Source: Nocardia sp. BMG51109 | Lineage (GTDB): Bacteria > Actinomycetota > Actinomycetes > Mycobacteriales > Mycobacteriaceae | Reading direction: 5' to 3' | Length of the DNA: 64,000 bases | Assembly (NCBI RefSeq): GCF_000526215.1 | Contig: NZ_JAFQ01000004.1 | Span: 186,001-250,000, forward strand | Part shown: in pieces, positions 1 to 64,000 of the stretch | Numbering within the stretch: position 1 is the stretch's first letter | How the letters are laid out: every line of letters starts with the position of its first letter | Program-made: the position numbers and the translations under genes | Notes under the pieces: generated by a model | Databases searched by the model: none | Seen by the model: the letters and a program-made list of their open reading frames with translations, nothing else | Told to the model about the DNA's origin: nothing

Positions 1-836
1 TCTACGAACATTCCGACACCGGTGGCGTACACCTCGCGGACGGCACCGGCGTAGCCCACCGGCCGAACCAGATGCTCGGACAACGCGGCGGTCAGATCGT
101 CCGACGGTTGATAGATTCGCCCCAGAATGGGCGAGAAGACATCGATTTCGGTCGGCCGTTGCCTGATATGCCGTATTCGTCGTTCGAAATCGACCGCCGC
201 CGCGCTCAAGAGCGGGCTGTGGAAAGGGTAGGGCGACCGCAACGGATGGAAGGCCACATCCAGGGCGCCTGCCACCTTCGCGATCTTGTCCATGGTCACC
301 CGGCGGCCGGATACCACGGTCTGCAGGTCGTGATTCTCCGCGGCGATGACGGTATCCGGGTCCTGCAGCAGCGCCAGGAGGCCGGCAGTCGTCTGACGGT
401 CGGCGCGCAGGGCGGCCATGTAACCGTCCTCGACCTGGGCGGAACGCAGCGCGGCAACCCGGTGACACATCAGCTCGGCGCCCTCGGCAACGGTGAACGC
501 GCCCGCGCTGACGAGAGCGGCGATCTCACCGACACTGTGTCCGAGCAGCACTGTCGGCGCCACCCCCCGGGACCGCAGAATACGGAACGTCGCCACAGCG
601 GTGCTGTACATGACGATCTGCATCATGTCGGTGGCGAGCGGGTCCGAACCGGTGCCGCTCGCGGACTTCCCACCGCCGATCCAGGACGACAGCGATTCAC
701 CCAGAAAGGACTCGGCTACGGTGTCGATCTCGGTGAGTACGGATTTCGCCTCCTGGTACGTGTCGCAGAGATTCTCCAGCGCACCATCGAAATTGGCTCC
801 CTGTCCGGGAAACTGAATCGCAACTTTCTCGGTCAT
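1..836 (-). CDS. ACP S-malonyltransferase (acyltransferase), 3' end cut by window edge
   Basis: Trans-acting acyltransferase that would load malonyl-type extender units onto an acyl carrier protein. Only the first 278 codons are in the window; the rest lies beyond position 1. Visible are the N-terminal FPGQGANF signature (residues 9-16), the catalytic serine motif GHSVGE with Ser101, and the FHSPLL histidine motif typical of FabD/AT domains. The ATG at 836 follows a GGAG six bases upstream and lies 24 bp behind the stop of the acyl-CoA dehydrogenase, so it is the last visible gene of the minus-strand operon with the ligase, acyltransferase and ACP. Being free-standing rather than part of a PKS, it probably serves the small ACP encoded at 4893-5156 or a PKS outside the window. 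Confidence 0.88.
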   Translation of the reverse strand, partial: MTEKVAIQFPGQGANFDGALENLCDTYQEAKSVLTEIDTVAESFLGESLSSWIGGGKSASGTGSDPLATDMMQIVMYSTAVATFRILRSRGVAPTVLLGHSVGEIAALVSAGAFTVAEGAELMCHRVAALRSAQVEDGYMAALRADRQTTAGLLALLQDPDTVIAAENHDLQTVVSGRRVTMDKIAKVAGALDVAFHPLRSPYPFHSPLLSAAAVDFERRIRHIRQRPTEIDVFSPILGRIYQPSDDLTAALSEHLVRPVGYAGAVREVYATGVGMFV

Positions 837-860
837 CACTTACTCCGATACCTACCGCTG

Positions 861-2033
861 TCAACAATGAGAAGAGTCAAGGGTGCCGAACAGCGCCTCG
901 TAGCCGCTGTAGTCCGGCGTCATTCCTGCCGCGACCAGTTCCCACAGAACCTCGTCGCTGCCACCGCCGAGACGAGAAAGCCTCATATCCTGCCACCACC
1001 GGCCGATCGGTCCTTCGTCCAGCAGATAACCGCTGCCACCGAAGATGTGCATGCACTCGCCGACCACTTCCTCGCCCAGCCGGGCGGCAGACACCTTCAG
1101 TGCCGCCGCCGTGCGCAGGTCGATCTGACGCATGCCGGCCAGGCCCTCCAGTGCCAATCGCAGCACGTCGACTCGCGCCTGCAGATCGGCGACCCGCAAT
1201 CGCAGCGCCTGGTGGGCGAACAGATTCTGCCCGAATTGTTCGCGTCGCATCATCCGGGCAACGGTCACCCCGAGCACCCGCTCGCACGCCCCCGCGACCT
1301 GCCCCGCAATCGACACTCGTTCATGACTCAAACCCCACGTCAGGGCAGCGAGACCGGTGCCCGCGCGGGCGAGCATCGCCGACTCCGGGATCCAGGCGTC
1401 GAACTCGATCGGTGCGGTGTCCAGCGACGCCGCACCGACTTTGTCGTATACCTCACCCACCTCGGCCGATGCCATGGGCAGCACGAACAGGCCGACATTG
1501 CCCCACCGGCGATCCACGGCGTGGTCATCGACACAACGGGCAACGATCACGGCAAAGTCCGCTATCGGGGACAACGACACAAATTTCTTGGCGCCGGAGA
1601 GAACGAATCCGTCACCGCGCCGGGTGGCGGTCGAGGTTACTGCCTGCAAGTCGGAGCCGCCGCCCGACTCGGATGCCCCGATACACATAACCGCCCGCCC
1701 CGCGATGGCATCGGTGGCAATCGAGCTCAGATACTCCGACTTGACGCCGAACCGCCGCAGCATGGCGATGGCCGAGTCGTGCAAGCTGATACCCACGCTG
1801 ATACCCGCTGACCCGAGTGCGCCCACAGAAGTGGACAGCAGCACCAACTTGTGCAAGTCCAGATCGGCTCCACGCGACCATTTGGCCGCGAAGACCCCGG
1901 ACGATCCGAGTCGGGTCAAAATCTCGCGCGGGAATCGACGAGTGCGATCGGCCTCCGCCACCAAACAGTGAAAGTCGTCGTCGAGGACGCTTCTCAGCAG
2001 CGCCGCGAAATCGTCTTCTGCCGTCGCTACCAT
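861..2033 (-). CDS. Acyl-CoA dehydrogenase family flavoprotein
   Basis: A 390-residue FAD enzyme expected to oxidise an acyl-CoA or acyl-ACP between C-alpha and C-beta. The central [10 protein letters not shown] stretch and the C-terminal HIFGGSGY segment are typical of the family, and length is normal. The ATG at 2033 overlaps the end of the upstream ligase gene by 7 bp; a longer frame reaching further upstream is Arg-rich noise. Near the C-terminus the usual E-G-[TS]-x-E-I site reads GGGSDEV, so the MCAD-type catalytic glutamate is Gly here; in related family members the base sits on another helix. Context (ligase, ACP, acyltransferase) suggests it desaturates the chain loaded by the neighbouring ligase, which is inference. 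Confidence 0.85.
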
Positions 2034-3646
2034 TGCTGTGCACCTACCTCGAGTCGTTTCAATTTTCCCGAGGTCGTCCTCGGCAATGTGCCGGGCGAGA
2101 CCAGCACCACCCGAGTCGGCACCACACCGCATTCGCTGGCCACGGTCGCCACAATCCGGTCCTCGGTACCGGGCGCATTCTTCCCGCTGAACTCGGCCAC
2201 GATGACCAAGCGATCGGGGCGTGCATCGGTAGAGCGCCTTTCGGTCATGGTCGCCACAACCGCTCCCGCGCGTACGCCCGGAACCAGCGCGGTCACACGC
2301 TCGATATGGTGCGGAAAGACATTGCGGCCCGCGACGGTGATTACTTCCTTCACACGACCGCACACGACAAGTTCGCCGTCGATCAGGTAGCCGACGTCTC
2401 CGGTCGGCCACCATTGATCTGCGGTGACAACGACGGTGTCGTGGAGATATCCGCTCATCATCGAACGACCGCGGATTTCCACAAGCCCCACGTCCCGGCC
2501 CGCCAGTTCGGGAAGATCACGCTCGCCTGCGACGATTCTGATCTCGACGCCGTCCAGCGGCTGGCCGAGCAGCGCGTGCCGATGCCGCACGGGGTCGGAC
2601 GCCGGCCTCTTCTGCAAAACGTCATCGATACGCAGCCCGACACCTCGCGCCGACGCCGTCACCGCGCAAGTCGCCTCGGCGAGCCCGTACGACGGCGCCA
2701 AGGCGTTCGCGTCCAGCCCGAATGGGGCCAGCGCCGATGCGAACTGTGCGAGGCCATCCGCGTCGACCGGCTCGCCGCCGTTGATGGCGTACTGCAGCGC
2801 ACTCAGATCGACCGCGCTCAGCCGGCGGGAGTACTTCCCGATCAGGTTGTAGGCGAAGTTCGGAGCCGCCGTGAGCGTGGCCGAACTCAGGTCCAACCAC
2901 CGGATCCACTCGAACGGCGCTCGCGCGAACGCACTCGTGGGAGCCAGCCACATCGTGATTCCCATCGCCATCCCGCAAACCACGGACATCAGCCCCATGT
3001 CGTGGTAGAGCGGCAACCACGAACAGAGGACGTCGTCACGGCTACCGCCGACACGATCGGACAGGCCCCGGAAGTGGTTCAGTACTGCCTCATGTGACAG
3101 CACTGCCGTCTTGGGGTCACCTGTCGAGCCGGCAGTCCCCTGCATGACAGCGGGGGCGCCGACCGGGATCCGATGACCTATCGAATCGGGTGCAGTCGAC
3201 CAGCCCGGCAACGACTGTAAGTCGTACAGCGACATTCCTTCGGACCGATCACGCAACAACTCGAGCGTCGAACCGTGCGACAGCAGCGTGTCGCAGTCCA
3301 ACGTCCTGAGCCTGCGGACCGTGACCGCGGCCCACTGGTCCGGTGCGCTGCCCCGAACGGGGCCGGGCAGGATCGACACGCTCCGGCCCGCCGCCCAGCA
3401 GCCATAGATCGAGGCGATGAGCTCGGCCGTCACCTCCCCCACGACGCCCACCACGTTGCTTGCGCCGGAATCTTCCAGACGTCCTGCCATCCGGGTTCCG
3501 AGCTCGAAGATGCTCGGCCACGGGTGGTGGACCCACTGTCCGGATTCGGCGTCCATCACCACGAGATGCCCGGGGCTGTCGAGCATCGCGTTCCCGATGG
3601 TGTCTACGAGTTCGCTACCGGAGGGACGAATCAACTGCCTACTCAT
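2027..3646 (-). CDS. Fatty-acyl-AMP ligase (FAAL-like) of the ANL superfamily
   Basis: A 539-residue adenylate-forming enzyme that would activate a fatty or other carboxylic acid as acyl-AMP and pass it to the ACP of this operon. Seen: the phosphate-binding loop [10 protein letters not shown] near residue 165, the [11 protein letters not shown] segment characteristic of FAAL-type ligases, the TGDVGYL core motif, and a C-terminal GKLKR lysine motif. The ATG at 3646 overlaps the stop of the acyltransferase gene as ATGA; the longer frame starting at 3670 is not needed. FAAL versus FACL is judged by eye, so a CoA ligase remains possible. Confidence 0.85.
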
Positions 3647-4896
3647 TCCGTCAGAAGCTTTTCGAGACAATCCGTGAAAAACGCGATATCTGTGGGCAGC
3701 GCACGCGGATCCGCAATCACGCCGATCGTGATTTCATTGCGGAATACCAACGCCGACAGCATCAACTCGTGTCCTGCCAGCGGCGGAAAGGCCGTGATAC
3801 GCGTGATCTGGTGGCCGAGGAGGTTCTGATCCGGGCTGAATCCCGGATTCACTCCCACTGTCAGGTCCCAACTGTCGGCGACGGACATCTGAGTAATCAG
3901 GACCTGAGCACGCCACGGCATGTATTTGAGGCCCATCGATGCCTTGGGCAGTTCCATGGCCTGTTCCAACGGATTCGTATTCGCGAGTTGGGACTGCACG
4001 ACGGCAAGCTGCGCCGCCACCGTGTCCAGTTCCGGATCGAGCGAGATGTAGGCAAGCGATGCCGCATTGCCCGTGTGCGAAAGCTCGCGATCCAAGGTGA
4101 CCGGGAACATCATGCGCAGGCCCTTGCCATCCCGACGAGGAAACGCCCGGTTATACGCGGCACTCACTGCCGCGTATATGTACTCGGTCGTCGACCCTCC
4201 GGCCCGCAGGGCGTTGTTGCGGGCGGTCGCCACCGGAATGGACACGCTCCCGACCCGGCGTACGGAGTGCTTGGCTCGGACGAAGCGCCGAGTCCGGCCG
4301 CGACGGCCACCTCGAGAGGTTTGGTAGTAGCGCGGTCCCGCCATCATCGCATCACGCATTCCGACGCCTGTGACCTCGAAGCGTTCCGAGGTCACATACC
4401 GGGCGTACTCGGCGGTGGTGCCGGATTCGGTATCTGCGAGCAAGGCCGCGAAGCCGGTGGCTCCCAGTCCGTCGGAGAGCGCATGATGTCCCCTGAGCAA
4501 AATGGTCTGCGCAGCCTCCGATTTCTGGTTCACCAAAACGAAGTTCCACAGCGGAGCTCGACGAGGCATCTGATTTTCCATCAGCTCCTCGATCTGCGCC
4601 GGCACATCTTCTCGGCTCTCCACGTCGACCTCGACCACCTGAGCTTCCAGATCTATGCCAGATACCTGAACAAAGTGCGGACGCCGTCGATCCCGTTTCG
4701 GGAGACACATGTGATACAGACTGCTTTCATACAGCCTTTCCGCGATGCGAGCCCTGATCTCGTCGACACGAATCGGACCGCCGGCGTTTGCCACATCCAT
4801 CGCCAGTACCCAGTTCATCGGGTGACCGGGCTTATCGAGCCTGAGGTGAATACAGTCGAGACTCTTCAACTCGACCGGAAAATCCATCGCATTCAT
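3643..4896 (-). CDS. WES/DGAT-like acyltransferase (wax ester synthase family)
   Basis: A 417-residue protein of the wax-ester-synthase/diacylglycerol-acyltransferase fold, related to condensation domains. It carries the catalytic HHxxxDG motif as His137-His138 to Asp142-Gly143, and an N-terminal LDCIHLRLDKPGHPMNW segment typical of the family. In lipid-making actinobacteria such enzymes esterify an acyl thioester onto an alcohol. Here, between an ACP and an acyl-AMP ligase, it more likely acts as a release or transfer acyltransferase for the pathway product. The ATG at 4896 overlaps the ACP stop as ATGA, showing translational coupling. Substrate is unknown. Confidence 0.82.
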   Translation of the reverse strand: MNAMDFPVELKSLDCIHLRLDKPGHPMNWVLAMDVANAGGPIRVDEIRARIAERLYESSLYHMCLPKRDRRRPHFVQVSGIDLEAQVVEVDVESREDVPAQIEELMENQMPRRAPLWNFVLVNQKSEAAQTILLRGHHALSDGLGATGFAALLADTESGTTAEYARYVTSERFEVTGVGMRDAMMAGPRYYQTSRGGRRGRTRRFVRAKHSVRRVGSVSIPVATARNNALRAGGSTTEYIYAAVSAAYNRAFPRRDGKGLRMMFPVTLDRELSHTGNAASLAYISLDPELDTVAAQLAVVQSQLANTNPLEQAMELPKASMGLKYMPWRAQVLITQMSVADSWDLTVGVNPGFSPDQNLLGHQITRITAFPPLAGHELMLSALVFRNEITIGVIADPRALPTDIAFFTDCLEKLLTE

Positions 4897-5156
4897 ACGA
4901 TTTCTTCCCGGTTGTTCGACATTTCCGAACGAAGCAGAGCATCGATATCCCCGATCGTCGTGCACTGCATCATCTTTTCCTCGGACAGTTTTATCCCGAT
5001 TCTGTCTTCTATCGCTACGAGAGCAATTGCGAATGCAACAGAATCCAAGCCCAAATCTTCGATCAACCGATCATCCCGTTTCAGGTCACCAACTGCGATC
5101 GAAAGATCACGCTGCAGGACATCGAGCAGTTCCGCACTGGGTACGAACGGCGACAT
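4893..5156 (-). CDS. Acyl carrier protein
   Basis: An 87-residue carrier protein. The phosphopantetheine attachment motif LGLDSVAF places the modified serine at Ser39, in an acidic helix context as expected. I chose the ATG at 5156 because an AGGAG-type site (AGGAGC) precedes it; a TTG at 5177 would add seven residues. It is the carrier partner for the fatty-acyl-AMP ligase and malonyltransferase in the same operon, and its gene is coupled to the acyltransferase by an ATGA overlap. Confidence 0.9.
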   Translation of the reverse strand: MSPFVPSAELLDVLQRDLSIAVGDLKRDDRLIEDLGLDSVAFAIALVAIEDRIGIKLSEEKMMQCTTIGDIDALLRSEMSNNREEIV

Positions 5157-5202
5157 GAGGGCTCCTAGACTCGACAAGAGACAGCATTCCGGCAGGCGTG
5201 TC

Positions 5203-5685
5203 TCAGAACAATGATTTGACGCGGTTCGTCATAATTTGTTTCACCACCCGAGGCCCCGGAATCATCGACGCACCGAGCTGCTTCGCGAAATCCAGACCAT
5301 CGAAGAACAGCCAGCTCTCAGCCGTGCGATCGCCCTCGAACCGATCGATCGCGACGCCCATGACATTGATCTTGGCACCCATCGGCGGAATTCCCTCGAA
5401 ATCCTCGCCGGTGTGGGTCCCACGACACGTCCAGCGACTGACGACGAAGTCTCCCTGAACAATCCACTCATCGACGATGACCTCGATATCAGGGAAGGCG
5501 GCTCGCTTCTCGAGAACCCATCGCTTCAGATTGTGGGCGCCCGGCTTTCCGTTTCCGACCGGGTCGGTTGTCTCCCAGCTGCGATGATCTTTTGTCACCA
5601 TATTGTCGATCAAATCGACATTGCCTCCGTTCAGTACTTCTTCATAGAAGCGCTGCACGGTTCGCTGGTTGTCTTCTGGCGACAT
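5203..5685 (-). CDS. SnoaL-like polyketide cyclase/NTF2-fold protein
   Basis: A 160-residue small alpha+beta protein of the SnoaL/NTF2-like fold (N-terminal RFYEEVLNGGNVDLIDNMV, later RWTCRGTHTGEF-like core strand). Members range from aldol cyclases of polyketide pathways to hydrolases and binding proteins, so the exact reaction cannot be assigned. Start ATG at 5685 has a strong GGGAGAAG Shine-Dalgarno; the longer upstream frame lacks one. It heads the minus-strand operon, 46 bp before the ACP gene, and diverges from the FAD oxidoreductase. Confidence 0.75.
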   Translation of the reverse strand: MSPEDNQRTVQRFYEEVLNGGNVDLIDNMVTKDHRSWETTDPVGNGKPGAHNLKRWVLEKRAAFPDIEVIVDEWIVQGDFVVSRWTCRGTHTGEDFEGIPPMGAKINVMGVAIDRFEGDRTAESWLFFDGLDFAKQLGASMIPGPRVVKQIMTNRVKSLF

Positions 5686-5969
5686 GACTTCTCCCTGTCG
5701 GTTGACATTCAAAACCCCGCTGGATGAATATGCTGGATACACCTCAGGGCATATCTCCGCACCACCGCAAACACGATAAACATCTGCCGACTGCGCAGTC
5801 AACGGGTCACGTCGACTCATCACCGGTGGCCCGTCAGCCGGAAAGCGGGCGTTATCGGATGAGTCGACGCAACGCTTTTGTGCCGCCGGATCGAGCTATA
5901 CAGTCGATTTGTCAATGCGTCCCCCGGCGGGCGCGACGGAGTCATGGATACAGCAGGCAGGGGTTGGCC
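5686..5969. promoter_or_regulatory. Divergent intergenic region of the lipid/polyketide cluster
   Basis: About 280 bp between the outward-facing SnoaL-like gene and FAD oxidoreductase gene. It must hold promoters for both operons. It is less GC-rich than the flanking genes, but I could not assign convincing -35/-10 boxes. No regulator gene is next to it. Confidence 0.4.
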
Positions 5970-7325
5970 TTGTACGATGTCATAATTGTCGGTGCCAGAT
6001 GTGCGGGTGCTCCGACAGCGATGCTGCTGTCAGGCATGGGCTACAAAGTCCTCCTGCTCGACCGGGCAAATTTCCCGAGCGACAGCCCCACATCTACGAG
6101 GCTGATACATCCTCCCGGCGTCGCCAAGTTGCAGAGATGGGGCCTGCTCGAAGAGATACTGGCGTGTGGCTGCCCGCCGATCTATCGATACGGTCTGGCT
6201 GCCGGGCCAGTCAATATCATGGCCGATTTGCCTCTCGTCGACGGGGTCAACATGGCATATTCGCCGGACCGTGAGGTTCTCGACCACGTATTGGTGAAGG
6301 CAGCAGTCGGTGCCGGAGCAGAGTTGCGGGAGAACGTCTCCGTCAGCAGCCTGCTTCGCGACGAGGCCGGCAGCGTGATCGGTGCCGCGGGCAAAGCGCG
6401 CAGTGGTGGCAAGTTCGAGGAACGTGCACACGTCGTCGTCGGAGCCGACGGAACCAATTCGACGATCGCCCGACTCGTCGGTGCACCGAAGTACAACGTC
6501 CAGCCGACCCGGGCGAAGAGCTGGTGGACGTATTGGGACGGCTTACCGCTGGATAACGAGGTAGCGACGGTCCGGGCGAACCAGAAGCACGGCTTCGCCT
6601 GGCCGACCCACGACGGCCTGGCTATTGTCGGAATGACCTGGAAGCCCAGTGAGTTCGACGCACTGACAACCGATCCGGAAGCCTCGTTCACCGCCGCCTA
6701 CGAGGAGGTTGCGCCCGAGTTCGCGACGCGACTCCGAGCCGGCAAACAAGCAGGACGATGGATCTGCGGGTCGGTGCCGAACTTCTTCCGCAAGCCGTAC
6801 GGCCCGGGTTGGGCGCTGGTCGGTGACGCCTCCTACAGCAAAGACCCCTGCACTGCCGCCGGTATTACCGATGCCATGGGCGGTGCCGAGTTGCTGTCCG
6901 CCGCCCTGGATCGCGGGCTCTCTGGCCGAGCCACCATGAACGACGCGCTGGCTGAATACGAACAGGCGCGAAACACCAAGGCATTTCAGCACTACGACTA
7001 CACCTGTGACATGGCGGACCTCCACGACTACAGCCCCGAAGAGCTGGACCTCATGGGTGCCATAGCCAAGAGCCCACGGCACGCTACCGGTCTGCTCGGC
7101 GTCTTCTCCGACGCCACGAAACCTGCAGACTTCTTCTCCGCGGACAATATCCATGAGCTGTTCGGCTACATGGAGCCGAACCAGTTGCTGAGTTGGCGTA
7201 TGCGTGTGCTGCACTGGATCATCACCGGCCCCCCGAGCCGCTTCAAACGCCCGGTCTCCATGGCAGACAAGCTTATGGCCCAGAACATGGGCGAGATGGG
7301 TAAGTTTCTACTGGGCAACGTATGA
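5970..7325 (+). CDS. FAD-dependent oxidoreductase (geranylgeranyl-reductase/aromatic-hydroxylase type)
   Basis: A roughly 451-residue flavoprotein. It has an N-terminal dinucleotide-binding beta-alpha-beta unit (YDVIIVGARCAGAPTAML; a G-x-R-C-x-G variant of GxGxxG), the middle GADGTNSTIAR motif and the GWALVGDAS FAD-ribose motif with downstream DPCTAAGITDAM. These place it with PHBH-type hydroxylases and geranylgeranyl reductases, which oxidise or reduce lipids and aromatics. The TTG at 5970 is preferred (purine-rich GGCAGGGG six bases upstream, and protein homology begins there); TTG 5964 or an ATG at 5859 are alternatives. Its stop overlaps the following SDR gene as ATGA. Confidence 0.8.
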   Translation: MYDVIIVGARCAGAPTAMLLSGMGYKVLLLDRANFPSDSPTSTRLIHPPGVAKLQRWGLLEEILACGCPPIYRYGLAAGPVNIMADLPLVDGVNMAYSPDREVLDHVLVKAAVGAGAELRENVSVSSLLRDEAGSVIGAAGKARSGGKFEERAHVVVGADGTNSTIARLVGAPKYNVQPTRAKSWWTYWDGLPLDNEVATVRANQKHGFAWPTHDGLAIVGMTWKPSEFDALTTDPEASFTAAYEEVAPEFATRLRAGKQAGRWICGSVPNFFRKPYGPGWALVGDASYSKDPCTAAGITDAMGGAELLSAALDRGLSGRATMNDALAEYEQARNTKAFQHYDYTCDMADLHDYSPEELDLMGAIAKSPRHATGLLGVFSDATKPADFFSADNIHELFGYMEPNQLLSWRMRVLHWIITGPPSRFKRPVSMADKLMAQNMGEMGKFLLGNV

Positions 7326-8245
7326 GGTGGACTGCACGCAACATCCCTCCCATGCTCGGCCGATGCGTGATCGTAACCGGCGCGAACAGCGGCCTCGGAC
7401 GAATTGTCGCCCGTGAGTGCGCCCGGGCGGGAGCACAGGTCGTGATGGCCTGTCGAAGTGTTCCCCGGGGCCACGAAGTAGCAGCCGAAATACGAGCTGC
7501 GACGCCCGCCGCCGATCTCACCGTACTGGAGCTCGACCTCGCGGATCTCGTTTCCGTCCGGTCGTTTGTAACCCAACTGAAGATGCTGGAGTACACACCC
7601 GATGTACTCGTGAACAACGCAGGCGTGATGGCGATGCCGCCACGCTTGACCACAGACGGTTTCGAACTGCATTTCGGTACCAATCACCTTGGCCATTTCG
7701 CCCTCACTGCATTGCTGGCATCCGGCATGCTGAGCCGCCCGGACGCACGAGTCGTCACGGTGAGCAGTGCAATGCATCGGCTCGGTCGGATGAACCTTCA
7801 GGTCTTCGACGATGTGCGGCACGACAAGTGGCGGGCCTACTGCGACTCGAAGTTGGCCAATGTGATGTTCAGCTATGAATTGGCCAGGAAGGCTGCCGCG
7901 TCCGGGAGTCCGCTACGAAGCATCGCCGCCCATCCAGGGTTTGCGGCGACAAATCTGCAGTTGGCCGGGCCGCGAGTGGCGGGCGACCGACTTCAAGAAC
8001 GCATCGGCCGCATTGCAAACCGCCTTCTCGCGCAGGACGCAGAGGTGGGTGCGTTGCCGATCCTATTTGCCGCGACCGCTCTCGACGCTCCGCCGAACGG
8101 GGCATTCATCGGACCTGACGGATTCGCAGGAGCACGCGGATATCCGCGGGTTGTGCGGTCGGGCAGCAGATCTCGAGATCTTGCCACGGCAGAGCTGCTA
8201 TGGACGGTGTCGGAGAAGCTGGCCGGCGTCGAGTGGCCTGTGTGA
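7322..8245 (+). CDS. Short-chain dehydrogenase/reductase (retinol-dehydrogenase-like)
   Basis: A 307-residue NAD(P)-dependent oxidoreductase. Seen: TGANSGLG cofactor-binding motif (residues 19-26), NNAGVM structural motif, a catalytic serine in VTVSSAMH and the YxxxK pair as YCDSK. Length and the HFGTNHLGHF segment fit the light-dependent-protochlorophyllide-reductase/retinol-dehydrogenase-like branch. It is translationally coupled to the FAD oxidoreductase (4-bp overlap), so the two likely act consecutively on one substrate. Confidence 0.85.
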   Translation: MRWTARNIPPMLGRCVIVTGANSGLGRIVARECARAGAQVVMACRSVPRGHEVAAEIRAATPAADLTVLELDLADLVSVRSFVTQLKMLEYTPDVLVNNAGVMAMPPRLTTDGFELHFGTNHLGHFALTALLASGMLSRPDARVVTVSSAMHRLGRMNLQVFDDVRHDKWRAYCDSKLANVMFSYELARKAAASGSPLRSIAAHPGFAATNLQLAGPRVAGDRLQERIGRIANRLLAQDAEVGALPILFAATALDAPPNGAFIGPDGFAGARGYPRVVRSGSRSRDLATAELLWTVSEKLAGVEWPV

Positions 8246-8490
8246 CGTACTCGCATCGTGATGTCGTGATGGACGAAGCCTCGCGGTGCGCGGAATCCAA
8301 GCCACGCCGCCGACAGACGGCGTCGCCGCGCCAGAGGTGGTCCGAATGAGTGGGCCGCAGGGGCAGAGTCGGACTCCTCCTCGATCGAGCGAATCACAGT
8401 GAACACGGGAACCGTTGCGGGCCTGACCTTTCCGAACGCGGCCAGCGTTGCGGCCGGGGCTGGATTCATCGTCGGCCGATCGGTCCGTAG

Positions 8491-8595
8491 CGGGGCGGAG
8501 TCGCCGTAGTACTCCGAGAACTGCTGGCCAACATCGCGCTGAGCGTGCTCGACGAGCATGTGATGGCGCCGTGGCGGCCGGACGGTGTGACGGGA
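8491..8595 (+). pseudogene. Fragment of a group II intron reverse transcriptase/maturase
   Basis: In the 570-bp stretch 8246-8815 that otherwise holds no gene, one frame reads GGVAVVLREL then LLANIALSVLDEH and MAPWRPDG. The second part matches the conserved 'PLLANIALS-LDEH' block of group II intron-encoded reverse transcriptases, while the residues just before it are degraded and nothing recognisable follows. There is no catalytic YADD box nearby. I take it as a relic of a retroelement insertion. Recognition is by eye from a short block, hence modest confidence. I see nothing else in 8246-8490 or 8600-8815. Confidence 0.45.
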
Positions 8596-8815
8596 ACGAT
8601 GATTGCCGGACAGTGGCCCGATGTCATCGAGTGGGTATACGGGTGGTCGAGGTTTGCCTCTTGTACCCCAAGACGCACACGGGCGCCGACCGCGGAAGAC
8701 CGCGCGATGCTGGCAGGAATTACACAGCACGACAGCAACACTCGGACAGTAGTGGATGAAAAGCGTTGGTAGCCAGTGTCATTGTGCGATGTTCCGAGGG
8801 ATCAATGTGCAACAG

Positions 8816-8859
8816 CACCGATGAAACCGGGCGCTTGGTGGTGCCCGGTTTCATCGGTG
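8816..8859 (-). terminator. Strong hairpin behind the CocE-type hydrolase gene
   Basis: A perfect 17-bp inverted repeat (8816-8832 with 8843-8859, 10-nt loop; arm begins CACCGATGAAACCGGGC) lies five bases beyond the stop codon of the minus-strand lipoprotein gene. There is no clear U-tract, as is common for actinobacterial terminators. Confidence 0.75.
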
Positions 8860-8864
8860 TCGGT

Positions 8865-10586
8865 TCAGTCGACGGTGGGTATGTCGACGTAGGTGTCGGC
8901 GCCGTGGTGGATTGTGATGATGCCGGCCGGCGCGTTGGGGGTGATCTTCGGTGAGTCGCCACCGCTGAGGGTGATCCGCAGTTGTTCACCGGCTTTGAAT
9001 TTCCAGTGGGTGTTACCGAGGTCGATTCGGTACCGGACCGGTTCTCCGACGGGGATCGGAACGGTACGTTCCAAGCTTTCGCGCAGCTGGCCGCGGAGGT
9101 ATCCGGTTTCGATCGGCAAAACCTTGCCGTCGGTTGTTACGACCTCGAGCTTGCTGACAAAGTAGGTGTCCGGTGCTGTGGAGGATGCTTCGAAGTGGAA
9201 GGTGACGGGTCCTTCGACGGAGGTGTCGGTGTCGAATGCAGGCAGGGTGAACGTGGTGCGGGGATCGGTGGTTCCGTAGCGGTCACTCTGGTTCGGCGGT
9301 GCGGCGGCTTCCGAGGCTGCTTGGTCCTGGGATGGATCGGTGGGCATGGTTCCCAGTTCATCCACCGAGGGGCCGTCGTTGGGATTGACCGAGTAGCTGC
9401 TTTCGCCCGCGGCCGGGGCTGTGGTGTTCAAAGTTCCATCCGATACGGGAAATACACGGCGCGTCTTCGCGTTCGGAGAAGGCCACTGATCGGACTGTGT
9501 CCACTGTCCCGCACCGGAGGTGGATTCGTAGCTCACCACTCGTGAGGGCGGAAGGCCGGCCTCGGGCCGGTCCTGGAGCCAGTGATCGAACCATTGCAGG
9601 ACTGCGCCGGTGGGAAGCGCGGCGTTCGCGGTTTCGGGATCGCCGGGCTCCGGCAGCTCGACATTGTGGGTCCACGGCCCGGTGAGCAGCCAGGTTTTGT
9701 CCGGCCGCTGTGCGAGAGCGTCGAAGCTGCCTTCTTTGAAGATGTCGGAGTAGCCGCCGATATGCAGGGCCGGAACCTGCACATCGCGGAGTTTGTTGGT
9801 GGTGACGGCCTGCTTCCAGTAGTCGTCGAACAGCGGGTGGTTCTGGAAACTCGCTGCGGTACCGGCGTGGGCCTGCATGTCGATGACAGGCGCCTCGTTG
9901 GCCCACCACGACTGGTTCCGACCCGACGGTACTCCGCCGGGATAGACCCACTCGGCGTAGATGTTGGTCGGCGACACTATCGGCACGATCGTGGTCAGGT
10001 GCGGGGGCCTGAGCGCGGCCGCCCGGTAGGCGGTGATCGAACCGTAACTCTCGCCGATCTGGGCGACCTTGCCAGTGGATTCCGGCTGGGCGGCCAACCA
10101 TTCGATCAGGTCGTAGTTGTCTGCCGCTTCCTGGGGCTGGAACCAGCTCGGATACTCGCCCCCGGAGTTTCCCGATCCACGAACATTGCAGACCAGCACG
10201 TCGTAACCGTGCTCGGCAAAGTAGGAGCCGGGCATCGGCGCGGCGCTTATCTCATAGGGCGTGAACTCCATGACCACTCCCGGATGGGGTCCGGGGGCGG
10301 GTTTTCCGTCGTTGCCGGGCTGATTCCGCGTGCAGTCGAGGAGGGTTCCGTCGCGGGTCGGTACCTGGACTGTCGATTCTATGCTGTCGAAGTCGGCAGA
10401 TCGGCTGTAGTGGAACCAGTTACGTACGGCTTCAGGCGCCGGTGCGTCGACGGCGCGGGCGGTGGGCTGTCCGGACGGATCGGGACCGGTATTGCGGGCG
10501 ACGCCATCGGAAGAACATCCCGACAAGGCGATCGACAACACGGTGGCTATGGCACCGGCGGTGTACAGGCTTTTCCGTGGAGGCAT
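8865..10586 (-). CDS. Secreted lipoprotein CocE/NonD-family hydrolase (X-Pro dipeptidyl-peptidase-like)
   Basis: A 573-residue alpha/beta hydrolase with a C-terminal beta-sandwich, as in cocaine esterase and Xaa-Pro dipeptidyl peptidases. An N-terminal hydrophobic stretch ends in the lipobox LSGC (Cys24), so it should be a membrane-anchored exported lipoprotein. The nucleophile motif is GESYGS; upstream VRGSGNSGGEY is the conserved family loop, and a later GPWTHN carries the expected catalytic His. Substrate is an ester or peptide outside the membrane, not predictable. It ends in a strong hairpin and lies about 70 bp downstream of the SDR gene on the same strand. Confidence 0.85.
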   Translation of the reverse strand: MPPRKSLYTAGAIATVLSIALSGCSSDGVARNTGPDPSGQPTARAVDAPAPEAVRNWFHYSRSADFDSIESTVQVPTRDGTLLDCTRNQPGNDGKPAPGPHPGVVMEFTPYEISAAPMPGSYFAEHGYDVLVCNVRGSGNSGGEYPSWFQPQEAADNYDLIEWLAAQPESTGKVAQIGESYGSITAYRAAALRPPHLTTIVPIVSPTNIYAEWVYPGGVPSGRNQSWWANEAPVIDMQAHAGTAASFQNHPLFDDYWKQAVTTNKLRDVQVPALHIGGYSDIFKEGSFDALAQRPDKTWLLTGPWTHNVELPEPGDPETANAALPTGAVLQWFDHWLQDRPEAGLPPSRVVSYESTSGAGQWTQSDQWPSPNAKTRRVFPVSDGTLNTTAPAAGESSYSVNPNDGPSVDELGTMPTDPSQDQAASEAAAPPNQSDRYGTTDPRTTFTLPAFDTDTSVEGPVTFHFEASSTAPDTYFVSKLEVVTTDGKVLPIETGYLRGQLRESLERTVPIPVGEPVRYRIDLGNTHWKFKAGEQLRITLSGGDSPKITPNAPAGIITIHHGADTYVDIPTVD

Positions 10587-10655
10587 TGCTTGGAGCTCCT
10601 AAAGAATGGTGTTCGACCGCGCCCGCTGGGAGCGCGATAATCATTGGCATCCGGA

Positions 10656-11414
10656 TCAGCGGATGGACGAACCGATTCCGAGGCCGCCGTCGACGTCGAG
10701 GACGACGCCGGTGACATAGCCGGCTGCGGGTGAGCAGAGGTAGGCGGCGGCTTCGGCGATATCGCGGGGATCGCCGGTGCGGCGCAGCGGAACCTTGGAG
10801 ACGAGTTTCTCGCGGGCCGGGCCGTTCATCGATGCGAGCATCGGCGTCTCGATCAGTCCGGGGGCGATGGCGTTGGCGGTGACGCCGTGACGGGCGCCTT
10901 CCAAGGCGATGGTGCGGGTGAGGCCGACGATCCCGGCCTTGGCTGCCACGTAGTTGGCCTGCCCGTAGTTGCCGCGCCAGCTCATCGAGGAGAAGGACAG
11001 GATGCGGCCGTAACCCTGCTCCTGCATGCTCGGCAGTACGGCGCGGAGGCAATAGAAGGCGGCCGAGAGGCTGGTGTCGAGCACGGCGTGCCAGTCGTCG
11101 TCGCTGATGTCGGTGGCGCGGTTGTCGCGGATGATCCCGGCATTGTTGACCAGGACGTCGATACGGTGACGGTCGGTGTACACCTGCTCGACCCACGCGT
11201 TCACCTCGCCCGACACGGTCACGTCGAGGACGTGCGCCGTGGCGTGGGTACCGTGTTTCTCGGTCAGCTCTTCGGCGAGCTCGGTACCGGTGGTCTCGTT
11301 GATCTCACCGATCATCACCGCAGCACCCTCGGCCGCGAAGCGGTGGGCCATCGCCCGCCCGAGCCCCTGACCGGCCCCGGTCACCAGAACTGTCTGTCCG
11401 GCATAGCGATTCAC
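10656..11414 (-). CDS. SDR-family 3-oxoacyl-(ACP/CoA) reductase-like
   Basis: A 252-residue short-chain dehydrogenase close to FabG. Motifs: TGAGQGLG (cofactor), NNAG, a serine at the SFSSMSW segment and YVAAK as YxxxK, then a C-terminal VLDVDGGLG typical of FabG-like enzymes. I use GTG 11414, which has AAGGAA nine bases upstream; the longer frame to 11483 is not supported. With the hydratase and acyl-CoA synthetase upstream it forms a likely acyl-CoA processing operon. Confidence 0.87.
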   Translation of the reverse strand: MNRYAGQTVLVTGAGQGLGRAMAHRFAAEGAAVMIGEINETTGTELAEELTEKHGTHATAHVLDVTVSGEVNAWVEQVYTDRHRIDVLVNNAGIIRDNRATDISDDDWHAVLDTSLSAAFYCLRAVLPSMQEQGYGRILSFSSMSWRGNYGQANYVAAKAGIVGLTRTIALEGARHGVTANAIAPGLIETPMLASMNGPAREKLVSKVPLRRTGDPRDIAEAAAYLCSPAAGYVTGVVLDVDGGLGIGSSIR

Positions 11415-11442
11415 GAATTTTCCTTTCTGGTGCGTAGCGAGC

Positions 11443-12228
11443 TCAGCTCGCCGCGCGACGGGTGAGGAACCGGCGTAAAGCACGCGGTACGTCGTGCGAG
11501 GCCCAGTGCCGGTCGAACGCGGCGAGCTCGAGCGACAGCCCCGCCTCGACCGCGGGCTGATCGTCGAGTTCGGCGAACAGCCGTTTCAGCGCCGACTGAG
11601 CCGGATTCGCTGCGGCGGCAAGAGTTTCCGCGACGCGCAGCCCCTCGGCCGCGCCCCTTCCCGGTTCGGCGACGCTGTGCAGCCACCCTGCGGTGAGGAA
11701 CCGCTCTGCGGGCAGTAACTCCCCGCTGAGACCGAGCCACCGGCCCATCGAGTCACCGAGTTTGCGGCGCATGCGCACTGCCGAGCCCGCGCCGGGTACC
11801 AGGTGGTTGCGGATGTGTCCGTCCCCGATCAGCGTGCCGCTCTCGGCCAGGACCGCATCGCAGGCCAACGCGATCTCCAGGCCGCCGGCGACCGCGTGCC
11901 CGTGCAGGACGGCCACGACGGGCAGCGGGCTGACCTCGATGCGCCGGGTGAGGTCGGAAACGGTGCGCAGGAACGGCACTGGCGACTCACCCGCCTCGGC
12001 GAGGGTCAGCAGATGCCGCAGATCGGCGCCCGCGCAGAAGCTGGGCCCCGCACCACGGATCAGCACCGCCCGGGTGGCCGGGTCGCGCTCGGCGGCGGCC
12101 AGCGCCTCGGCCAGTGCGTCGACCAGCGCGGGGTTCAACGCGTTGCGTTGCCGCGGCCGGCTGAGCACGAACGAGCGCACCGCGCCGATCTGCTCGACGA
12201 GCACCACGGGGTCCGACACGACGGTCAT
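11443..12228 (-). CDS. Enoyl-CoA hydratase/isomerase family protein
   Basis: A 261-residue crotonase-fold enzyme. The first oxyanion-hole region FCAGADL and the second HAVAGGLEIALACD are clear. It would hydrate or isomerise an enoyl-CoA made by the coupled acyl-CoA synthetase pathway. The ATG at 12228 overlaps the stop of the synthetase gene by 4 bp (ATGA). The order synthetase, hydratase, SDR fits a short beta-oxidation-like route. Confidence 0.85.
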   Translation of the reverse strand: MTVVSDPVVLVEQIGAVRSFVLSRPRQRNALNPALVDALAEALAAAERDPATRAVLIRGAGPSFCAGADLRHLLTLAEAGESPVPFLRTVSDLTRRIEVSPLPVVAVLHGHAVAGGLEIALACDAVLAESGTLIGDGHIRNHLVPGAGSAVRMRRKLGDSMGRWLGLSGELLPAERFLTAGWLHSVAEPGRGAAEGLRVAETLAAAANPAQSALKRLFAELDDQPAVEAGLSLELAAFDRHWASHDVPRALRRFLTRRAAS

Positions 12229-13850
12229 TGCGCGGACTCGGCGGCCGCGCGCAGACGGCGCCGCAACTCGGCACGCTGGATCTTGCCACTGGCGGTCTTG
12301 GGCAACTCCGGCACCACATGCACCCGCCGCGGGTGCGCGTGCGCGGCATACCCGGTCCGGACGTGTTGTTGCAGTTCATGTTCCAGTGCGCCGGAAGACT
12401 CGACGCCTGGGCGCAGCACGACGAAAGCCTCGATGACCTCGCCGCGCACCGAGTCGGGCCCGGCGACGACGGCACACTCGGCGACGGCGGGGTGGCCGAC
12501 GAGGACGGACTCGACGTCGAACGGGCCGATCCGATATCCCGCCATGATGATCACGTCGTCGTCGCGAGAGGAGAACTTCAGCAGTCCCTCGGCGGTGCGG
12601 AGGGCCAGGTCGCCGGTGAGGTAGAAGCGCCCGTCGGCGGTGAACCGGTCGGTGGCGTCGCGCCCGGAATAGCCGGTGAAGGTCATCAGCGGGCTGCCGG
12701 CGATATCGATGGCGAGCAGCCCGAGTTCGCCGGCCGCTGCCGGCTCACTCGTGCCGTCCTGCAGAACGGTCACCGACCAGCCCGGCAGCGCCACGCCCAT
12801 CGCCGCCACCACCGGGACCTCGAGATCGTGATGATGCGGGAACCCGATCGTCATCCCGACCTCGGTCTGCCCGTAGTGGTCGTGCACCCGCAAGCCCAAC
12901 GCCTCGACCGTCCACTCGTTGACTTCAGCGGTCAGGGGCTCGCCCGCGCTCGAAAGCCGTTGCAGGCATAGGTCTTTCGGTATCGGAACGTCGCTGGCGC
13001 GCAGGGACCGGAAAACAGTCGGAGCGGCGGCGTAGTCGGTGACAGCGAGATCGGCCAGCGTGCGCCAGGTCGCGGCGGCACCGAATCCCCCGCGTTGCAG
13101 CACCGAGCGCAGCCCGAGGACCATCGGCGCCACGATCGCCGAGTACAACCCGTAGGCCCAGCCCGGGTCCGCACCGCACCAATAGACCGAGTCCTCCCGC
13201 ACGCCGAGTGCGAAACGCAGGTACGCCTGCCATCCCCCGACGTAACGCAGCGGGTGCACAACCCCCTTCGGCGCGCCGGTGGTACCCGAGGTGAACATGT
13301 GCACGAATGCGCCCTCGCCCCCGATCGCGGTACTGCCCTCGAACGGGCGCGCCACCTGCAGACGAGCGGTCAAACCCCCCACCGCCTCGGTACCGGCCAC
13401 AAGCAGCATCCACGCGCCGTCGGGCACCTTGCCGGCTTGGTCTACGTCTGCCACCACCACCTTCGCCTGGGCTCCCGACAACCGGGACGCCACGGCACCG
13501 GCCGCGAACGCGGTGAACAACGGCACATAGACCGCGCCGACCCGCCAGATCCCGAGCAGCACCGTCACCAGATCAACGCTCTTACCCATCAAGGTGGCCA
13601 CTCGGTCACCCCGAGCAACACCGAGCTCGGCGAGCAGGCCCGCGCAACGCTGCGACCGCTCCCGCAGCTCACCGAAGGTGAGGTCGGTGGTCGAGCCGTC
13701 CAGCTCGACGACCGTGAACGCCACCGCGTCAGCCGGGTGACGGTCGCACAACAACCACACCGGATCGGCGTCGGCAACCGAGAAGGTTTCCATGATCTCG
13801 CGGACCTCCGCGGAGATGCCCTCCGTAGTCACGTTCGGATCCCGAGCCAT
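12225..13850 (-). CDS. Acyl-CoA synthetase (AMP-forming), acetyl/medium-chain type
   Basis: A 541-residue ANL enzyme converting a carboxylic acid, ATP and CoA to acyl-CoA. The ATP-binding loop is TSGTTGAPKG, followed by HDHYGQTEVG (A5), YLTGDLALR (A7) and a C-terminal PKTASGKIQR with the catalytic lysine. The start ATG 13850 has a GGAGGG site; the frame extends further upstream through the operator region but without homology. It is the first gene of the operon divergent from the TetR gene. Confidence 0.88.
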   Translation of the reverse strand: MARDPNVTTEGISAEVREIMETFSVADADPVWLLCDRHPADAVAFTVVELDGSTTDLTFGELRERSQRCAGLLAELGVARGDRVATLMGKSVDLVTVLLGIWRVGAVYVPLFTAFAAGAVASRLSGAQAKVVVADVDQAGKVPDGAWMLLVAGTEAVGGLTARLQVARPFEGSTAIGGEGAFVHMFTSGTTGAPKGVVHPLRYVGGWQAYLRFALGVREDSVYWCGADPGWAYGLYSAIVAPMVLGLRSVLQRGGFGAAATWRTLADLAVTDYAAAPTVFRSLRASDVPIPKDLCLQRLSSAGEPLTAEVNEWTVEALGLRVHDHYGQTEVGMTIGFPHHHDLEVPVVAAMGVALPGWSVTVLQDGTSEPAAAGELGLLAIDIAGSPLMTFTGYSGRDATDRFTADGRFYLTGDLALRTAEGLLKFSSRDDDVIIMAGYRIGPFDVESVLVGHPAVAECAVVAGPDSVRGEVIEAFVVLRPGVESSGALEHELQQHVRTGYAAHAHPRRVHVVPELPKTASGKIQRAELRRRLRAAAESAQ

Positions 13851-13953
13851 GAAACCCTCCGTTGGGTACTCAGTTGGGTACTTTATATATTTGAAACGTA
13901 CCCTGGAACGTCTCCAGGCGGCAAGAGGCACGCGGCATGCGAAACTTTGAGTC
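13851..13953. promoter_or_regulatory. Divergent promoter/operator between acyl-CoA operon and TetR gene
   Basis: A 103-bp gap with conspicuous repeats: TTGGGTACT occurs twice in tandem (13862-13870 and 13874-13882), and GTACCC at 13898-13903 is the reverse complement of the GGGTAC inside them, flanking an AT-rich TTTATATATTT core. This layout suits a TetR dimer operator overlapping both promoters. The regulator-operator pairing is inference. Confidence 0.6.
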
Positions 13954-14568
13954 ATGTCGGCAATCCCCGAAGCGCGCGTCCCGCGCCGAAGCCCACGCAG
14001 ACGCGCCGTCGCCGGCGACCGTGTCGAGGAATTGCTGCGCCAGGCCGGCGACATCGTCCTGTCCGAAGGGTTCACCTCGGTGACCATGGACGAACTGGCC
14101 CAGCGCCTCGGCTGCTCGAAGGCAACCCTCTACAGCGTTGCCGGATCCAAAGAGCAACTGGTACAAGCCATCACACGACGCTTCTTCCTCGGGGCCGCCG
14201 AGGAAATCGAAGACAAGGTCGCCGCCGAGACCGACCCGCGCCAGCGGATCCGCACCTATCTCTCCGGTGTCGGCACGGCCATGCACCGGCACTCCCCCGC
14301 CTTCTACGACGACATGGTCAGCTACGCCCCGACCGCCCGGATCTACCGCCGCAACTCCGACGCCGCCGCCCGCCGCGTCCACGAACTCATCGACGAAGGC
14401 GTCCGCGCCGGAGCATTCCGCAACCTCAACGGCACATTCGCCGCCCACGTCGTCGCAGTCGCCATCGACGCACTCCAATCCGGAGCCCTGCTCGACGCCA
14501 CCGGCCTCTCCCCCGGAGACGCATTCACGGAACTCGGCGACCTCCTGCTGGACGGACTCAGCCGATAA
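13954..14568 (+). CDS. TetR/AcrR family transcriptional regulator
   Basis: A 204-residue regulator. The N-terminal HTH is visible at about residues 25-70 (GFTSVTMDELAQRLGCSKATLYSVAGSK... class), followed by a helical ligand-binding domain. It diverges from the acyl-CoA synthetase operon across a repeat-containing gap, so it probably represses that operon and itself, with an acyl-CoA or fatty acid as a likely ligand (inference). Confidence 0.88.
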   Translation: MSAIPEARVPRRSPRRRAVAGDRVEELLRQAGDIVLSEGFTSVTMDELAQRLGCSKATLYSVAGSKEQLVQAITRRFFLGAAEEIEDKVAAETDPRQRIRTYLSGVGTAMHRHSPAFYDDMVSYAPTARIYRRNSDAAARRVHELIDEGVRAGAFRNLNGTFAAHVVAVAIDALQSGALLDATGLSPGDAFTELGDLLLDGLSR

Positions 14569-14942
14569 CATGTCGCTGTCACGGGACTCCCCAGCCGGGG
14601 CACTGTGAACACAGGAACGGATTCCAGGGTGCGGGGCTGCGGACTCGTTGTAACCTGCCCCCTAGGCCACTATGCAACTCTCGGCTGACCGAACCGGACT
14701 CCCGCCGCTGAGTTACCACGCACTGCGTCAGGGTGGACGCGACCATGACGGACGCTTCCGCCGTCCGCAGTGCAGCGCAGCAGACGGTGACGGCCGACAC
14801 TGCGGTGCGGCTTGACCGGAAATCGCCTCCGCCTTATTCCGCCCAATAGGGAGGCTGCTTCCGCTTCCTTTGGGGGCGGATTACATCAGGTCGGGAGACG
14901 ACTGGGCGGTCGTAGTGGATGTGGAGCCTGTGGTAGCCGGAG

Positions 14943-15045
14943 GTCACTGACGTACGGGTCCCGCTGGTCTCGTTCCGCCACACCTATACCTTCGCCGCCG
15001 ATGGCGCTGTCGTCGTGTCGGATTCGACGCTACGGTTCCGCCACA
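14943..15045 (+). pseudogene. C-terminal fragment of a SAM-dependent methyltransferase
   Basis: Within the gene-poor stretch 14569-15076, one plus frame reads VTDVRVPLVSFRHTYTF followed by DSTLRFR. This resembles the C-terminal strands of class I methyltransferases (…RHTY-F…S-STLRFR…). No upstream methyltransferase motif is present, and the frame runs straight into the end of the iminopeptidase gene, so it is a truncated relic. The remainder of 14569-14942 holds no gene I can support. Confidence 0.4.
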
Positions 15046-15076
15046 GCGATAACCGACGTGCAGCCGGAGATCGCGG

Positions 15077-16096
15077 TTACCGGATGCTGGGCCCGGCGTC
15101 GAGCCTGTCGGCGTGGCGTGTGTTGGCGGCGTGCCATGCCTGGCCCATTGCCGTGCCGCCGTGGCCTCCGCCCTCGTCGATGATGAGTTCACTGTCCGGC
15201 CAGGCGCGGTGCAACCGCCAGACGAGGCCCGAGGGCGAGCTGACGTCGCGCCGACCGTGGATCAGGGTGGCAGGAATGCCGTGCAAGCGGTCCATGCGTT
15301 CGAGGATCGGCGGTGTCAGGAAGCCGTCATGGGCCCAGTAGTGGGTGACGAGGGTGGCGAAGAGTTCTCGGAACTCGGCGTCCTCCCAGCGGGGGTTGCG
15401 CTGCACGCCACCGCTGCCGATGGAGATGTGGTGGTCCTCCCAATCCGCCCAGGCACGTGCTGCCCGGTCGCGCACCGCCGGATCTTCGTGCGTCATCAGT
15501 TGCGCATAGGCCTCGATGATCCGCCCGTCGCCGCGGCGGTAGCCGATGCCCGCTTGCTCGGCGTGTGTGGCGAGGCGATCCCATGCCTCGGGGTAGATGG
15601 CGCTCACCGTTTCCGTTATCCAGTCCACCGCGAAACGGTCGGTCGTGGTGACCGCCACGAGCACGATGCCGCGAACCCGCGCGGGGTGGGCCTGTGCATA
15701 GGCCAGTGCCAGCGTCGAACCCCACGAGGCGCCGTTGACCAGCCACCGGTCGACGTGGAGGTGTTCGCGAATCCGTTCGATATCGTCGATGAGATCTGGA
15801 GTCGTGTTCTTGCTCAGGTCATAACCCGGTGCTGTGGCGTGCGGAGCCGATCGCCCGCAGCCACGCTGGTCGAAACCGATGATGCGAAATCTCGCGGGAT
15901 CGAATTTGTTTCGGTAGGCACCGGCGCCGAGGCCGCCACCCGGACCGCCGTGCAGATACACCGCGGGGATGCCGTCAGCGCTTCCCGACTCCTCCCAATA
16001 GACCTCGTGACCGTCTCCGATCGCCAAAAGGCCCGAGGCACGAACTTCGACACTGTCGACCACGGCTCGCGACGTTACCGAACACGATTCGCTCAC
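15077..16096 (-). CDS. Proline iminopeptidase (peptidase S33)
   Basis: A 339-residue alpha/beta hydrolase that removes N-terminal proline from peptides. Family signatures: HGGPGGG oxyanion loop, FDQRGCGRS, the nucleophile GASWGS, HGRRDVSSP with the catalytic Asp, and GGGHGG with the His near the C-terminus. Length is normal. It stands alone between a methyltransferase relic and the left end of the genomic island, suggesting the neighbourhood has been rearranged. Confidence 0.88.
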   Translation of the reverse strand: MSESCSVTSRAVVDSVEVRASGLLAIGDGHEVYWEESGSADGIPAVYLHGGPGGGLGAGAYRNKFDPARFRIIGFDQRGCGRSAPHATAPGYDLSKNTTPDLIDDIERIREHLHVDRWLVNGASWGSTLALAYAQAHPARVRGIVLVAVTTTDRFAVDWITETVSAIYPEAWDRLATHAEQAGIGYRRGDGRIIEAYAQLMTHEDPAVRDRAARAWADWEDHHISIGSGGVQRNPRWEDAEFRELFATLVTHYWAHDGFLTPPILERMDRLHGIPATLIHGRRDVSSPSGLVWRLHRAWPDSELIIDEGGGHGGTAMGQAWHAANTRHADRLDAGPSIR

Positions 16097-16348
16097 ATCA
16101 GCCTTTACACGACGGCGCAGCGATCCGGCGGGCGGCAGCCGCCTCGTTTGGTGCGCCTTCTCGGCATTTCCGAGCGTTCAGCGTGTCCGAGCCCGCACAC
16201 CAACCGATCCGCGATACTCCCCCACATGCGCAACGGTGCCGGCCAACCGATCGAACCCGGACCCCCACCACCAGCAACTCCGACGAACCAACAAACCAGA
16301 AGCAGACAGGCCAACGTCTGCCAACCGTGATGCCAAACCGACGGAAAA

Positions 16349-16377
16349 CGGCCCCGGAACCAGTGGTTCCGGGGCCG
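16349..16377 (-). terminator. tRNA-type terminator hairpin left at the island end
   Basis: Inverted repeat CGGCCCCGGAACC / GGTTCCGGGGCCG, followed on the minus strand by a short T-run. It is nearly the same as the hairpins behind the two intact tRNA-fMet genes at 40.5 and 40.9 kb. Here it sits behind a truncated tRNA only. Confidence 0.75.
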
Positions 16378-16387
16378 TTTCCGCTAG

Positions 16388-16431
16388 TAGCGGGGACAGG
16401 ATTTGAACCTGCGACCTCTGGGTTATGAGCC
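16388..16431 (-). pseudogene. tRNA-fMet 3'-half remnant
   Basis: Matches bases from the anticodon loop (CAT) to the discriminator of the intact tRNA-fMet genes at 40525-40598 and 40964-41037, but the D-arm and 5' acceptor strand are missing and replaced by island sequence. It cannot fold into a tRNA; it is the displaced 3' end left after integration. Confidence 0.88.
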
Positions 16432-16592
16432 AACAAGGAGCGGTCCCGCGCAGGTCTCCGCCTATCTTCGACAGCGGTTGATCCAGCTGTGCCGGCGTCT
16501 AGGCGGACTGCAAAGTGATCACCATGTCGCCCATCTGAAGCACCGGATCGCTACGCTGGCGGCGGGATGATCCGGACATTGAGAGGGACATT

Positions 16593-16988
16593 GTGGACAG
16601 CGACAACGTGCACGGTGGCAAGGTGTTTCGAGCGGCGTGGATCGCTGGCGTGACCGAATACTATCCCGGTACGCCGAAGGATAGCTACATCGCGCCGTGG
16701 GAGGACACGCCGGAGTGGGAACGTGTCAGTGCGGCGACGGTCTACGGTCAGGTCGCCGATTTCATCGCCGTGACCGACGGGGCGGCGTCGCGGCTGAGCC
16801 CGGAGACAAAAGGGCAGTTCGTCGCGATTTGCTGGATAGCGCAAATCTATAGGCACATAACCGATCCCAAGCCGAGCTATGTTGCGCCGTGGGACCAGTT
16901 GCCCGCCTGGCAACAGCAGACAGACATTGGGATCTTCGAAGCGATCGAGCGGGACCTGGCGGTCGAGCAGCCGGCCGCCCTCGGATGA
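16593..16988 (+). CDS. Small protein with two RyR-like repeats, unknown function
   Basis: A 131-residue protein beginning at GTG with GAGAGGG upstream. It is an internal duplication: SYIAPWEDTPEWERVSAATVY (about 37-57) and SYVAPWDQLPAWQQQTDIGI (about 94-113) align well. The Y-x-P-W-x-x-L/T-P-x-W pattern recalls the RyR domain found in some bacterial and phage proteins, but that is recognition by eye. It is the first gene inside the island and overlaps the 2H phosphoesterase gene by 4 bp (ATGA), so both are probably used together. Confidence 0.65.
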   Translation: MDSDNVHGGKVFRAAWIAGVTEYYPGTPKDSYIAPWEDTPEWERVSAATVYGQVADFIAVTDGAASRLSPETKGQFVAICWIAQIYRHITDPKPSYVAPWDQLPAWQQQTDIGIFEAIERDLAVEQPAALG

Positions 16989-17743
16989 GCACGCCGTGCT
17001 CGTGCAGTTCATTTCAGCGGCCGGACGGGTCATCCCAGTTGCGGACCGGTAGCGCACCTTTCCCTCCGCAGCCACCGGCGTCACTCGCCGATGTCGACGC
17101 TATTCGAGATAATGATTGGTCCGCCTACGCGAGGCTCGGGCAGTTGGAAGATCATTGGACTCTGAAGCCGTGGCCGACCGGTTATGCGGCGTACTACTGG
17201 TATCTGACCTTCGACGATCCGTCGCTGATTGCGTTGGCAGAGCACTGCCAGCGGCGCCTCGACCACCTTCGTCTGGATCCGGTTCCCCGCGATGGGTTTC
17301 ATGCGACTGTGCTGAAAGTCGCTGCAGCAGATGCCGTCGGTGCCGACGATCTGGAGGTGCTCGTTGCTGCGGCGCAGGCGCGGCTGGCTGACTTCGAGTC
17401 CTTCTCGTTGCAGGTTGGGCCGTTGACCGGTTCACCGAGCGCGGTGCGGTTCTCGCTGGCTCCGTGGGATCGGCTTTCGGTGTTGCATGCTCGCCTTCGG
17501 CAGAGTGTGATCGATGTCCGGCCGTCGTTACGTCCGCGGTCGACGAGCGAGTTCCGGCCGCACCTGGGAATTGCCTACAACAATCGACGTCGCCCTGCGG
17601 GCCCGGTCGTCGCCGATGTCGCACGACTGCGTGACGTCGATCCGGTCACGGAGTTCGTCCGGTCGGTGGCCCTGGTCCGGCTGGAGCGCGTCGATCACCA
17701 GTACCGGTGGGACGAGTGCGCAGTTATCGCACTTCAGTCCTAG
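16985..17743 (+). CDS. 2H phosphoesterase/2'-5' RNA ligase-like protein
   Basis: A 252-residue protein with the two signature tetrapeptides of the 2H fold: FHATVL (H-x-T) in the first half and RPHLGIAY (H-x-G type) in the second. Such enzymes open or seal 2',3'-cyclic or 2'-5' phosphodiester bonds in RNA or nucleotides. An N-terminal extension of about 60 residues precedes the fold. The ATG at 16985 is coupled to the RyR-like gene. Its 3' end overlaps the convergent HTH-TPR regulator by 20 bp. The second motif departs from a canonical H-x-[TS], so activity should not be assumed. Confidence 0.65.
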   Translation: MSTPCSCSSFQRPDGSSQLRTGSAPFPPQPPASLADVDAIRDNDWSAYARLGQLEDHWTLKPWPTGYAAYYWYLTFDDPSLIALAEHCQRRLDHLRLDPVPRDGFHATVLKVAAADAVGADDLEVLVAAAQARLADFESFSLQVGPLTGSPSAVRFSLAPWDRLSVLHARLRQSVIDVRPSLRPRSTSEFRPHLGIAYNNRRRPAGPVVADVARLRDVDPVTEFVRSVALVRLERVDHQYRWDECAVIALQS

Positions 17744-19064
17744 CCTCAGGCGTGGTCACGGGTTCGGCCTGTTCCGACCATTCGCGGAGCTGGTCGACAT
17801 AGTCGCGGACCTTGCCTGTCTTCACCGTGGTGACGGTTTCGGCGAGTTCGTGGGCACGTTGCCACACGGATCGGATGGGTCGGTCTCGTGAGGTGTCGAG
17901 TGCCTCACCTCCGAGGTCCATCGCGTGGTCGATGTCGCGATTGCGTTGTCGTACAAGGGCTGTCGCGACATCCAAGCGAACCAGCGATCGGCTCCACACC
18001 GAGTCCGATGCGTTGACTTGGTTTTCCACCAGCTGTCCGCATTCGAGTGCTTTGCTGTACTCGCCGGCCGACAAGTACGCGGTGGCTGCGTTGGCGAGCA
18101 GACGCGCCTCGCTGAAAGGCACGAACGCGAGCGCTGGTGTCAAACCGGAGGGGATTTCCACCGAGGACGCGGTCGACATAGCCGCGTCGATCGCGCGCTC
18201 GACACCCGTGGAATCTCCCATCTTCCCCAACGCACGCGCCAGCCCATTGGCATACAGGCGGATGACCTGGCTACCATCGTCTGCCCGTCGAATACCCTCC
18301 TGGGCGAATTCGACGGCGGCAGTGTAGTCACACTGGTAATACGCGCAGAAACTCTGCGTACCCCGAACCCATGCCTCCAGGTTCCGGTCCCGCAGGAAAC
18401 CCGCGATGGCGAGGGCTTCTTGTCCATAGATGGTGGCGTGACCGAATGCGCCGCGGTTGACAGCCATGTACGCGAGGACGCCCGATAGTTTGCAGGCCAG
18501 ACGATGTAACCGCTGCAATTGCTCGGGTTGGCGGCATTGCCCGACCAAGGATTCGACTTCTCGGCGCAACGAGCGTGCTTGCGGCGCCGACCGCACCGGC
18601 CCCTCGAGTTCGTATCGATCGAGGATGCCGCCCAGTGCAACTTCAGCAACGGCGATGACACCGTCGTCGACATCGCTGCTACGTAACCGCCGCATCCGCT
18701 GAATGATGTCCGTAGGCGTTTCGAACGCGGTCGTGTCCGGGGCCGGGACGGTGAGTGCCGTTGCCGCGCGGGAAGATTCGTGTCGCCCGGTCGCTGGCTT
18801 GTGGCGTGCCCGCCAGGACGTTTCTCCCTCGGCGATGATTTCGTCGAACCGCATGCGCTCGACGTCGGTTGCTCGTCTCTCCAGCGTGGTGTCGAGAATC
18901 GCCTGGGTAGCCGATCGAAGCGTTGCCGTACCCAAGCGCGACCGCCAGTTGGTGACCGTCGTCGTTTCCACTCCGAGGAGCGCGGCGTACTCACGGATGG
19001 ATTTGCGCATGGCTTCCTGCAAGGCGGCGGCTTCGAAGCCTGTCCATTCCCGTGCCCGCACCAT
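17724..19064 (-). CDS. HTH-TPR transcriptional regulator
   Basis: A 446-residue protein with an N-terminal helix-turn-helix (REYAALLGVETTTVTNWRSR, about residues 25-45) followed by long helical repeats of TPR type (for example GHATIYGQEALAIAGFLRDR and SAGEYSKALECGQLVENQV). This design is common for cluster-situated regulators in actinobacteria that sense a peptide or small ligand through the TPR part. It diverges from the cupin/peptide operon across a 450-bp gap and is its most likely regulator. ATG 19064 is preferred for its AGGTGGGG upstream; a GTG at 19073 would add three residues. Confidence 0.8.
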   Translation of the reverse strand: MVRAREWTGFEAAALQEAMRKSIREYAALLGVETTTVTNWRSRLGTATLRSATQAILDTTLERRATDVERMRFDEIIAEGETSWRARHKPATGRHESSRAATALTVPAPDTTAFETPTDIIQRMRRLRSSDVDDGVIAVAEVALGGILDRYELEGPVRSAPQARSLRREVESLVGQCRQPEQLQRLHRLACKLSGVLAYMAVNRGAFGHATIYGQEALAIAGFLRDRNLEAWVRGTQSFCAYYQCDYTAAVEFAQEGIRRADDGSQVIRLYANGLARALGKMGDSTGVERAIDAAMSTASSVEIPSGLTPALAFVPFSEARLLANAATAYLSAGEYSKALECGQLVENQVNASDSVWSRSLVRLDVATALVRQRNRDIDHAMDLGGEALDTSRDRPIRSVWQRAHELAETVTTVKTGKVRDYVDQLREWSEQAEPVTTPEARTEVR

Positions 19065-19471
19065 TTGCCCCACCTACGCACTCGATGCCCTACCAGGGAA
19101 AACCCCACAGTAGCCCTACGGTACCCCACCACTACGCGGTTACGCGGCTACTTCAGAGCCCGCGAAACTTGAAGGCAGGCACTCGAGGCGAAGCACCCTC
19201 TCAGCCCGCCGTTCACGCGAGACCCGTGACGCCTGCTGAACTGACGACAGCTTCGCACTCGCGCCGAGTGCATCCCAGATGACGAGGGGAGCAAAGCATG
19301 TCGTGGACACAGACCAGTTTCGCTATGCGACAGGCTTGACCGGGCGGACACCTTGGCAAGACCACCTCAAGACCGTTGGTGCGCTTGACATTTCGATACA
19401 ACACCCATCGGTCACGTCTCGACGAAACGCTTTCGATGGAGCGGAGTCCAACGGAACGGAAGGAGCCGACC
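19065..19471. promoter_or_regulatory. Long leader/promoter region of the peptide operon
   Basis: About 400 bp between the divergent HTH-TPR regulator and the first coding sequences of the peptide operon. A TTGACA hexamer near 19383 could be a -35 box, but no matching -10 is obvious at 17-18 bp. A 13-codon open frame with its own Shine-Dalgarno lies inside (separate entry), hinting at leader-mediated control. Confidence 0.4.
19298..19339 (+). CDS. Possible 13-residue leader peptide
   Basis: ATG at 19298 preceded by GAGGGGAGC at good distance, reading MSWTQTSFAMRQA and a stop. Too short to judge by composition; the Shine-Dalgarno and position in an operon leader are the only support. It could be an upstream regulatory ORF or chance. 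Confidence 0.3.
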   Translation: MSWTQTSFAMRQA

Positions 19472-19516
19472 GTGAAAAATCAGGTGACATCCCCGGAGAG
19501 GGGGCGAGTGACATGA
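19472..19516 (+). CDS. 14-residue upstream ORF coupled to the cupin gene
   Basis: GTG at 19472 with AAGGAG six bases upstream, reading MKNQVTSPERGRVT, and ending in a TGA that overlaps the cupin ATG (ATGA at 19513-19516). This is the best Shine-Dalgarno in front of the operon, and the overlap implies that ribosomes finishing this peptide restart on the cupin gene. It may only serve translational coupling. Confidence 0.5.
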   Translation: MKNQVTSPERGRVT

Positions 19517-20805
19517 CCGTTGCCGAAGAGACGGTGAAAACCTGGCCGCCCTCCCGCGAGTTCTGGTCTGACCGGTTCCGGTCCGAGACGGCCGGAGCGA
19601 CGGTTCCGGTGCTGTTCAAACATCTCGTTCCCACCGACGTGCTGGGACACGCGGAGGTGTTGGCAGGGCTGCAGCGTCTGCGCCGAGCGGCGGCCGACGG
19701 TGATCCCAGCTCTGCTCGCGCCAGGGTGTACGTCGGCGAGGATCGGCGAGACTCCCTGGTCGACACCGTGCTCGGCGCACCGTGGAACGGCGACGAGCCG
19801 TTCGTGTCGTGGATGCAACGCCTTACCGGCGCCGACCGGTTCAGTCTGGTCGTCAACAACCTCGAAACAACGTCTCCCATCCTGTCGTCGGTTCTCGGTC
19901 AGCTGGTCGAGTCGGCGTTCGGTGGCTGGGGCGTACCGATCGGCGGATGCGAGCAGGTCGCGTTCGCCGGCAACTACGCGGGCACCGCGTTCGGTGTACA
20001 CGAGGGGTACGAGGACGCATTCCTGGTGCATCTCGGCCCCGGAGTGAAGCACTTCTACTGCTGGTCCGGAGACCTGTACCGGGAGCTGACCGGTTCGGGC
20101 GCACCGACATTCGGTGACTACAGCTGGCTGCTGGATCACGGTCAGGTATTCCACCTGGAACCGGGTGACGTGTTGTTTCTGCCGCGGCGAGTCTTCCACG
20201 TCGGCGTGCAGGACGAGTACTCCGTGTCGATCGCTATCGCCTTCTACACCTATCCCGACTCCCGGCTCTTGGCCCGGTCGGTGCTTCCGACCGTGCTCGA
20301 GTCCGTGGTCGTCGACGACACTCCGTCGCCGATGTACCCCATCGACGGAGGCCCGGAGCCGGTCGCGGCGGCGCTGGCGATTGCTGCCAGTGACATGCTT
20401 GAAACCACGGAACGGGCTCTGCCGCAGCATGTTTACGCACAGGTGACGCAGCGGTGGCAGGCGGTGCTCAGCAACGGCGGCTGGGAGACCGTCGAGCACG
20501 ACCTGGGACGACTCGACAGCGCACGGGAAGCAGAAGCGGCACTCGCAGGCGGCGCGACCCGGATGCGGGTGCGTTCCCCGTTCCGGCTGTACGCCATCGA
20601 CGGCATCGACGATGCCCTCAGCATTCGAATCACTGTGCGCGGCATAACATTATCCGTTCCGGAGTCGCCGGACTGGGCCGCTGCCATATCCAGATTGGCT
20701 GCGGGCGAGACCATCACATTGACCGACGCTCTCCACGGTGACGCACTGTGGGATCTGTTGCGCACCGGCGGAATTGACGTTCTCACCGTCACCAAGGAGC
20801 CGTGA
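19513..20805 (+). CDS. Cupin/JmjC-like (Cupin_4) protein with altered metal triad
   Basis: A 430-residue protein whose middle part looks like the JmjC/Cupin_4 fold of Fe(II)/2-oxoglutarate protein hydroxylases (YcfD, MINA53 relatives): VHEGYEDAFLVHLGPGVKH at residues 162-180 and LEPGDVLFLPRRVFHVG with the distal histidine at 229. In hydroxylases of this fold the first motif is H-x-D; here it reads His163-Glu164-Gly165, so the acidic ligand seems replaced by Gly, as in iron/2OG halogenases. That alignment is by eye. ATG 19513 is coupled to the upstream 14-residue ORF; a longer frame to 19279 lacks support. First enzyme gene of the operon that encodes the repeat peptide, so the peptide is the natural substrate guess. 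Confidence 0.7.
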   Translation: MTVAEETVKTWPPSREFWSDRFRSETAGATVPVLFKHLVPTDVLGHAEVLAGLQRLRRAAADGDPSSARARVYVGEDRRDSLVDTVLGAPWNGDEPFVSWMQRLTGADRFSLVVNNLETTSPILSSVLGQLVESAFGGWGVPIGGCEQVAFAGNYAGTAFGVHEGYEDAFLVHLGPGVKHFYCWSGDLYRELTGSGAPTFGDYSWLLDHGQVFHLEPGDVLFLPRRVFHVGVQDEYSVSIAIAFYTYPDSRLLARSVLPTVLESVVVDDTPSPMYPIDGGPEPVAAALAIAASDMLETTERALPQHVYAQVTQRWQAVLSNGGWETVEHDLGRLDSAREAEAALAGGATRMRVRSPFRLYAIDGIDDALSIRITVRGITLSVPESPDWAAAISRLAAGETITLTDALHGDALWDLLRTGGIDVLTVTKEP

Positions 20806-20810
20806 TCACC

Positions 20811-21644
20811 ATGTCCGTGTCGAAGGTCCAGTCCTATCTGGACCAGCATCCAGCGACTCACACCGTGATCAGCAAAGTCCTGCGGAACGGGGCGGCCGAC
20901 ATCAGCGGGGACGAGTTGGTCGACAAGCACCTGGTCCCCGTGATGGACAATGTCTTCGCGCAAATCACCGAGGAAGTATCGCCCGAGACTCTGACACGAG
21001 ACCAGGCTGCCTTGTATATCAGGGAGCTGAGTGTCTTCGCTCGCTACAACGCTGATTTCCTGCGCCGGGCCGCCGATGCAGTGCAGGGCGGGTGCATGGA
21101 ACTCGCGCACGAGTTCCGCCGCAACCATCTGGAGGAGGGCGGCGAGCGCGGGAAGGTCCCTGCACACTACACCCTGTACTCCGGTGCACTGCTGACCGAT
21201 TTGGGTCTGCTGGTCAACGGTCACGTTCCTGCGCCGGAGACGGTGACGCTGGTGTCGCTACACGATTGGTTGGTCGATGGGTCGTCGGTCAGTCGGATCT
21301 GCGGGGGCTATTACGCGACCGAGGGCGTCGCCATCAACGAAACCGTGCTGTTGCGGTCGATCACCGACCGCTACGGGCGGCTCGCTGTCGGCAAGGCGAG
21401 CGGCCAACTGCCGCAACTGGACTACTACTACTACTCACTGCACCTCGATGAAGGCCACGAAGCCGCGACCGTCGAAGGGCTGAGCGTCGAAGCGGCCCAC
21501 ATCGAGGGCATCGCCCGCTTCATTCGCGAGTACCAGCTGTTCGGTCTCGATCTTCCGCAGATCGTCGATGGCTGGCTGCAAATCCTCGACGGCATGGCCC
21601 ACTGGTGGTCCGGCCTGACTGCTCGCGCCCGTTCCACGACCTGA
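20811..21644 (+). CDS. Heme-oxygenase-like diiron oxidase (HDO/TenA-PqqC fold)
   Basis: A 277-residue all-helical protein. Candidate metal ligands lie in MELAHEFRRNH (Glu97, His100, His106) and HLDEGHEAATVEGL (His211, Glu214, His216, Glu217), the spacing seen in 'iron-containing redox enzyme' members of the heme-oxygenase-like fold. These perform oxygen-dependent C-H, C-C or N-oxidation chemistry. ATG 20811 lies 11 bp behind AAGGAG; a GTG at 20802 overlaps the cupin stop and would add three residues. It immediately precedes the repeat-peptide gene, consistent with a peptide-modifying role (inference). Confidence 0.68.
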   Translation: MSVSKVQSYLDQHPATHTVISKVLRNGAADISGDELVDKHLVPVMDNVFAQITEEVSPETLTRDQAALYIRELSVFARYNADFLRRAADAVQGGCMELAHEFRRNHLEEGGERGKVPAHYTLYSGALLTDLGLLVNGHVPAPETVTLVSLHDWLVDGSSVSRICGGYYATEGVAINETVLLRSITDRYGRLAVGKASGQLPQLDYYYYSLHLDEGHEAATVEGLSVEAAHIEGIARFIREYQLFGLDLPQIVDGWLQILDGMAHWWSGLTARARSTT

Positions 21645-21700
21645 CCCGCGCGGTCCCGCGAGGCAAAGCAGTTGTCTCGCACGGTGAAAGGAGAAAGAAA

Positions 21701-21859
21701 GTGAACAACACCCTGAAGTCCGGTGTTCGGCCCGACGCCAGCCTCAAGGCAGGTGTCCGGCCGGACACCATGAAAGCCGGTGTGCGGCCCGACGCCGTGC
21801 TCAAGACCGGTGTGCGGCCCGACGCCGTGAAGACCGGCATCCGCCCCGACGTGTCCTGA
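21701..21859 (+). CDS. Repeat-containing precursor or scaffold peptide (candidate RiPP precursor)
   Basis: A 52-residue peptide, GTG start with AAAGGAG seven bases upstream. After five residues (MNNTL) it consists of five units: KSGVRPDASL, KAGVRPDTM, KAGVRPDAVL, KTGVRPDAV, KTGIRPDVS. Every unit contains K-[SAT]-G-[VI]-R-P-D, and unit lengths alternate 10, 9, 10, 9, 9. There are no Cys, Trp, Tyr, His or aromatic residues and no recognisable leader. It is surrounded by three putative iron oxygenases, an amidinotransferase and an adenylate-forming synthetase-like enzyme, so I read it as a multi-core ribosomal peptide substrate or a carrier scaffold. A longer frame starting at 21605 exists but starts inside the upstream gene and lacks a Shine-Dalgarno. 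Confidence 0.8.
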   Translation: MNNTLKSGVRPDASLKAGVRPDTMKAGVRPDAVLKTGVRPDAVKTGIRPDVS

Positions 21860-21875
21860 ATCCTCGGCGGGGACT

Positions 21876-21906
21876 CGGTGCCCGCGCGACTGCCGTGCGG
21901 GCACCG
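21876..21906 (+). terminator. Intra-operon hairpin after the repeat-peptide gene
   Basis: A perfect 10-bp stem (CGGTGCCCGC at 21876-21885 with GCGGGCACCG at 21897-21906, 11-nt loop), 17 bp beyond the peptide stop and about 80 bp before the desaturase start. Placed to cut down transcription into the downstream genes and so raise peptide over enzyme levels. Confidence 0.6.
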
Positions 21907-21987
21907 GGGAACACCGGTCGCGGCACACCCTCCGCGTCGGTGGGGTGCGCCACAACTCGCTTCGTTTCGAATTCCCGGAGTTGCCCC

Positions 21988-23013
21988 ATGACAGTCAACC
22001 TGCAGAAACCTCGCCGCCGGCCGTCGGCCGGTGCCTCCGGACCGGTGCGGCGCGCACTGGGGCCAGAACTGACCCAGCGACTGGATGACTTGTGCGCCCG
22101 TAGCCGCTCGGAAGGCCCGATGGATGTGGTGCGCGACTACGCAGTCGTCGCAGCGACCGCCGCATTAGGCACCGCTGTCGGCCACCCGGCCGCGTCACTG
22201 GCGTGCGCGAGTTACATCGGTGTGCGCCAACGTCACCTGTCCAACCTCACCCATGAGTGCATCCACACCAAGCTCACACGATCCCGGCGCGCCAACCTGC
22301 TACTAGGGCACGTCCTTACCATCACGCTCGGGGAACCGTTCACGCCCTACAAACGAAGCCACCGCCTCCACCACGCCAAACTCGGCTCACCGGACGACCC
22401 GATGCTGCAGTCGTACCTGTCGCGCAACGCGCACCACCCGCGACCGAGCAAGGCAGCGTTCGCCTTTCACGTCCTCGCCCGCAACGCCGTCTCCACCCTG
22501 CCCGCGTCCGCAATGGTGAAGCTCGCAGGGAAGTCGCCGGACGAAAGCTGGGGCGCGGCGCTGGCACGCTGGAGCCTCTGGTCGGCCGCTACCGCGTCCG
22601 CAGCCGCTACCGGCCGACTGGGCGCCTTCGCCCTCTACTGGGCGATCCCGTTGATCGTCGTCCGTCCGGCAGTGACCTGGCTGACCGATCTCGGCAACCA
22701 TGCCGGGCTGATCGAGAACGACGACCCGTTCCGGCAGACCCGCGGCTGGACCTCACACTGGCTGACCCGGCATCTGCTCGGCGGTCACAACGACGACATG
22801 TATCACCCGGTACACCACCTCCTTCCCAACGTCGGCTGGCGCCAGCTCCCGGAAGCCGAACGCCTCCTGCGCCGCGAGTACGCCGGCTGGGCCGAGGTGG
22901 CGTGGTGCAGCGGGTTCTTCGTCCGCCGTCGGTCCACCCCCGACATCCCCAGCGTTCTCGACGACATCGTCACCCGGTTGCAGCCCATCAACAACGGCCG
23001 CAATTCGTACTGA
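21988..23013 (+). CDS. Membrane diiron fatty-acid-desaturase-family enzyme
   Basis: A 341-residue member of the membrane desaturase/hydroxylase family. All three histidine boxes are present: HECIH, HRLHH (in TPYKRSHRLHHAK) and HPVHH (in MYHPVHHLLPN), plus an additional NHAG histidine. Hydrophobic segments lie between the first and second box and around residues 195-230. ATG 21988 follows CCCGGAG. Relatives act on lipids but also on amino-acid and peptide-type substrates (for example in rhizobitoxine formation). Its place just after the repeat-peptide gene makes peptide or amino-acid oxidation more likely than lipid desaturation. Confidence 0.8.
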   Translation: MTVNLQKPRRRPSAGASGPVRRALGPELTQRLDDLCARSRSEGPMDVVRDYAVVAATAALGTAVGHPAASLACASYIGVRQRHLSNLTHECIHTKLTRSRRANLLLGHVLTITLGEPFTPYKRSHRLHHAKLGSPDDPMLQSYLSRNAHHPRPSKAAFAFHVLARNAVSTLPASAMVKLAGKSPDESWGAALARWSLWSAATASAAATGRLGAFALYWAIPLIVVRPAVTWLTDLGNHAGLIENDDPFRQTRGWTSHWLTRHLLGGHNDDMYHPVHHLLPNVGWRQLPEAERLLRREYAGWAEVAWCSGFFVRRRSTPDIPSVLDDIVTRLQPINNGRNSY

Positions 23014-23065
23014 TCGCCGAACTTCACACCGAGCACGTCTCACCGCCGTCTCAAACAGGACAGCC

Positions 23066-24175
23066 ATGACCCAGCCCAGCCACAGCATCAATAGCTTCGA
23101 CGAGTGGACCCGCCTGGAGGAAGTGATCGTCGGCGACCCCGCGTCCTATACCTCCCACCACCTCGACACCAGCTTCCAGCTGTTCTACCTCGACAACGTC
23201 ACCCCCGACCCGAGCATCGGCCGCGAGCTGGCGATCCCCTCCCGCCTGGTCGACGAATTGGCAGAAGATGTCGACGGCTTTGTACAAGCCCTCGGCGATC
23301 TCGGCGTGCGAGTGCTGCGCCCGCAGCCGGTCACCGACCGTGCCACGATCTGCTCACCGTGGTGGAACGCGGTGGAGACGCCGCCGCTGAATGTCCGGGA
23401 CCAGACAATCGTGCTCGGCGACACGATCGTCGAAACCGCGCCACACATCCGCGGGCGGGTGTTCGAGAACGACTACCTCAAGCCCCTGTTCTATGGCTAC
23501 CTTGCCCGTGGCTGCGGCTGGCTGGCGATGCCCCGGCCCGCGCTGGCCCGCGCCTCGCTCGACACTGGGTACCACGACGCGCACGACTTCGATCTCACCG
23601 GACTGGTCGAAGACCCCGCGACCCGGCCTATCCCCGGACTCGGACACGAACTGATCTTCGACGGCGCACAATGCATGCGATTCGGGCTCGACATCCTGGT
23701 CAATATCGCCAACGCCAACCACCGGCTCGGCTTCGACTGGCTGCGTCGCACCCTGCCGCAGTTCCGATGGCATCGCCTCGACGCCGTTGCCGACAGCCAC
23801 ATCGACAGCATCATCGTCCCGCTCCGGCCCGGCCTGCTGATGCTGCGCTCCCCCGATTACCTAAACACCCTGCCGGAGCCTTTGCAACGGTGGGACATCA
23901 TGTACCCGCCCGAGCAGGACGAGTCCGTCTTCCCCGACTACAGCGACTTCGGATTCAATCTGACCAGCCGCTACATCGACATCAACGTGCTGTCGGTCGA
24001 TGAAGAGACCGTCATCGTGAACTCACTGTGCCCGGACCTTATGCGCACGTTGGAAAAGCACGGACTCACCGTCGTACCGGTCCAGCACCGCCACCGCCGG
24101 TTGTTCGGCGGCGGATTCCATTGCTTCACCCTCGACACCGCCCGCGCAGGTACCGCAGAGGACTACTTCGCCTGA
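23066..24175 (+). CDS. Glycine-amidinotransferase-family enzyme
   Basis: A 369-residue protein of the amidinotransferase (AGAT/StrB1) fold: N-terminal DEWTRLEEVIVGDP is the standard family opening, a central DSHID carries the catalytic His, and GGGFHCFTLDT near the end holds the nucleophilic Cys at about residue 353. Such enzymes move an amidino group from arginine to an amine, leaving ornithine. In this operon candidate acceptors are a small amine or the lysine side chains of the repeat peptide (which would become homoarginine); both are inference. The ATG at 23066 follows AGGACA, 52 bp after the desaturase. Confidence 0.88.
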   Translation: MTQPSHSINSFDEWTRLEEVIVGDPASYTSHHLDTSFQLFYLDNVTPDPSIGRELAIPSRLVDELAEDVDGFVQALGDLGVRVLRPQPVTDRATICSPWWNAVETPPLNVRDQTIVLGDTIVETAPHIRGRVFENDYLKPLFYGYLARGCGWLAMPRPALARASLDTGYHDAHDFDLTGLVEDPATRPIPGLGHELIFDGAQCMRFGLDILVNIANANHRLGFDWLRRTLPQFRWHRLDAVADSHIDSIIVPLRPGLLMLRSPDYLNTLPEPLQRWDIMYPPEQDESVFPDYSDFGFNLTSRYIDINVLSVDEETVIVNSLCPDLMRTLEKHGLTVVPVQHRHRRLFGGGFHCFTLDTARAGTAEDYFA

Positions 24176-24204
24176 CCCGTACTCGTGACGAAAGGCCACC
24201 GACC

Positions 24205-25083
24205 GTGCTCGACAACGACACCATCACCGTCAAGTCCGAACTGCTGTGGAGCCTCCACAATATGCTCCACGACGAAGGATTCAAGGAGCTTGTCACACCC
24301 ACGTTCCGGCGTGCCGACGATCTGACCGGCAACCGCCCGACCGCTACCGTCGGCGCGCCCGGGTATCTACGCAGCATGATCGGGCCCGCACTGCGATACA
24401 ACCTCCAATACACACCCCGCATCTACGAGATCGGACCGTGCTTCCGCACCGATATCCCCGACGCCACCCACAACCGCGAATTCTCCATGCTCGACCTCTA
24501 CGCCGCCGACGAGGACTACACCTACCTACTCGATTTGGCAGAGCGGATGGTGCGACTGGCGTACTCCGGCGACATAGTCCACTTGTCGGTCGCAGACCAC
24601 GTCTGGACCACTCTGGGGATCGATCTCAAGAACGAACCGCTCGAATCGCACGTCCTCGCCGACCACCTCGCAATGCCGGCCGAAACTCCGCTCCCCGCAC
24701 TGCTCGATGCCTATCTGCACTCCGAGATCGAGCCACTGACTCTCGGCTGCGCCACCTTTCTGGTCGACTTGCCGCTGGGAGGAAACGAACCATGCGCTCG
24801 GCGCCGCCCCGACACTGTCGCCGTCCTCAACCGGTTCGAGGTATTCATCGACGGAATCGAGGTTATCCACGGTTACGAAGACGAGACCAACACCCACGAA
24901 TTCCTCACCCGCGCCTCCGCAATCGACCTCTACAACGCCGAACAACACCTGGTCCAGCAGGCCATCCTCGCCGGCACCGTCCCCGCAGCCAGCGTGGGGC
25001 TCGGCATCGGCATCGAACGACTGTGCATGGCCGCCAGCGGCATCCGCGACATCCACCGATTCCTGCACTCGGCATGTTTCTAG
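24205..25083 (+). CDS. Free-standing class II aminoacyl-tRNA-synthetase-like enzyme (LysRS/EpmA-like)
   Basis: A 292-residue catalytic domain without an anticodon-binding domain. Class II motif 2 is at about residues 74-99 (YEIGPCFRTD…HNREFSMLDLY) and motif 3 at about 265-274 (GLGIGIERLC). The HN-x-EF-x-ML pattern is that of lysyl-tRNA synthetase and its paralogue EpmA, which attaches beta-lysine to a protein lysine. It therefore probably adenylates an amino acid and passes it to a non-tRNA acceptor. GTG 24205 has GAAAGG upstream and begins 30 bp after the amidinotransferase; an ORF extending further upstream overlaps that gene. Because each unit of the repeat peptide carries one lysine, an EpmA-like acylation is an attractive but untested idea. 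Confidence 0.78.
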   Translation: MLDNDTITVKSELLWSLHNMLHDEGFKELVTPTFRRADDLTGNRPTATVGAPGYLRSMIGPALRYNLQYTPRIYEIGPCFRTDIPDATHNREFSMLDLYAADEDYTYLLDLAERMVRLAYSGDIVHLSVADHVWTTLGIDLKNEPLESHVLADHLAMPAETPLPALLDAYLHSEIEPLTLGCATFLVDLPLGGNEPCARRRPDTVAVLNRFEVFIDGIEVIHGYEDETNTHEFLTRASAIDLYNAEQHLVQQAILAGTVPAASVGLGIGIERLCMAASGIRDIHRFLHSACF

Positions 25084-25198
25084 TCAACGAGCATAAGTCC
25101 GATCGGACACGGTTCTACGCTGGTCGCGCGCGAGCACCGGACGCCTCGACCAGGGGCCGAGACGACGCAGTCACAACACCGACCATAAGGAGACTTTG

Positions 25199-25576
25199 AT
25201 GTACGAAGGCGGCTGCCTGTGCGGGCAGATCCGATATCGCACAACCGGAAAACCCGACTGGCCGCACCTGTGCTCCTGCCCGCACTGCCAGAAACTCGGC
25301 GGATGCCCGGTCATGGCCTGGGTCGACTTCGCAAACGACACCTTCGAATGGACGGGCCCCGGCGGCGAGCCCCACTGGTACGCCACCTTCCCAACCACCC
25401 GACGAGGATTCTGCCCGACCTGCGGCAGCACCGTCGCCGCACTCGACGACGACGCCGAAATGATGGGCGTGACACTGATGTCCCTCGACGACCACACCAG
25501 CCTCGTGCCCGAGCACCAGTCCTTCAAGGACCACGCCGTCCGGTGGTTGCCCGTACTCGCTACGACGGACGAATGA
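25199..25576 (+). CDS. GFA-family zinc protein (glutathione-dependent formaldehyde-activating enzyme-like)
   Basis: A 125-residue protein with the GFA/Mss4-like zinc sites: GGCLCGQIRYR near the N-terminus, CSCPHCQ, and FCPTCGS in the C-terminal half. ATG 25199 has AAGGAG six bases upstream. Family members include the formaldehyde-glutathione adduct enzyme and CENP-V-like proteins; function here is open. It lies about 115 bp after the synthetase-like gene in the same direction, so may belong to the operon, possibly scavenging formaldehyde or another reactive product of the oxygenases (inference). Confidence 0.8.
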   Translation: MYEGGCLCGQIRYRTTGKPDWPHLCSCPHCQKLGGCPVMAWVDFANDTFEWTGPGGEPHWYATFPTTRRGFCPTCGSTVAALDDDAEMMGVTLMSLDDHTSLVPEHQSFKDHAVRWLPVLATTDE

Positions 25577-25630
25577 CATTTCGCCCGGCCTTGTCGGCGC
25601 ACCCACACCGCGATGAACTGCCGGGGACCA

Positions 25631-26815
25631 ATGCCCAGTAGTCAGACCACCGCTCTGCTGGCTGATCTTGCCCTTATCCTGGTGGCTGCCCGCGTATTCG
25701 GCTGGATGGCCGAACGGATCGGTCAGCCTCCCGTGGTCGGCGAGATCACTGCCGGAATCCTCGCCGGACCGACCATTCTCGGCACCTGCCTGTCCGCGTC
25801 CGTGTTTCCCCCCGATGTACGCCCGTCGATCGCCGCGCTGGCGAACGTCGGTATCACGCTGTTCATGTTCGTCGCCGGACTCGGAACCGACATGCGGGTG
25901 TTCTCACAAGCGCGGAACACGGTACTGGTCGTGTCACTGTCGGCATACGCCGCACCGTTCGCACTCGGATGCGGCGTCGCGGCGACAGTGCTGGCCCGGC
26001 ACCACAGCATCGGCCAGGCCGAGTTCGTGGCATTCGTCGGATGTGCGTTGGCGGTCACCGCGTTTCCTGTACTGGCCCGAATCCTGCACGACCGGCGCAT
26101 GTTCGACACCCCCGCTGGCCAGCTCGCCCTCGGCTGCGCAGCGGTCGAGGATGTCCTGGCCTGGGTTCTACTCGCCGCCATCATCGCCACCGCCGACACC
26201 GGAAACCATCAGCAATGGCGGCTTCTACTGCTCATCCCGCTCCTCGCAGGGACTCGGTGGATTGTGCGGCCGCTACTGACACGTACAGCGAAGGACACCA
26301 ATGACGTCTCGGCATGGCTGGTCGCGGTCTGCGGCGCATTGCTGTGGGGCGCGGCGACCGAATGGGCCGGACTGCACCTCATCTTCGGCGCCTTTCTGTT
26401 CGGCGTCGCGTTCCCCTCCGAACTCCGGGCCGCCGCCGACGCCGGGATCCAGCCACTCGCTCAGCTGTTACTGCCCTGCTTCTTCGTCATCGCTGGCCTA
26501 CAAGTCGACCTCACATCCATCGACACCGCCGCAGCCGCAGAACTCGCAGCGCTCATCACGTGCGCCGTAGTAGGAAAAGCAGGCGCCGCCTATCTCGCTG
26601 CCCGCTTGACCGGGACCAGCGCCCAGGACGCACGCATACTCGCAGTACTGCTCAACACTCGGGGACTGACCGAGCTGATCCTCCTCAATGTCGGGATGGC
26701 CGCGGGAATCATCGGCTCGCAACTGTATTCGCTGCTCGTCGTGATGGCCTTGGTCACCACTGCGGCCACCGCACCACTACTGAACGCGGTACGATCAGTC
26801 GAGGCTGGCGGATAA
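25631..26815 (+). CDS. CPA2-family cation:proton antiporter
   Basis: A 394-residue integral membrane protein with about 11-12 hydrophobic segments. It shows the family start (RIGQPPVVGEITAGILAGP), the central CALAVTAFPVLARIL segment and the paired-helix region LNTRGLTELILLNVG. No C-terminal TrkA-N domain is attached. It would exchange Na+ or K+ for H+; antiporters of this type also appear in natural-product clusters as putative exporters. ATG 25631 is chosen (GGGGA just upstream); ATG 25613 is possible. Its 3' end overlaps the convergent AlkC-like gene by 21 bp, marking the end of the operon. Confidence 0.83.
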   Translation: MPSSQTTALLADLALILVAARVFGWMAERIGQPPVVGEITAGILAGPTILGTCLSASVFPPDVRPSIAALANVGITLFMFVAGLGTDMRVFSQARNTVLVVSLSAYAAPFALGCGVAATVLARHHSIGQAEFVAFVGCALAVTAFPVLARILHDRRMFDTPAGQLALGCAAVEDVLAWVLLAAIIATADTGNHQQWRLLLLIPLLAGTRWIVRPLLTRTAKDTNDVSAWLVAVCGALLWGAATEWAGLHLIFGAFLFGVAFPSELRAAADAGIQPLAQLLLPCFFVIAGLQVDLTSIDTAAAAELAALITCAVVGKAGAAYLAARLTGTSAQDARILAVLLNTRGLTELILLNVGMAAGIIGSQLYSLLVVMALVTTAATAPLLNAVRSVEAGG

Positions 26816-27946
26816 CGCGGCATTGTGAATCTGGAATCCGACGTCGGCAACGCGCGTGCCGTTGATCTGGATGTGGAGGTGCCCGGGTCCAGGGCCGAGC
26901 CGGCGACTCGCAGTCGGCCGCAGCGTCTGTCTCTTGGAGAGGACGACTTGCTCACCGGCAGGCAGATCGAGGGTCTTGAGCTTGAACACGGCTTCTCCAC
27001 AGCTACCGGTCGAGGCCCGTGCATACTGGACAACAAAGTCGATCATCACGCGTTCCGCTCTCCGCGCACGAACAGACACGGTGAAAGCCAGGTCGCCGCC
27101 CAAAGCGATGTCATTCGCCTCCAATGCCAAGCTCACCACCTCGACAGCAGGTGACGTCGATAGCCCCAGGAACTCAAAGGCACCATAGTGGCCCTGTTTA
27201 ATCAGGGTCCGCAGCGCCTGCCGAACAATAAAATCCATTTCACGAGGACTCTGCGTTCCCAAGTCGCGCCAACGTTCCAACGTCGCCAACACTAATTCGG
27301 GATCGATGCGTGAAATGTCATTGAGGTGATTGGCCACCGACTGCGTAACGAAACGGTGCTCGTCTGAAAAAAGGTTGTCGAGAACAGGAATCGCCGATGT
27401 CACATGCAACGCAATACGCGGCGACCACGGCAGCAACGGGCGGGTTCCCTCGCTAGCCAGGCGGCGGACATGGTAATCCGAATCGACACTCCACGCCGTC
27501 ACCGACGCTAGCGTCTCGTCCGGGAAAGCATTCAGAAAGTACCGCAGGGCATCCTCTGCCGTGAAGTGCTTCGTCATCTCCGCTAATGCATCCAGCGAGG
27601 TTCTAAGATGTGGCCGCGCACACCCATACCGGGCAACGAAATCAGAGTAGGGCGCATATGTGTACAGGCCGAAGTCGGGCCCGCGAAAGTTTGCGTCGTC
27701 GTGGGCCGGCAAGGCCGATACGACAACCTCGATGGCCCTCTCGATATCTCCAGGCAGGTATTCGGCGAGTTTGTCTGCCACCCAGGCGACCCGCGCCTTC
27801 AGCTCCAGCTGCGGAAGCTTCGCCACAACAGCAGACACGAACCCACCAGCGTCGAATCCTGGATAGACCGCCGCAAGATCCGCAGCGATGACCTGAACCC
27901 GCGCCGGACTAATCGCAGTCTCTTTTAGCGGAACCCCCATGCCCAT
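26795..27946 (-). CDS. AlkC-like DNA alkylation repair protein
   Basis: A 383-residue HEAT-repeat protein. The segments HVRRLASEGTRPLLPWS and VANHLNDISRIDPELVL are the hallmarks of the AlkC branch of the AlkD/AlkC glycosylases, which excise 3-methyladenine and related alkylated bases. The last 100 residues form an additional beta-rich, immunoglobulin-like domain also known in AlkC proteins. Start is uncertain between ATG 27946 and 27940. The gene is noticeably less GC-rich than its neighbours. Being next to the peptide operon, it could give self-protection against an alkylating product, or be independent island cargo. Confidence 0.8.
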   Translation of the reverse strand: MGMGVPLKETAISPARVQVIAADLAAVYPGFDAGGFVSAVVAKLPQLELKARVAWVADKLAEYLPGDIERAIEVVVSALPAHDDANFRGPDFGLYTYAPYSDFVARYGCARPHLRTSLDALAEMTKHFTAEDALRYFLNAFPDETLASVTAWSVDSDYHVRRLASEGTRPLLPWSPRIALHVTSAIPVLDNLFSDEHRFVTQSVANHLNDISRIDPELVLATLERWRDLGTQSPREMDFIVRQALRTLIKQGHYGAFEFLGLSTSPAVEVVSLALEANDIALGGDLAFTVSVRARRAERVMIDFVVQYARASTGSCGEAVFKLKTLDLPAGEQVVLSKRQTLRPTASRRLGPGPGHLHIQINGTRVADVGFQIHNAALSASLD

Positions 27947-28240
27947 GACAGAGTTATAGCACGAACACACATAGAGCCTCGGACATGAGTAGTCCGATCT
28001 CTGCCACAGTCATCGCCGACCGTCGACAACTGCCGCTCCCGACCGGTCACTGCTCACAAAAGCCTTGTCGCTCACCGCAGTTCGGGCATAGCCGCAGACC
28101 AGGGCGGGCCGGTCATCGCGGGGGACGAGGTCGTCCGGTTTCCGGGCCGACCATGGCCCGGTATCTCGCCTCGATCACTGGGCGGGTCTGCCGGACCAAG
28201 TCGGTGTATCCGGGAGTGCGGGACATCTGCGCCGGATGTG

Positions 28241-28537
28241 CCCGGTGGATCAGGCTACGGCTCTCGCGCCAACCGCGCCTACCTGCGTGAACGTGGAATC
28301 AAGGCCACGATCCCGGTGAAGGCGGATCAGGCGGCCAACCGGAAGAACAAAGGCTCCGCCGGTGGCCGGCCACCCGCGTTCGACGCCGAACGATACAAGT
28401 ACCGTCACGCCGTCGAGTGCGGCATCGGCCAGCTGAAGGAAAACCGTGCCATGGCAACCAGATACGACAAACTCGCAGTCCGCTACCAGGCCACCGTCCA
28501 CATCACCGCCATCAACCAATGGCTCCGACATGGGTGA
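28241..28537 (+). pseudogene. IS5-family transposase, C-terminal remnant
   Basis: Translates as GYGSRANRAYLRERGIKAT, then IPVKADQAANRKNKGSAGGR, then YKYRHAVECGIGQLKENR and a typical WLR ending. This is the C-terminal third of an IS5-type DDE transposase, with the last catalytic Glu in the VECGIGQLK segment. The N-terminal two thirds and catalytic Asp residues are missing; 27971-28240 holds only broken or unrecognisable sequence. A dead insertion sequence. Confidence 0.78.
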
Positions 28538-28779
28538 GGGCGGGCACACGCCCGCCCTCACCCACTTTAAAACACTGGCTAGTTGAAGTTTGCCCAGCCG
28601 TAGGTTCGTGCCCTGGGGCGCGGTCCTGTACGCGACACGGAACGATCGGTTTCCGGGCTTGGCGGACCACCGCCCGGGTGCAGTCGATCGATTAGTCTCG
28701 AACACAGGCTCCATCGATGGTTCGCGGTGCGCCCGACCCGGCACTGCACCGGCCAGAGACGCCGCAGGGAGGAGGTTGC

Positions 28780-29802
28780 ATGAGGAGCGAATCGGAACTC
28801 GCTGTGTACGAGTCTCTGAAACCCGACTACCGCGAAATCGTGGATGTCGTCGACCTGTTTCCGCGCGGGATCCAGGCGAGGCGGATCGCGAAGATGACGC
28901 ATCCGCGGTCCTGGGAAATCGACGAACACGACATCGATGCCCGGCAGATCAAGGCCATCCGCGATAAGCTGGCGAGACTGGAATCGAAGGGTTTCGTCAC
29001 GATCGAACGGACCCTTGACTACGGAAACATCTACCGGCCGGTGAACAGTGACTTCGACATGGCGACCTGGACGCTGGAGCAGGGCCGGGAGTTCTACGCC
29101 CGGCAGCGGGCCGACCGGACCGGCACCGACCAAACTCCGGTCGCTGCCTATTCGATGATGCTGAGCGTATGGCGCAACACGATCGTCGAGGACGCGCACG
29201 CAGGCGATGGACTGAACCGCATCAGCGATGGCGAGATGTTCGCCGCGAACGTCTCCATATTCCGGATGCTGCGTGACTTTCTGGAAGCCGCAGACGGGAC
29301 ACACACGGCATGGCAGCGACTGTCTCACGAGGTGATCCGTCCGGATCGCCTCGCGGCGGGGTCGAGGACCGTCGAGGATCTCGTTGGCGAGTACTACGAC
29401 CGGTGGGCGAGACACGCGGAGAATACGGTGATGTACTTCGCCGAGTTGACCGAGCGCGACGACCACGATATCGAGTGGTTCATTTCGGTGACGTCGTGTT
29501 TCGGCGGTGTGCATAGGGACTGGTTCGGTATGCCGGACTGGCCGCTTCTCGTGAATGCGTTTGTCGACAAGTCGTTTTCGGGATCGCAGCCCTTGGAGGA
29601 CTACGACGACAGCGTCATCGACATGTTCCCCACGCTGGTCGAGCACGCCCGCACACCGCGAGTGCTGCCGATCGACGCCGAGGAACTGCGGACCGGACTG
29701 CTGACCGGCCCGGATCATATGGATCCTGACGTGCTGGAGTGGTGCATCGACGACGGGATCGGATTCATGCGAGTCCATCGCCGCCCGCGCGAGAGCGCGT
29801 AG
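28780..29802 (+). CDS. Unknown protein with N-terminal winged-helix-like domain
   Basis: A 340-residue protein I do not recognise. ATG 28780 is preceded by a strong GGGAGGAGG. Residues about 15-80 (PDYREIVDVVDLFPRGIQAR…KAIRDKLARLESKGFVTIER) look like a winged helix, followed by a helical region and an acidic, Trp/Asp-rich C-terminal half. It follows the transposase relic by 240 bp and could be a regulator of unknown targets. A 276-bp gap without a recognisable gene follows (29803-30078). Confidence 0.6.
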   Translation: MRSESELAVYESLKPDYREIVDVVDLFPRGIQARRIAKMTHPRSWEIDEHDIDARQIKAIRDKLARLESKGFVTIERTLDYGNIYRPVNSDFDMATWTLEQGREFYARQRADRTGTDQTPVAAYSMMLSVWRNTIVEDAHAGDGLNRISDGEMFAANVSIFRMLRDFLEAADGTHTAWQRLSHEVIRPDRLAAGSRTVEDLVGEYYDRWARHAENTVMYFAELTERDDHDIEWFISVTSCFGGVHRDWFGMPDWPLLVNAFVDKSFSGSQPLEDYDDSVIDMFPTLVEHARTPRVLPIDAEELRTGLLTGPDHMDPDVLEWCIDDGIGFMRVHRRPRESA

Positions 29803-30153
29803 GGCTCTGTGAACGGTCTTCGGCAAGTGAGGCGGGACCTGCCTGGCAGAGCCGTCAACGCCTCACTGTGTGGCAACCCGGGACCATCCAGGTCAGCCGC
29901 GTGCCAACGGGGCTCACCGTCGCAGTTATCCCGGCCCTGTGGGTGGCCGAAGCTGTCAGTCACGTTGCGGGTGTGGAGCAGGCGCGGGACGTGGGAGCGG
30001 TAACACGGCCGCCTCGTCCACCCTCGGCACCCCGCTCGGCGACAGATCTGCTGCTGACGTGACACGAATATACCGCCGTTGACACGCCACACGCGGGTGG
30101 TTGGGGACTCGATCATCGGACAGATGTCGGTCTGGCCGGGCACACTGAGCGAC

Positions 30154-31817
30154 ATGGGCGTGTGGGGCCATCTATGGGGCGTCTTGCCGGACGAGTTGAA
30201 AGACAAGCTCTGGGGCAAGGTCAGGGAGCATCTGGGTGAGAGCTTGAGGCCACGGCTGGCGTTGAACCTCGGTGGCGCGCGGTTCGACGACGGCAACCCG
30301 TTCCTGTGGCCCGCACCGCGAGGCGAGGTTGGCGTCACGGACGCCGAACTCGGTTCGACCTTCGAAGCGTATCCCGATCTCGCCGCCATGATATTGCAAG
30401 AAGCCATGCAGCACAAAGGATTTCGTGCCTACTGTGCCAGCACGGAAGACATCTCCCTGCACGCTGTCGCGGCCGGATCCGTTCCAGATCTGGTTGAGCT
30501 GGCGCTGCTGGAGTCGCCCGGTGACCTGGCCGCCGACGGGAATAACCTCGACCTGTTACTCAGGTGGGCAGCGGTCACCGCGCGGGTCGGTTCGGTTCCG
30601 CCTGAGCTTCGTAGAGCAGCCGCTGTCGCCGACGGTGTCCGCGCAGGGTTTCATCGAGCGAGGTATGTCGCTGACCGCCGGGGCGATCGCGGCAGGATGC
30701 GGGCTCGTAGCGCGAGTATCCCGGCTATCGAGGAAGACGCAGCTTCTGATATCGCCGAAGTTGTTGCAGCGGCGGTGGTGTGCGAAAGACTCTTCAACTA
30801 CGGGCAGGGGCTCGTAGGGGACGGCGCACGCCGTGAATTCCATGTCGCTGTCCAGCAGCATCCTTCAGCCTGGCAGGAAGCGCTGCCCTGGCTGCTGCAG
30901 ATTCTGAACCCTCGCCGCAACGAACTCGTGGACGGCACCACGATCGCCCTCGCGGCAGACCCTGGCATGCATGGTGCCCTCGCTGACGCCACTGCCCACC
31001 CGATACCCGAGATTGCGATGCGCGCCTCGGGACTTCACGCGGTCGTCGCCAACCTCGACGAGGCCGGCGCCCTGTCCGTCTCCGCGATCGCACGGCGGTC
31101 CGATCGAGCGCGGCACGAGTTCCCGCGTCCCCTCGCCGAGCCCAGCGCAACATGGCTGTCCGACCTCGAGTTGGAGGCGATGCTGTGTGACGCGGTGGGT
31201 GACGCTCGAAAAGCGTTCGCCAGGGAGTTCGCCGATTTCGCGGCTCACGAAGAAGAAGGGCACCTGCGTAGCCTGATGAAGGAGATCGAGTCGACGCTGC
31301 GCACACGCCAGCACATCCACTCGATCTCCGGCGAGCCGGGCCGCGCGCCCGAGGTGATCACCAAGTACCGACCGTATCCGAAGTCCGAGGAGCACGATGG
31401 CGGTGCGGACCTGGCGCTGGTCGTCGCGATCGAGGTGACGGGGCGCGGCTGTCGATCACCTTTGCCGAGTTCGTGCAGGTGAAAAAATCCCATCAGACGG
31501 CCGGTGCCGCCGATTCCGACAGATGGACCATCAAGCTCAGCCAGCTCAGTGACCTCCTGGCGACGAGCCCGACAGCCGCATACTGGCTGATCGGCGCCGA
31601 CGGTGAGATCTACGTGGTTCCCGCGAAACTGCTCCACGCGCACGCGGCAGGACGACACGTCGTCGACCAAGGCACCTTCACACTGGGCTACTGCGAAATC
31701 CGGCACTCGGCGATCAGCCCGGAGGGGTACTTCACCTACCTCACACTCGGCACCTGGACGGGATGCACGGACCAGGACACGGTTGCCGAGGCTCGCGGCA
31801 CCGGCCAAGGTAATTGA
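30154..31817 (+). pseudogene. Unknown island protein split by a frameshift near 31440
   Basis: The 5' part (start taken as ATG 30154; the frame is open from 30079) runs to 31482 but its last residues after VAIEVTG are meaningless. From about 31443 the next frame continues with ARLSITFAEFVQVKKSHQ and proceeds in good protein-like sequence to 31817. The loss of one G in a GGGG run explains the break, giving an original product of about 550 residues. Residues about 165-210 are also Arg-rich and read better in another frame, suggesting two more compensating shifts. No family recognised. Either a decayed gene or an assembly error. Confidence 0.6.
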
Positions 31818-31984
31818 ACCCGTGCGCGCGCAGTCTTCGAGCTCACCATCCGAAGCGCCCCCGAGGAACTCCGATGATCGAGTCGGTGCACACCCCCGGG
31901 GCCATCGCCATCCACCTCTGCGCCGGGCACGCAGGCGCATAGTGCCGTCGCCACTGTCGTTCAAAGTTGAGGAGGGGGCAGGTC

Positions 31985-33313
31985 GTGTCGCGGATTGCAC
32001 AGCTGGCAGTGATCGCCGTGACCGCGGTGTTGCGGGAACGTTTACGCCGTCGCAGCGGCCGACAGGTCGACAGGTCCGTCCGTGTCCAGAAGCCCGTGCC
32101 GCCGCCCGTTCAGGTTCCCGGCGCGCCGACCGAGACCGGTTCCGTGGCTGACGAGATAGGCGCTGCCTTCGTCGAGGTACGTGCCGAAACCCGTAGCCGC
32201 GCGGTGGGCGTCGTCGGCATGGCTGCGGTCGCGTTGCTGGCGATCGCGTACGCGGCGTGGATCGTCGGTGCACCGAGCAGGGAAACGATGCCACCGAACC
32301 TGCCTTTGCCGCTGGCAGCAAATCCATGGCCCAGCCTGCGGGACACGCTCGAAGGCCGACTCTCGGCACCGGTCGCATTGACCATCAACCTCGCGCTTGT
32401 GGCCCTGTGCGCGTCGGTCACCATCGCGCTGGCCGTAGGCCGAGACCAGCCGACCGACCTGCGTACCCAAGCAGCGCACCTGCAGTGGCGTGCAGGGTTG
32501 CTGCGGGTAGCAGCAGTTGCCGCGCCATCAACCATCGTGGTCGGCGTCATTACCTGGTTCGGACCGCTGGGCGGCGACAGTATTGGCTACCGGGTCGGTG
32601 CCGACCTCGCGGCGCTCCTGGCGGTCCTGGTCGTGGTGGCCATCCAGACCGACGCCAGCGACCTTCGCCAGCGACTGGCCGCAGCACGGACAGCGGCGAG
32701 ACTCCACAGTGTCACGGAACGCCGCCGCTACCTCGGTGTCCGGCCGGGTTCGACCCATCGACGGCTCTGGGCATCGCGACCACGCCGCATCATCTTCCTG
32801 TATCTCCCTCGCCTTGCCGTCCTAGCATTACCGGTCGTCGCCACGTCGGTACTCGTCGAGGGCCTGGTCGGTTATGTCGTTGACGACCCGGTTCAGTTGT
32901 CGTGGGACTACGTCCGTGAGCTGGCAGTCGCAACCGTATCGGAGGTGGCGCTGTTCGTGATGCTCACATCAATCGTCCTCGCGTCCTGGACACGGCTGAC
33001 CGCCTCGTGGCGACGCCGTACGGATCTTGTGGTCGCCACCGTCGGGCGGTCGGCCTGGATCGCGTTCAACCTTTCTTCAGTAGTGGTTTACGGCGCCACG
33101 GCCCCGGTATTCGGCGCACGCTGGGCCATGGTGAGTGTCGCCGGGCCGACCGTGCTGTGGTGCGTCATCGCATGGACTCGGACGAACCGGCACAACGCGG
33201 GTTTTCTCACGTGGTGTGCGGCCCCGTTGTGGCTGAACATAGATAGAGAGTTGCAACTGAAGGAAGACCGGCTGAAGACACAGTTGGAGGGGCTTCAGTT
33301 CGCCTCGAACTGA
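31985..33313 (+). CDS. Multi-pass membrane protein of unknown function
   Basis: A 442-residue protein with roughly six to seven hydrophobic segments (for example AVGVVGMAAVALLAIAYAAW, ALTINLALVALCASVTIALA and LAALLAVLVVVAIQT) separated by Arg-rich loops. I do not recognise a family. GTG 31985 is chosen because GAGGAGGGGG precedes it; a TTG at 31967 overlaps that site. It may act with the frameshifted gene upstream, 165 bp away. Confidence 0.65.
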   Translation: MSRIAQLAVIAVTAVLRERLRRRSGRQVDRSVRVQKPVPPPVQVPGAPTETGSVADEIGAAFVEVRAETRSRAVGVVGMAAVALLAIAYAAWIVGAPSRETMPPNLPLPLAANPWPSLRDTLEGRLSAPVALTINLALVALCASVTIALAVGRDQPTDLRTQAAHLQWRAGLLRVAAVAAPSTIVVGVITWFGPLGGDSIGYRVGADLAALLAVLVVVAIQTDASDLRQRLAAARTAARLHSVTERRRYLGVRPGSTHRRLWASRPRRIIFLYLPRLAVLALPVVATSVLVEGLVGYVVDDPVQLSWDYVRELAVATVSEVALFVMLTSIVLASWTRLTASWRRRTDLVVATVGRSAWIAFNLSSVVVYGATAPVFGARWAMVSVAGPTVLWCVIAWTRTNRHNAGFLTWCAAPLWLNIDRELQLKEDRLKTQLEGLQFASN

Positions 33314-33459
33314 AGAAGCACAGAACGGGTTCCTGTCTCCGTATCACATGCAGTCCCAGGTAGAGCATTCCCAGAGGTCCCAGATCGTGCGCGCTGAGTG
33401 GGCGAGGTATTGCCGCCCGGCCGCGCCCCCATGACGCCTCGCTCTGGATCGGACGGGTC

Positions 33460-33796
33460 TCAGCTCGCCCTGTTGAACGCCGTCACGATGTCGGCTGGAA
33501 TGCGGCCCCGGCTGGACACCTCGTACCCTTTTTTCGCGCCCAGTCCCGAATCGCGCCGGTCTGTTCTTTGCCGGCCGTGGTCCGAACGCCAGTCTTGTTC
33601 TTGCCTTTCGGGATTCGGCCAACCTTGCGGCCAGACCCCCAGTCCACTGCTACACTATCTCGCGCAGCTTCCCCGCGTTCTTCATCGACAGGTCGATCTC
33701 GTACTCCACACCGTCGACACCGAAGCGGACAGTTTCCTCAGCCTTGGACTTACCGTCGTAGTCTTCGATCAGCTCAACGGTGACCTTCTTAGCCGT
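33460..33796 (-). pseudogene. lsr2: Lsr2-family nucleoid protein, inactivated
   Basis: The minus strand encodes, in pieces, an almost full Lsr2. N-terminal dimerisation part: AKKVTVELIEDYDGKSKAEE then VRFGVDGVEYEIDLS; C-terminal DNA-binding part: GAIRDWARK and the AT-hook-like loop SSRGRIPADIV. It is broken at least four times: the start codon is ACG at 33794-33796 behind an intact GGAG site, a TAG stops it after about 47 residues (KLREIV-stop), an extra G sits in a GGGGG run, and another shift occurs in an A/G run near the RGRIP loop. Functional Lsr2 silences horizontally acquired DNA. The adjoining 33314-33459 holds nothing else. Confidence 0.85.
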
Positions 33797-33974
33797 ACCT
33801 GGCTCCTCTCGTCAGAATGCCGGAGCAGCCAGCGTAGAACGACGGTAAGAAGGGGCGTTCGACCGGCACGCGACCCTCGCTGACCCGATGCCGGACACGC
33901 CCCTCGCGGCCCCGAATCCACCGACAGCCGGAAAACGGGGTTCGGTCTCATCGCTCACGGCCTATGCTCGCGGG

Positions 33975-34319
33975 GTGAGCGAAGCCCGCCCCCACGCTGT
34001 ACAGCGCTGTCCCGCATGGTGTTCCAACCACTACACACCACGCGAGGGCGACGACCTCGACCTCGGGCACATCCATGAGGGACTGGAATCGACCCGGGAA
34101 CTAAGCATCTTCGGCAACTTGCCGCTCACCACCTCGATGCTCCGGGGAGACACTCTCGCCGGCGACCCCGAGTCCTACGTCATCGAACTGCGCGACGGAA
34201 AGGCACCGCTGCTGGCCCTCACCCCCGCCGAGGCTGAGCACCTGGCTACTCAGCTGCACCTATTAGTCGACGAAGCTCGACGAGCACCTGCCGCAAACCA
34301 ATCCGGTTCCCTCGAATGA
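33975..34319 (+). CDS. Small conserved actinobacterial protein (DUF6907-like)
   Basis: A 114-residue protein starting at GTG 33975 (frame open from ATG 33888, which lacks a Shine-Dalgarno). The CPAWCSNHYTPREGDD segment resembles the CP-x-WC…H motif of small proteins abundant in actinobacterial mobile elements (DUF6907 type); the assignment is by eye. The C-terminal TPAEAEHLATQLHLLVDEAR is a helical tail. No activity known. Confidence 0.5.
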   Translation: MSEARPHAVQRCPAWCSNHYTPREGDDLDLGHIHEGLESTRELSIFGNLPLTTSMLRGDTLAGDPESYVIELRDGKAPLLALTPAEAEHLATQLHLLVDEARRAPAANQSGSLE

Positions 34320-34989
34320 CTGACGCACGGACTCTACTGTCGTCGGACGAGCCCGGTTGGGGCAACCGCGTGGCTGCCACGCTACTCAGTGCCCCTGTAT
34401 GGTCGCACTCGGACGAGATCCGCGCGACTCCGAAGAGCTCGAATTTTCGAGTGAACCATCCTTGTGAGACGCGACACCTAGGTTGTGGAACCACGCGCGT
34501 TGAACGCACCGGTCGCCGAACGCCATGAGAGAGTTGACACGAGTTGCACCCTGCCCGACCGCTAGCGTCCGGCGGTTTCAACCCGCCATCGCAACACAAG
34601 GTCGGATTTCATCCTGCCAGTTCGGTTTTCGAACACCTACGCCGCGCTTCGCCACCCGAGGATCTTCCACGGGCGGGGTATTGATTCGATGTTCGACCAC
34701 GCGCAGGTCAGACCTACGTTGAGCAGCCAGTACGGGCCCTCGCCGCTCCGAAATTTGTACGAATTTTGCCCACAACCCACCCAGGGCTGTCCTAACTTAC
34801 CAACGGTCGATATCACCCGTTACCAGGATGTCTCCGTACTCGGCAGGGCGCGCCATAGCTAGCCAATCAGGGCTTGACCCTCACGTGGCGTTAGGTAGCC
34901 CCGGCGCTGCCGGGTGCGACGAGTACGTGAATCTCGCCCAGCACCCGTGCCATCACCTCCTCCCCCATCGCGGGATCGCGACCAGAACG
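34320..34989. other. Gene-poor stretch
   Basis: No coding sequence I can support. A 70-codon frame overlaps the upstream stop at 34316 but shows no protein-like pattern. The right part (34903-34966) on the minus strand reads a short MARVLGEIHVLVAPGSAGAT behind GGGGGAGG, directly downstream of the truncated nucleoside hydrolase; it may be a leftover of a following gene. Confidence 0.4.
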
Positions 34990-35652
34990 TTAGGTTGCGC
35001 CCGACGCGGCACGCGGAACTCGCAGAAGGTGGCGCCGCGCCCGACAGAGCGGCTCAGCTCGACGGACCTGGCGGGTGAGGTTGAGGCCGAACATGCGCAC
35101 CGCGACGCTGGACCGCAGCAGGCCGTCGAACGCTTCGGGGTCGGCGTAGGCGTTGAACTCGGAGGCGGCCGTGTGGTTGCCGCTTGTCGCCGAACCTCCC
35201 ATCCAGACCATCGAGTCGATGGCGTCGGCCAGCTCCGGGTGCAGCAGCAGGACGACGGCGATATTCGTCAACGGGCCGGTCGCAAGGATCGTGACCGATC
35301 CGGGCTCGGCCGAACGCAATGTCGCGGTCAGAGCCCCGACCGCGTCCGTGTCGGCCTCGGCGCGGCGGGCGGCGGGGAACCGCCGGCCGAAGGTACCCAT
35401 CGCGCCGTCACCGAGCATCCGCTCGATCGTCTGCGGTTCCTGCGCAAGCGGTTTCGCGGCTCCGCGATGCACCGGCGTGTCCAGGCTGCAGAACTCGACA
35501 GCGTCGAGAGTGTTCGCGGTCGTGTTGTCGATGCTGGTGTTGCCCACGACCGTCGAGATTCCCAGCAGGTCTACGTCCGGCGCGTGCGCGAGCACCATCA
35601 ACGCCACGACATCGTCGAATCCGCTGTCGCAATCCATCCACACCGCACGCAT
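34990..35652 (-). pseudogene. Inosine/uridine-preferring nucleoside hydrolase, truncated
   Basis: The first two thirds of a ribonucleoside hydrolase that cleaves the N-glycosidic bond of nucleosides. The calcium-binding DCDSGFDD motif (residues 8-15), the ATGPLTNIAV segment and the substrate-binding region FNAYADPEA are intact. After GLNLTRQV the frame becomes Arg-rich nonsense and stops at residue 220, whereas intact enzymes have about 310 residues and a conserved C-terminal histidine. Probably a frameshifted or deleted gene, not active. Confidence 0.75.
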
Positions 35653-35864
35653 CGCTCCCCTTCCTCATGAGACGGCACCGCGGGTGGCTCGGATCATCGC
35701 GCGGACTGCCGAAATACGCGACTGCTTTCCCTGCTCCTCGGCCAGACGCGCCCGGCTTTCCCGGAACGCCCGGCCCTGAAGACAAGATGCGCGGCTGGCC
35801 GGACCCTCGGTCTGCCACCATGGCGATGGTCTGACACTCGATGCGTCGTACACCATGACGCTCC

Positions 35865-36038
35865 GGTCGTCTCGGCTACGGCCAGGCCAACGTCCTCGCC
35901 AATCCCCTGCCACGAACCGACCGGCTGACAGAGCAGCTGCTGACCTCCGATCCGGACATGGCCGAAATCGACTGGCCTCGTTATCTGGGAGTCCCGCTGT
36001 TCATCGTGCTGCTCACCGGACGTCGGGGTCTGCTGTAG
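35865..36038 (+). pseudogene. Unidentified coding relic
   Basis: In the otherwise gene-free 35653-36221, one plus frame ends in protein-like sequence: GRLGYGQANVLANPLPR, then TSDPDMAEIDWPRYLGVPLF and a short hydrophobic end before TAG 36036-36038. There is no start or upstream domain. I cannot name the parent gene. Nothing else was recognised in this stretch. Confidence 0.35.
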
Positions 36039-36221
36039 CCGACTGGGCCGCTGCCGGGACACCAGCCTCGGAGGTCTACGTGCGGAAACCAGCTGTAAGA
36101 CTTAGGAGTTCGGCGAGAATTGAGTGGTGACGAAGAGGGAGAGCGGGAAGACACCACTCGACATATGGCAGCACGACCTGGTCCGCCGTAACTTTTTGTG
36201 GTCAGCCGACGAGATCAGGGC

Positions 36222-36728
36222 ATGACCGTGCTGGCGATCCCGCATCCGGACTATGGGTTGAGCCTCAACGGCGCCAAGTCGCGGTACAGCCTGTCCTACT
36301 TGTATGCAGTGTGCTCTCAGGCGGGATGCACTGTGCTGGAGACGCCTCAGGATTCTGATGTTCACGCTGTCGACGCCACCGTTCAGTTCGCTGAAGCTGA
36401 TGTTCGCGTCCAGATGAAGTGCTCCAGCACATATCGGATGACTGGGTCGCACATCCGGTTCCCACTCCAGCCGGACTGGATCGACAAGTGGAAGAAGCAC
36501 CAAGGAGCCACGTTCGTTGTCCTTGTCCTTGTTCCCAAGGACAAGGCCGACTGGGTCGAGTACGGTGCCGACACCCTGCATCGAACGCAGGCGTACTGGG
36601 CCAAGTTCGACAGGACCTCGACGGAGAAGTCAATCGTTATCCCCCGCACCAACCGATTCGGTGTCTCCACGCTCGCCGAGTGGCACGCTGAGTTCGCGAA
36701 CGACTTCGGAGAGGAGGCAGCATCCTGA
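36222..36728 (+). CDS. DUF4365-like protein (PD-(D/E)xK-type nuclease fold)
   Basis: A 168-residue protein. The early helix SLSYLYAVCSQAGCTVLETP followed by Asp51 (VDATVQF) and Gln64-Met-Lys66 (RVQMKCSS) matches the E/D…QxK active-site layout of restriction-endonuclease-like proteins in the DUF4365 group, which often occur in defence loci. ATG 36222 is used although no strong Shine-Dalgarno is visible. Its stop overlaps the next gene's ATG by one base (TGATG), so the two are translated together. Confidence 0.68.
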   Translation: MTVLAIPHPDYGLSLNGAKSRYSLSYLYAVCSQAGCTVLETPQDSDVHAVDATVQFAEADVRVQMKCSSTYRMTGSHIRFPLQPDWIDKWKKHQGATFVVLVLVPKDKADWVEYGADTLHRTQAYWAKFDRTSTEKSIVIPRTNRFGVSTLAEWHAEFANDFGEEAAS

Positions 36729-37864
36729 TGTCCAACGACGACCTGCTCACACACACCAAGGCGTGGATGCTGCAACACGGCTGGAACGAGGTCTCCGAGG
36801 GCGCAGCCGGATGGATGTGGAGGCGCACCACACCCGGTGAAGATCCTCGAAAGGTCGCCATCGTCCGAGACCTCGCCAGCGACAGCGTCGCATTCAACGG
36901 CGTCGTCCAGCGCCTCGCGGCAGCACACGGAACGCCCGCCGACGAAGTCGAGCGCAGACTACGGTGGTGGGACACAGATGTCACCATGCTCCGCGCCGCC
37001 AACGACAGCGTGATCGCCGATACGATCCCCCTCACCGCGGGTGCAGTCATGGTCGAATCCGCACGACTGATGTATCGAAGCTCGGCCACCGCTGCCGTAC
37101 GGCTCCGCCCTGAGATCAGCGGTGGATACTCGAAAATCGGCGACGACATCAGCGACACCGTGAGGATGGGCCATACCGAGCGGGGCTCGTATGTCATCCC
37201 CGTCTACGTGAAACTGAGCGACCCCGAACCAGTAGATGACGAACAACCGACACTGGAAGGGTTGGAGCGCCGATCGGTCGCGACAGTGGAGTCGGCGGAA
37301 CGTCGAATGACTCGAACCTTCGCCCAAGCGATGCAAGCCGTCCACGATCACGTCGTCACGCCAGAACATCTGCCGAGAACTGACGAGGTGATCGGGCTCG
37401 TCTCCGCAGGGGTGACACGTGAGTTCGTGTCGGCGATCAGCCGCGTCCTCGCGGAAGATGCAGTAGCGGAATTCGAAACGCGTTTCGAGTGGGCCTCCTC
37501 GCAACCGACCCCCGCTCGCATAGTGCAGACAGTCAGCGTTCCCGCAGCAGCCAAGGAGAAGCTGACTCAAACGGTCCGAATCCTGAAACGATCAAAACGG
37601 CGGGAATTCAACGTCATGACTGGCCCGATCGTCACCGTAAGCAAGTTCCCAGAGGATCCGATTGTCTACGCGACGATCAAGACGGTCCGAGGTGGCCGCC
37701 CCTGCAACGTCACCGCTTACACTGGCACCCCGCTGAAGACGGTCACAGAGTGGATGAACACCGGTGAGACAGTCCAACTACAGGGGGTAGTGGATCGTGG
37801 CAGCAGCGGCCTGGTCGTACGGAATCCGCGGGGTTTCGGGCCTATCGCATTGCCTACAGAATGA
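36728..37864 (+). CDS. Unknown protein coupled to the DUF4365-like gene
   Basis: A 378-residue soluble protein I do not recognise. Predicted secondary structure by eye is mixed, with a helical middle (EGLERRSVATVESAERRM…) and a beta-rich C-terminal 90 residues (IVTVSKFPEDPIVYATIKT, then TGETVQLQGVVDRG) resembling an OB-like strand meander. Its start overlaps the DUF4365-like stop. The pair has the look of a two-gene anti-phage or anti-plasmid module, with this protein as sensor or regulator of the nuclease-like partner (inference). Confidence 0.6.
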   Translation: MSNDDLLTHTKAWMLQHGWNEVSEGAAGWMWRRTTPGEDPRKVAIVRDLASDSVAFNGVVQRLAAAHGTPADEVERRLRWWDTDVTMLRAANDSVIADTIPLTAGAVMVESARLMYRSSATAAVRLRPEISGGYSKIGDDISDTVRMGHTERGSYVIPVYVKLSDPEPVDDEQPTLEGLERRSVATVESAERRMTRTFAQAMQAVHDHVVTPEHLPRTDEVIGLVSAGVTREFVSAISRVLAEDAVAEFETRFEWASSQPTPARIVQTVSVPAAAKEKLTQTVRILKRSKRREFNVMTGPIVTVSKFPEDPIVYATIKTVRGGRPCNVTAYTGTPLKTVTEWMNTGETVQLQGVVDRGSSGLVVRNPRGFGPIALPTE

Positions 37865-38144
37865 CCGCGCGGACACGGCCAGGCGAGTGCTGTAAATCGA
37901 TGCGTTGGTGAACCCACAGATTCGACTGAGGTATCACCGTCCTCGAATACCTCTGGGCCACAGCGTGTCCGAGGCGTCCCCCGGGGCCCAGGCGTTCGTC
38001 GGCGCAACACACCAGCCCGGCGTCGCACTCGAAGGTGGCGTACGGCGCGGCCTGTAACCTCGACGTCGGTCGCTCTGGCTGTGCACCACATGCGCTGGGG
38101 CGAACAGGATCCGGGCGGCATCCGTGTGCCGGCCAACGACAAAC

Positions 38145-38969
38145 ATGGGCGATGAAATGGATGCTGACCGGCGGGCGCACGAGTATGCGAAGTGCACGTA
38201 CACGTTGACCCACCAGCCCGGTCTCGACGGTCGCGAGGCCGTGTTCGACCAGGCATTAACCAACGGGCTCACCGTACTGGTCGCGCATACGTGGCCAGGC
38301 GAGGAAAAGAAAACTGTGCGCGGGACGGTGATGATCAAGTCGGCGAACGAGCTGCTGGACGTGATAAAGAACAAGACCGGCGGCACCGGCCGTGTCCCGC
38401 ACGACACGGACAACCCGGTCACCGATCTCCCCGACACACACGACCCGCTGGTGGTGCTGCCGTTCACCCAGGTCGACGTCGCGTTGTTGAAGGCTGCGGT
38501 CGTCGCGACGCAGGCGATCCGTCATGCCCGGGAGACCGGTTCCGACACCGACAGCGCGTTGACCGTCGAGCATCTGGCCGCACTCGCCGCGCTGGACCGG
38601 CATCCGAAACTGGGGGGGATTACGTGGGTACAGATCGACAGGGACTGGGAGAGCAACCGCGCCGCCGACGACATCGAAGTGGACCGTGCGCATCGCTACC
38701 TCGACGCCCTCGGTAACTCGGCGGAAATCGAACGGCGGACTGCCCTGGATTACGAGGTTGAGGCGTTCGAGCGTCCCGACGAACCGGTGGATGTGGAGAT
38801 GTGCCCAGTGTGCGGGGAGGCCGCGTTCGTGGCTCGTAGCCGCGATGGCATGACTGCGACCATCGGTGGCGGGCATTGCTGGGTGTGCTCGTATGAGCGC
38901 ACCGCGTTGGTTGCCGAGCAGATGGCGGTAGACGCTCATATCGAGCGGGCTATGGAACGCGACGACTGA
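38145..38969 (+). CDS. Unknown protein with C-terminal zinc-ribbon
   Basis: A 274-residue acidic protein not recognised. Near the C-terminus CPVCGEAAF and CWVCSYE form a likely four-cysteine zinc site. Start is uncertain among GTG 38124, ATG 38145 and ATG 38157. It lies 280 bp after the DUF4365 pair (37865-38144 shows no gene) and 150 bp before the integrase, a common place for element-maintenance proteins. In the gap before the integrase a 19-codon frame (39063-39122) ends in ATGA at the integrase start, but nothing supports it further. Confidence 0.55.
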   Translation: MGDEMDADRRAHEYAKCTYTLTHQPGLDGREAVFDQALTNGLTVLVAHTWPGEEKKTVRGTVMIKSANELLDVIKNKTGGTGRVPHDTDNPVTDLPDTHDPLVVLPFTQVDVALLKAAVVATQAIRHARETGSDTDSALTVEHLAALAALDRHPKLGGITWVQIDRDWESNRAADDIEVDRAHRYLDALGNSAEIERRTALDYEVEAFERPDEPVDVEMCPVCGEAAFVARSRDGMTATIGGGHCWVCSYERTALVAEQMAVDAHIERAMERDD

Positions 38970-39118
38970 CCGTTTGGGGCCGTGCGGCGACGATCGACAC
39001 AACCCCCTTATGTCGTCTGACCAGCAACCCCATCCACCCACCGGCAGGGGCCGCTGCACGTCGTGACCGCCCGACTACGGGCACTCCTCGAGCAGGAATC
39101 GTCCGAGCAGGACGCCGC

Positions 39119-40437
39119 ATGAACAAGGGCCACGTCCGCAAACGCGGGAAGACCTGGTACTACCAGTTCCGGCTGCCGAACAAGAAGCCCAACGGCAAAC
39201 CCGACTACGAGACCAAAGGCGGGTTCGCCACCGAAAAACAAGCCTGGGCCGCCTGCCGCGACGCCATGAAAGCGGTCGAGCAGAACAAGCATGTCAAGCG
39301 CTCGACAATCACCCTGCGCACCTACCTCGTCGATCAATGGCTGCCCGCGATCAAGATGATTGTCGACGCCACCACCTACGGCAACTGGGAAGATCTGATC
39401 ACCGCCTACGTCGTACCCCGGCTCGGCGACGGCGACCTGCAGAAACTGACCGCGCCGATGCTAGTGTCGTTCTACGCCGACCTGCTGGCCAACGGACGCA
39501 TCAAGCCCGACAACAACATTCGCATGTACGAGTACTGGTCCACGACGGGAAACGACCGACACCACGAGAGATCACCACTGCCTGCGGTGTCACCATCCAC
39601 GCAGCCCGGGCAGCCGTCCGAAGATACAAATCCGGCCGGATCCCGACACCGAAACCACCTGGCCTGCAACCCAAAACAGTCCGCAACATCCATATCGCTC
39701 TCCACCGCGCACTCGTCGACGCCGTGAACATCTGGAAATACCGCGTCGACAACCCAGCCGACAACGCGAGACCACCCCGAGTAGCCGAAACACGACGACC
39801 GGTCTGGACACCCGTACAGGCCACCCAGTTCATGGACCGCATTCGCTTCGACCGGTTCTACGCACTGTTCCGCCTGGAACTGACCACCGGCCTACGTCGC
39901 GCAGAGATCTGCGGAATGCGCTGGTCTTCACTCGATCTCGACGCCGGAGCGCTGTCAGTGCATCAAGGCCGCGTCGTCGTCGCCGGGCACGCTCAAGACT
40001 CTCAGGTCAAAACCGACGACTCCGCCCGCTGGATCGCCCTCGACGCCGAAACAGTCCGAGCACTACGGGCCTGGAAAGCGATCCAGGACGCCGAACGCGC
40101 ACTCTACGGCGACGACTACCGCAACACCGACTTCGTCTTCACCTACGAAGACGGCCGCCCCGCCCACCCCGACTCGGTCCGGGAACGATTCAAGCGCCTG
40201 GCCGCCCGCGCCGGGCTGCCCGAGATCCGCTTCTACGATCTGCGCCACACCTACATCACCGGTGCCCTGATGGCCGGAATCAACCCCAAAGTCGTCAGCC
40301 AACGCGTAGGCCACACCGACGTGGCATTCACTATGGAGACCTACCAACACGTCCTGCCCGGCATGGACGAAGACGCCGCCGCCATCGCAGCCGCGCACCT
40401 ACTGGGCGGAACACCACGGACACCACAGCACAACTGA
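39119..40437 (+). pseudogene. Tyrosine recombinase (integrase), interrupted by one frameshift
   Basis: The N-terminal arm-binding and core-binding part (start ATG 39119: VRKRGKTWYYQFRLPNKKPN, then FYADLLANGRIKPDNN) lies in one frame; after RMYEYWS, near 39540, the protein continues in another frame (HDGKRPTPREITTACGV) to 40437. One missing base restores a roughly 439-residue integrase. The catalytic set is present: TTGLRRAE (Arg), LRHTYI (His-x-x-Arg region), VGHTD (His) and the nucleophile in METYQHV. It lies 87 bp from the tRNA-fMet and is clearly the enzyme that inserted this island. Decay, sequencing error or programmed -1 shift cannot be told apart here. Confidence 0.85.
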
Positions 40438-40464
40438 AACTTAGTTTGGCTAATGATGCCAAAC

Positions 40465-40568
40465 GTGATGCCAAACCGAACGAAAAACGGCCCCGGAACC
40501 ATGGTTCCGGGGCCGTTTCCCTAGTAGCGGGGACAGGATTTGAACCTGCGACCTCTGGGTTATGAGCC
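40465..40568. repeat. Right attachment-site repeat of the genomic island
   Basis: Direct-repeat partner of 16327-16431. The portion 40521-40568 is identical to the left copy and forms the 3' half of the intact tRNA-fMet gene. The outward portion includes the terminator hairpin and GTGATGCCAAACCG. A second GATGCCAAAC lies at 40454-40463, a possible integrase arm-type site pair. Confidence 0.88.
40488..40515 (-). terminator. Terminator of the first tRNA-fMet gene
   Basis: Inverted repeat CGGCCCCGGAACCATGGTTCC… closing with CGGGGCCG, followed on the minus strand by a TTTTT run. It lies 9 bp behind the tRNA 3' end. Confidence 0.85.
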
Positions 40569-40598
40569 CAGCGAGCTACCGAACTGCTCCACCCCGCG
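40525..40598 (-). tRNA. Initiator tRNA-fMet (CAT), copy 1, rebuilt by the island
   Basis: A 74-nt cloverleaf: acceptor CGCGGGG with CCCCGC, D-loop GGAGCAGTTCGGTAGCTC, anticodon arm TGGG-CTCATAA-CCCA and T-arm CAGG-TTCAAAT-CCTG. The three G:C pairs next to the anticodon loop and the unpaired first base (C1 opposite T72) are initiator features. CCA is not encoded. Its 3' half is supplied by the island's attachment site, so integration leaves the gene functional. Confidence 0.93.
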
Positions 40599-40926
40599 TC
40601 GGGTAGGTGCAACCTTACGCACTCGGGGCCGAATAACCAAAACGGACTCGCGGGCCCTTCCGGTCGGCCCGATCCGGCCCGTGGCCCGTCGGGGGCGATC
40701 CGATCATCAGGTGCCCCAGAACAGGTGATCGTCAGCCCGTGCCGCGCGGTCGGGGCGGTACACGACTCACCCCGGTCGAACGTCAGTCCGGTGGAATTTT
40801 GTGACCACCTCGGCCGGTCACAATGCTCCTGCTGCACAGCGGGCTCGGCAGAGCGATCGAACCGCGAACGACCGAGGCGGGAGCGCTACAAGGGACCCGC
40901 ACCACGAACCTCCGGACAATGCGAAA
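40599..40926. other. Spacer between the tandem tRNA-fMet genes
   Basis: About 330 bp without a supportable gene. It should carry the promoter for the first tRNA gene, but no clear consensus was found. Confidence 0.4.
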
Positions 40927-40955
40927 CGGCCCCGGAACAAGATGTTCCGGGGCCG
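40927..40955 (-). terminator. Terminator of the second tRNA-fMet gene
   Basis: Stem CGGCCCCGGAACA with TGTTCCGGGGCCG around a short loop, 9 bp behind the tRNA end. It shares the lower stem with the terminators at 40488 and 16349 but has a different loop. Confidence 0.82.
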
Positions 40956-40963
40956 TTCCCTAG

Positions 40964-41037
40964 TAGCGGGGACAGGATTTGAACCTGCGACCTCTGGGTT
41001 ATGAGCCCAGCGAGCTACCGAGCTGCTCCACCCCGCG
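40964..41037 (-). tRNA. Initiator tRNA-fMet (CAT), copy 2
   Basis: Same 74-nt initiator tRNA as copy 1, differing at one D-loop base (GCAGCTCGG instead of GCAGTTCGG). Anticodon CAT with the three-G:C stem. It has no island inserted and is the undisturbed neighbour of the integration target. Confidence 0.93.
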
Positions 41038-42187
<1,150 letters not shown>

Positions 42188-42220
42188 CCCGAAGACTCCC
42201 CTTCCATACCGGGAGAACCA

Positions 42221-42260
42221 CCGACGGCGCTGCCATCATCGATGATGGCAGCGCCGTCGG
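42221..42260. terminator. Bidirectional terminator between rpf-like and UPF0182 genes
   Basis: A perfect 40-bp palindrome: CCGACGGCGCTGCCATCATC followed directly by its reverse complement. It lies between two convergent genes, 33 bp after one stop and 15 bp before the other. Confidence 0.85.
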
Positions 42261-42275
42261 CCGTGTGCGGGTCCC

Positions 42276-45269
42276 TTATCCCCCGGCCTTGTTGTAGGAG
42301 TCGACGGCCCGTTGCAGGGTCTCCAGCGCCTGGCCCAGCTGCCCGAGATCGCCGGATCGCTGCGCGTCCTGGACGCCCTTCAGGGCGTTGTTGAGCTCCG
42401 TGACCGCGGCATCCCTACCGGCCGATCCGGTGGACGGCGTGGCCGGGGGCTGCACGGTCTGGCTCGACGGCGGCGCGGTGCCGTTCTGGCCGGTCGGTGG
42501 GCTGGTCGCCGACTGCTGGCCGGGCTGCTGGGTCGCCTTCGCGCCCAGGCCCTCCTGGACGTCGTCCAGGGCGTCGCCGAGGGTGGCCTGGTACCCGACC
42601 TTGTCACCGGCGCTGGCCAGCACCTTGACCAGCTGCGGGAACGACGCGGCGTTCGGGCCCGCGTTGCGCTCCAGATACCACGGCTCCACGTACAGGATGC
42701 CGCCGTCGCCGATCGGCAGGGTCAGCAGGTTGCCATATTTGATCTTGTTGGTATTGCCGCCGGTGAGCACCGTGCGGTCACTCGACACCCGCGCGTCGGT
42801 CGTCATCGACGTCTGCACCTGCTGCGGGCCCGGTGTCTGCGAATCCGTCGGCAGCTTGCGCACCGTGAACTGGCCGTAGTTCTCCGGATCGGAACTCACC
42901 TGGATGTAGGCGGCCAGGAACTGGCGTTTGTAGCCGACCATCGCGCTGGTCAGGTTGAACGACGGCTTACCCGTCTTCGGATCGCCCAGCAGCAGGTAGT
43001 ACGGCGGCTGGTGGGCGTTGGTCGGGGTGTCCGAGGTCGGGTCGCTGGGCACCGACCAGAACGCGTTGGTGGTGAAGAACTCGCGCGGATCGTTCACGTG
43101 GTAGCGGGACAGGATGTCGCGCTGCACCTTGAACAGGTCCTCCGGATAGCGGAAGTGCGCCTGCAGTTCGGGGGTGATCTCGCTCTGCGGCTTCACCGAA
43201 TTCGGGAACACGCCCTCCCATGCCTTCAGCACCGGATCCTTGGGATCGGTCTCGTAGAGGTCCACCTTGCCGTCGTAGGCGTCGACGGTGGCCTTCACCG
43301 AGTTGCGGATGTAGCTGACCTCCTTGCGCGGCAGCACCCGGCCGGTGTCCTGATCGATCGAATCCTCTATCACGCCGTCCAGCGAGGTGCGCTGGGCGTA
43401 GGGGAAGTTGTCCAGCGTGGTGTAGCCATCGACGATCCACTTGATGCGGCCGTCGATCACCGCGGGATAGACGTCGCCGTCGGCGGTCAGCCACGGCGCC
43501 ACCTGCTGCACCCGGTCGCGCGGGTTGCGGTTGTAGATGATCTTCGAGTCGTCGCCGATCGCGCCGGAGAACAGGATGTTGCGCTCGGCGTACTTGGCGG
43601 CGAAGGCCAGCCGGTTGAACCAGTTGCTGATCGGGACGCCGCCGGCACCGGTGTAGGTGTACTGCGATGTGCCGGTGTCGTATTCGCGCGGCGGTTGGCC
43701 GTTGCCGCCGACGATGGCGTAATCGGCATCGGACTTGGCGATCTGCTCGCCGTAGTAGATGCGCGGCTGGTCGACCTTGATCGCCTGCTTGTCCTTGGGC
43801 GTGAACAGATCGCTCACGGTGGACTGATCGCCGACATTGAACGTCGGATAGCCGTAGCCGCCCGAATTGGATCCGGCGGAACCGGAGGCGGCCTGCTGGG
43901 TCTCCTTCGGCGGCGCGACGTTCACGCGGTTGGCCGGCGCGGCGACGAAGCCGTTGCCGTGGGTGTAGACGGTGTGCCGGTTGATCCAGTCGGTCTGGTT
44001 ACCGGACAGGTTCTGCGGGACCAGTTCGCGGGCGCCCACGATGTAGTCCTGGACGTCGCCGTTCACGGTGTAGCGATCGATGTCCAGGGGGTCCGGGAAG
44101 CCGTAGAAGTTCTGCAGCTGCTGGCGCTGAACGAAGGTCTGCGACAACAGGTTCGGATCCAGCAGCCGGATGTTCTGGATGGTCTGCTGGTCGCTCGGGA
44201 TGGTGGCCGGATCCTTCGTCGGGGTGCCCTTGTAGTCCTGGTACCGGACCTTGTCGTCGGTGAGGCCGTAGGCCTGCCGGGTGGCGGCGATGTTGCGTTC
44301 GATGTACGCCGACTCCTTGGTCGCCGCGTTCGGGCGCACCTCGAACTGCTCGACGATCAGCGGCCACACCGCGCCGATCAGGATCGACGACAGCACCAGC
44401 AGCGCCGCCGCCATGGCCGGAACCCGCAAGTCCTTCAGGACGATTCCGGTGAAGAAGGCGAGCGCGCAGATGACCGCGATCGACATCAGGATCAGCTTGG
44501 CCGGCAGCACGGCGTTGATATCGGTATAGGAACCGCCGGTGAACGTGGGCTCCTTGCGGGTGCTCGACAGCATCGAATACCGGTCGAACCAGTAGGCGAT
44601 CGCCTTCAGCAGGACGAAGGTTCCGGCGATCACCGCCAGCTGGATGCGGGCCGGGCGGGTCAGGGTGCCCTCGCGGCCGGCCAGACGCAGGCCCCCGAAG
44701 ACGTAGTGCGTCACCAGGTTCGCGAAGAAGGCGATCACCGCCGCGACGAACAGCCAGTTCAACAGCATCTTGTAGAACGGCAGATCGAAGGCGTAGAAGC
44801 CGACGTCCAGGCCGAACTGCGGATCCTTGATGTTGAACGCCCCGCCGTGCAGGAACATCTGCACCGTCACCCAGCTGGACTGGGCGACCAGCCCGGACAG
44901 CAGGCCGACCAGAACCGGGATGCCGATGCCGAACAGCCGCAGCCGGCCCATCACCGTGGTGCGATACCGCGCGATCGGATCGTTGGGACCGGCGACCGGC
45001 ACGAACACCGGGCGGGTGCGATACGCCGCCAGCATCGCCAGCCAGATCACCAGGCCGACCACCACCGCCACCACCAGGAACAGCAGAATGCGGGTCACCA
45101 GCACGGTGGCGAAGACCCGGCGGAAGCCGAGCTCACCGAACCACAGCCAGTTGGTATAGGCGTCGACCAGGCGCGGCCCGATCAGCAGCAGTGCCGCCAG
45201 CACAAGGGCCGTCACCAGCAGCACCCGGCTGCGGCGGGACAGCGAAGGTAAGCCTGTCGGGGGGCGCAT
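42276..45269 (-). CDS. UPF0182 family membrane protein (Rv3193c-like)
   Basis: A 997-residue protein of the UPF0182 family, one of the longest conserved uncharacterised actinobacterial membrane proteins. About seven transmembrane segments fill the first 340 residues (for example VLLVTALVLAALLLIGPRLV); the large C-terminal part (from about 350) lies probably outside the membrane and carries the family blocks YIERNIAATRQAYGL and DWINRHTVYTHGNGFV. The end is Pro/Gln-rich with a short coiled helix. ATG 45269 is used; a GTG two codons upstream is closer to GGGAGAG. Function unknown. A similarly long reading frame on the opposite strand is a shadow. Confidence 0.93.
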   Translation of the reverse strand: MRPPTGLPSLSRRSRVLLVTALVLAALLLIGPRLVDAYTNWLWFGELGFRRVFATVLVTRILLFLVVAVVVGLVIWLAMLAAYRTRPVFVPVAGPNDPIARYRTTVMGRLRLFGIGIPVLVGLLSGLVAQSSWVTVQMFLHGGAFNIKDPQFGLDVGFYAFDLPFYKMLLNWLFVAAVIAFFANLVTHYVFGGLRLAGREGTLTRPARIQLAVIAGTFVLLKAIAYWFDRYSMLSSTRKEPTFTGGSYTDINAVLPAKLILMSIAVICALAFFTGIVLKDLRVPAMAAALLVLSSILIGAVWPLIVEQFEVRPNAATKESAYIERNIAATRQAYGLTDDKVRYQDYKGTPTKDPATIPSDQQTIQNIRLLDPNLLSQTFVQRQQLQNFYGFPDPLDIDRYTVNGDVQDYIVGARELVPQNLSGNQTDWINRHTVYTHGNGFVAAPANRVNVAPPKETQQAASGSAGSNSGGYGYPTFNVGDQSTVSDLFTPKDKQAIKVDQPRIYYGEQIAKSDADYAIVGGNGQPPREYDTGTSQYTYTGAGGVPISNWFNRLAFAAKYAERNILFSGAIGDDSKIIYNRNPRDRVQQVAPWLTADGDVYPAVIDGRIKWIVDGYTTLDNFPYAQRTSLDGVIEDSIDQDTGRVLPRKEVSYIRNSVKATVDAYDGKVDLYETDPKDPVLKAWEGVFPNSVKPQSEITPELQAHFRYPEDLFKVQRDILSRYHVNDPREFFTTNAFWSVPSDPTSDTPTNAHQPPYYLLLGDPKTGKPSFNLTSAMVGYKRQFLAAYIQVSSDPENYGQFTVRKLPTDSQTPGPQQVQTSMTTDARVSSDRTVLTGGNTNKIKYGNLLTLPIGDGGILYVEPWYLERNAGPNAASFPQLVKVLASAGDKVGYQATLGDALDDVQEGLGAKATQQPGQQSATSPPTGQNGTAPPSSQTVQPPATPSTGSAGRDAAVTELNNALKGVQDAQRSGDLGQLGQALETLQRAVDSYNKAGG

Positions 45270-45491
45270 GCCCACGATTCCACTCTCCCAGGGGTCCGGC
45301 GGCGCGCGACTTCCCGGCCGGCACACCGCAGTCCGATGTTGCGGAGGTCCCTGCGGACCGTCTCTCGCGCCCCACTCTACGTAAAACGGGTCCGCTTGGA
45401 TGACCGTCCCTGCCCGTGTGCCGCCACATCCGCAGAATTGGGTGGCACCGGCCGGCCGCGCCGCGCCCGCCGGCCCCTAGACTCTGCGCGC

Positions 45492-46088
45492 GTGACCATC
45501 GCTAATCCGTCCTCCGCTCTGTTCCGCTGCATCCGCGAGGTGGCCGAGTACGCCGACGGCGAAGGGTGGGATCGGCCACCGCAGCTGTTCGCGCTGGTGC
45601 CGACCGCGGACCTGGTGGCGGCCGAGCCGAGCCTGGAGGATCAGCTCGGCGACGGCGCGGAGCTGACTCCCATTGCGCAGGAACCGCTTCCGGACACCGT
45701 GCGCGAGGACCCGATGGCGCTCGAGGAGTTCCTGGCCACTACCAGCTGGTCACCGGCGGTGGCCGGATGCGTGCTGGTGCAGCAGATCGTGGTGCTGCCC
45801 CCGGACGCCGAGCAGACCCTGGACGATGCCATCGTCCCGCTGCTGGCCGACCGCGACGCCGCCGATCGCGCGGCCCGCTACGCCGCGGTCACCCACCCCG
45901 GACGCCGCGACGCCCGCCTGTTCGCCGGCGTGCTGCGCGACGGCGTCTCGCTGTGCCTGCTGCAGGTCCGCCCGGACGAGGCGGACGAGGACCCGTTCGG
46001 CGACCTCGACCTGCGCACCACGCCCAACCTCGCCCCGAGCCTGGTCGAGGCCCTGCACCACACCCTCGAGACCGAGCCGGACGACTGA
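45492..46088 (+). CDS. PPA1309-family conserved protein
   Basis: A 198-residue soluble protein conserved in actinobacteria and found beside the PDZ protease and UPF0182 genes in related genomes. Recognisable blocks are FALVPTADLVAAEP, GCVLVQQIVVLPP and PNLAPSLVEALHHTLE. No biochemical function is known. GTG 45492 is the start that fits the family's N-terminus. Confidence 0.78.
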   Translation: MTIANPSSALFRCIREVAEYADGEGWDRPPQLFALVPTADLVAAEPSLEDQLGDGAELTPIAQEPLPDTVREDPMALEEFLATTSWSPAVAGCVLVQQIVVLPPDAEQTLDDAIVPLLADRDAADRAARYAAVTHPGRRDARLFAGVLRDGVSLCLLQVRPDEADEDPFGDLDLRTTPNLAPSLVEALHHTLETEPDD

Positions 46089-46158
46089 TACCGCGACGGC
46101 GCCCGCGCCGTTGCGGTGCCGCCCGCGATCGTTCCGGCGTGCCGTGGACCAACCGCGA

Positions 46159-47184
46159 CTAACCGCAGCTGGGAGTGTCGCGGCCGGCGTTGATGTCGCC
46201 GAGGGATTGCACTGCGCCCGTGAGGGTGTCGACCTTCACCAGCCGCAGGCCCTCGGGGATGCGCTGGCGCGCCTCGTTGCAGTTGCCGGCGGGCACCAGG
46301 AAGGTCTCGGCACCGGCCTCGCGGGCGGCGATCATCTTGTACTGGATGCCGCCGATCGGGCCGACCTCGCCGGTCGTATCGATGGTGCCGGTACCGGCGA
46401 TGAACTTGCCGCCGTTCAGCTCTCCGGGGCTCAGCTTGTCGATCAGCGCCAGGCTGAACATCAGCCCGGCCGACGGGCCGCCGATATCGGCCAGGTTGAA
46501 GGTCACGTCCAGCGGACCCTGCGGCACCTCTCCCGGCGTCACGCCGAGATAGCCCTTCGACTTGTCGTCGGGGCGCGCGCCGAGCTTCACCTCGACGGGC
46601 TGCTCGGCGCCGTCGCGGCGCACCACGAGCGGGACCACCGCGTCGGGCTGGGCCGCCCGCACCGCGTCGATCACGTCGGCGGAGGTGGTCACCGGCTTAC
46701 CGGCCACGCTCACCAGCGCGTCGCCCTTGCGCAGTAGCCCGTTGGACGGGCCGTCCTCGGCGACCGAGCGCACCTGGACCGTGGTCGGATACTTCAGGTA
46801 GTGCAGCGCCGCGAGTTCCGCGTTGTCCTCGGAGTCCTTGAAATCCTGCTCGTTGGACTTGTCGATCTGATCGCGCGGCACGCCGGGCGGGTACACCTCC
46901 GAGCGCGGCACCAGCCCGTAGCGGCCGTCGGCCCACAGCACGAACGCCTCGAAGATATTCAGCCCGTCGCGAACGGACACCGTCGTCATGTTGAGGTTGC
47001 CCGCGGTCGGATCCACCGGTGAACCGGCCACGTCGACGACCTGCTTACCCTCGACCTCGCCCAGCGTATTGAAGGTGGGACCGGGGCCTAACGCGACGAA
47101 CGGCACCCTGACGGCACTGCCTATGACGCCGAGTACGAGGACGGGGACCAGGGCTGCCAACAGCGTGAGGATCCGGCGATTCAC
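46159..47184 (-). CDS. PDZ-domain Lon-like serine protease (YlbL/Rv3194c-like)
   Basis: A 341-residue membrane-anchored protease. One N-terminal transmembrane helix (LTLLAALVPVLVLGVIGSAV), then a PDZ domain (about 120-210: GLLRKGDALVSVAGKPV) and a Lon-type proteolytic domain with the serine in GGPSAGLMF and the lysine in GIQYKMIAA, forming the Ser-Lys dyad. It faces outside the membrane. GTG 47184 matches the VNRRILTLL start of the mycobacterial homologue; GTG 47193 is possible. It diverges from the zincin gene with a 50-bp gap. Confidence 0.9.
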   Translation of the reverse strand: MNRRILTLLAALVPVLVLGVIGSAVRVPFVALGPGPTFNTLGEVEGKQVVDVAGSPVDPTAGNLNMTTVSVRDGLNIFEAFVLWADGRYGLVPRSEVYPPGVPRDQIDKSNEQDFKDSEDNAELAALHYLKYPTTVQVRSVAEDGPSNGLLRKGDALVSVAGKPVTTSADVIDAVRAAQPDAVVPLVVRRDGAEQPVEVKLGARPDDKSKGYLGVTPGEVPQGPLDVTFNLADIGGPSAGLMFSLALIDKLSPGELNGGKFIAGTGTIDTTGEVGPIGGIQYKMIAAREAGAETFLVPAGNCNEARQRIPEGLRLVKVDTLTGAVQSLGDINAGRDTPSCG

Positions 47185-47234
47185 CCGGCCCACAGTAGCG
47201 GCTCGGTTCTTGCCGTCCGCGTAGCCTGAGGGTT

Positions 47235-48656
47235 ATGAGCGACGTGCCATTCGGATTCTCGAACCGCGATGACGATCCCGACCGCGACAAGCGCGGGGAT
47301 CAATCCGGTTCCGGTGCGAACAACCCGTTCGCCTTCGGGATCGGGGGCCCGGGCGCGGGCGGGTTCGATCCGTCGCAGCTCGGGCAGATGTTGACCTCGC
47401 TGGGCCAGATGTTCTCCACCATGGGCCAGCCGGGTTCGGAGTCGGGCGGCCCGGTGAACTACGACATCGCCAAGCGGCTGGCCCGCCAGCAGCTCGGCTC
47501 GTCCGTCGAACCGGTGACGCCGGGTACCCAGCGCGCGGTGGCCGACGCGGCCCACCTGGCCGAACTGTGGCTCGACGCGGTCACCACGCTGCCCGCCGGG
47601 GCCTCGAAGACGGTGGCCTGGACGCCCAACGACTGGATCGAGGAGACGCTGCCGACCTGGCGCCGGCTCTGCGATCCGGTGGCCCAGCAGGTGTCGGGCA
47701 TGTGGACGTCGACGCTGCCCGAGGAGGCGCGGGAGTTCGCCGCGCCGATGATCGGCATGCTCGGCCAGATGGGCGGCATGGCGTTCGGATCGCAGCTCGG
47801 CCAGGCCCTGGGCCAGCTCGCCAAGGAGGTGCTGACCTCCACCGACATCGGCCTGCCGCTGGGCCCGGACGGCACCGCGGCGCTGCTGCCGGAGGCGATC
47901 ACCGAGTTCAGCAAGGGGCTGGAGCGGCCGGAGAGCGAGATCCTGGTGTATCTGGCCGCCCGGGAGGCCGCGCATCAGCGGCTGTTCGGGCACGTGCCGT
48001 GGCTGCGCCAGCAGGTGCTGGGGGCGGTGGAGGATTACGCGCGCGGCATCAGGATGGACTTCTCGGCGATCGAGGAGGCGGCGCAGAACATCGATCCGTC
48101 CTCCCTGACCGACCCGTCCAAGCTGGAAGAACTGTTGTCGCAGGGCACCTTCGAACCGCAGACCACACCGGAGCAGAAGGCCGCGCTGGAGCGGCTCGAG
48201 ACGCTGCTCGCGCTGATCGAGGGCTGGGTGCAGGTCGTCGTGACCGACGCCGTCGGCGACCGGCTGCCCGGCGCCGGCGCGCTGTCCGAGACGCTGCGCC
48301 GCCGGCGCGCCACCGGCGGCCCCGCCGAGCAGACCTTCGCCACCCTGGTCGGCCTGGAACTGCGGCCGCGCAAGCTGCGCGAGGCCGCCGCGCTGTGGCG
48401 GCGCCTGACCACCGACGCGGGCGTGCAGGCCCGCGACGCGGTGTGGGCGCACCCCGATCTGCTGCCCAGCTCGGAGGATCTCGACAATCCGGCCGGCTTC
48501 ATCGACGGCGTGATCGGCGGCGGCACGGACGCCTTCGACGACCCGCTGGCCCAGCTGGCCGAGACCGAGGCCCGCGAGCGCGCCGAGGGCAGGAAGGCCC
48601 AGGGCAAGAACACCGAGGACGAGAAAACGGACGACGAGAAGCCGGACGACGACTAG
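47235..48656 (+). CDS. Zinc-dependent metalloprotease-like protein (DUF2342, Rv3195-like)
   Basis: A 473-residue protein of the actinobacterial zincin-like 'hydrolase/F420-associated' family. The signature region is YLAAREAAHQRLFGHVPWL (about 238-256), where EAAH replaces a classical HExxH helix. The N-terminal 75 residues are Gly-rich and disordered, and the C-terminus is strongly acidic and Lys-rich. Divergent from the Lon-like protease, as in mycobacteria. Whether it is proteolytic is unknown. Confidence 0.85.
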   Translation: MSDVPFGFSNRDDDPDRDKRGDQSGSGANNPFAFGIGGPGAGGFDPSQLGQMLTSLGQMFSTMGQPGSESGGPVNYDIAKRLARQQLGSSVEPVTPGTQRAVADAAHLAELWLDAVTTLPAGASKTVAWTPNDWIEETLPTWRRLCDPVAQQVSGMWTSTLPEEAREFAAPMIGMLGQMGGMAFGSQLGQALGQLAKEVLTSTDIGLPLGPDGTAALLPEAITEFSKGLERPESEILVYLAAREAAHQRLFGHVPWLRQQVLGAVEDYARGIRMDFSAIEEAAQNIDPSSLTDPSKLEELLSQGTFEPQTTPEQKAALERLETLLALIEGWVQVVVTDAVGDRLPGAGALSETLRRRRATGGPAEQTFATLVGLELRPRKLREAAALWRRLTTDAGVQARDAVWAHPDLLPSSEDLDNPAGFIDGVIGGGTDAFDDPLAQLAETEARERAEGRKAQGKNTEDEKTDDEKPDDD

Positions 48657-48677
48657 CGCACGCCCCGGCCCCGGGTG

Positions 48678-49010
48678 TCAGAGGGTGTGGCCCAGTGCGG
48701 CGACGAGTTCGGCGATGCGCTGTTCGTCGCGTTTGTAGTGGGTCCACTTGCCGACCCGCGTCGATCGCACCAGGCCCGCCCGCTCGAGTTCCGCCAGGTA
48801 CGCCGAGACCGTCGACTGCGCCAGGCCGGCCTTCTCCTGGATGTGGCTGACGCAGATCCCCACCTCGTGCGGGTCGGCGATCGCCCGCTCCATCGGAAAG
48901 TTCCGCTCGGGGTCGCGCAGCCACGAAAGCAGTTGCAGCCGCATCGGATTCGCCAGCGCCCGCAGGGCCCGCATCAGATCCGGGTCCGGTGTGACGCCAC
49001 TTTCCACCAT
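48678..49010 (-). CDS. ArsR-family winged-helix regulator
   Basis: A 110-residue repressor-type protein. The winged helix is clear: LRALANPMRLQLLSWL (helix 1), VSHIQEKAGLAQSTVSAYLAELERAGLV (recognition region) and VGKWTHYKRDE (wing). A single Cys (GICVSH) near the DNA-binding helix is the only potential metal/redox residue. ATG 49010; convergent with the DUF2342 gene (21-bp gap). The longer frame through 50294 is a shadow of the dehydratase gene. Confidence 0.87.
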   Translation of the reverse strand: MVESGVTPDPDLMRALRALANPMRLQLLSWLRDPERNFPMERAIADPHEVGICVSHIQEKAGLAQSTVSAYLAELERAGLVRSTRVGKWTHYKRDEQRIAELVAALGHTL

Positions 49011-49071
49011 GCGTCCCAGAATAATCACGCAGTGCCACAACCGACCGTTCGCTACGTCCTCGCGGCGGATC

Positions 49072-49125
49072 GACGATCGCACGGGCGGCGCCGATCGCAG
49101 GCACGGCGTCGATCGCAGGGACGGC
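49072..49125. repeat. Three tandem 18-bp repeats
   Basis: Units GACGATCGCACGGGCGGC, GCCGATCGCAGGCACGGC and GTCGATCGCAGGGACGGC follow one another between the MaoC-like dehydratase and the ArsR gene. They may be regulator binding sites upstream of the ArsR gene or simple slippage repeats. Confidence 0.65.
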
Positions 49126-49180
49126 GCCGCTGGGAACGATCCCTCTCGGTCGGCGGCGGACCGAGATCCCGGCCGGGATG

Positions 49181-50206
49181 TCAGGCGAAGCGGGCCTCGG
49201 CGGTGGCGTAGCCGAACAGCTTGCGGCCCTTGGCCGTTGCCTCGATGACGACGGTGGCGGTGCGGCGGACCGGGTTCAGCCAGGTGACCCGGCCGCGGAA
49301 TTCGACGGGCGTGGGTTCGGCGGTGCCGACCGGCAGGTAGTGCATCTTGGGCGCGTACTGCACCCGGTACTTCGTCACGGCGGTCGGGTCGCCCAGCCAG
49401 GACGAGAGGTATCCGGCGGCCAGGCCGAGGCTGAGCATGCCGGGTGTCGCGGCGACCGGCGGGGGCGCCGGCGCCCGGTCGTCGGCGACGAGCCCGCCCG
49501 GCCGGCCGACCACGCTGGCGTGGTGCATCACGTCGGCGGAAGCGAGGGCGTGCCGCCGGACCGGGAGTTCGGAACCGACCCGCAGGCCGGTGAAGTCGAT
49601 CACCGGCTGCGGCGAACGGGTCACCGCCACACCCCGATGCCGGATCGGCAGATGGTCGCCGGGACCGGCGGTGCGCGGCCGGTGCCGGGCCGGAACGAGT
49701 TCTAGCCCGCGCTCGTAGCCGATCGGTCCGGCGCCGCGCGCGGAGAGCCGCTGCGTGTGCACCAGCAGCGTGGAGCTGCCGACCGTCACGATCTGCCCCG
49801 GTTGATCGCGCAGGGTGGTCGTCATCGAGACGATGTCGTAGTCGCGGTAGTGCCGGAACGACTCGAAATGCACATCGCAGCCGACCCGGTCGCCCGCCAG
49901 CAACGGGCGCAGGATGTCCAGGGTGCGGTCGGCGTGCAGGATGCGGCCGATGTGGAAGCCCGGCACCAGGGCGGCCAGGGTCTCCTCCTCCGCCCGCATC
50001 CACACCATGGTGGCGAAGGTCGGCGGCGCCACCAGGGCGCCGAAGCCGCGGGCAGCGGCAGCGCCGGCATCCAGATGGATGCTGTCGTCGTTGCCGACCG
50101 CCCGCGCGTAGTCGCGGATGCGGGCGGCGTCCACCGTGAAGGTGTTGCGCGAACGCAGTCGTTCGTTCGATGCCACGTGCGGGACGTCGACGGATGCGCT
50201 TCCCAT
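49181..50206 (-). CDS. Double-hotdog MaoC-like dehydratase
   Basis: A 341-residue protein of two hotdog folds, like the actinobacterial (3R)-hydroxyacyl-ACP/CoA dehydratases. N-terminal half: YARAVGNDDSIHLD…AARGFGALVAPPTFATM is the FAS1-type dehydratase signature with Asp/His catalytic pair; C-terminal half: ASADVMHHASVVGRPGG and GMLSLGLAAGYLSSW. It probably dehydrates a 3-hydroxyacyl thioester. ATG 50206 has AAGGAG eight bases upstream. No fatty-acid gene is adjacent except the distant clusters, so the pathway is open. Confidence 0.82.
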   Translation of the reverse strand: MGSASVDVPHVASNERLRSRNTFTVDAARIRDYARAVGNDDSIHLDAGAAAARGFGALVAPPTFATMVWMRAEEETLAALVPGFHIGRILHADRTLDILRPLLAGDRVGCDVHFESFRHYRDYDIVSMTTTLRDQPGQIVTVGSSTLLVHTQRLSARGAGPIGYERGLELVPARHRPRTAGPGDHLPIRHRGVAVTRSPQPVIDFTGLRVGSELPVRRHALASADVMHHASVVGRPGGLVADDRAPAPPPVAATPGMLSLGLAAGYLSSWLGDPTAVTKYRVQYAPKMHYLPVGTAEPTPVEFRGRVTWLNPVRRTATVVIEATAKGRKLFGYATAEARFA

Positions 50207-50579
50207 GATGCTCCTTTGCAGCGGATCCGGGCCGAACCGTTCGGGCGGGTACTTCGGTGCGGAACATCCATTGTTTGCCCACATCCGGCCCCACTCACTC
50301 GGGTACGCCGATGATCTGGATAAATCACCGCCTGCGGACGAACCCGTTGTGAACACCACAACGAGCCGCCCAGTGGCCCAGACGGTTTACGCAGACCGTG
50401 TCCCGAAAGATCTGCCCGGCTGGGGATCGGCCCGCCGTCCGGCGGCGGGGAGGACACCGGCGAGCGGCCGGGGACAGCCCGGTGTCCTGACGGAATGCCC
50501 TGTGGATGGGCGGCGAATCCTGGGGATAACCAGCGCTTTTCGCGGACCGGGAGACGGGCGCGGTGCGGATACTGCCGCT
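50207..50579. promoter_or_regulatory. Divergent intergenic region
   Basis: About 370 bp between the dehydratase and the cyclodehydratase-like gene. It should hold promoters for both directions. No specific operator or RNA element was recognised. Confidence 0.4.
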
Positions 50580-51449
50580 ATGACCATATTTCGGCCGCGC
50601 GGGCCGATGTTGCATCCGCGGGTGGCGGTGCTGCGGCGCCCCTCGGGGGTTGTTCAGTTGGGCTGGGATCCCGAGCGGGCGGTGCTGGTGAACCCGCCGG
50701 GGATCGACGCGGAGCCGATCGTGGAATTCCTGCGACTGCTGGACGGCATGCACAGCCATCCGCAGATCCTCTGGGAGGCAAATCGTCTCGGGCTCGCGGC
50801 CGGCGAAACGCTGCGCCTGCTGGCCGATATCGACCGAGCCGGACTACTGGTCCGGCCGCAGCCGCAGGTGGCCGTGCGGGTGGTGCACGTACACGGCCGC
50901 GGCCCACTGTCGGAGGCCGTGGCCGCGGGGGTGCGCCGGCTCGGCCTGCGGCCCGGCCGTTCCCGCGATCTCGACACCGAGCTTCCGGTCGACGGCTGGG
51001 GCGCCGATGTGGTGGTGCTGGCCGATGCCCTGGTGCCGGAGCCGCATCTGGTGAACGACCTGGTCCTGCGGCGGATCCCGCATCTGCAGGTGCGCATTCG
51101 CGACGGCCGCGGCGTGGTCGGGCCACTGGTACTGCCCGGCGGCACCAGTTGCCTGCGATGCGCCGACCTCACCCGCCGCGATCTCGATCCGAACTGGCCG
51201 CACCTGGCCGCCCAGCTGCTCGGCCGCGTCGGCTACGGCTCCCCCGCGATGATCGCGGCCACCGCGGCCCTGGCCCTGCGCGATCTGGAGATCATCGTCG
51301 GCGGGGTCCCGGACCCGCCGCCGCAGACCCTCGACACCACCCTGGAGCTGGATCCGAACAGCCACCGCGTGCACCGCCGCGGCTGGCGCCCGCACGCCGC
51401 CTGCGGCTGCCGCGCCGTCCTCACCGGCCCGCCCGATCCGCGACTGTGA
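50580..51449 (+). CDS. ThiF/cyclodehydratase-like protein (Rv3196-like)
   Basis: A 289-residue protein resembling the N-terminal, E1-like part of 'bacteriocin biosynthesis cyclodehydratase' proteins: peptide-binding winged-helix-like N-terminus (about 1-90) and a Rossmann-like middle, with likely zinc ligands CLRCADL (about 200) and CGCRA near the end. In mycobacteria the homologue Rv3196 sits in this same place and has no peptide partner, so this is a conserved core protein rather than part of a RiPP cluster. ATG 50580 chosen by family length. Confidence 0.72.
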   Translation: MTIFRPRGPMLHPRVAVLRRPSGVVQLGWDPERAVLVNPPGIDAEPIVEFLRLLDGMHSHPQILWEANRLGLAAGETLRLLADIDRAGLLVRPQPQVAVRVVHVHGRGPLSEAVAAGVRRLGLRPGRSRDLDTELPVDGWGADVVVLADALVPEPHLVNDLVLRRIPHLQVRIRDGRGVVGPLVLPGGTSCLRCADLTRRDLDPNWPHLAAQLLGRVGYGSPAMIAATAALALRDLEIIVGGVPDPPPQTLDTTLELDPNSHRVHRRGWRPHAACGCRAVLTGPPDPRL

Positions 51450-51530
51450 CCGATCCCACCCCCGGTCACGACCCGGAAGTTCACTCGATTCCCGTGGCAC
51501 ACCGCGAGGTTCGTCGGCCATGATGGAACG

Positions 51531-52874
51531 GTGTCTGAGATTGTGCGTCGTCCCTCGTCCCGGAATGCCAAGCTGGCCAAGATCCCGCTCGGGATCGCCG
51601 GCCGGGCCGCGGTGGGATTCGGGCGCAGGCTCGCGGGCGGCGACCGGACCGAGATCAGTGCCGACCTGAACCAGAAGGCCGCCGAGCAGCTGTTCGCCGT
51701 GCTCGGTGAGCTCAAGGGCGGCGCGATGAAATTCGGCCAGGCGCTGTCGGTGATGGAGGCCGCCGTCCCGGAGGAGTTCGGCGAGCCCTACCGCGACGCG
51801 CTGACCCGGCTGCAGGCCGCCGCCCCGCCGATGCCCATCGCCGACGTGCACCGGGTGCTGGATCAGCAGCTGGGCACGGGCTGGCGCAAGCGGTTCGCCT
51901 CCTTCGACGACGAGCCGGCCGCCTCGGCCAGCATCGGCCAGGTGCACAAGGCACAGTGGTCCGACGGCCGCACCGTCGCCGTGAAGGTGCAGTATCCGGG
52001 CGCCGACGAGGCGCTGCGCGCCGACCTGAAGACGCTGAACCGGATGACGGGCATGATCGGCTCGGTCATCCCCGGCGCCGACGTGAAACCGATCCTCGCC
52101 GAGATCACCGAGCGCACGGAGGAGGAGCTCGACTACCGCACCGAGGCCGCCAATCAGCGCGCCTTCGCCAAGGGCTTCGACGGCCACCCGCGGTTCGTGG
52201 TGCCGAAGGTGGTGGCCGGGGCGCCCAAGGTGCTCGTCACCGAATGGCTGGACGGCGAACCGGTTTCGGCCATCATCAAGCGGGGCCAGGAGGATCCGCA
52301 GGGAACCGTCGAGCTACGCAACCGGGTCGCCGGGCTGATGGGCGAGTTCCATTTCTCCTCCCCCTCGGTGGTCGGCAAGCTGCACGCCGACCCGCATCCG
52401 GGCAACTTCATGATGCTCGCCGACGGCCGCCTGGCGGTCATCGACTTCGGCGCGTGCGCGCCACTGCCGAACGGGTTCCCGCCCATTCTCGGGCAGATGG
52501 TGGCCCTGGCGGTCGAGGAGCGCTTCGACGAGCTGACCGAGTTGATGTATTCCCACGGATTCGTCATCCCCGGCCGCACCATCACCCATCGGGAGATCGC
52601 CGACTACCTGCGTCCGTTCACCGATCCCATCCAGACCGAATCGTTCCACTTCACCCGCAAGTGGATGCAGCGCGTCGCCGGCAAGGCCACCGACCTCAGC
52701 CGTCCCGAGGTGAAAACCGGTATGTCCCTGCAACTTCCGCCGGAGTACGTGATGATCTTCCGCGTGCTCGGCGGCTCGATCGGGATCTGCGCACAACTCG
52801 ACGCCGAGGTGCCGTTCATGAAGCTGATGCAGGACTGGGTTCCCGGTTACACCGAATACCGAACCGCCGGTTGA
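51531..52874 (+). CDS. AarF/UbiB-family ABC1 atypical kinase (Rv3197-like)
   Basis: A 447-residue ABC1-type protein kinase-like ATPase. Hallmarks: the KxGQ motif (GGAMKFGQALSVMEAAVPEEF), AS-rich loop EPAASASIGQVHKA, VAVKVQYPG (nucleotide-binding Lys), HADPHPGNFM catalytic loop and VIDFGA. Members support isoprenoid quinone or lipid metabolism; in mycobacteria the gene borders whiB7. GTG 51531 starts the family-like N-terminus. Confidence 0.9.
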   Translation: MSEIVRRPSSRNAKLAKIPLGIAGRAAVGFGRRLAGGDRTEISADLNQKAAEQLFAVLGELKGGAMKFGQALSVMEAAVPEEFGEPYRDALTRLQAAAPPMPIADVHRVLDQQLGTGWRKRFASFDDEPAASASIGQVHKAQWSDGRTVAVKVQYPGADEALRADLKTLNRMTGMIGSVIPGADVKPILAEITERTEEELDYRTEAANQRAFAKGFDGHPRFVVPKVVAGAPKVLVTEWLDGEPVSAIIKRGQEDPQGTVELRNRVAGLMGEFHFSSPSVVGKLHADPHPGNFMMLADGRLAVIDFGACAPLPNGFPPILGQMVALAVEERFDELTELMYSHGFVIPGRTITHREIADYLRPFTDPIQTESFHFTRKWMQRVAGKATDLSRPEVKTGMSLQLPPEYVMIFRVLGGSIGICAQLDAEVPFMKLMQDWVPGYTEYRTAG

Positions 52875-52923
52875 GATTTCGGTGCCGGCGGGAGACCGCC
52901 CGGCACCACTCCGCGGAAAAGGG

Positions 52924-52958
52924 CGAGCCCCGCATCTCGAACAGAGATGCGGGGCTCG
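52924..52958. terminator. Terminator between the AarF-type gene and whiB7
   Basis: Perfect 15-bp stem (CGAGCCCCGCATCTC with GAGATGCGGGGCTCG, 5-nt loop) between two convergent genes; it can serve both. Confidence 0.85.
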
Positions 52959-52984
52959 GTCGGAATTCGGATCATGCGCGCGCA

Positions 52985-53293
52985 TTACGCCACTGCGACC
53001 TTGCGCGGGCGGCCGCGGGGCCGCTTGCGGGCGATCACGACACCCTGGTCGAAGATCTCACCGCCCCACACGCCCCAGGGCTCGCCGCGGTCCAGCGCGG
53101 CGGCAAGGCAACCCTTGCGGATGGGGCAGGTGGCGCACAGGGCCTTCGCCTCCTCCAGCTGTGCCGGGCTCTCGGCGAACCACAGGTCGGGGTCGCCGAC
53201 CCGGCAGGGCAGGTTGAGGGTAACTCCCCGGTTGCGGGAGGTCGGGGCCACGGTCGGGCAGCATGTCACGCGAGGAACGGTCGCGGTAGACAC
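52985..53293 (-). CDS. whiB7: WhiB7 redox-sensing regulator of intrinsic antibiotic resistance
   Basis: A 102-residue iron-sulfur regulator. Four cysteines (Cys11/12 region, Cys30, and CATCPIRKGC) bind the [4Fe-4S] cluster, GVWGGE is the sigma-factor-contact turn, and the C-terminal RGRPRK is the AT-hook that distinguishes WhiB7 from other Wbl proteins. It activates resistance genes with SigA, and its own gene. Location between AarF-like and uvrD2 genes is the same as in M. tuberculosis. GTG 53293 has GGAGAG upstream. A leader with a terminator and an ORF precedes it (separate entries). Confidence 0.95.
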   Translation of the reverse strand: MSTATVPRVTCCPTVAPTSRNRGVTLNLPCRVGDPDLWFAESPAQLEEAKALCATCPIRKGCLAAALDRGEPWGVWGGEIFDQGVVIARKRPRGRPRKVAVA

Positions 53294-53367
53294 GTCGTCT
53301 CTCCTTCAGCTCGTGCAGCGGTCGTTTCGTTCTTCCGCGAAACCGGTGCCGGTGGCTGGAGAGCCGG

Positions 53368-53409
53368 TAAAAACTATGGCCACGGTTTCGCTTCGGGCGA
53401 TCCGTGGCC
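53368..53409 (-). promoter_or_regulatory. Transcription attenuator in the whiB7 leader
   Basis: GGCCACGG (53378-53385) pairs with CCGTGGCC (53402-53409), and on the minus strand the stem is followed by AGTTTTTAC, i.e. a Rho-independent terminator 75 bp before the whiB7 start and just after the stop of the leader ORF. This fits the known antibiotic-responsive attenuation of whiB7. Confidence 0.75.
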
Positions 53410-53432
53410 AGGGGGCTCAGTGGGTGTGATCC

Positions 53433-53756
53433 CTACCTGAGTCGACTTCGATGTCGAGATCTGATCACGGTCGCTGGTGTGGTGCGGCGGAGGTGCGCTG
53501 CCGGCATACCGCCCGTCGGGTGGTCGGCAGCATGGGCATTGGCGAATGCGTCCGCGGATGCGTCGGCAAAGGCCAGCCATCCCCGCTCGGGCTTGTCCGT
53601 CTCGAGGGCATACTGCGGCGCCTGCGTTTCGGCTCCGAGAATGCTGACGGCGGACAGGCCGGTCCCCTGCAAGGCGAGGACCCCCCGGGAGACGGACATG
53701 GACGGAATCGCCGTCGCCGCAACGCCGGTCGATGCGATGGTTACGATTACGCTCAT
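53433..53756 (-). CDS. Leader ORF upstream of whiB7
   Basis: A 107-codon frame starting at ATG 53756 with AGGAGGGAGG eight bases upstream and ending (TAG) 24 bp before the attenuator stem. The beginning MSVIVTIASTGVAATAIPSM is small-residue rich; the end is Arg-rich. Known whiB7/wblC leaders contain an upstream ORF whose translation, when slowed by ribosome-targeting drugs, prevents termination. This ORF is placed to do that, although it is long. It may alternatively be an independent small protein. Confidence 0.6.
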   Translation of the reverse strand: MSVIVTIASTGVAATAIPSMSVSRGVLALQGTGLSAVSILGAETQAPQYALETDKPERGWLAFADASADAFANAHAADHPTGGMPAAHLRRTTPATVIRSRHRSRLR

Positions 53757-53832
53757 CGGTCTGCCTCCCTCCTGCTCGTTTGTCCTGATGGTCACTGTGC
53801 GCGCCGGAATGACCTCCCGGTGCGTGGTCCCC

Positions 53833-53871
53833 ACCCTACGGGCGGTCTACACAACCGCACAACCTATTTTT
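53833..53871 (-). promoter_or_regulatory. whiB7 promoter with AT-rich WhiB7 box
   Basis: On the minus strand: an AAAAATA tract (53865-53871), then TTGTGC (-35, 53857-53862), an 18-bp spacer and TAGGGT (-10, 53833-53838). WhiB7 is known to bind an AT-rich sequence just upstream of the -35 box, so this suggests autoactivation. It overlaps the end of uvrD2. Confidence 0.65.
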
Positions 53872-56035
53872 CACCTGCACTTTTAGGGTCTTGTGCGCCG
53901 ACGCGCGAGCGGACTATCGCTAGTACGTCGGCACCGAACTCGCCGAGCTTCTTGGCGCCGATGCCGGGGATGGCGACCAGCGCGCGGTCGTCGGTCGGCA
54001 GCTGTTCGGCGATCGCGGTCAGCGTGGTGTCGCTGAACACCACGAAGTGCGGGACCGACAGCTCGTCGGCCTTCTCCTGCCGCCACTCCTGCAGCGCGGC
54101 CAGCAGGCCCTGGTCGATCTCGGCCGGGCAGCGGGAACAGCGGCCGAGCATGGTGGACTTGGTACCCAGCAGCGGGCGGCCGCAGATGCGGCAGGACGGA
54201 TGCTTGCGGGTGCGCCTGTCGCCCGTGGCCCGGGCGATGCGCGAGGCCGGGGAATCCTCCGGCACCAGATCGTTGAGGAATCGGCTGCGCCGCCGCGTCT
54301 TCCGGCCGCCGGCACCGCGCGACAGCGACCAGGACAACCGCAGATGTTCCCGGGCGCGGGTGACGCCGACGTAGAGCAGCCGGCGCTCCTCCTCCAGCGC
54401 GGCGTCGTCGGCGACCGTGCCGTCGTCGCCGAGCACGTGCCCGATCGGCAGGGTGCCGTCGGCGAGGCCGACCAGGAACACCGCGTCCCACTCCAGCCCC
54501 TTCGCGGCGTGCAGCGAGGCCAGCGTCACGCCCTGCACTGTCGGGGGGTGGCGGGCCTCGGCGCGGGTGGCAAACTCGCGCAACAGGCCGCCCAAGGGCA
54601 GGTCGGGGTCGTGGCCGGTCAGTTCCTCGGTCAGCTGCACCAGCGCGACCAGCGACGTCCAGCGCTCCCGGGCCTGGGCGCCGCTGGGCTCGGTGGCCGT
54701 CAGGCCCAGCCGGGCCAGCGCCGCGCGGACCAGGCTGACCAGGTCGGCGCCGCGGGCGTCGGGAAGATCGTCGCGGGCGGCGGTGCGGCGCAGCGCCTGG
54801 ACCGCCTGGCGGACCTCGGTGCGCTGGAAGAAACCCTCGCCGCCGCGCACCTGATACGGGATGCCCGCCTCGGTGAGCGCCTGCTCGTACACCTCCGACT
54901 GCGCGTTGATCCGGTACAGCACGGCGATCTCACCGGCGGAGACGCCCTGGCCGAGCAGGCGGGCAATGGACTTGGCGACCGCGAGGGCCTCGGCCGGCTC
55001 GTCGTCGTGTTCGGCGAAGGCCGGATCGGGGCCGTCGGGGCGCTCGCCGATCAGCTGCAGGCGGGTGCCGGCGATGCGGCCGCGGGCCGCGCCGATCACC
55101 CGGTTGGCCAGCGAGACCACCTGCGGGGTGGAGCGGTAGTCGCGCTCCAGCCGGACCACCGTGGCGTCGGGGAAGCGGCGGGAGAACTCCAGCAGATGGT
55201 TCGGGGTGGCGCCGGTGAAGGAGTAGATGGTCTGGTTGGCGTCGCCGACGACGGTCAGATCGTCGCGATCGCCCAGCCAGGCGTCGAGCACGCGCTGCTG
55301 CAGCGGGGTGACGTCCTGGTATTCGTCGACCACGAAGCAGCGGTAGCGGCCCCGGAACTCCTCGGCGACCGAGACGTAGTCCTCCAGCGCGGCCGCGGTG
55401 TGCAGCAGCAGATCGTCGAAGTCGAGGAGCAGGCCGTCTGCCGTGTTCTTCGCCTGCTCGTAGCCGGCATAGACATCGGCGACCTTGCCCGCCTCGTACG
55501 GGGTGTCGCGGCGCAGGCGCCCGGCGGTGGCGGCGTAATCCTCCGGGGCGACCAGCGACGCCTTGGCCCATTCGATCTCGCCGGCGAGATCGCGCACGCT
55601 CTCGGTGGCCGTCGACAGGCCGACCCGGTGCGCGGCCTGCGACACGATCGGGAACTTGCTGTCGATGAGCCGCCACGGCACGTCACCGATGATCTGCGGC
55701 CAGAAGTAGCGCAGCTGCCGCAGGGCGGCCGCGTGGAAGGTGCGGGCCTGCACCGCCGTCGCGTCGCCGCCCAGGCCCAGCGCCCGCAGGCGGGTACGCA
55801 ACTCCCCGGCGGCGCGGGCGGTGAACGTCACGGCCAGGACCTGATCGGCGCGGACGTGGCCCGCCGACACCAGGTGCGCGATGCGGTGGGTGATGGTGCG
55901 GGTCTTGCCCGTGCCCGCGCCCGCCAGCACGCAGACCGGCCCGCGCGGCGCCGTGACGGCGGCGGCCTGCTCGGGATCGAGTCCGTCGAGCCGCAGCGCG
56001 GGTGGGGTGGTCGATGCGGGCACGGGCTCCATCAT
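53864..56035 (-). CDS. uvrD2: UvrD2-type ATP-dependent DNA helicase with HRDC domain
   Basis: A 723-residue SF1 helicase. Walker A is [10 protein letters not shown] (about 38-47), Walker [13 protein letters not shown], motif [17 protein letters not shown], and motif [13 protein letters not shown]. The C-terminal part has the tetracysteine linker (CRICGRP…CSRCPAEI) and an HRDC domain ([23 protein letters not shown]), the combination specific for actinobacterial UvrD2. Its stop codon overlaps the whiB7 promoter region. Start ATG 56035 or 56032. Confidence 0.94.
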
Positions 56036-56128
56036 GACAGTGCGGTCCGACAGGAACGGACCCTCGTCGGCGGATACGTCCCGGCAGCATCCGATCGCGG
56101 AGCGGATTCTGCCATGCGGCCCCGGCGG

Positions 56129-56590
56129 TCACGAGCCTTCGCGGTCGCGCAGGCCGCGCAGCGCTTCCGCGAATCGCGCAGCCCGCTCCCCCAGCGGTCC
56201 GAAGAACTCGCGGTCGCAGGCCTCCACCGCGACGATGGCCCGATCCGCCAGCGCCACACCGGTTTCCGTCGGGAGCAGCGACTTCGCCCGCCGGTCGTGC
56301 GGGTGGTCGTGGCGTTCCACCAGACCCTTGCGCTCGAGGGTGCGCAACACCTGGGACGTCATCATCGGGTCGGTGGCGGCGTGGGCGGCGATGTCGCGCT
56401 GCATCACCGGCGCACCGGCGGCATCGGCGAGCCAGGTGAGCGAGGCCAGCAGGACGAACTGCACATGGGTGAGATCGAAGGGGGCGAGCGCCGCGCGCTG
56501 GGCCGCCTGCCACCGATTGGTCACCTGCCACAGCAGCAGGCCGGGACTCTCGTCGGCGTGCCCGAATTCGGTGCGCAGTCGATGCCTCAC
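56129..56590 (-). CDS. MarR-family transcriptional regulator
   Basis: A 153-residue winged-helix regulator. DNA-binding part: MQRDIAAHAATDPMMTSQVL with wing ERHDHPHDRRAKSLLPT, typical of MarR proteins. GTG 56590. It follows the EVE-domain gene by 10 bp and is probably co-transcribed, so may control it. Confidence 0.85.
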   Translation of the reverse strand: MRHRLRTEFGHADESPGLLLWQVTNRWQAAQRAALAPFDLTHVQFVLLASLTWLADAAGAPVMQRDIAAHAATDPMMTSQVLRTLERKGLVERHDHPHDRRAKSLLPTETGVALADRAIVAVEACDREFFGPLGERAARFAEALRGLRDREGS

Positions 56591-56600
56591 GGTCGATGCC

Positions 56601-57050
56601 TCACGCGCCGACCATGGCCCGCGAGATCACGGCGAAATCGTGGGCGCTCAGCTCGACCAGCCCGCGCCGCAGCACCACGCCCCAGTGGGGCACGGCGGTG
56701 AGATCGAGTTCGCCCCGCAGCGCGTCGATCGGGACCTCCTGTGCCGCAGGCTCATAGCTGACCGCGCGCCGCCAGGGACGAAAGCACCCGTCCTGCTCCT
56801 CGGCCTGCCAGGCGGGCCGATCGGCAATGGCGCCGAGGGCGGTGAACGCCTGCACCGGCGCACCCTCGCGCATGCCGGTGCGCGGCGAGTAGTACACCAG
56901 CCCGTCGCCGGGGCGCATCCGCTCCACGGGGGCACGCTCGCCGTGGTTCGCCTGCGCGATGCCGAGGTCGACGCCGCGCCGGACGTGCTCGCGGGAGACC
57001 ACGCCGAGCCAGTACCGGGTGCCCGCCGATGGGGAAGACGAGGAGGTCAT
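56601..57050 (-). CDS. EVE-domain protein
   Basis: A 149-residue PUA-like fold protein: YWLGVVSREHVRRGVD at the start, then MRPGDGLVYYSPRTGMREGAP and the C-terminal LRRGLVELSAHDFAVISRAM. EVE domains bind modified bases in DNA or RNA and often occur with regulators or restriction systems. ATG 57050 has AGGAGG-like GAGGAGGTC overlapping region just upstream. It is the first gene of a two-gene unit with the MarR regulator. Confidence 0.83.
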   Translation of the reverse strand: MTSSSSPSAGTRYWLGVVSREHVRRGVDLGIAQANHGERAPVERMRPGDGLVYYSPRTGMREGAPVQAFTALGAIADRPAWQAEEQDGCFRPWRRAVSYEPAAQEVPIDALRGELDLTAVPHWGVVLRRGLVELSAHDFAVISRAMVGA

Positions 57051-57128
57051 GACATATAGTATGCGCACTTATCAAAAGTTCGGCAAGCCGCGGGAACAGG
57101 TTCGCCGCGGCCGCTGTTGACAGCAGAC

Positions 57129-57380
57129 GTGAGCGCATTCGACCTGACCATGTATTCGACGACCTGGTGTGGCTACTGCCGCCGCCTCAAGAAGCAGCTC
57201 GACGAGGCGGGCATCACCTACACCGAGGTCGACATCGAACAGGATCCCGCGGCCGCCGAATTCGTCGGCAGCGTCAACGCCGGCAACCACGTGGTGCCGA
57301 CCGTGAAGTACGCCGACGGCTCCACCGCCACGAATCCGACCCTGGTCCAGGTGAAGCAGGCGCTGGCGGCCATCGCCTGA
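57129..57380 (+). CDS. mrx1: Mycoredoxin (glutaredoxin-like)
   Basis: An 83-residue glutaredoxin-fold protein with the active site WCGYC. Mycoredoxin-1 reduces mycothiol mixed disulfides, with CGYC as its typical motif; the cis-Pro segment VVPTVKYADG and the C-terminal helix are as expected. GTG 57129 is preferred over TTG 57117. Position between uvrD2 and nudC matches Rv3198A. Confidence 0.9.
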   Translation: MSAFDLTMYSTTWCGYCRRLKKQLDEAGITYTEVDIEQDPAAAEFVGSVNAGNHVVPTVKYADGSTATNPTLVQVKQALAAIA

Positions 57381-57405
57381 ATACTGCCGGCTGACGGCTG
57401 CCGGA

Positions 57406-58329
57406 CTACTCCGCCGCCCAGCTCTCGATGATGCTGCGGGCGATCGAGATCGACCCCGGCAGGAACAGTTTCTGCTGTTCGGCGTCCGGCGAGAGCCCGG
57501 TCGGCGCGCCCCACGCACCCGCGGCCAGCGCCTGCCGCACCTCGGCGCGGGTGAACCAGTATGCCTCGACGATCTCGCCGTCGGAGAAGACCAGCGGCTG
57601 CTCCGGGTCGGCGAGCGCGGCGAAGCCGAGCATCAGCGAGCGCGGCAACGGCCAGGGCTGACTGCCCAGGTAGCGGATGTCGCGCACGCCGACGCCGACC
57701 TCCTCGCCGATCTCGCGCTGCACGCAGCGCTCCAGCGACTCGCCCGCCTCGACGAACCCGGCCAGCAGCGAGAACATCTTCGGCGGCCAGCTGTGCTGGC
57801 GGGCCAGCAGCACGCGGTCGCCGCCGTCGTGCACCAGGCAGATCACCGCCGGATCGATCCGCGGGAACTCCTCGTGCCCGGACTCGCTGATCCGCATCCA
57901 GCCGCCGTTGGCGGGTGCGGTCGGGGTGCCGTCGGCGGCGCTGTATCCGGCGCGGTCGTGCCAGTTCAGCAGCGCGAGGGCGGTGGACAGGACACCCAGG
58001 GTGATGTCGTCGAGGTGCAGCGCGCCGCCGACCGCCCGCAGGTCCATCAGTTCGCCGTCGAGATCGTTGTCGCGCAGGGCCCACAGGTGGCGGCCCGCCT
58101 CGACACCGACGAACACCGCCTCGTCGACCGGCTCCTGCGCCAGCGTCGTCGCCGGTTCCAGCAGAATCGAGCCGTCTTCCACGCGGACCTGACCGCGCCG
58201 GTTCATTCGCAGCACGCGCGCGCCGGGCCAGCCCTCCTTCAACGCCTGCTCGTCCGAGCGCAGGTGCTCGGCCCGGTCGAGCGCGGAACGCGAGAGAAGT
58301 GGAACGTCGTTCAGCTGAAAATCCGGCAC
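57406..58329 (-). CDS. nudC: NADH pyrophosphatase/NAD(+) diphosphatase
   Basis: A 307-residue Nudix hydrolase. The Nudix box is GFVEAGESLERCVQREIGEEVGV-like at about 200-222, followed by SQPWPLPRSLMLGF, the NADH-pyrophosphatase signature. It splits NAD(H) into NMN(H) and AMP and can remove NAD caps from RNA. The usual four-Cys zinc site of E. coli NudC is absent, as in mycobacterial homologues. It is convergent with the mycoredoxin gene. Confidence 0.9.
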   Translation of the reverse strand: MPDFQLNDVPLLSRSALDRAEHLRSDEQALKEGWPGARVLRMNRRGQVRVEDGSILLEPATTLAQEPVDEAVFVGVEAGRHLWALRDNDLDGELMDLRAVGGALHLDDITLGVLSTALALLNWHDRAGYSAADGTPTAPANGGWMRISESGHEEFPRIDPAVICLVHDGGDRVLLARQHSWPPKMFSLLAGFVEAGESLERCVQREIGEEVGVGVRDIRYLGSQPWPLPRSLMLGFAALADPEQPLVFSDGEIVEAYWFTRAEVRQALAAGAWGAPTGLSPDAEQQKLFLPGSISIARSIIESWAAE

Positions 58330-58354
58330 TCTTCGAGCGTATCCGTCCGGCTTG

Positions 58355-59422
58355 CTACTTCTGCGCGCGGCGGACGTAGAGCAGGCGATCGCCCGAATCG
58401 AGGGCGTCCACCTCGGGCTCGTCGACGCGGATCAGCTCGCCGCCGCGGACCACGGCCAGCACGATGTCGCGCAGGTGCCGCGGGGAACCGCCCACCTCGT
58501 CCTGCTCCACGTCGCGCTCGGCTATCGCGAAGCCCGCCTCCGGAGTGAGCAGATCCTCGACCATGTCGACCACCTTCGGGGTGGTGGTGGCGATGCCGAG
58601 CAGACGCCCCGCCGTCTCCGACGACACCACCACCGAATCGGCGCCCGACTGACGCAGCAGGTGGACGTTCTCCGCCTCCCGGATCGCGGCGACGATCTTG
58701 GCCTTCGGGTTCAGCTCGCGGGCCGTCAGCGCGACCAGCACCGCGGTGTCGTCGCGATTGGCCGCCACCACCACCGACGCCGCGTTCTGGGTACCGGCCA
58801 GCCGGAGCACATCGGACTGGCTCGCCGAGCCGTGCACGGTCACCAGGCCCGCGGCGGCCGCGCGCTCCAGTGCCACCGGATCGGTGTCCACGACGACGAT
58901 CTCGCCGGGCGCCACGCCGTCGCCCAGCATCGCGTCGACGGCGGTGCGGCCCTTCGTCCCGTACCCGACCACCACGGTGTGATTGCGCACCCTGTGCCTC
59001 CATCGCTGAATCTTGAACGCCTGCCGGGACCGTTCGGTCAGCACCTGCAGGGTGGTCCCGACCAGGACGATCAGGAACAGGACCCGGAGCGGCGTGATGA
59101 CGACGATATTGATCAGCCGGGCCGACGGGGTGAAAGGAGTGATGTCGCCGTAGCCGGTGGTCGACAGCGACACCGTCGAATAATACGCCGCATCCAGCAG
59201 CGACAGCTCGCCGCCGCTGTTGTCGTTGTATCCGGAGCGGCCGAAATACACCACCAGCGTCGCGGTTACCAGCAATCCGAACGCGAACGCCACCCGGCGC
59301 GTCAGGGAAACCCAAGGGCTGGATTGGATTTCCGGAATGCGCAGCACGCCGACGAGGGCGTAGTCCGGGCGATCGGTGAGTCGGCGCAGGCCACGCCGCT
59401 GCTCATCGAACACGGTAATCAC
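58355..59422 (-). CDS. TrkA-N (RCK)-gated potassium channel protein (Rv3200c-like)
   Basis: A 355-residue channel: hydrophobic helix (VAFAFGLLVTATLVVYFG), pore region with the selectivity filter TTGYGDI, second helix (VITPLRVLFLIVLVGTTLQVL), then an RCK/TrkA-N domain with the nucleotide-binding VVVGYGTKGR and a TrkA-C domain at the end. Likely a K+ channel or transporter gated by nucleotides. GTG 59422 with AGGA upstream; the frame extends further upstream without homology. It overlaps no neighbour and is 25 bp before nudC. Confidence 0.9.
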   Translation of the reverse strand: MITVFDEQRRGLRRLTDRPDYALVGVLRIPEIQSSPWVSLTRRVAFAFGLLVTATLVVYFGRSGYNDNSGGELSLLDAAYYSTVSLSTTGYGDITPFTPSARLINIVVITPLRVLFLIVLVGTTLQVLTERSRQAFKIQRWRHRVRNHTVVVGYGTKGRTAVDAMLGDGVAPGEIVVVDTDPVALERAAAAGLVTVHGSASQSDVLRLAGTQNAASVVVAANRDDTAVLVALTARELNPKAKIVAAIREAENVHLLRQSGADSVVVSSETAGRLLGIATTTPKVVDMVEDLLTPEAGFAIAERDVEQDEVGGSPRHLRDIVLAVVRGGELIRVDEPEVDALDSGDRLLYVRRAQK

Positions 59423-59507
59423 CGCCGTTGTCCTGCACCACGAGTCAGCAGCGTACCGGGCCGCGCCGGGGTCGACAGCTCGGCACGCGGAATGGCATTG
59501 TGCAGGC

Positions 59508-59897
59508 ATGACCGATTCCGCTGCCCGGCCACGGCGCGCACAGCTCATGGCTGCCGCGTTGTTCGGAATGGGCACGCTGCATTTCGTGATACCGAAGCCG
59601 TTCGATTCGATCGTGCCGCGTGTGCTGCCCGGGTCGGCACGCACCTACACCTACCTGTCGGGGGTCGCGGAGCTCGGCGTGGCGACCACGTTGGCGCTGC
59701 CCAGCACCCGGCGGTTCGGCGGGCTGCTGGCGGTGCTGCTGTTCGTGGCCGTATATCCGGCGAACGTTCAGATGGCGGTGGACAGCGTCCGAAATCCCCA
59801 GGCGCCGTTCGCGTTGAAGGCCGTCTCGGTGCTGCGGCTGCCGCTGCAGATCCCGATGATGGCGCAGGCGTGGAAGATTCGTCGCGAGGCGGCCTGA
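59508..59897 (+). CDS. DoxX-family membrane protein
   Basis: A 129-residue protein with about four hydrophobic helices: AAALFGMGTLHFVIPKPFD, SGVAELGVATTLAL, FGGLLAVLLFVAVYPANVQM and a last amphipathic segment. The arrangement resembles DoxX/DoxD-like proteins of unknown electron-transfer role. ATG 59508. Five bases separate its stop from the convergent AddA-type helicase stop. Confidence 0.78.
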   Translation: MTDSAARPRRAQLMAAALFGMGTLHFVIPKPFDSIVPRVLPGSARTYTYLSGVAELGVATTLALPSTRRFGGLLAVLLFVAVYPANVQMAVDSVRNPQAPFALKAVSVLRLPLQIPMMAQAWKIRREAA

Positions 59898-59901
59898 CGC
59901 C

Positions 59902-62900
59902 TCACTCAGCCTCCCCGTCGGGTGCCGACCCGTTCGCTCCGTCGGGTGCCGACCAGTTCGGCGCGGCCGTCTCGAGGAATTCCGCGAGTTCCTCGGGACC
60001 CGGCAGATTCGGCGGGGAAATGGTGCGGCCGGTGCGCACGTAATGGAATGCGGCGCTGATCTTTTCGAGGATCTCGTGTTCGTCGGCGCCGGTGCGGGCG
60101 GCCAGTAGCCGGGCCCAGGCCAGCCGGTAGACCGCCAGCTGCATGGCGACCGCGGGTTCCTCGGCGCGAGTGGGCTCGGCGCCGGTCTTCCAGTCCACCA
60201 CCAGCCAGCGGTCGCCGGGTTCGGCGAACACCGCGTCCATGCGGCCGCGGATCAGGGTGCCCGCCAGGGATGTTTCGAACCCCACCTCCACCTCGGCGGG
60301 GTTGCGGTCGGCCCACGGCGAAGACAGGAACGCCTCCTGCAGCCGGACCAGGTCGGCGTCGGCCGCACCGCTGTCGGCGGCGCCGGGCAGTTCGTCCAGG
60401 CCCAGCAGCCGCGCCGAGCCGAACCACTGCTGCAACCAGGCGTGGAAGGCGGTGCCGCGCCGGGCGAACGGGCTCGGCGGATACGGCAGCGGGCGGCGCA
60501 GCCGCGCGGCCAGCTTGGCCGGGTCGGCGCGCATCTCCACCAGGGCCGTGGCGGGCAGCTGGCTGGGGAGTTCCACGTCCCGCACGCTCTCCCCGGCCGC
60601 GAAGTGCTCGGCGAGCAGGGCGTCGACATCGGCCGCCCAGCCCTCGGGGTCGAGGTCCTGGTGCTCCGAATACGCCTGGTCGCCAGCGTGTTCGGCCGCT
60701 GGGGAGAACTCGGCCGGCTCCCCCGGCGGCTCGGGGACCTCGTCCGGATCCGTGAACAGCGACAGCTGACCGTAGAATTCCCCTGCGCCACCGGCCCTTT
60801 CATCCGTACCCTCGGGCTCGGCCGGGCTCGGTGCGGCGGGGTTATCGAGCGCACCAGAGTGTTCCGGTGCGCCGGCCACATCGATCGTGGTGGAGGTTCC
60901 GGCAGCGGCGGAAGTATCGGCCGCGGCCGAATCAGGTGCGGCGGCGTCGTCGAGTGTGGCGGCGTCGTCGAGTGTGGCTGGGGGGTCGGGCTCGTGTGCC
61001 AGGTCTCGTAGGGACTCTCGGACCAGGGCGGCACCGTCCTGAACCGCGGTGCGGCGCTTGCCCAGTGGGTCGCGGGGCCAGGTGGCCGACGCCGGGTCGT
61101 CGGTGAAGGGGTTGACCGCGTCGGTGGCCGGCGGATCGGCCCACAGGTCGATGCGCACGGCCGTGGATAGTGTCTCGATGCCCGCGGCCGTGGATAGTGT
61201 CTCGATGCCCGCGGCCGCGGATAGTGTCTCGATGCCCACGGCCGTGGACGGTGTCGAATCTGGGTGTTCGACAGCGCGTTTGAGGTCGAGCAGGAAATCG
61301 GACGGGCCCTTCGGCGTCGAGCCGGTTTCGGCCCAGTGGTGCGCCGATACGAACAGGATGCGTTCGGTCCTGGTGAGGGCGACGTAGAACAGGCGCCGCT
61401 CCTCGTCGAGCCGACGCCGGGCGAGGGTGTCCTTGTGCTGCTTGATGGCCCGGTCGAGATCGCTGCGGTCGTAGAGGTCCGACAGGTCCAGCACGGGGAC
61501 GCCGTCGGACACCGCTGGAGCGCCGGACCGCGAGACCGGCGATGCCGCCGTGGCCGAGTCGGCCGGCGCCGCGTCGTCGCGCAGCTCCTGGGAAGCGTGG
61601 CGCAGCCCTTGGGAAACATCGTGCAGCCCAGGGGAAGGGACGTCCCCCTCGGAAACAGCGGCCCGGGTTACCGCAGACCGGCCCTGGTCGGCCCCGGCGG
61701 CGGACCGCGTGACCGCGGAACGACCCTGCTCGGCACCAACGGCGGCGACCGAACCGGAACGTTCCGCGGGCACCGCATCGCGCTGCCGGTCACCACGCAG
61801 GGAGGTGGGGAGTTCGGCGAGCGCGCCCAGCCAGGTGCCCGCGGCCGCGCCGGACGGGAAGACCCCGCGGGTCACGTGCGGCACGGCCACCACCTCCCAT
61901 TCCAGGCCCTTGGCGGCGTGCACGGTCAGGACCTGGACGCGGTCGCGGGCGACCTCGACCTCGCCCGGTTCCAGACCGTTCTCGACCTCCTCGGCCGCGG
62001 CCAGGAACGTCAGCAACCCGGGCAGTGACGCGCGGTGATCGCTCGCGTAGTCGGCGACCACGTCGGCGAAGGCGTCCAGGTGCTCGCGGCCGGCACCACC
62101 GCCTGCGGAGGCGCGGCGGGACTGGGTCTCCACGCCGACGCCGATGGTGCGCTCCACATCGGAGACGAGTTCCGGCAGCGTCTGGCCGCTGCGTTCGCGC
62201 AGCGCGGCAAGTTCCCGGCCGAGCGCGACGATGCGCTGGTATCCGGGCTCCGAGTACTGTTCCGCCGCACCGGGATCGGCGATGGCGTCGGCGAGACCGG
62301 CCTGTTCGGCGGGCTCCGGGGCCACGGTGCGCAGGGCATCCGCCAGGGTGGCCGTATCGGTGATCGCGGCCGTCTGGTCGGGCGGCCGGGTGATCGACAG
62401 CTCGCGGGCCCGCCGGGCCAGCGCGGCCAGGTCGGTGACGCCGAGCCGCCAGCGGGCCCCGGTGAGGATGCGCATCGCGGCGCTGCCCGCGGCCGGATCC
62501 GCGATCAGGCGCAGGGTCGCGACGACATCGGCCACCTCCGGCGTGGCGAGCAGGCCGCCGAGGCCGACGATCTCCACCGGTAATCCCCGCTCGCGCAGCG
62601 CTTCTGCCAACGGCGCGGCATCGGCGTTGCGGCGCACCAGCACCGCGGAGGTAGGCGGAGGCGAACCGGCGTCGGCCCGCGCCTCCCATTCGGCGGCGAC
62701 CCGCTCGGCCACCCAGTCCCGTTCGTCGGCAACGGTATCGGTGAGCGCCAGCGCGACCGTGCCCGCGGTGGCGTCCGGTCGCGGCCGCAGCGCGTCGACC
62801 GCCACCCCGCCCTCGGCCTGCCGCAGCGGTTCGGCCACCAGATTCGCCAGCGCCAGCGCCTCCGGCGGATTACGCCAACTGGTGAGCAGCGGCAGAATCG

Positions 62901-64000
62901 GCGCGGGAACGCCCGGCGCACTGGGGAAGTCGGTGGCGAACCGCGGCAGGTTGGCCGCCGAAGCTCCCCGCCAGCCGTAGATCGACTGCATGGGGTCGCC
63001 GACGGCCGTCACCGCCAACCGCTGCGGGATCGAGCCGGAGACACCTGGTCCGTCGAGCGCCGACGCCACCTCGGAGCCGATCGAATCCGGTCCCGACCCA
63101 GCGGATGTGGCCGTATCGGCATCGGTTCCGTGCGGACGAGCCCCGCCGCCGAGACCCGAGCCGCGCTCGTCGGCACCGCGCTTCGAATCACCGCCCGCCG
63201 ATTCCGCTTCCGCACCCGTCGGATTCGGCTCACCTTCGCTACTCACCTGCGAGCCGCCGACGGGTCCGGCCGCCCGGCCATCGCCCTCGGAACCAGGGGC
63301 TGCCCCGCGGCCCTCACCACCATCCGCGTCGACCGTCGATCCGAATCTCGGCTCCGGCACTCGGTCCGGTGCGTCGAACCGACGCGAACCTCTGCTGCCG
63401 GACATGTCATCTCCCGGCGAGGAACTCGATTCCAGGTTCGATTGCGAGAGTTCGCCCGAGTCGGAGGGCCCGGTCGATGCTCGATCCGGATTTTGCTCGC
63501 CGGGCTTTCGCACAGACGAGATCCCCGGCGACGCAACGGTGTCGGCACGTCTCACCCGCGCACTCCGCGCCGCCGCGGTATCCGCGGCAATGCCGGAACC
63601 GTCGCCCGCGAGTTCTCCGGGCGGCCGCTCCTCCCCGGACGGTCTCGAAACCTGTTCGGCGGTGGGCGAAGTCGATCCCTGGGCACTGTCCAGGTCGCCG
63701 AACAGGGCGGCCAGCAGGATGCGCTGGGCGTGGCCGGTGTCCTGATATTCGTCCAGCAGGACCAGGCGGAAGCGGTCTCGTTCGGCGGCGCCGACCTCCG
63801 GATGTTCGGCGGCCAGGCGGGCCGCCAGCGACATCTGGGCGCCGAAGTCCAAGGCGCCGCGGCGGCGCAATTCCTCGCCCAGGCGGCGGACCAACGGCAG
63901 CAGCGCCACCCGCTCGTGCTGCACCTCGAGGATGCCCAGCAGTTCCTGGCTCGGGCCGCCGCGCTGGCGCGGACCGCGCGGCAGGGTCAGGATCAGCTTC
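59902..64000 (-). CDS. AddA-type UvrD/REP helicase-nuclease, N-terminus beyond window
   Basis: At least 1366 residues of a Rv3201c/AddA-like helicase-nuclease; the reading frame is open to the right edge, so Walker A lies outside. Visible: Walker B LLDEYQDTGHAQ (near 63740-63765), motif III AVGDPMQSIYGWRGA (near 62965-63010), [13 protein letters not shown] (motif V), YVALTRTERILF (motif VI) and a C-terminal RecB-like nuclease (FETSLAGTLIRGRMDAVF…VVDWKTG). It would process double-strand breaks with its AdnB/AddB-like partner. Three long low-complexity insertions interrupt the helicase core, one of about 225 residues right between Walker B and motif III (about 63013-63695). DNA between 61160 and 61250 repeats a 27-bp unit. 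Confidence 0.9.
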   Translation of the reverse strand, partial: KLILTLPRGPRQRGGPSQELLGILEVQHERVALLPLVRRLGEELRRRGALDFGAQMSLAARLAAEHPEVGAAERDRFRLVLLDEYQDTGHAQRILLAALFGDLDSAQGSTSPTAEQVSRPSGEERPPGELAGDGSGIAADTAAARSARVRRADTVASPGISSVRKPGEQNPDRASTGPSDSGELSQSNLESSSSPGDDMSGSRGSRRFDAPDRVPEPRFGSTVDADGGEGRGAAPGSEGDGRAAGPVGGSQVSSEGEPNPTGAEAESAGGDSKRGADERGSGLGGGARPHGTDADTATSAGSGPDSIGSEVASALDGPGVSGSIPQRLAVTAVGDPMQSIYGWRGASAANLPRFATDFPSAPGVPAPILPLLTSWRNPPEALALANLVAEPLRQAEGGVAVDALRPRPDATAGTVALALTDTVADERDWVAERVAAEWEARADAGSPPPTSAVLVRRNADAAPLAEALRERGLPVEIVGLGGLLATPEVADVVATLRLIADPAAGSAAMRILTGARWRLGVTDLAALARRARELSITRPPDQTAAITDTATLADALRTVAPEPAEQAGLADAIADPGAAEQYSEPGYQRIVALGRELAALRERSGQTLPELVSDVERTIGVGVETQSRRASAGGGAGREHLDAFADVVADYASDHRASLPGLLTFLAAAEEVENGLEPGEVEVARDRVQVLTVHAAKGLEWEVVAVPHVTRGVFPSGAAAGTWLGALAELPTSLRGDRQRDAVPAERSGSVAAVGAEQGRSAVTRSAAGADQGRSAVTRAAVSEGDVPSPGLHDVSQGLRHASQELRDDAAPADSATAASPVSRSGAPAVSDGVPVLDLSDLYDRSDLDRAIKQHKDTLARRRLDEERRLFYVALTRTERILFVSAHHWAETGSTPKGPSDFLLDLKRAVEHPDSTPSTAVGIETLSAAAGIETLSTAAGIETLSTAVRIDLWADPPATDAVNPFTDDPASATWPRDPLGKRRTAVQDGAALVRESLRDLAHEPDPPATLDDAATLDDAAAPDSAAADTSAAAGTSTTIDVAGAPEHSGALDNPAAPSPAEPEGTDERAGGAGEFYGQLSLFTDPDEVPEPPGEPAEFSPAAEHAGDQAYSEHQDLDPEGWAADVDALLAEHFAAGESVRDVELPSQLPATALVEMRADPAKLAARLRRPLPYPPSPFARRGTAFHAWLQQWFGSARLLGLDELPGAADSGAADADLVRLQEAFLSSPWADRNPAEVEVGFETSLAGTLIRGRMDAVFAEPGDRWLVVDWKTGAEPTRAEEPAVAMQLAVYRLAWARLLAARTGADEHEILEKISAAFHYVRTGRTISPPNLPGPEELAEFLETAAPNWSAPDGANGSAPDGEAE

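Follow-up and report, generated by a model that had tools for sequence, protein, structure and literature searches.

In a window of 64,000 nucleotides from Nocardia sp. BMG51109, the stretch analysed here, a genomic island carries the gene for a 52-residue repeat peptide within a compact series of enzyme genes. By sequence comparison this peptide is probably the precursor of a new, putative RiPP family with several core units per precursor and almost no leader. The best explanation, to which we give a probability of roughly 55%, is a RiPP family in which a JmjC protein and a heme-oxygenase-like diiron oxidase (HDO) would oxidise the repeat units, the other enzymes being later or accessory. A ribosomal-peptide pathway on an island had been proposed for this DNA in an earlier note and is well supported by comparison, because the peptide is kept in 24 of 24 loci with a full-length HDO; the modification itself is putative. 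The hallmark of a RiPP, a gene-encoded precursor next to candidate modifying enzymes, was found here (24 loci, 443 genomes).

The peptide gene (21701..21859 on the forward strand, stop codon included; coding to 21856) starts with GTG, has AAAGGAG ahead of it and encodes VNNTLKSGVRPDASLKAGVRPDTMKAGVRPDAVLKTGVRPDAVKTGIRPDVS. A stub of four residues precedes the five K-x-G-[V/I]-R-P-D repeats and a leader is not evident. The gene call and Tandem Repeats Finder, which detects the array independently, confirm the peptide and its place in a compact operon as first described. In the host genome (Nocardia, 8.8 Mb, 4 contigs) a one-repeat DNA pattern, which ends in an Ala codon and can match only three of the five repeats, gave three matches, all within the peptide gene; the reversed pattern, used as a control, gave none in the 8.8 Mb.

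The series runs on the forward strand from the JmjC gene (19513..20805) through the HDO (20811..21644), the peptide, a membrane diiron desaturase/hydroxylase (PF00487; 21988..23013), an amidinotransferase (23066..24175), a LysRS-like ligase (24205..25083) and a GFA-family zinc protein (PF04828; 25199..25576) to a CPA2 cation:proton antiporter (25613..26815), with successive gaps of 5, 56, 128, 52, 29, 115 and 36 bp. The enzyme genes reported around the peptide are therefore a real series with gaps of 5-128 bp. A JmjC start at 19472 did not hold, as the GTG there begins an ORF of just 14 codons in a different frame and ATG 19513 is the most likely start. The reported absence of YcaO, LanM, radical SAM and lasso machinery was borne out by the Pfam and NCBIfam matches of the ten window proteins, which also include no MNIO enzyme and no RRE family. 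No dedicated protease was found in the window cluster; many RiPPs depend on general proteases. Eight proteins were run against the PADLOC defence models and gave no match at 0.01.

For comparison, 24 loci were defined by full-length copies of the HDO (DUF3865) in Nocardia, Streptomyces, another actinomycete (G244) and Nostoc. Homologues of the HDO were found in 7 of 150 Nocardia genomes and full-length copies in 4 of 295 Streptomyces genomes, two more of which hold only C-terminal remnants of 60-63 residues, without the peptide. Clustered tandem matches of the repeat were obtained in 7 of 148 Nocardia and 4 of 295 Streptomyces genomes, which are exactly the genomes with a full-length HDO (the draws for both searches were the same genomes among those listed). 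Over the 443 genomes, tandem matches are present in exactly 11, all with DUF3865 (11/0/0/432; Fisher p = 3.5e-22, kinship ignored). Isolated single matches in 4 Nocardia and 14 Streptomyces genomes and one palindromic double match (G681) show the background of the pattern, and matches of the reversed-pattern control in the 443 genomes were single as well. All 12 plasmid records with an HDO (10 Streptomyces, 2 Nostoc) contain the repeat peptide. The repeat ORF, whose absence or degeneration in conserved operon copies had been raised against the pathway, is present in every full-length-HDO locus; in L062 it is split between two frames. Decaying copies of the cluster were seen in L055, L056, L062, L064 and L065: the L065 plasmid has the peptide and the JmjC gene without the HDO, and the L064 plasmid has the JmjC gene without HDO or peptide. 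The HDO was further found in 3 of 394 class-level genomes and, with the Nostoc query, in 2 of 396 phylum-level genomes (own genome included in both), and the JmjC protein in 1 of 35 genomes from a different family. No relative was among the 23 pattern stretches that the HDO alignment picked up in viral contigs.

The genes around the peptide are not equally constant. JmjC and HDO are present in all 24 loci, the LysRS-like ligase in 23, desaturase and amidinotransferase in 22 each and GFA in 21. The two Nostoc loci are without desaturase and amidinotransferase and keep peptide, JmjC, HDO and GFA; in place of the two missing enzymes one, which also lacks the LysRS-like gene, has an amidotransferase and an adenylation-carrier-reductase protein, the other the LysRS-like ligase and a PLP decarboxylase. 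The order is JmjC-HDO-peptide-desaturase-amidinotransferase-ligase in Nocardia and ligase (divergent), peptide-desaturase-amidinotransferase-JmjC-HDO-GFA in Streptomyces, where uncut plasmid clusters add a TauD dioxygenase, an arginine-deiminase-family protein and a nitroreductase. Because peptide, JmjC and HDO (with GFA) are the constant set, we regard them as the core step. GFA, with seven Cys invariant in 21 copies, is not strictly needed, since it is cut or missing in three of the 24 loci (L014, where the contig ends, L041 and L062); in the latter two a short ORF precedes an integrase.

The family repeat unit is L-K-x-G-[V/M]-R-P-D, in 4-10 tandem copies per peptide. Among six candidates from the peptide database search only three metagenome peptides were found, which together with 24 peptides from the loci (L062 out, L065 in) make up the 27 peptides of the unit tally. 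They hold 142 G-x-R-P units, G, R and P being the anchor of the tally. Lys is K in 137 of these (E 2, Q 2, T 1), Asp is D in 128 (G 13, A 1), and the position after G is mostly M (84) or V (51). When [LVM]K.G was the sole anchor, R and P followed in 128 of 130 repeat sites of 24 peptides; the two exceptions, T and V, lie in the opening unit, itself degenerate, of two peptides that are related. Codons were compared over 333 unit pairs within genes, leaving out the G, R and P columns since these were anchored. The D codon has 25 third-position differences against 4 elsewhere, and the K codon 17 against 14 at the first and second positions together, so the repeats are under purifying selection. 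The N-terminal stub is 1-14 residues long in all but two of the 24 peptides and 23 residues long in those two (L062 by its first frame), and the peptides are therefore close to leaderless.

The JmjC gene product is a JmjC_2 (PF08007) protein by Pfam (27 bits, cut-off 22) and by alignments. In the fold search its predicted structure (pLDDT 92.2, pTM 0.89) aligns along its full length with ribosomal oxygenases; the top seven rows by Z belong to YcfD of E. coli and Rhodothermus (17.8-19.4), and NO66, MINA53 and JMJD5 come next (Z about 15.7). The model thus assigns a YcfD/ROX-like fold. In sequence the iron site is altered, as in H163-E164-G165 ... H229 Gly165 replaces the metal-binding acid at H+2. 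H163 and H229 are kept and K179 nearly so; by analogy K179 would be the 2OG site. Of the 26 locus copies, 24 have HEG at this site and 2 have HRG; among the homologues listed (120 of the 144 found), all 120 show HxG, P0150 after manual inspection of its sequence because the automatic pattern had missed it. Two relatives outside the family, on Pantoea and S. goshikiensis plasmids, keep HxD, as HKD.

The protein hence has no HxD...H iron triad of the YcfD-type hydroxylases and carries the HxG/A...H motif, which, according to PMC11186838 and PMC12816917, marks 2OG radical halogenases. The same sources describe AspH as a hydroxylase with HxG and FIH active-site variants with two ligands as still active. 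HxG was rejected as proof of halogenation, because AspH shares it and hydroxylates. Compared with the L16 arginyl hydroxylases YcfD and RoxA, the JmjC protein has 14-15% identity, HxG instead of HxD and a place next to its own peptide gene; the likeness is one of fold at this identity, from which the substrate cannot be deduced.

The HDO belongs to DUF3865 (PF12981) by Pfam, alignments and fold. The fold search returned a heme-oxygenase-like fold, with 3b5p, at 24%, as the nearest solved structure. E108/E109, H119, E171, H211, E227 and H230 are invariant and would provide a ligand set of three His and three carboxylates. The fold and the kept His/Glu set are shared with BesC, HrmI, CADD and MboA, but the protein here belongs to the DUF3865 subfamily and is tied to a ribosomal peptide. 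According to PMC13185094, several HDOs act on Lys or Arg, and MboA acts on Arg in a tripeptide.

Among the remaining enzymes, the desaturase has all eight His of its His boxes invariant. Its identification as the guanitoxin Arg hydroxylase GntB was rejected (109.3 bits against an equivalog cut-off of 380). The amidinotransferase is closest to StrB1 (1bwd; E 2e-44), then to HsvA, SxtG and AGAT, and its invariant D199, H245 and C353 are presumably the AGAT/StrB1 triad. The class II LysRS/EpmA-like ligase shares the catalytic core and the motif 2 and motif 3 Arg with EpmA and LysRS but is without the anticodon-binding domain, and it stays far below the cut-offs of both (genX 83.3 bits against 286.9; lysS 80 against 428). 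Two Glu of what we take to be the LysRS lysine pocket are Asp, and the Glu at the MLE position is Asp in 24 of 24 sequences, which would fit a cationic but not identical substrate. In L054 the gene has a frameshift in its C-terminal part. The idea that EpmA-type modification of Lys is the principal step is weakened, because L042, which has no ligase, keeps the Lys. Distant relatives of the ligase (11 loci, 25-40% identity, genome collection) have no repeat ORF (0/11), so this ligase type alone is not a sign of the peptide. That the peptide undergoes guanidine chemistry and aminoacyl transfer, as once suggested, is less well supported than implied, since Nostoc does without amidinotransferase and desaturase and in one locus without the LysRS-like gene.

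From the peptide, its co-occurrence with the enzymes, their folds and their active-site residues we infer the following pathway, tentative in everything beyond the link of JmjC and HDO to the peptide. Each repeat copy would be a substrate or core unit. The JmjC protein, as an Fe(II)/2OG enzyme with HxG, would recognise G-[V/M]-R-P and oxidise the Arg side chain, either by hydroxylation or by halogenation via the open iron site. Arg is the likeliest target, because G-x-R-P is best kept and the nearest JmjC folds are peptidyl-Arg hydroxylases; Lys may be the target instead, since it is also kept. The HDO would then oxidise the same or a neighbouring residue by desaturation, C-C scission or N-oxygenation, and GFA may handle a one-carbon or electrophilic by-product. 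Amidinotransferase, ligase and desaturase would be later or side branches, because Nostoc does without two of them; in actinomycetes the desaturase might add a hydroxylation, the amidinotransferase a guanidine and the ligase an amino acid. General proteases would free the repeat units.

It is possible, if doubtful, that the peptide is instead a reusable carrier on which a modified Arg/Lys small molecule is built and then released, the LysRS-like ligase charging or extending the units. 3-Thiaglutamate comes from such a peptide-scaffold pathway. Near-identical units with small-residue ends, amino-acid-type enzymes (amidinotransferase, LysRS-like ligase, HDO), the lack of a peptide exporter in the window cluster and the Nostoc locus that joins peptide, JmjC and HDO to the adenylation-carrier-reductase protein are consistent with a carrier. 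However, no C-terminal attachment motif was found in the peptides, conservation falls on the internal repeats and not on the C-terminus, and of the Nostoc loci one is without the LysRS-like gene and both are without the amidinotransferase.

Rather unlikely is a version in which the JmjC protein acts as a radical halogenase and chlorinates peptide Arg or Lys, the HDO carries out a BesC-like scission or desaturation on the chlorinated residue and GFA takes the formaldehyde. If this were true, the products would be peptides, or amino acids released from them, whose side chains contain a vinyl chloride, an alkene or an alkyne. In the BesD/BesC synthesis of terminal-alkyne amino acids an HxG 2OG enzyme likewise stands next to an HDO, but the substrate there is free Lys and here a ribosomal peptide, for which chlorination is a possibility. 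BesD is not known to have the JmjC/ROX fold, and we know of no radical halogenase that does.

Most of the enzymes have relatives that use free amino acids (StrB1/AGAT, GntB-like, BesC/HrmI folds), and they might make a small guanidino compound from these, with the peptide as regulator, metal buffer or immunity factor. We consider this improbable, as presence of the peptide tracks JmjC and HDO perfectly and not the amidinotransferase, the window peptide has neither Cys nor His for a metal, and the nearest JmjC folds act on proteins. A chance or annotation artefact, a tandem DNA array without coding role, could be suspected of a short, repetitive and sometimes unannotated gene but is rejected by the pattern searches with their controls, the same protein repeat beside the same enzymes in Nocardia, Streptomyces and Nostoc, the dominance of third-position changes at the D and K codons, and the phase kept with the ribosome-binding site.

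Returning to the RiPP reading with JmjC and HDO acting on the repeats, two described systems come close. MNIO (DUF692) peptides and nitrilobacillins, as described in PMC13060819, are also ribosomal peptides with iron oxygenases, whereas Pfam and NCBIfam scans of the present cluster gave no MNIO, asparagine-synthetase-like or HExxH enzyme. Mangotoxin (mbo) combines, according to PMC13185094, an HDO with an arginine deiminase/amidinotransferase-type enzyme on peptide Arg; the present cluster has an HDO and an amidinotransferase-type enzyme too, but the mbo tripeptide is made non-ribosomally by ATP-grasp ligases and the peptide here is ribosomal. In the open-access literature we found no published account of the cluster or of an HxG-JmjC and HDO pair with a ribosomal peptide. 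The cluster would add to RiPP-like biosynthesis this enzyme pair and a widespread family, in actinomycetes and cyanobacteria, with an almost leaderless repeat precursor. The repeat peptide is a ready substrate for testing an HxG ROX-fold enzyme and HDO action on ribosomal peptides.

The operon lies on a tRNA-Met-integrated island of about 24 kb, and the island proposed earlier is supported by an integrase, a tRNA and a partial tRNA copy. The tyrosine integrase (PF00589; 39337..40437, forward strand) adjoins the tRNA-Met(CAT) at the right boundary (40524..40598, reverse strand), and an attachment-site-like copy of the tRNA-Met 3' half and flank marks the left one (16319..16431; 95.6% over 114 columns). 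The segment 16346-40598 has a GC content of 63.8%, compared with 70.2% for 41100-64000; the 16 kb left of the island are also low in GC (64.3%). A third copy of the tRNA-Met 3' half and flank (88%) was located some 21 kb beyond the left end of the window, which raises the possibility of stacked islands in that region.

The antiporter had been counted as part of the operon and a divergent HTH-TPR regulator as its control. Both are present in the window, the regulator as an NsdA-family protein (17724..19073, reverse strand; from 17727 without stop codon), but they are not constant parts of the cluster. Upstream of the six other same-genus loci the regulator has no match. The antiporter occurs in 11 of 24 loci and in none of the six; in L013, of the same genus, a 45-residue antiporter match lies 3 kb beyond the cluster. 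A HEAT-like/DNA_alkylation-family protein (26795..27970, reverse strand; from 26798 without stop codon), absent from the gene list of the earlier note, shares the neighbourhood, and 19 of 24 loci have it close to the cluster (18 full-length, one in two pieces).

The HEAT-like/DNA_alkylation-family protein (window 26795-27970, -) accompanies the cluster in 19 of the 24 fetched loci with a full-length DUF3865 protein, in both Nocardia and Streptomyces, and self-protection is possibly its role. A transposase-like fragment (28238-28537, +), assigned to its family by eye, lies immediately downstream of the repeat-peptide cluster.

The start of the JmjC gene is overlapped by a 14-codon ORF (19472-19516, +), which is preceded by an AAGGAG of its own and whose stop codon TGA lies inside ATGA. 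The ORF may be translationally coupled with the JmjC gene or may act as a leader. HxD relatives of the JmjC protein were found in other small clusters, one from Pantoea (locus L066, 5781-11142) encoding two cupins, an arginase family protein, GNAT and MFS, and one from S. goshikiensis (locus L067, 6776-11065) encoding two cupins, MFS and a 2OG oxygenase.

The 24-kb tRNA-Met-integrated island carries an integrase and spans 16319-40598. A further partial tRNA-Met copy is located in the same genome at G000:C4:165042-165114, roughly 21 kb beyond the left edge of the window, which suggests stacked islands. Two Streptomyces plasmids (loci L041 and L062) retain no more than a fragment of GFA, within a short ORF that is followed by integrase genes (about 9816-11500), as if the GFA gene had been interrupted at this place.
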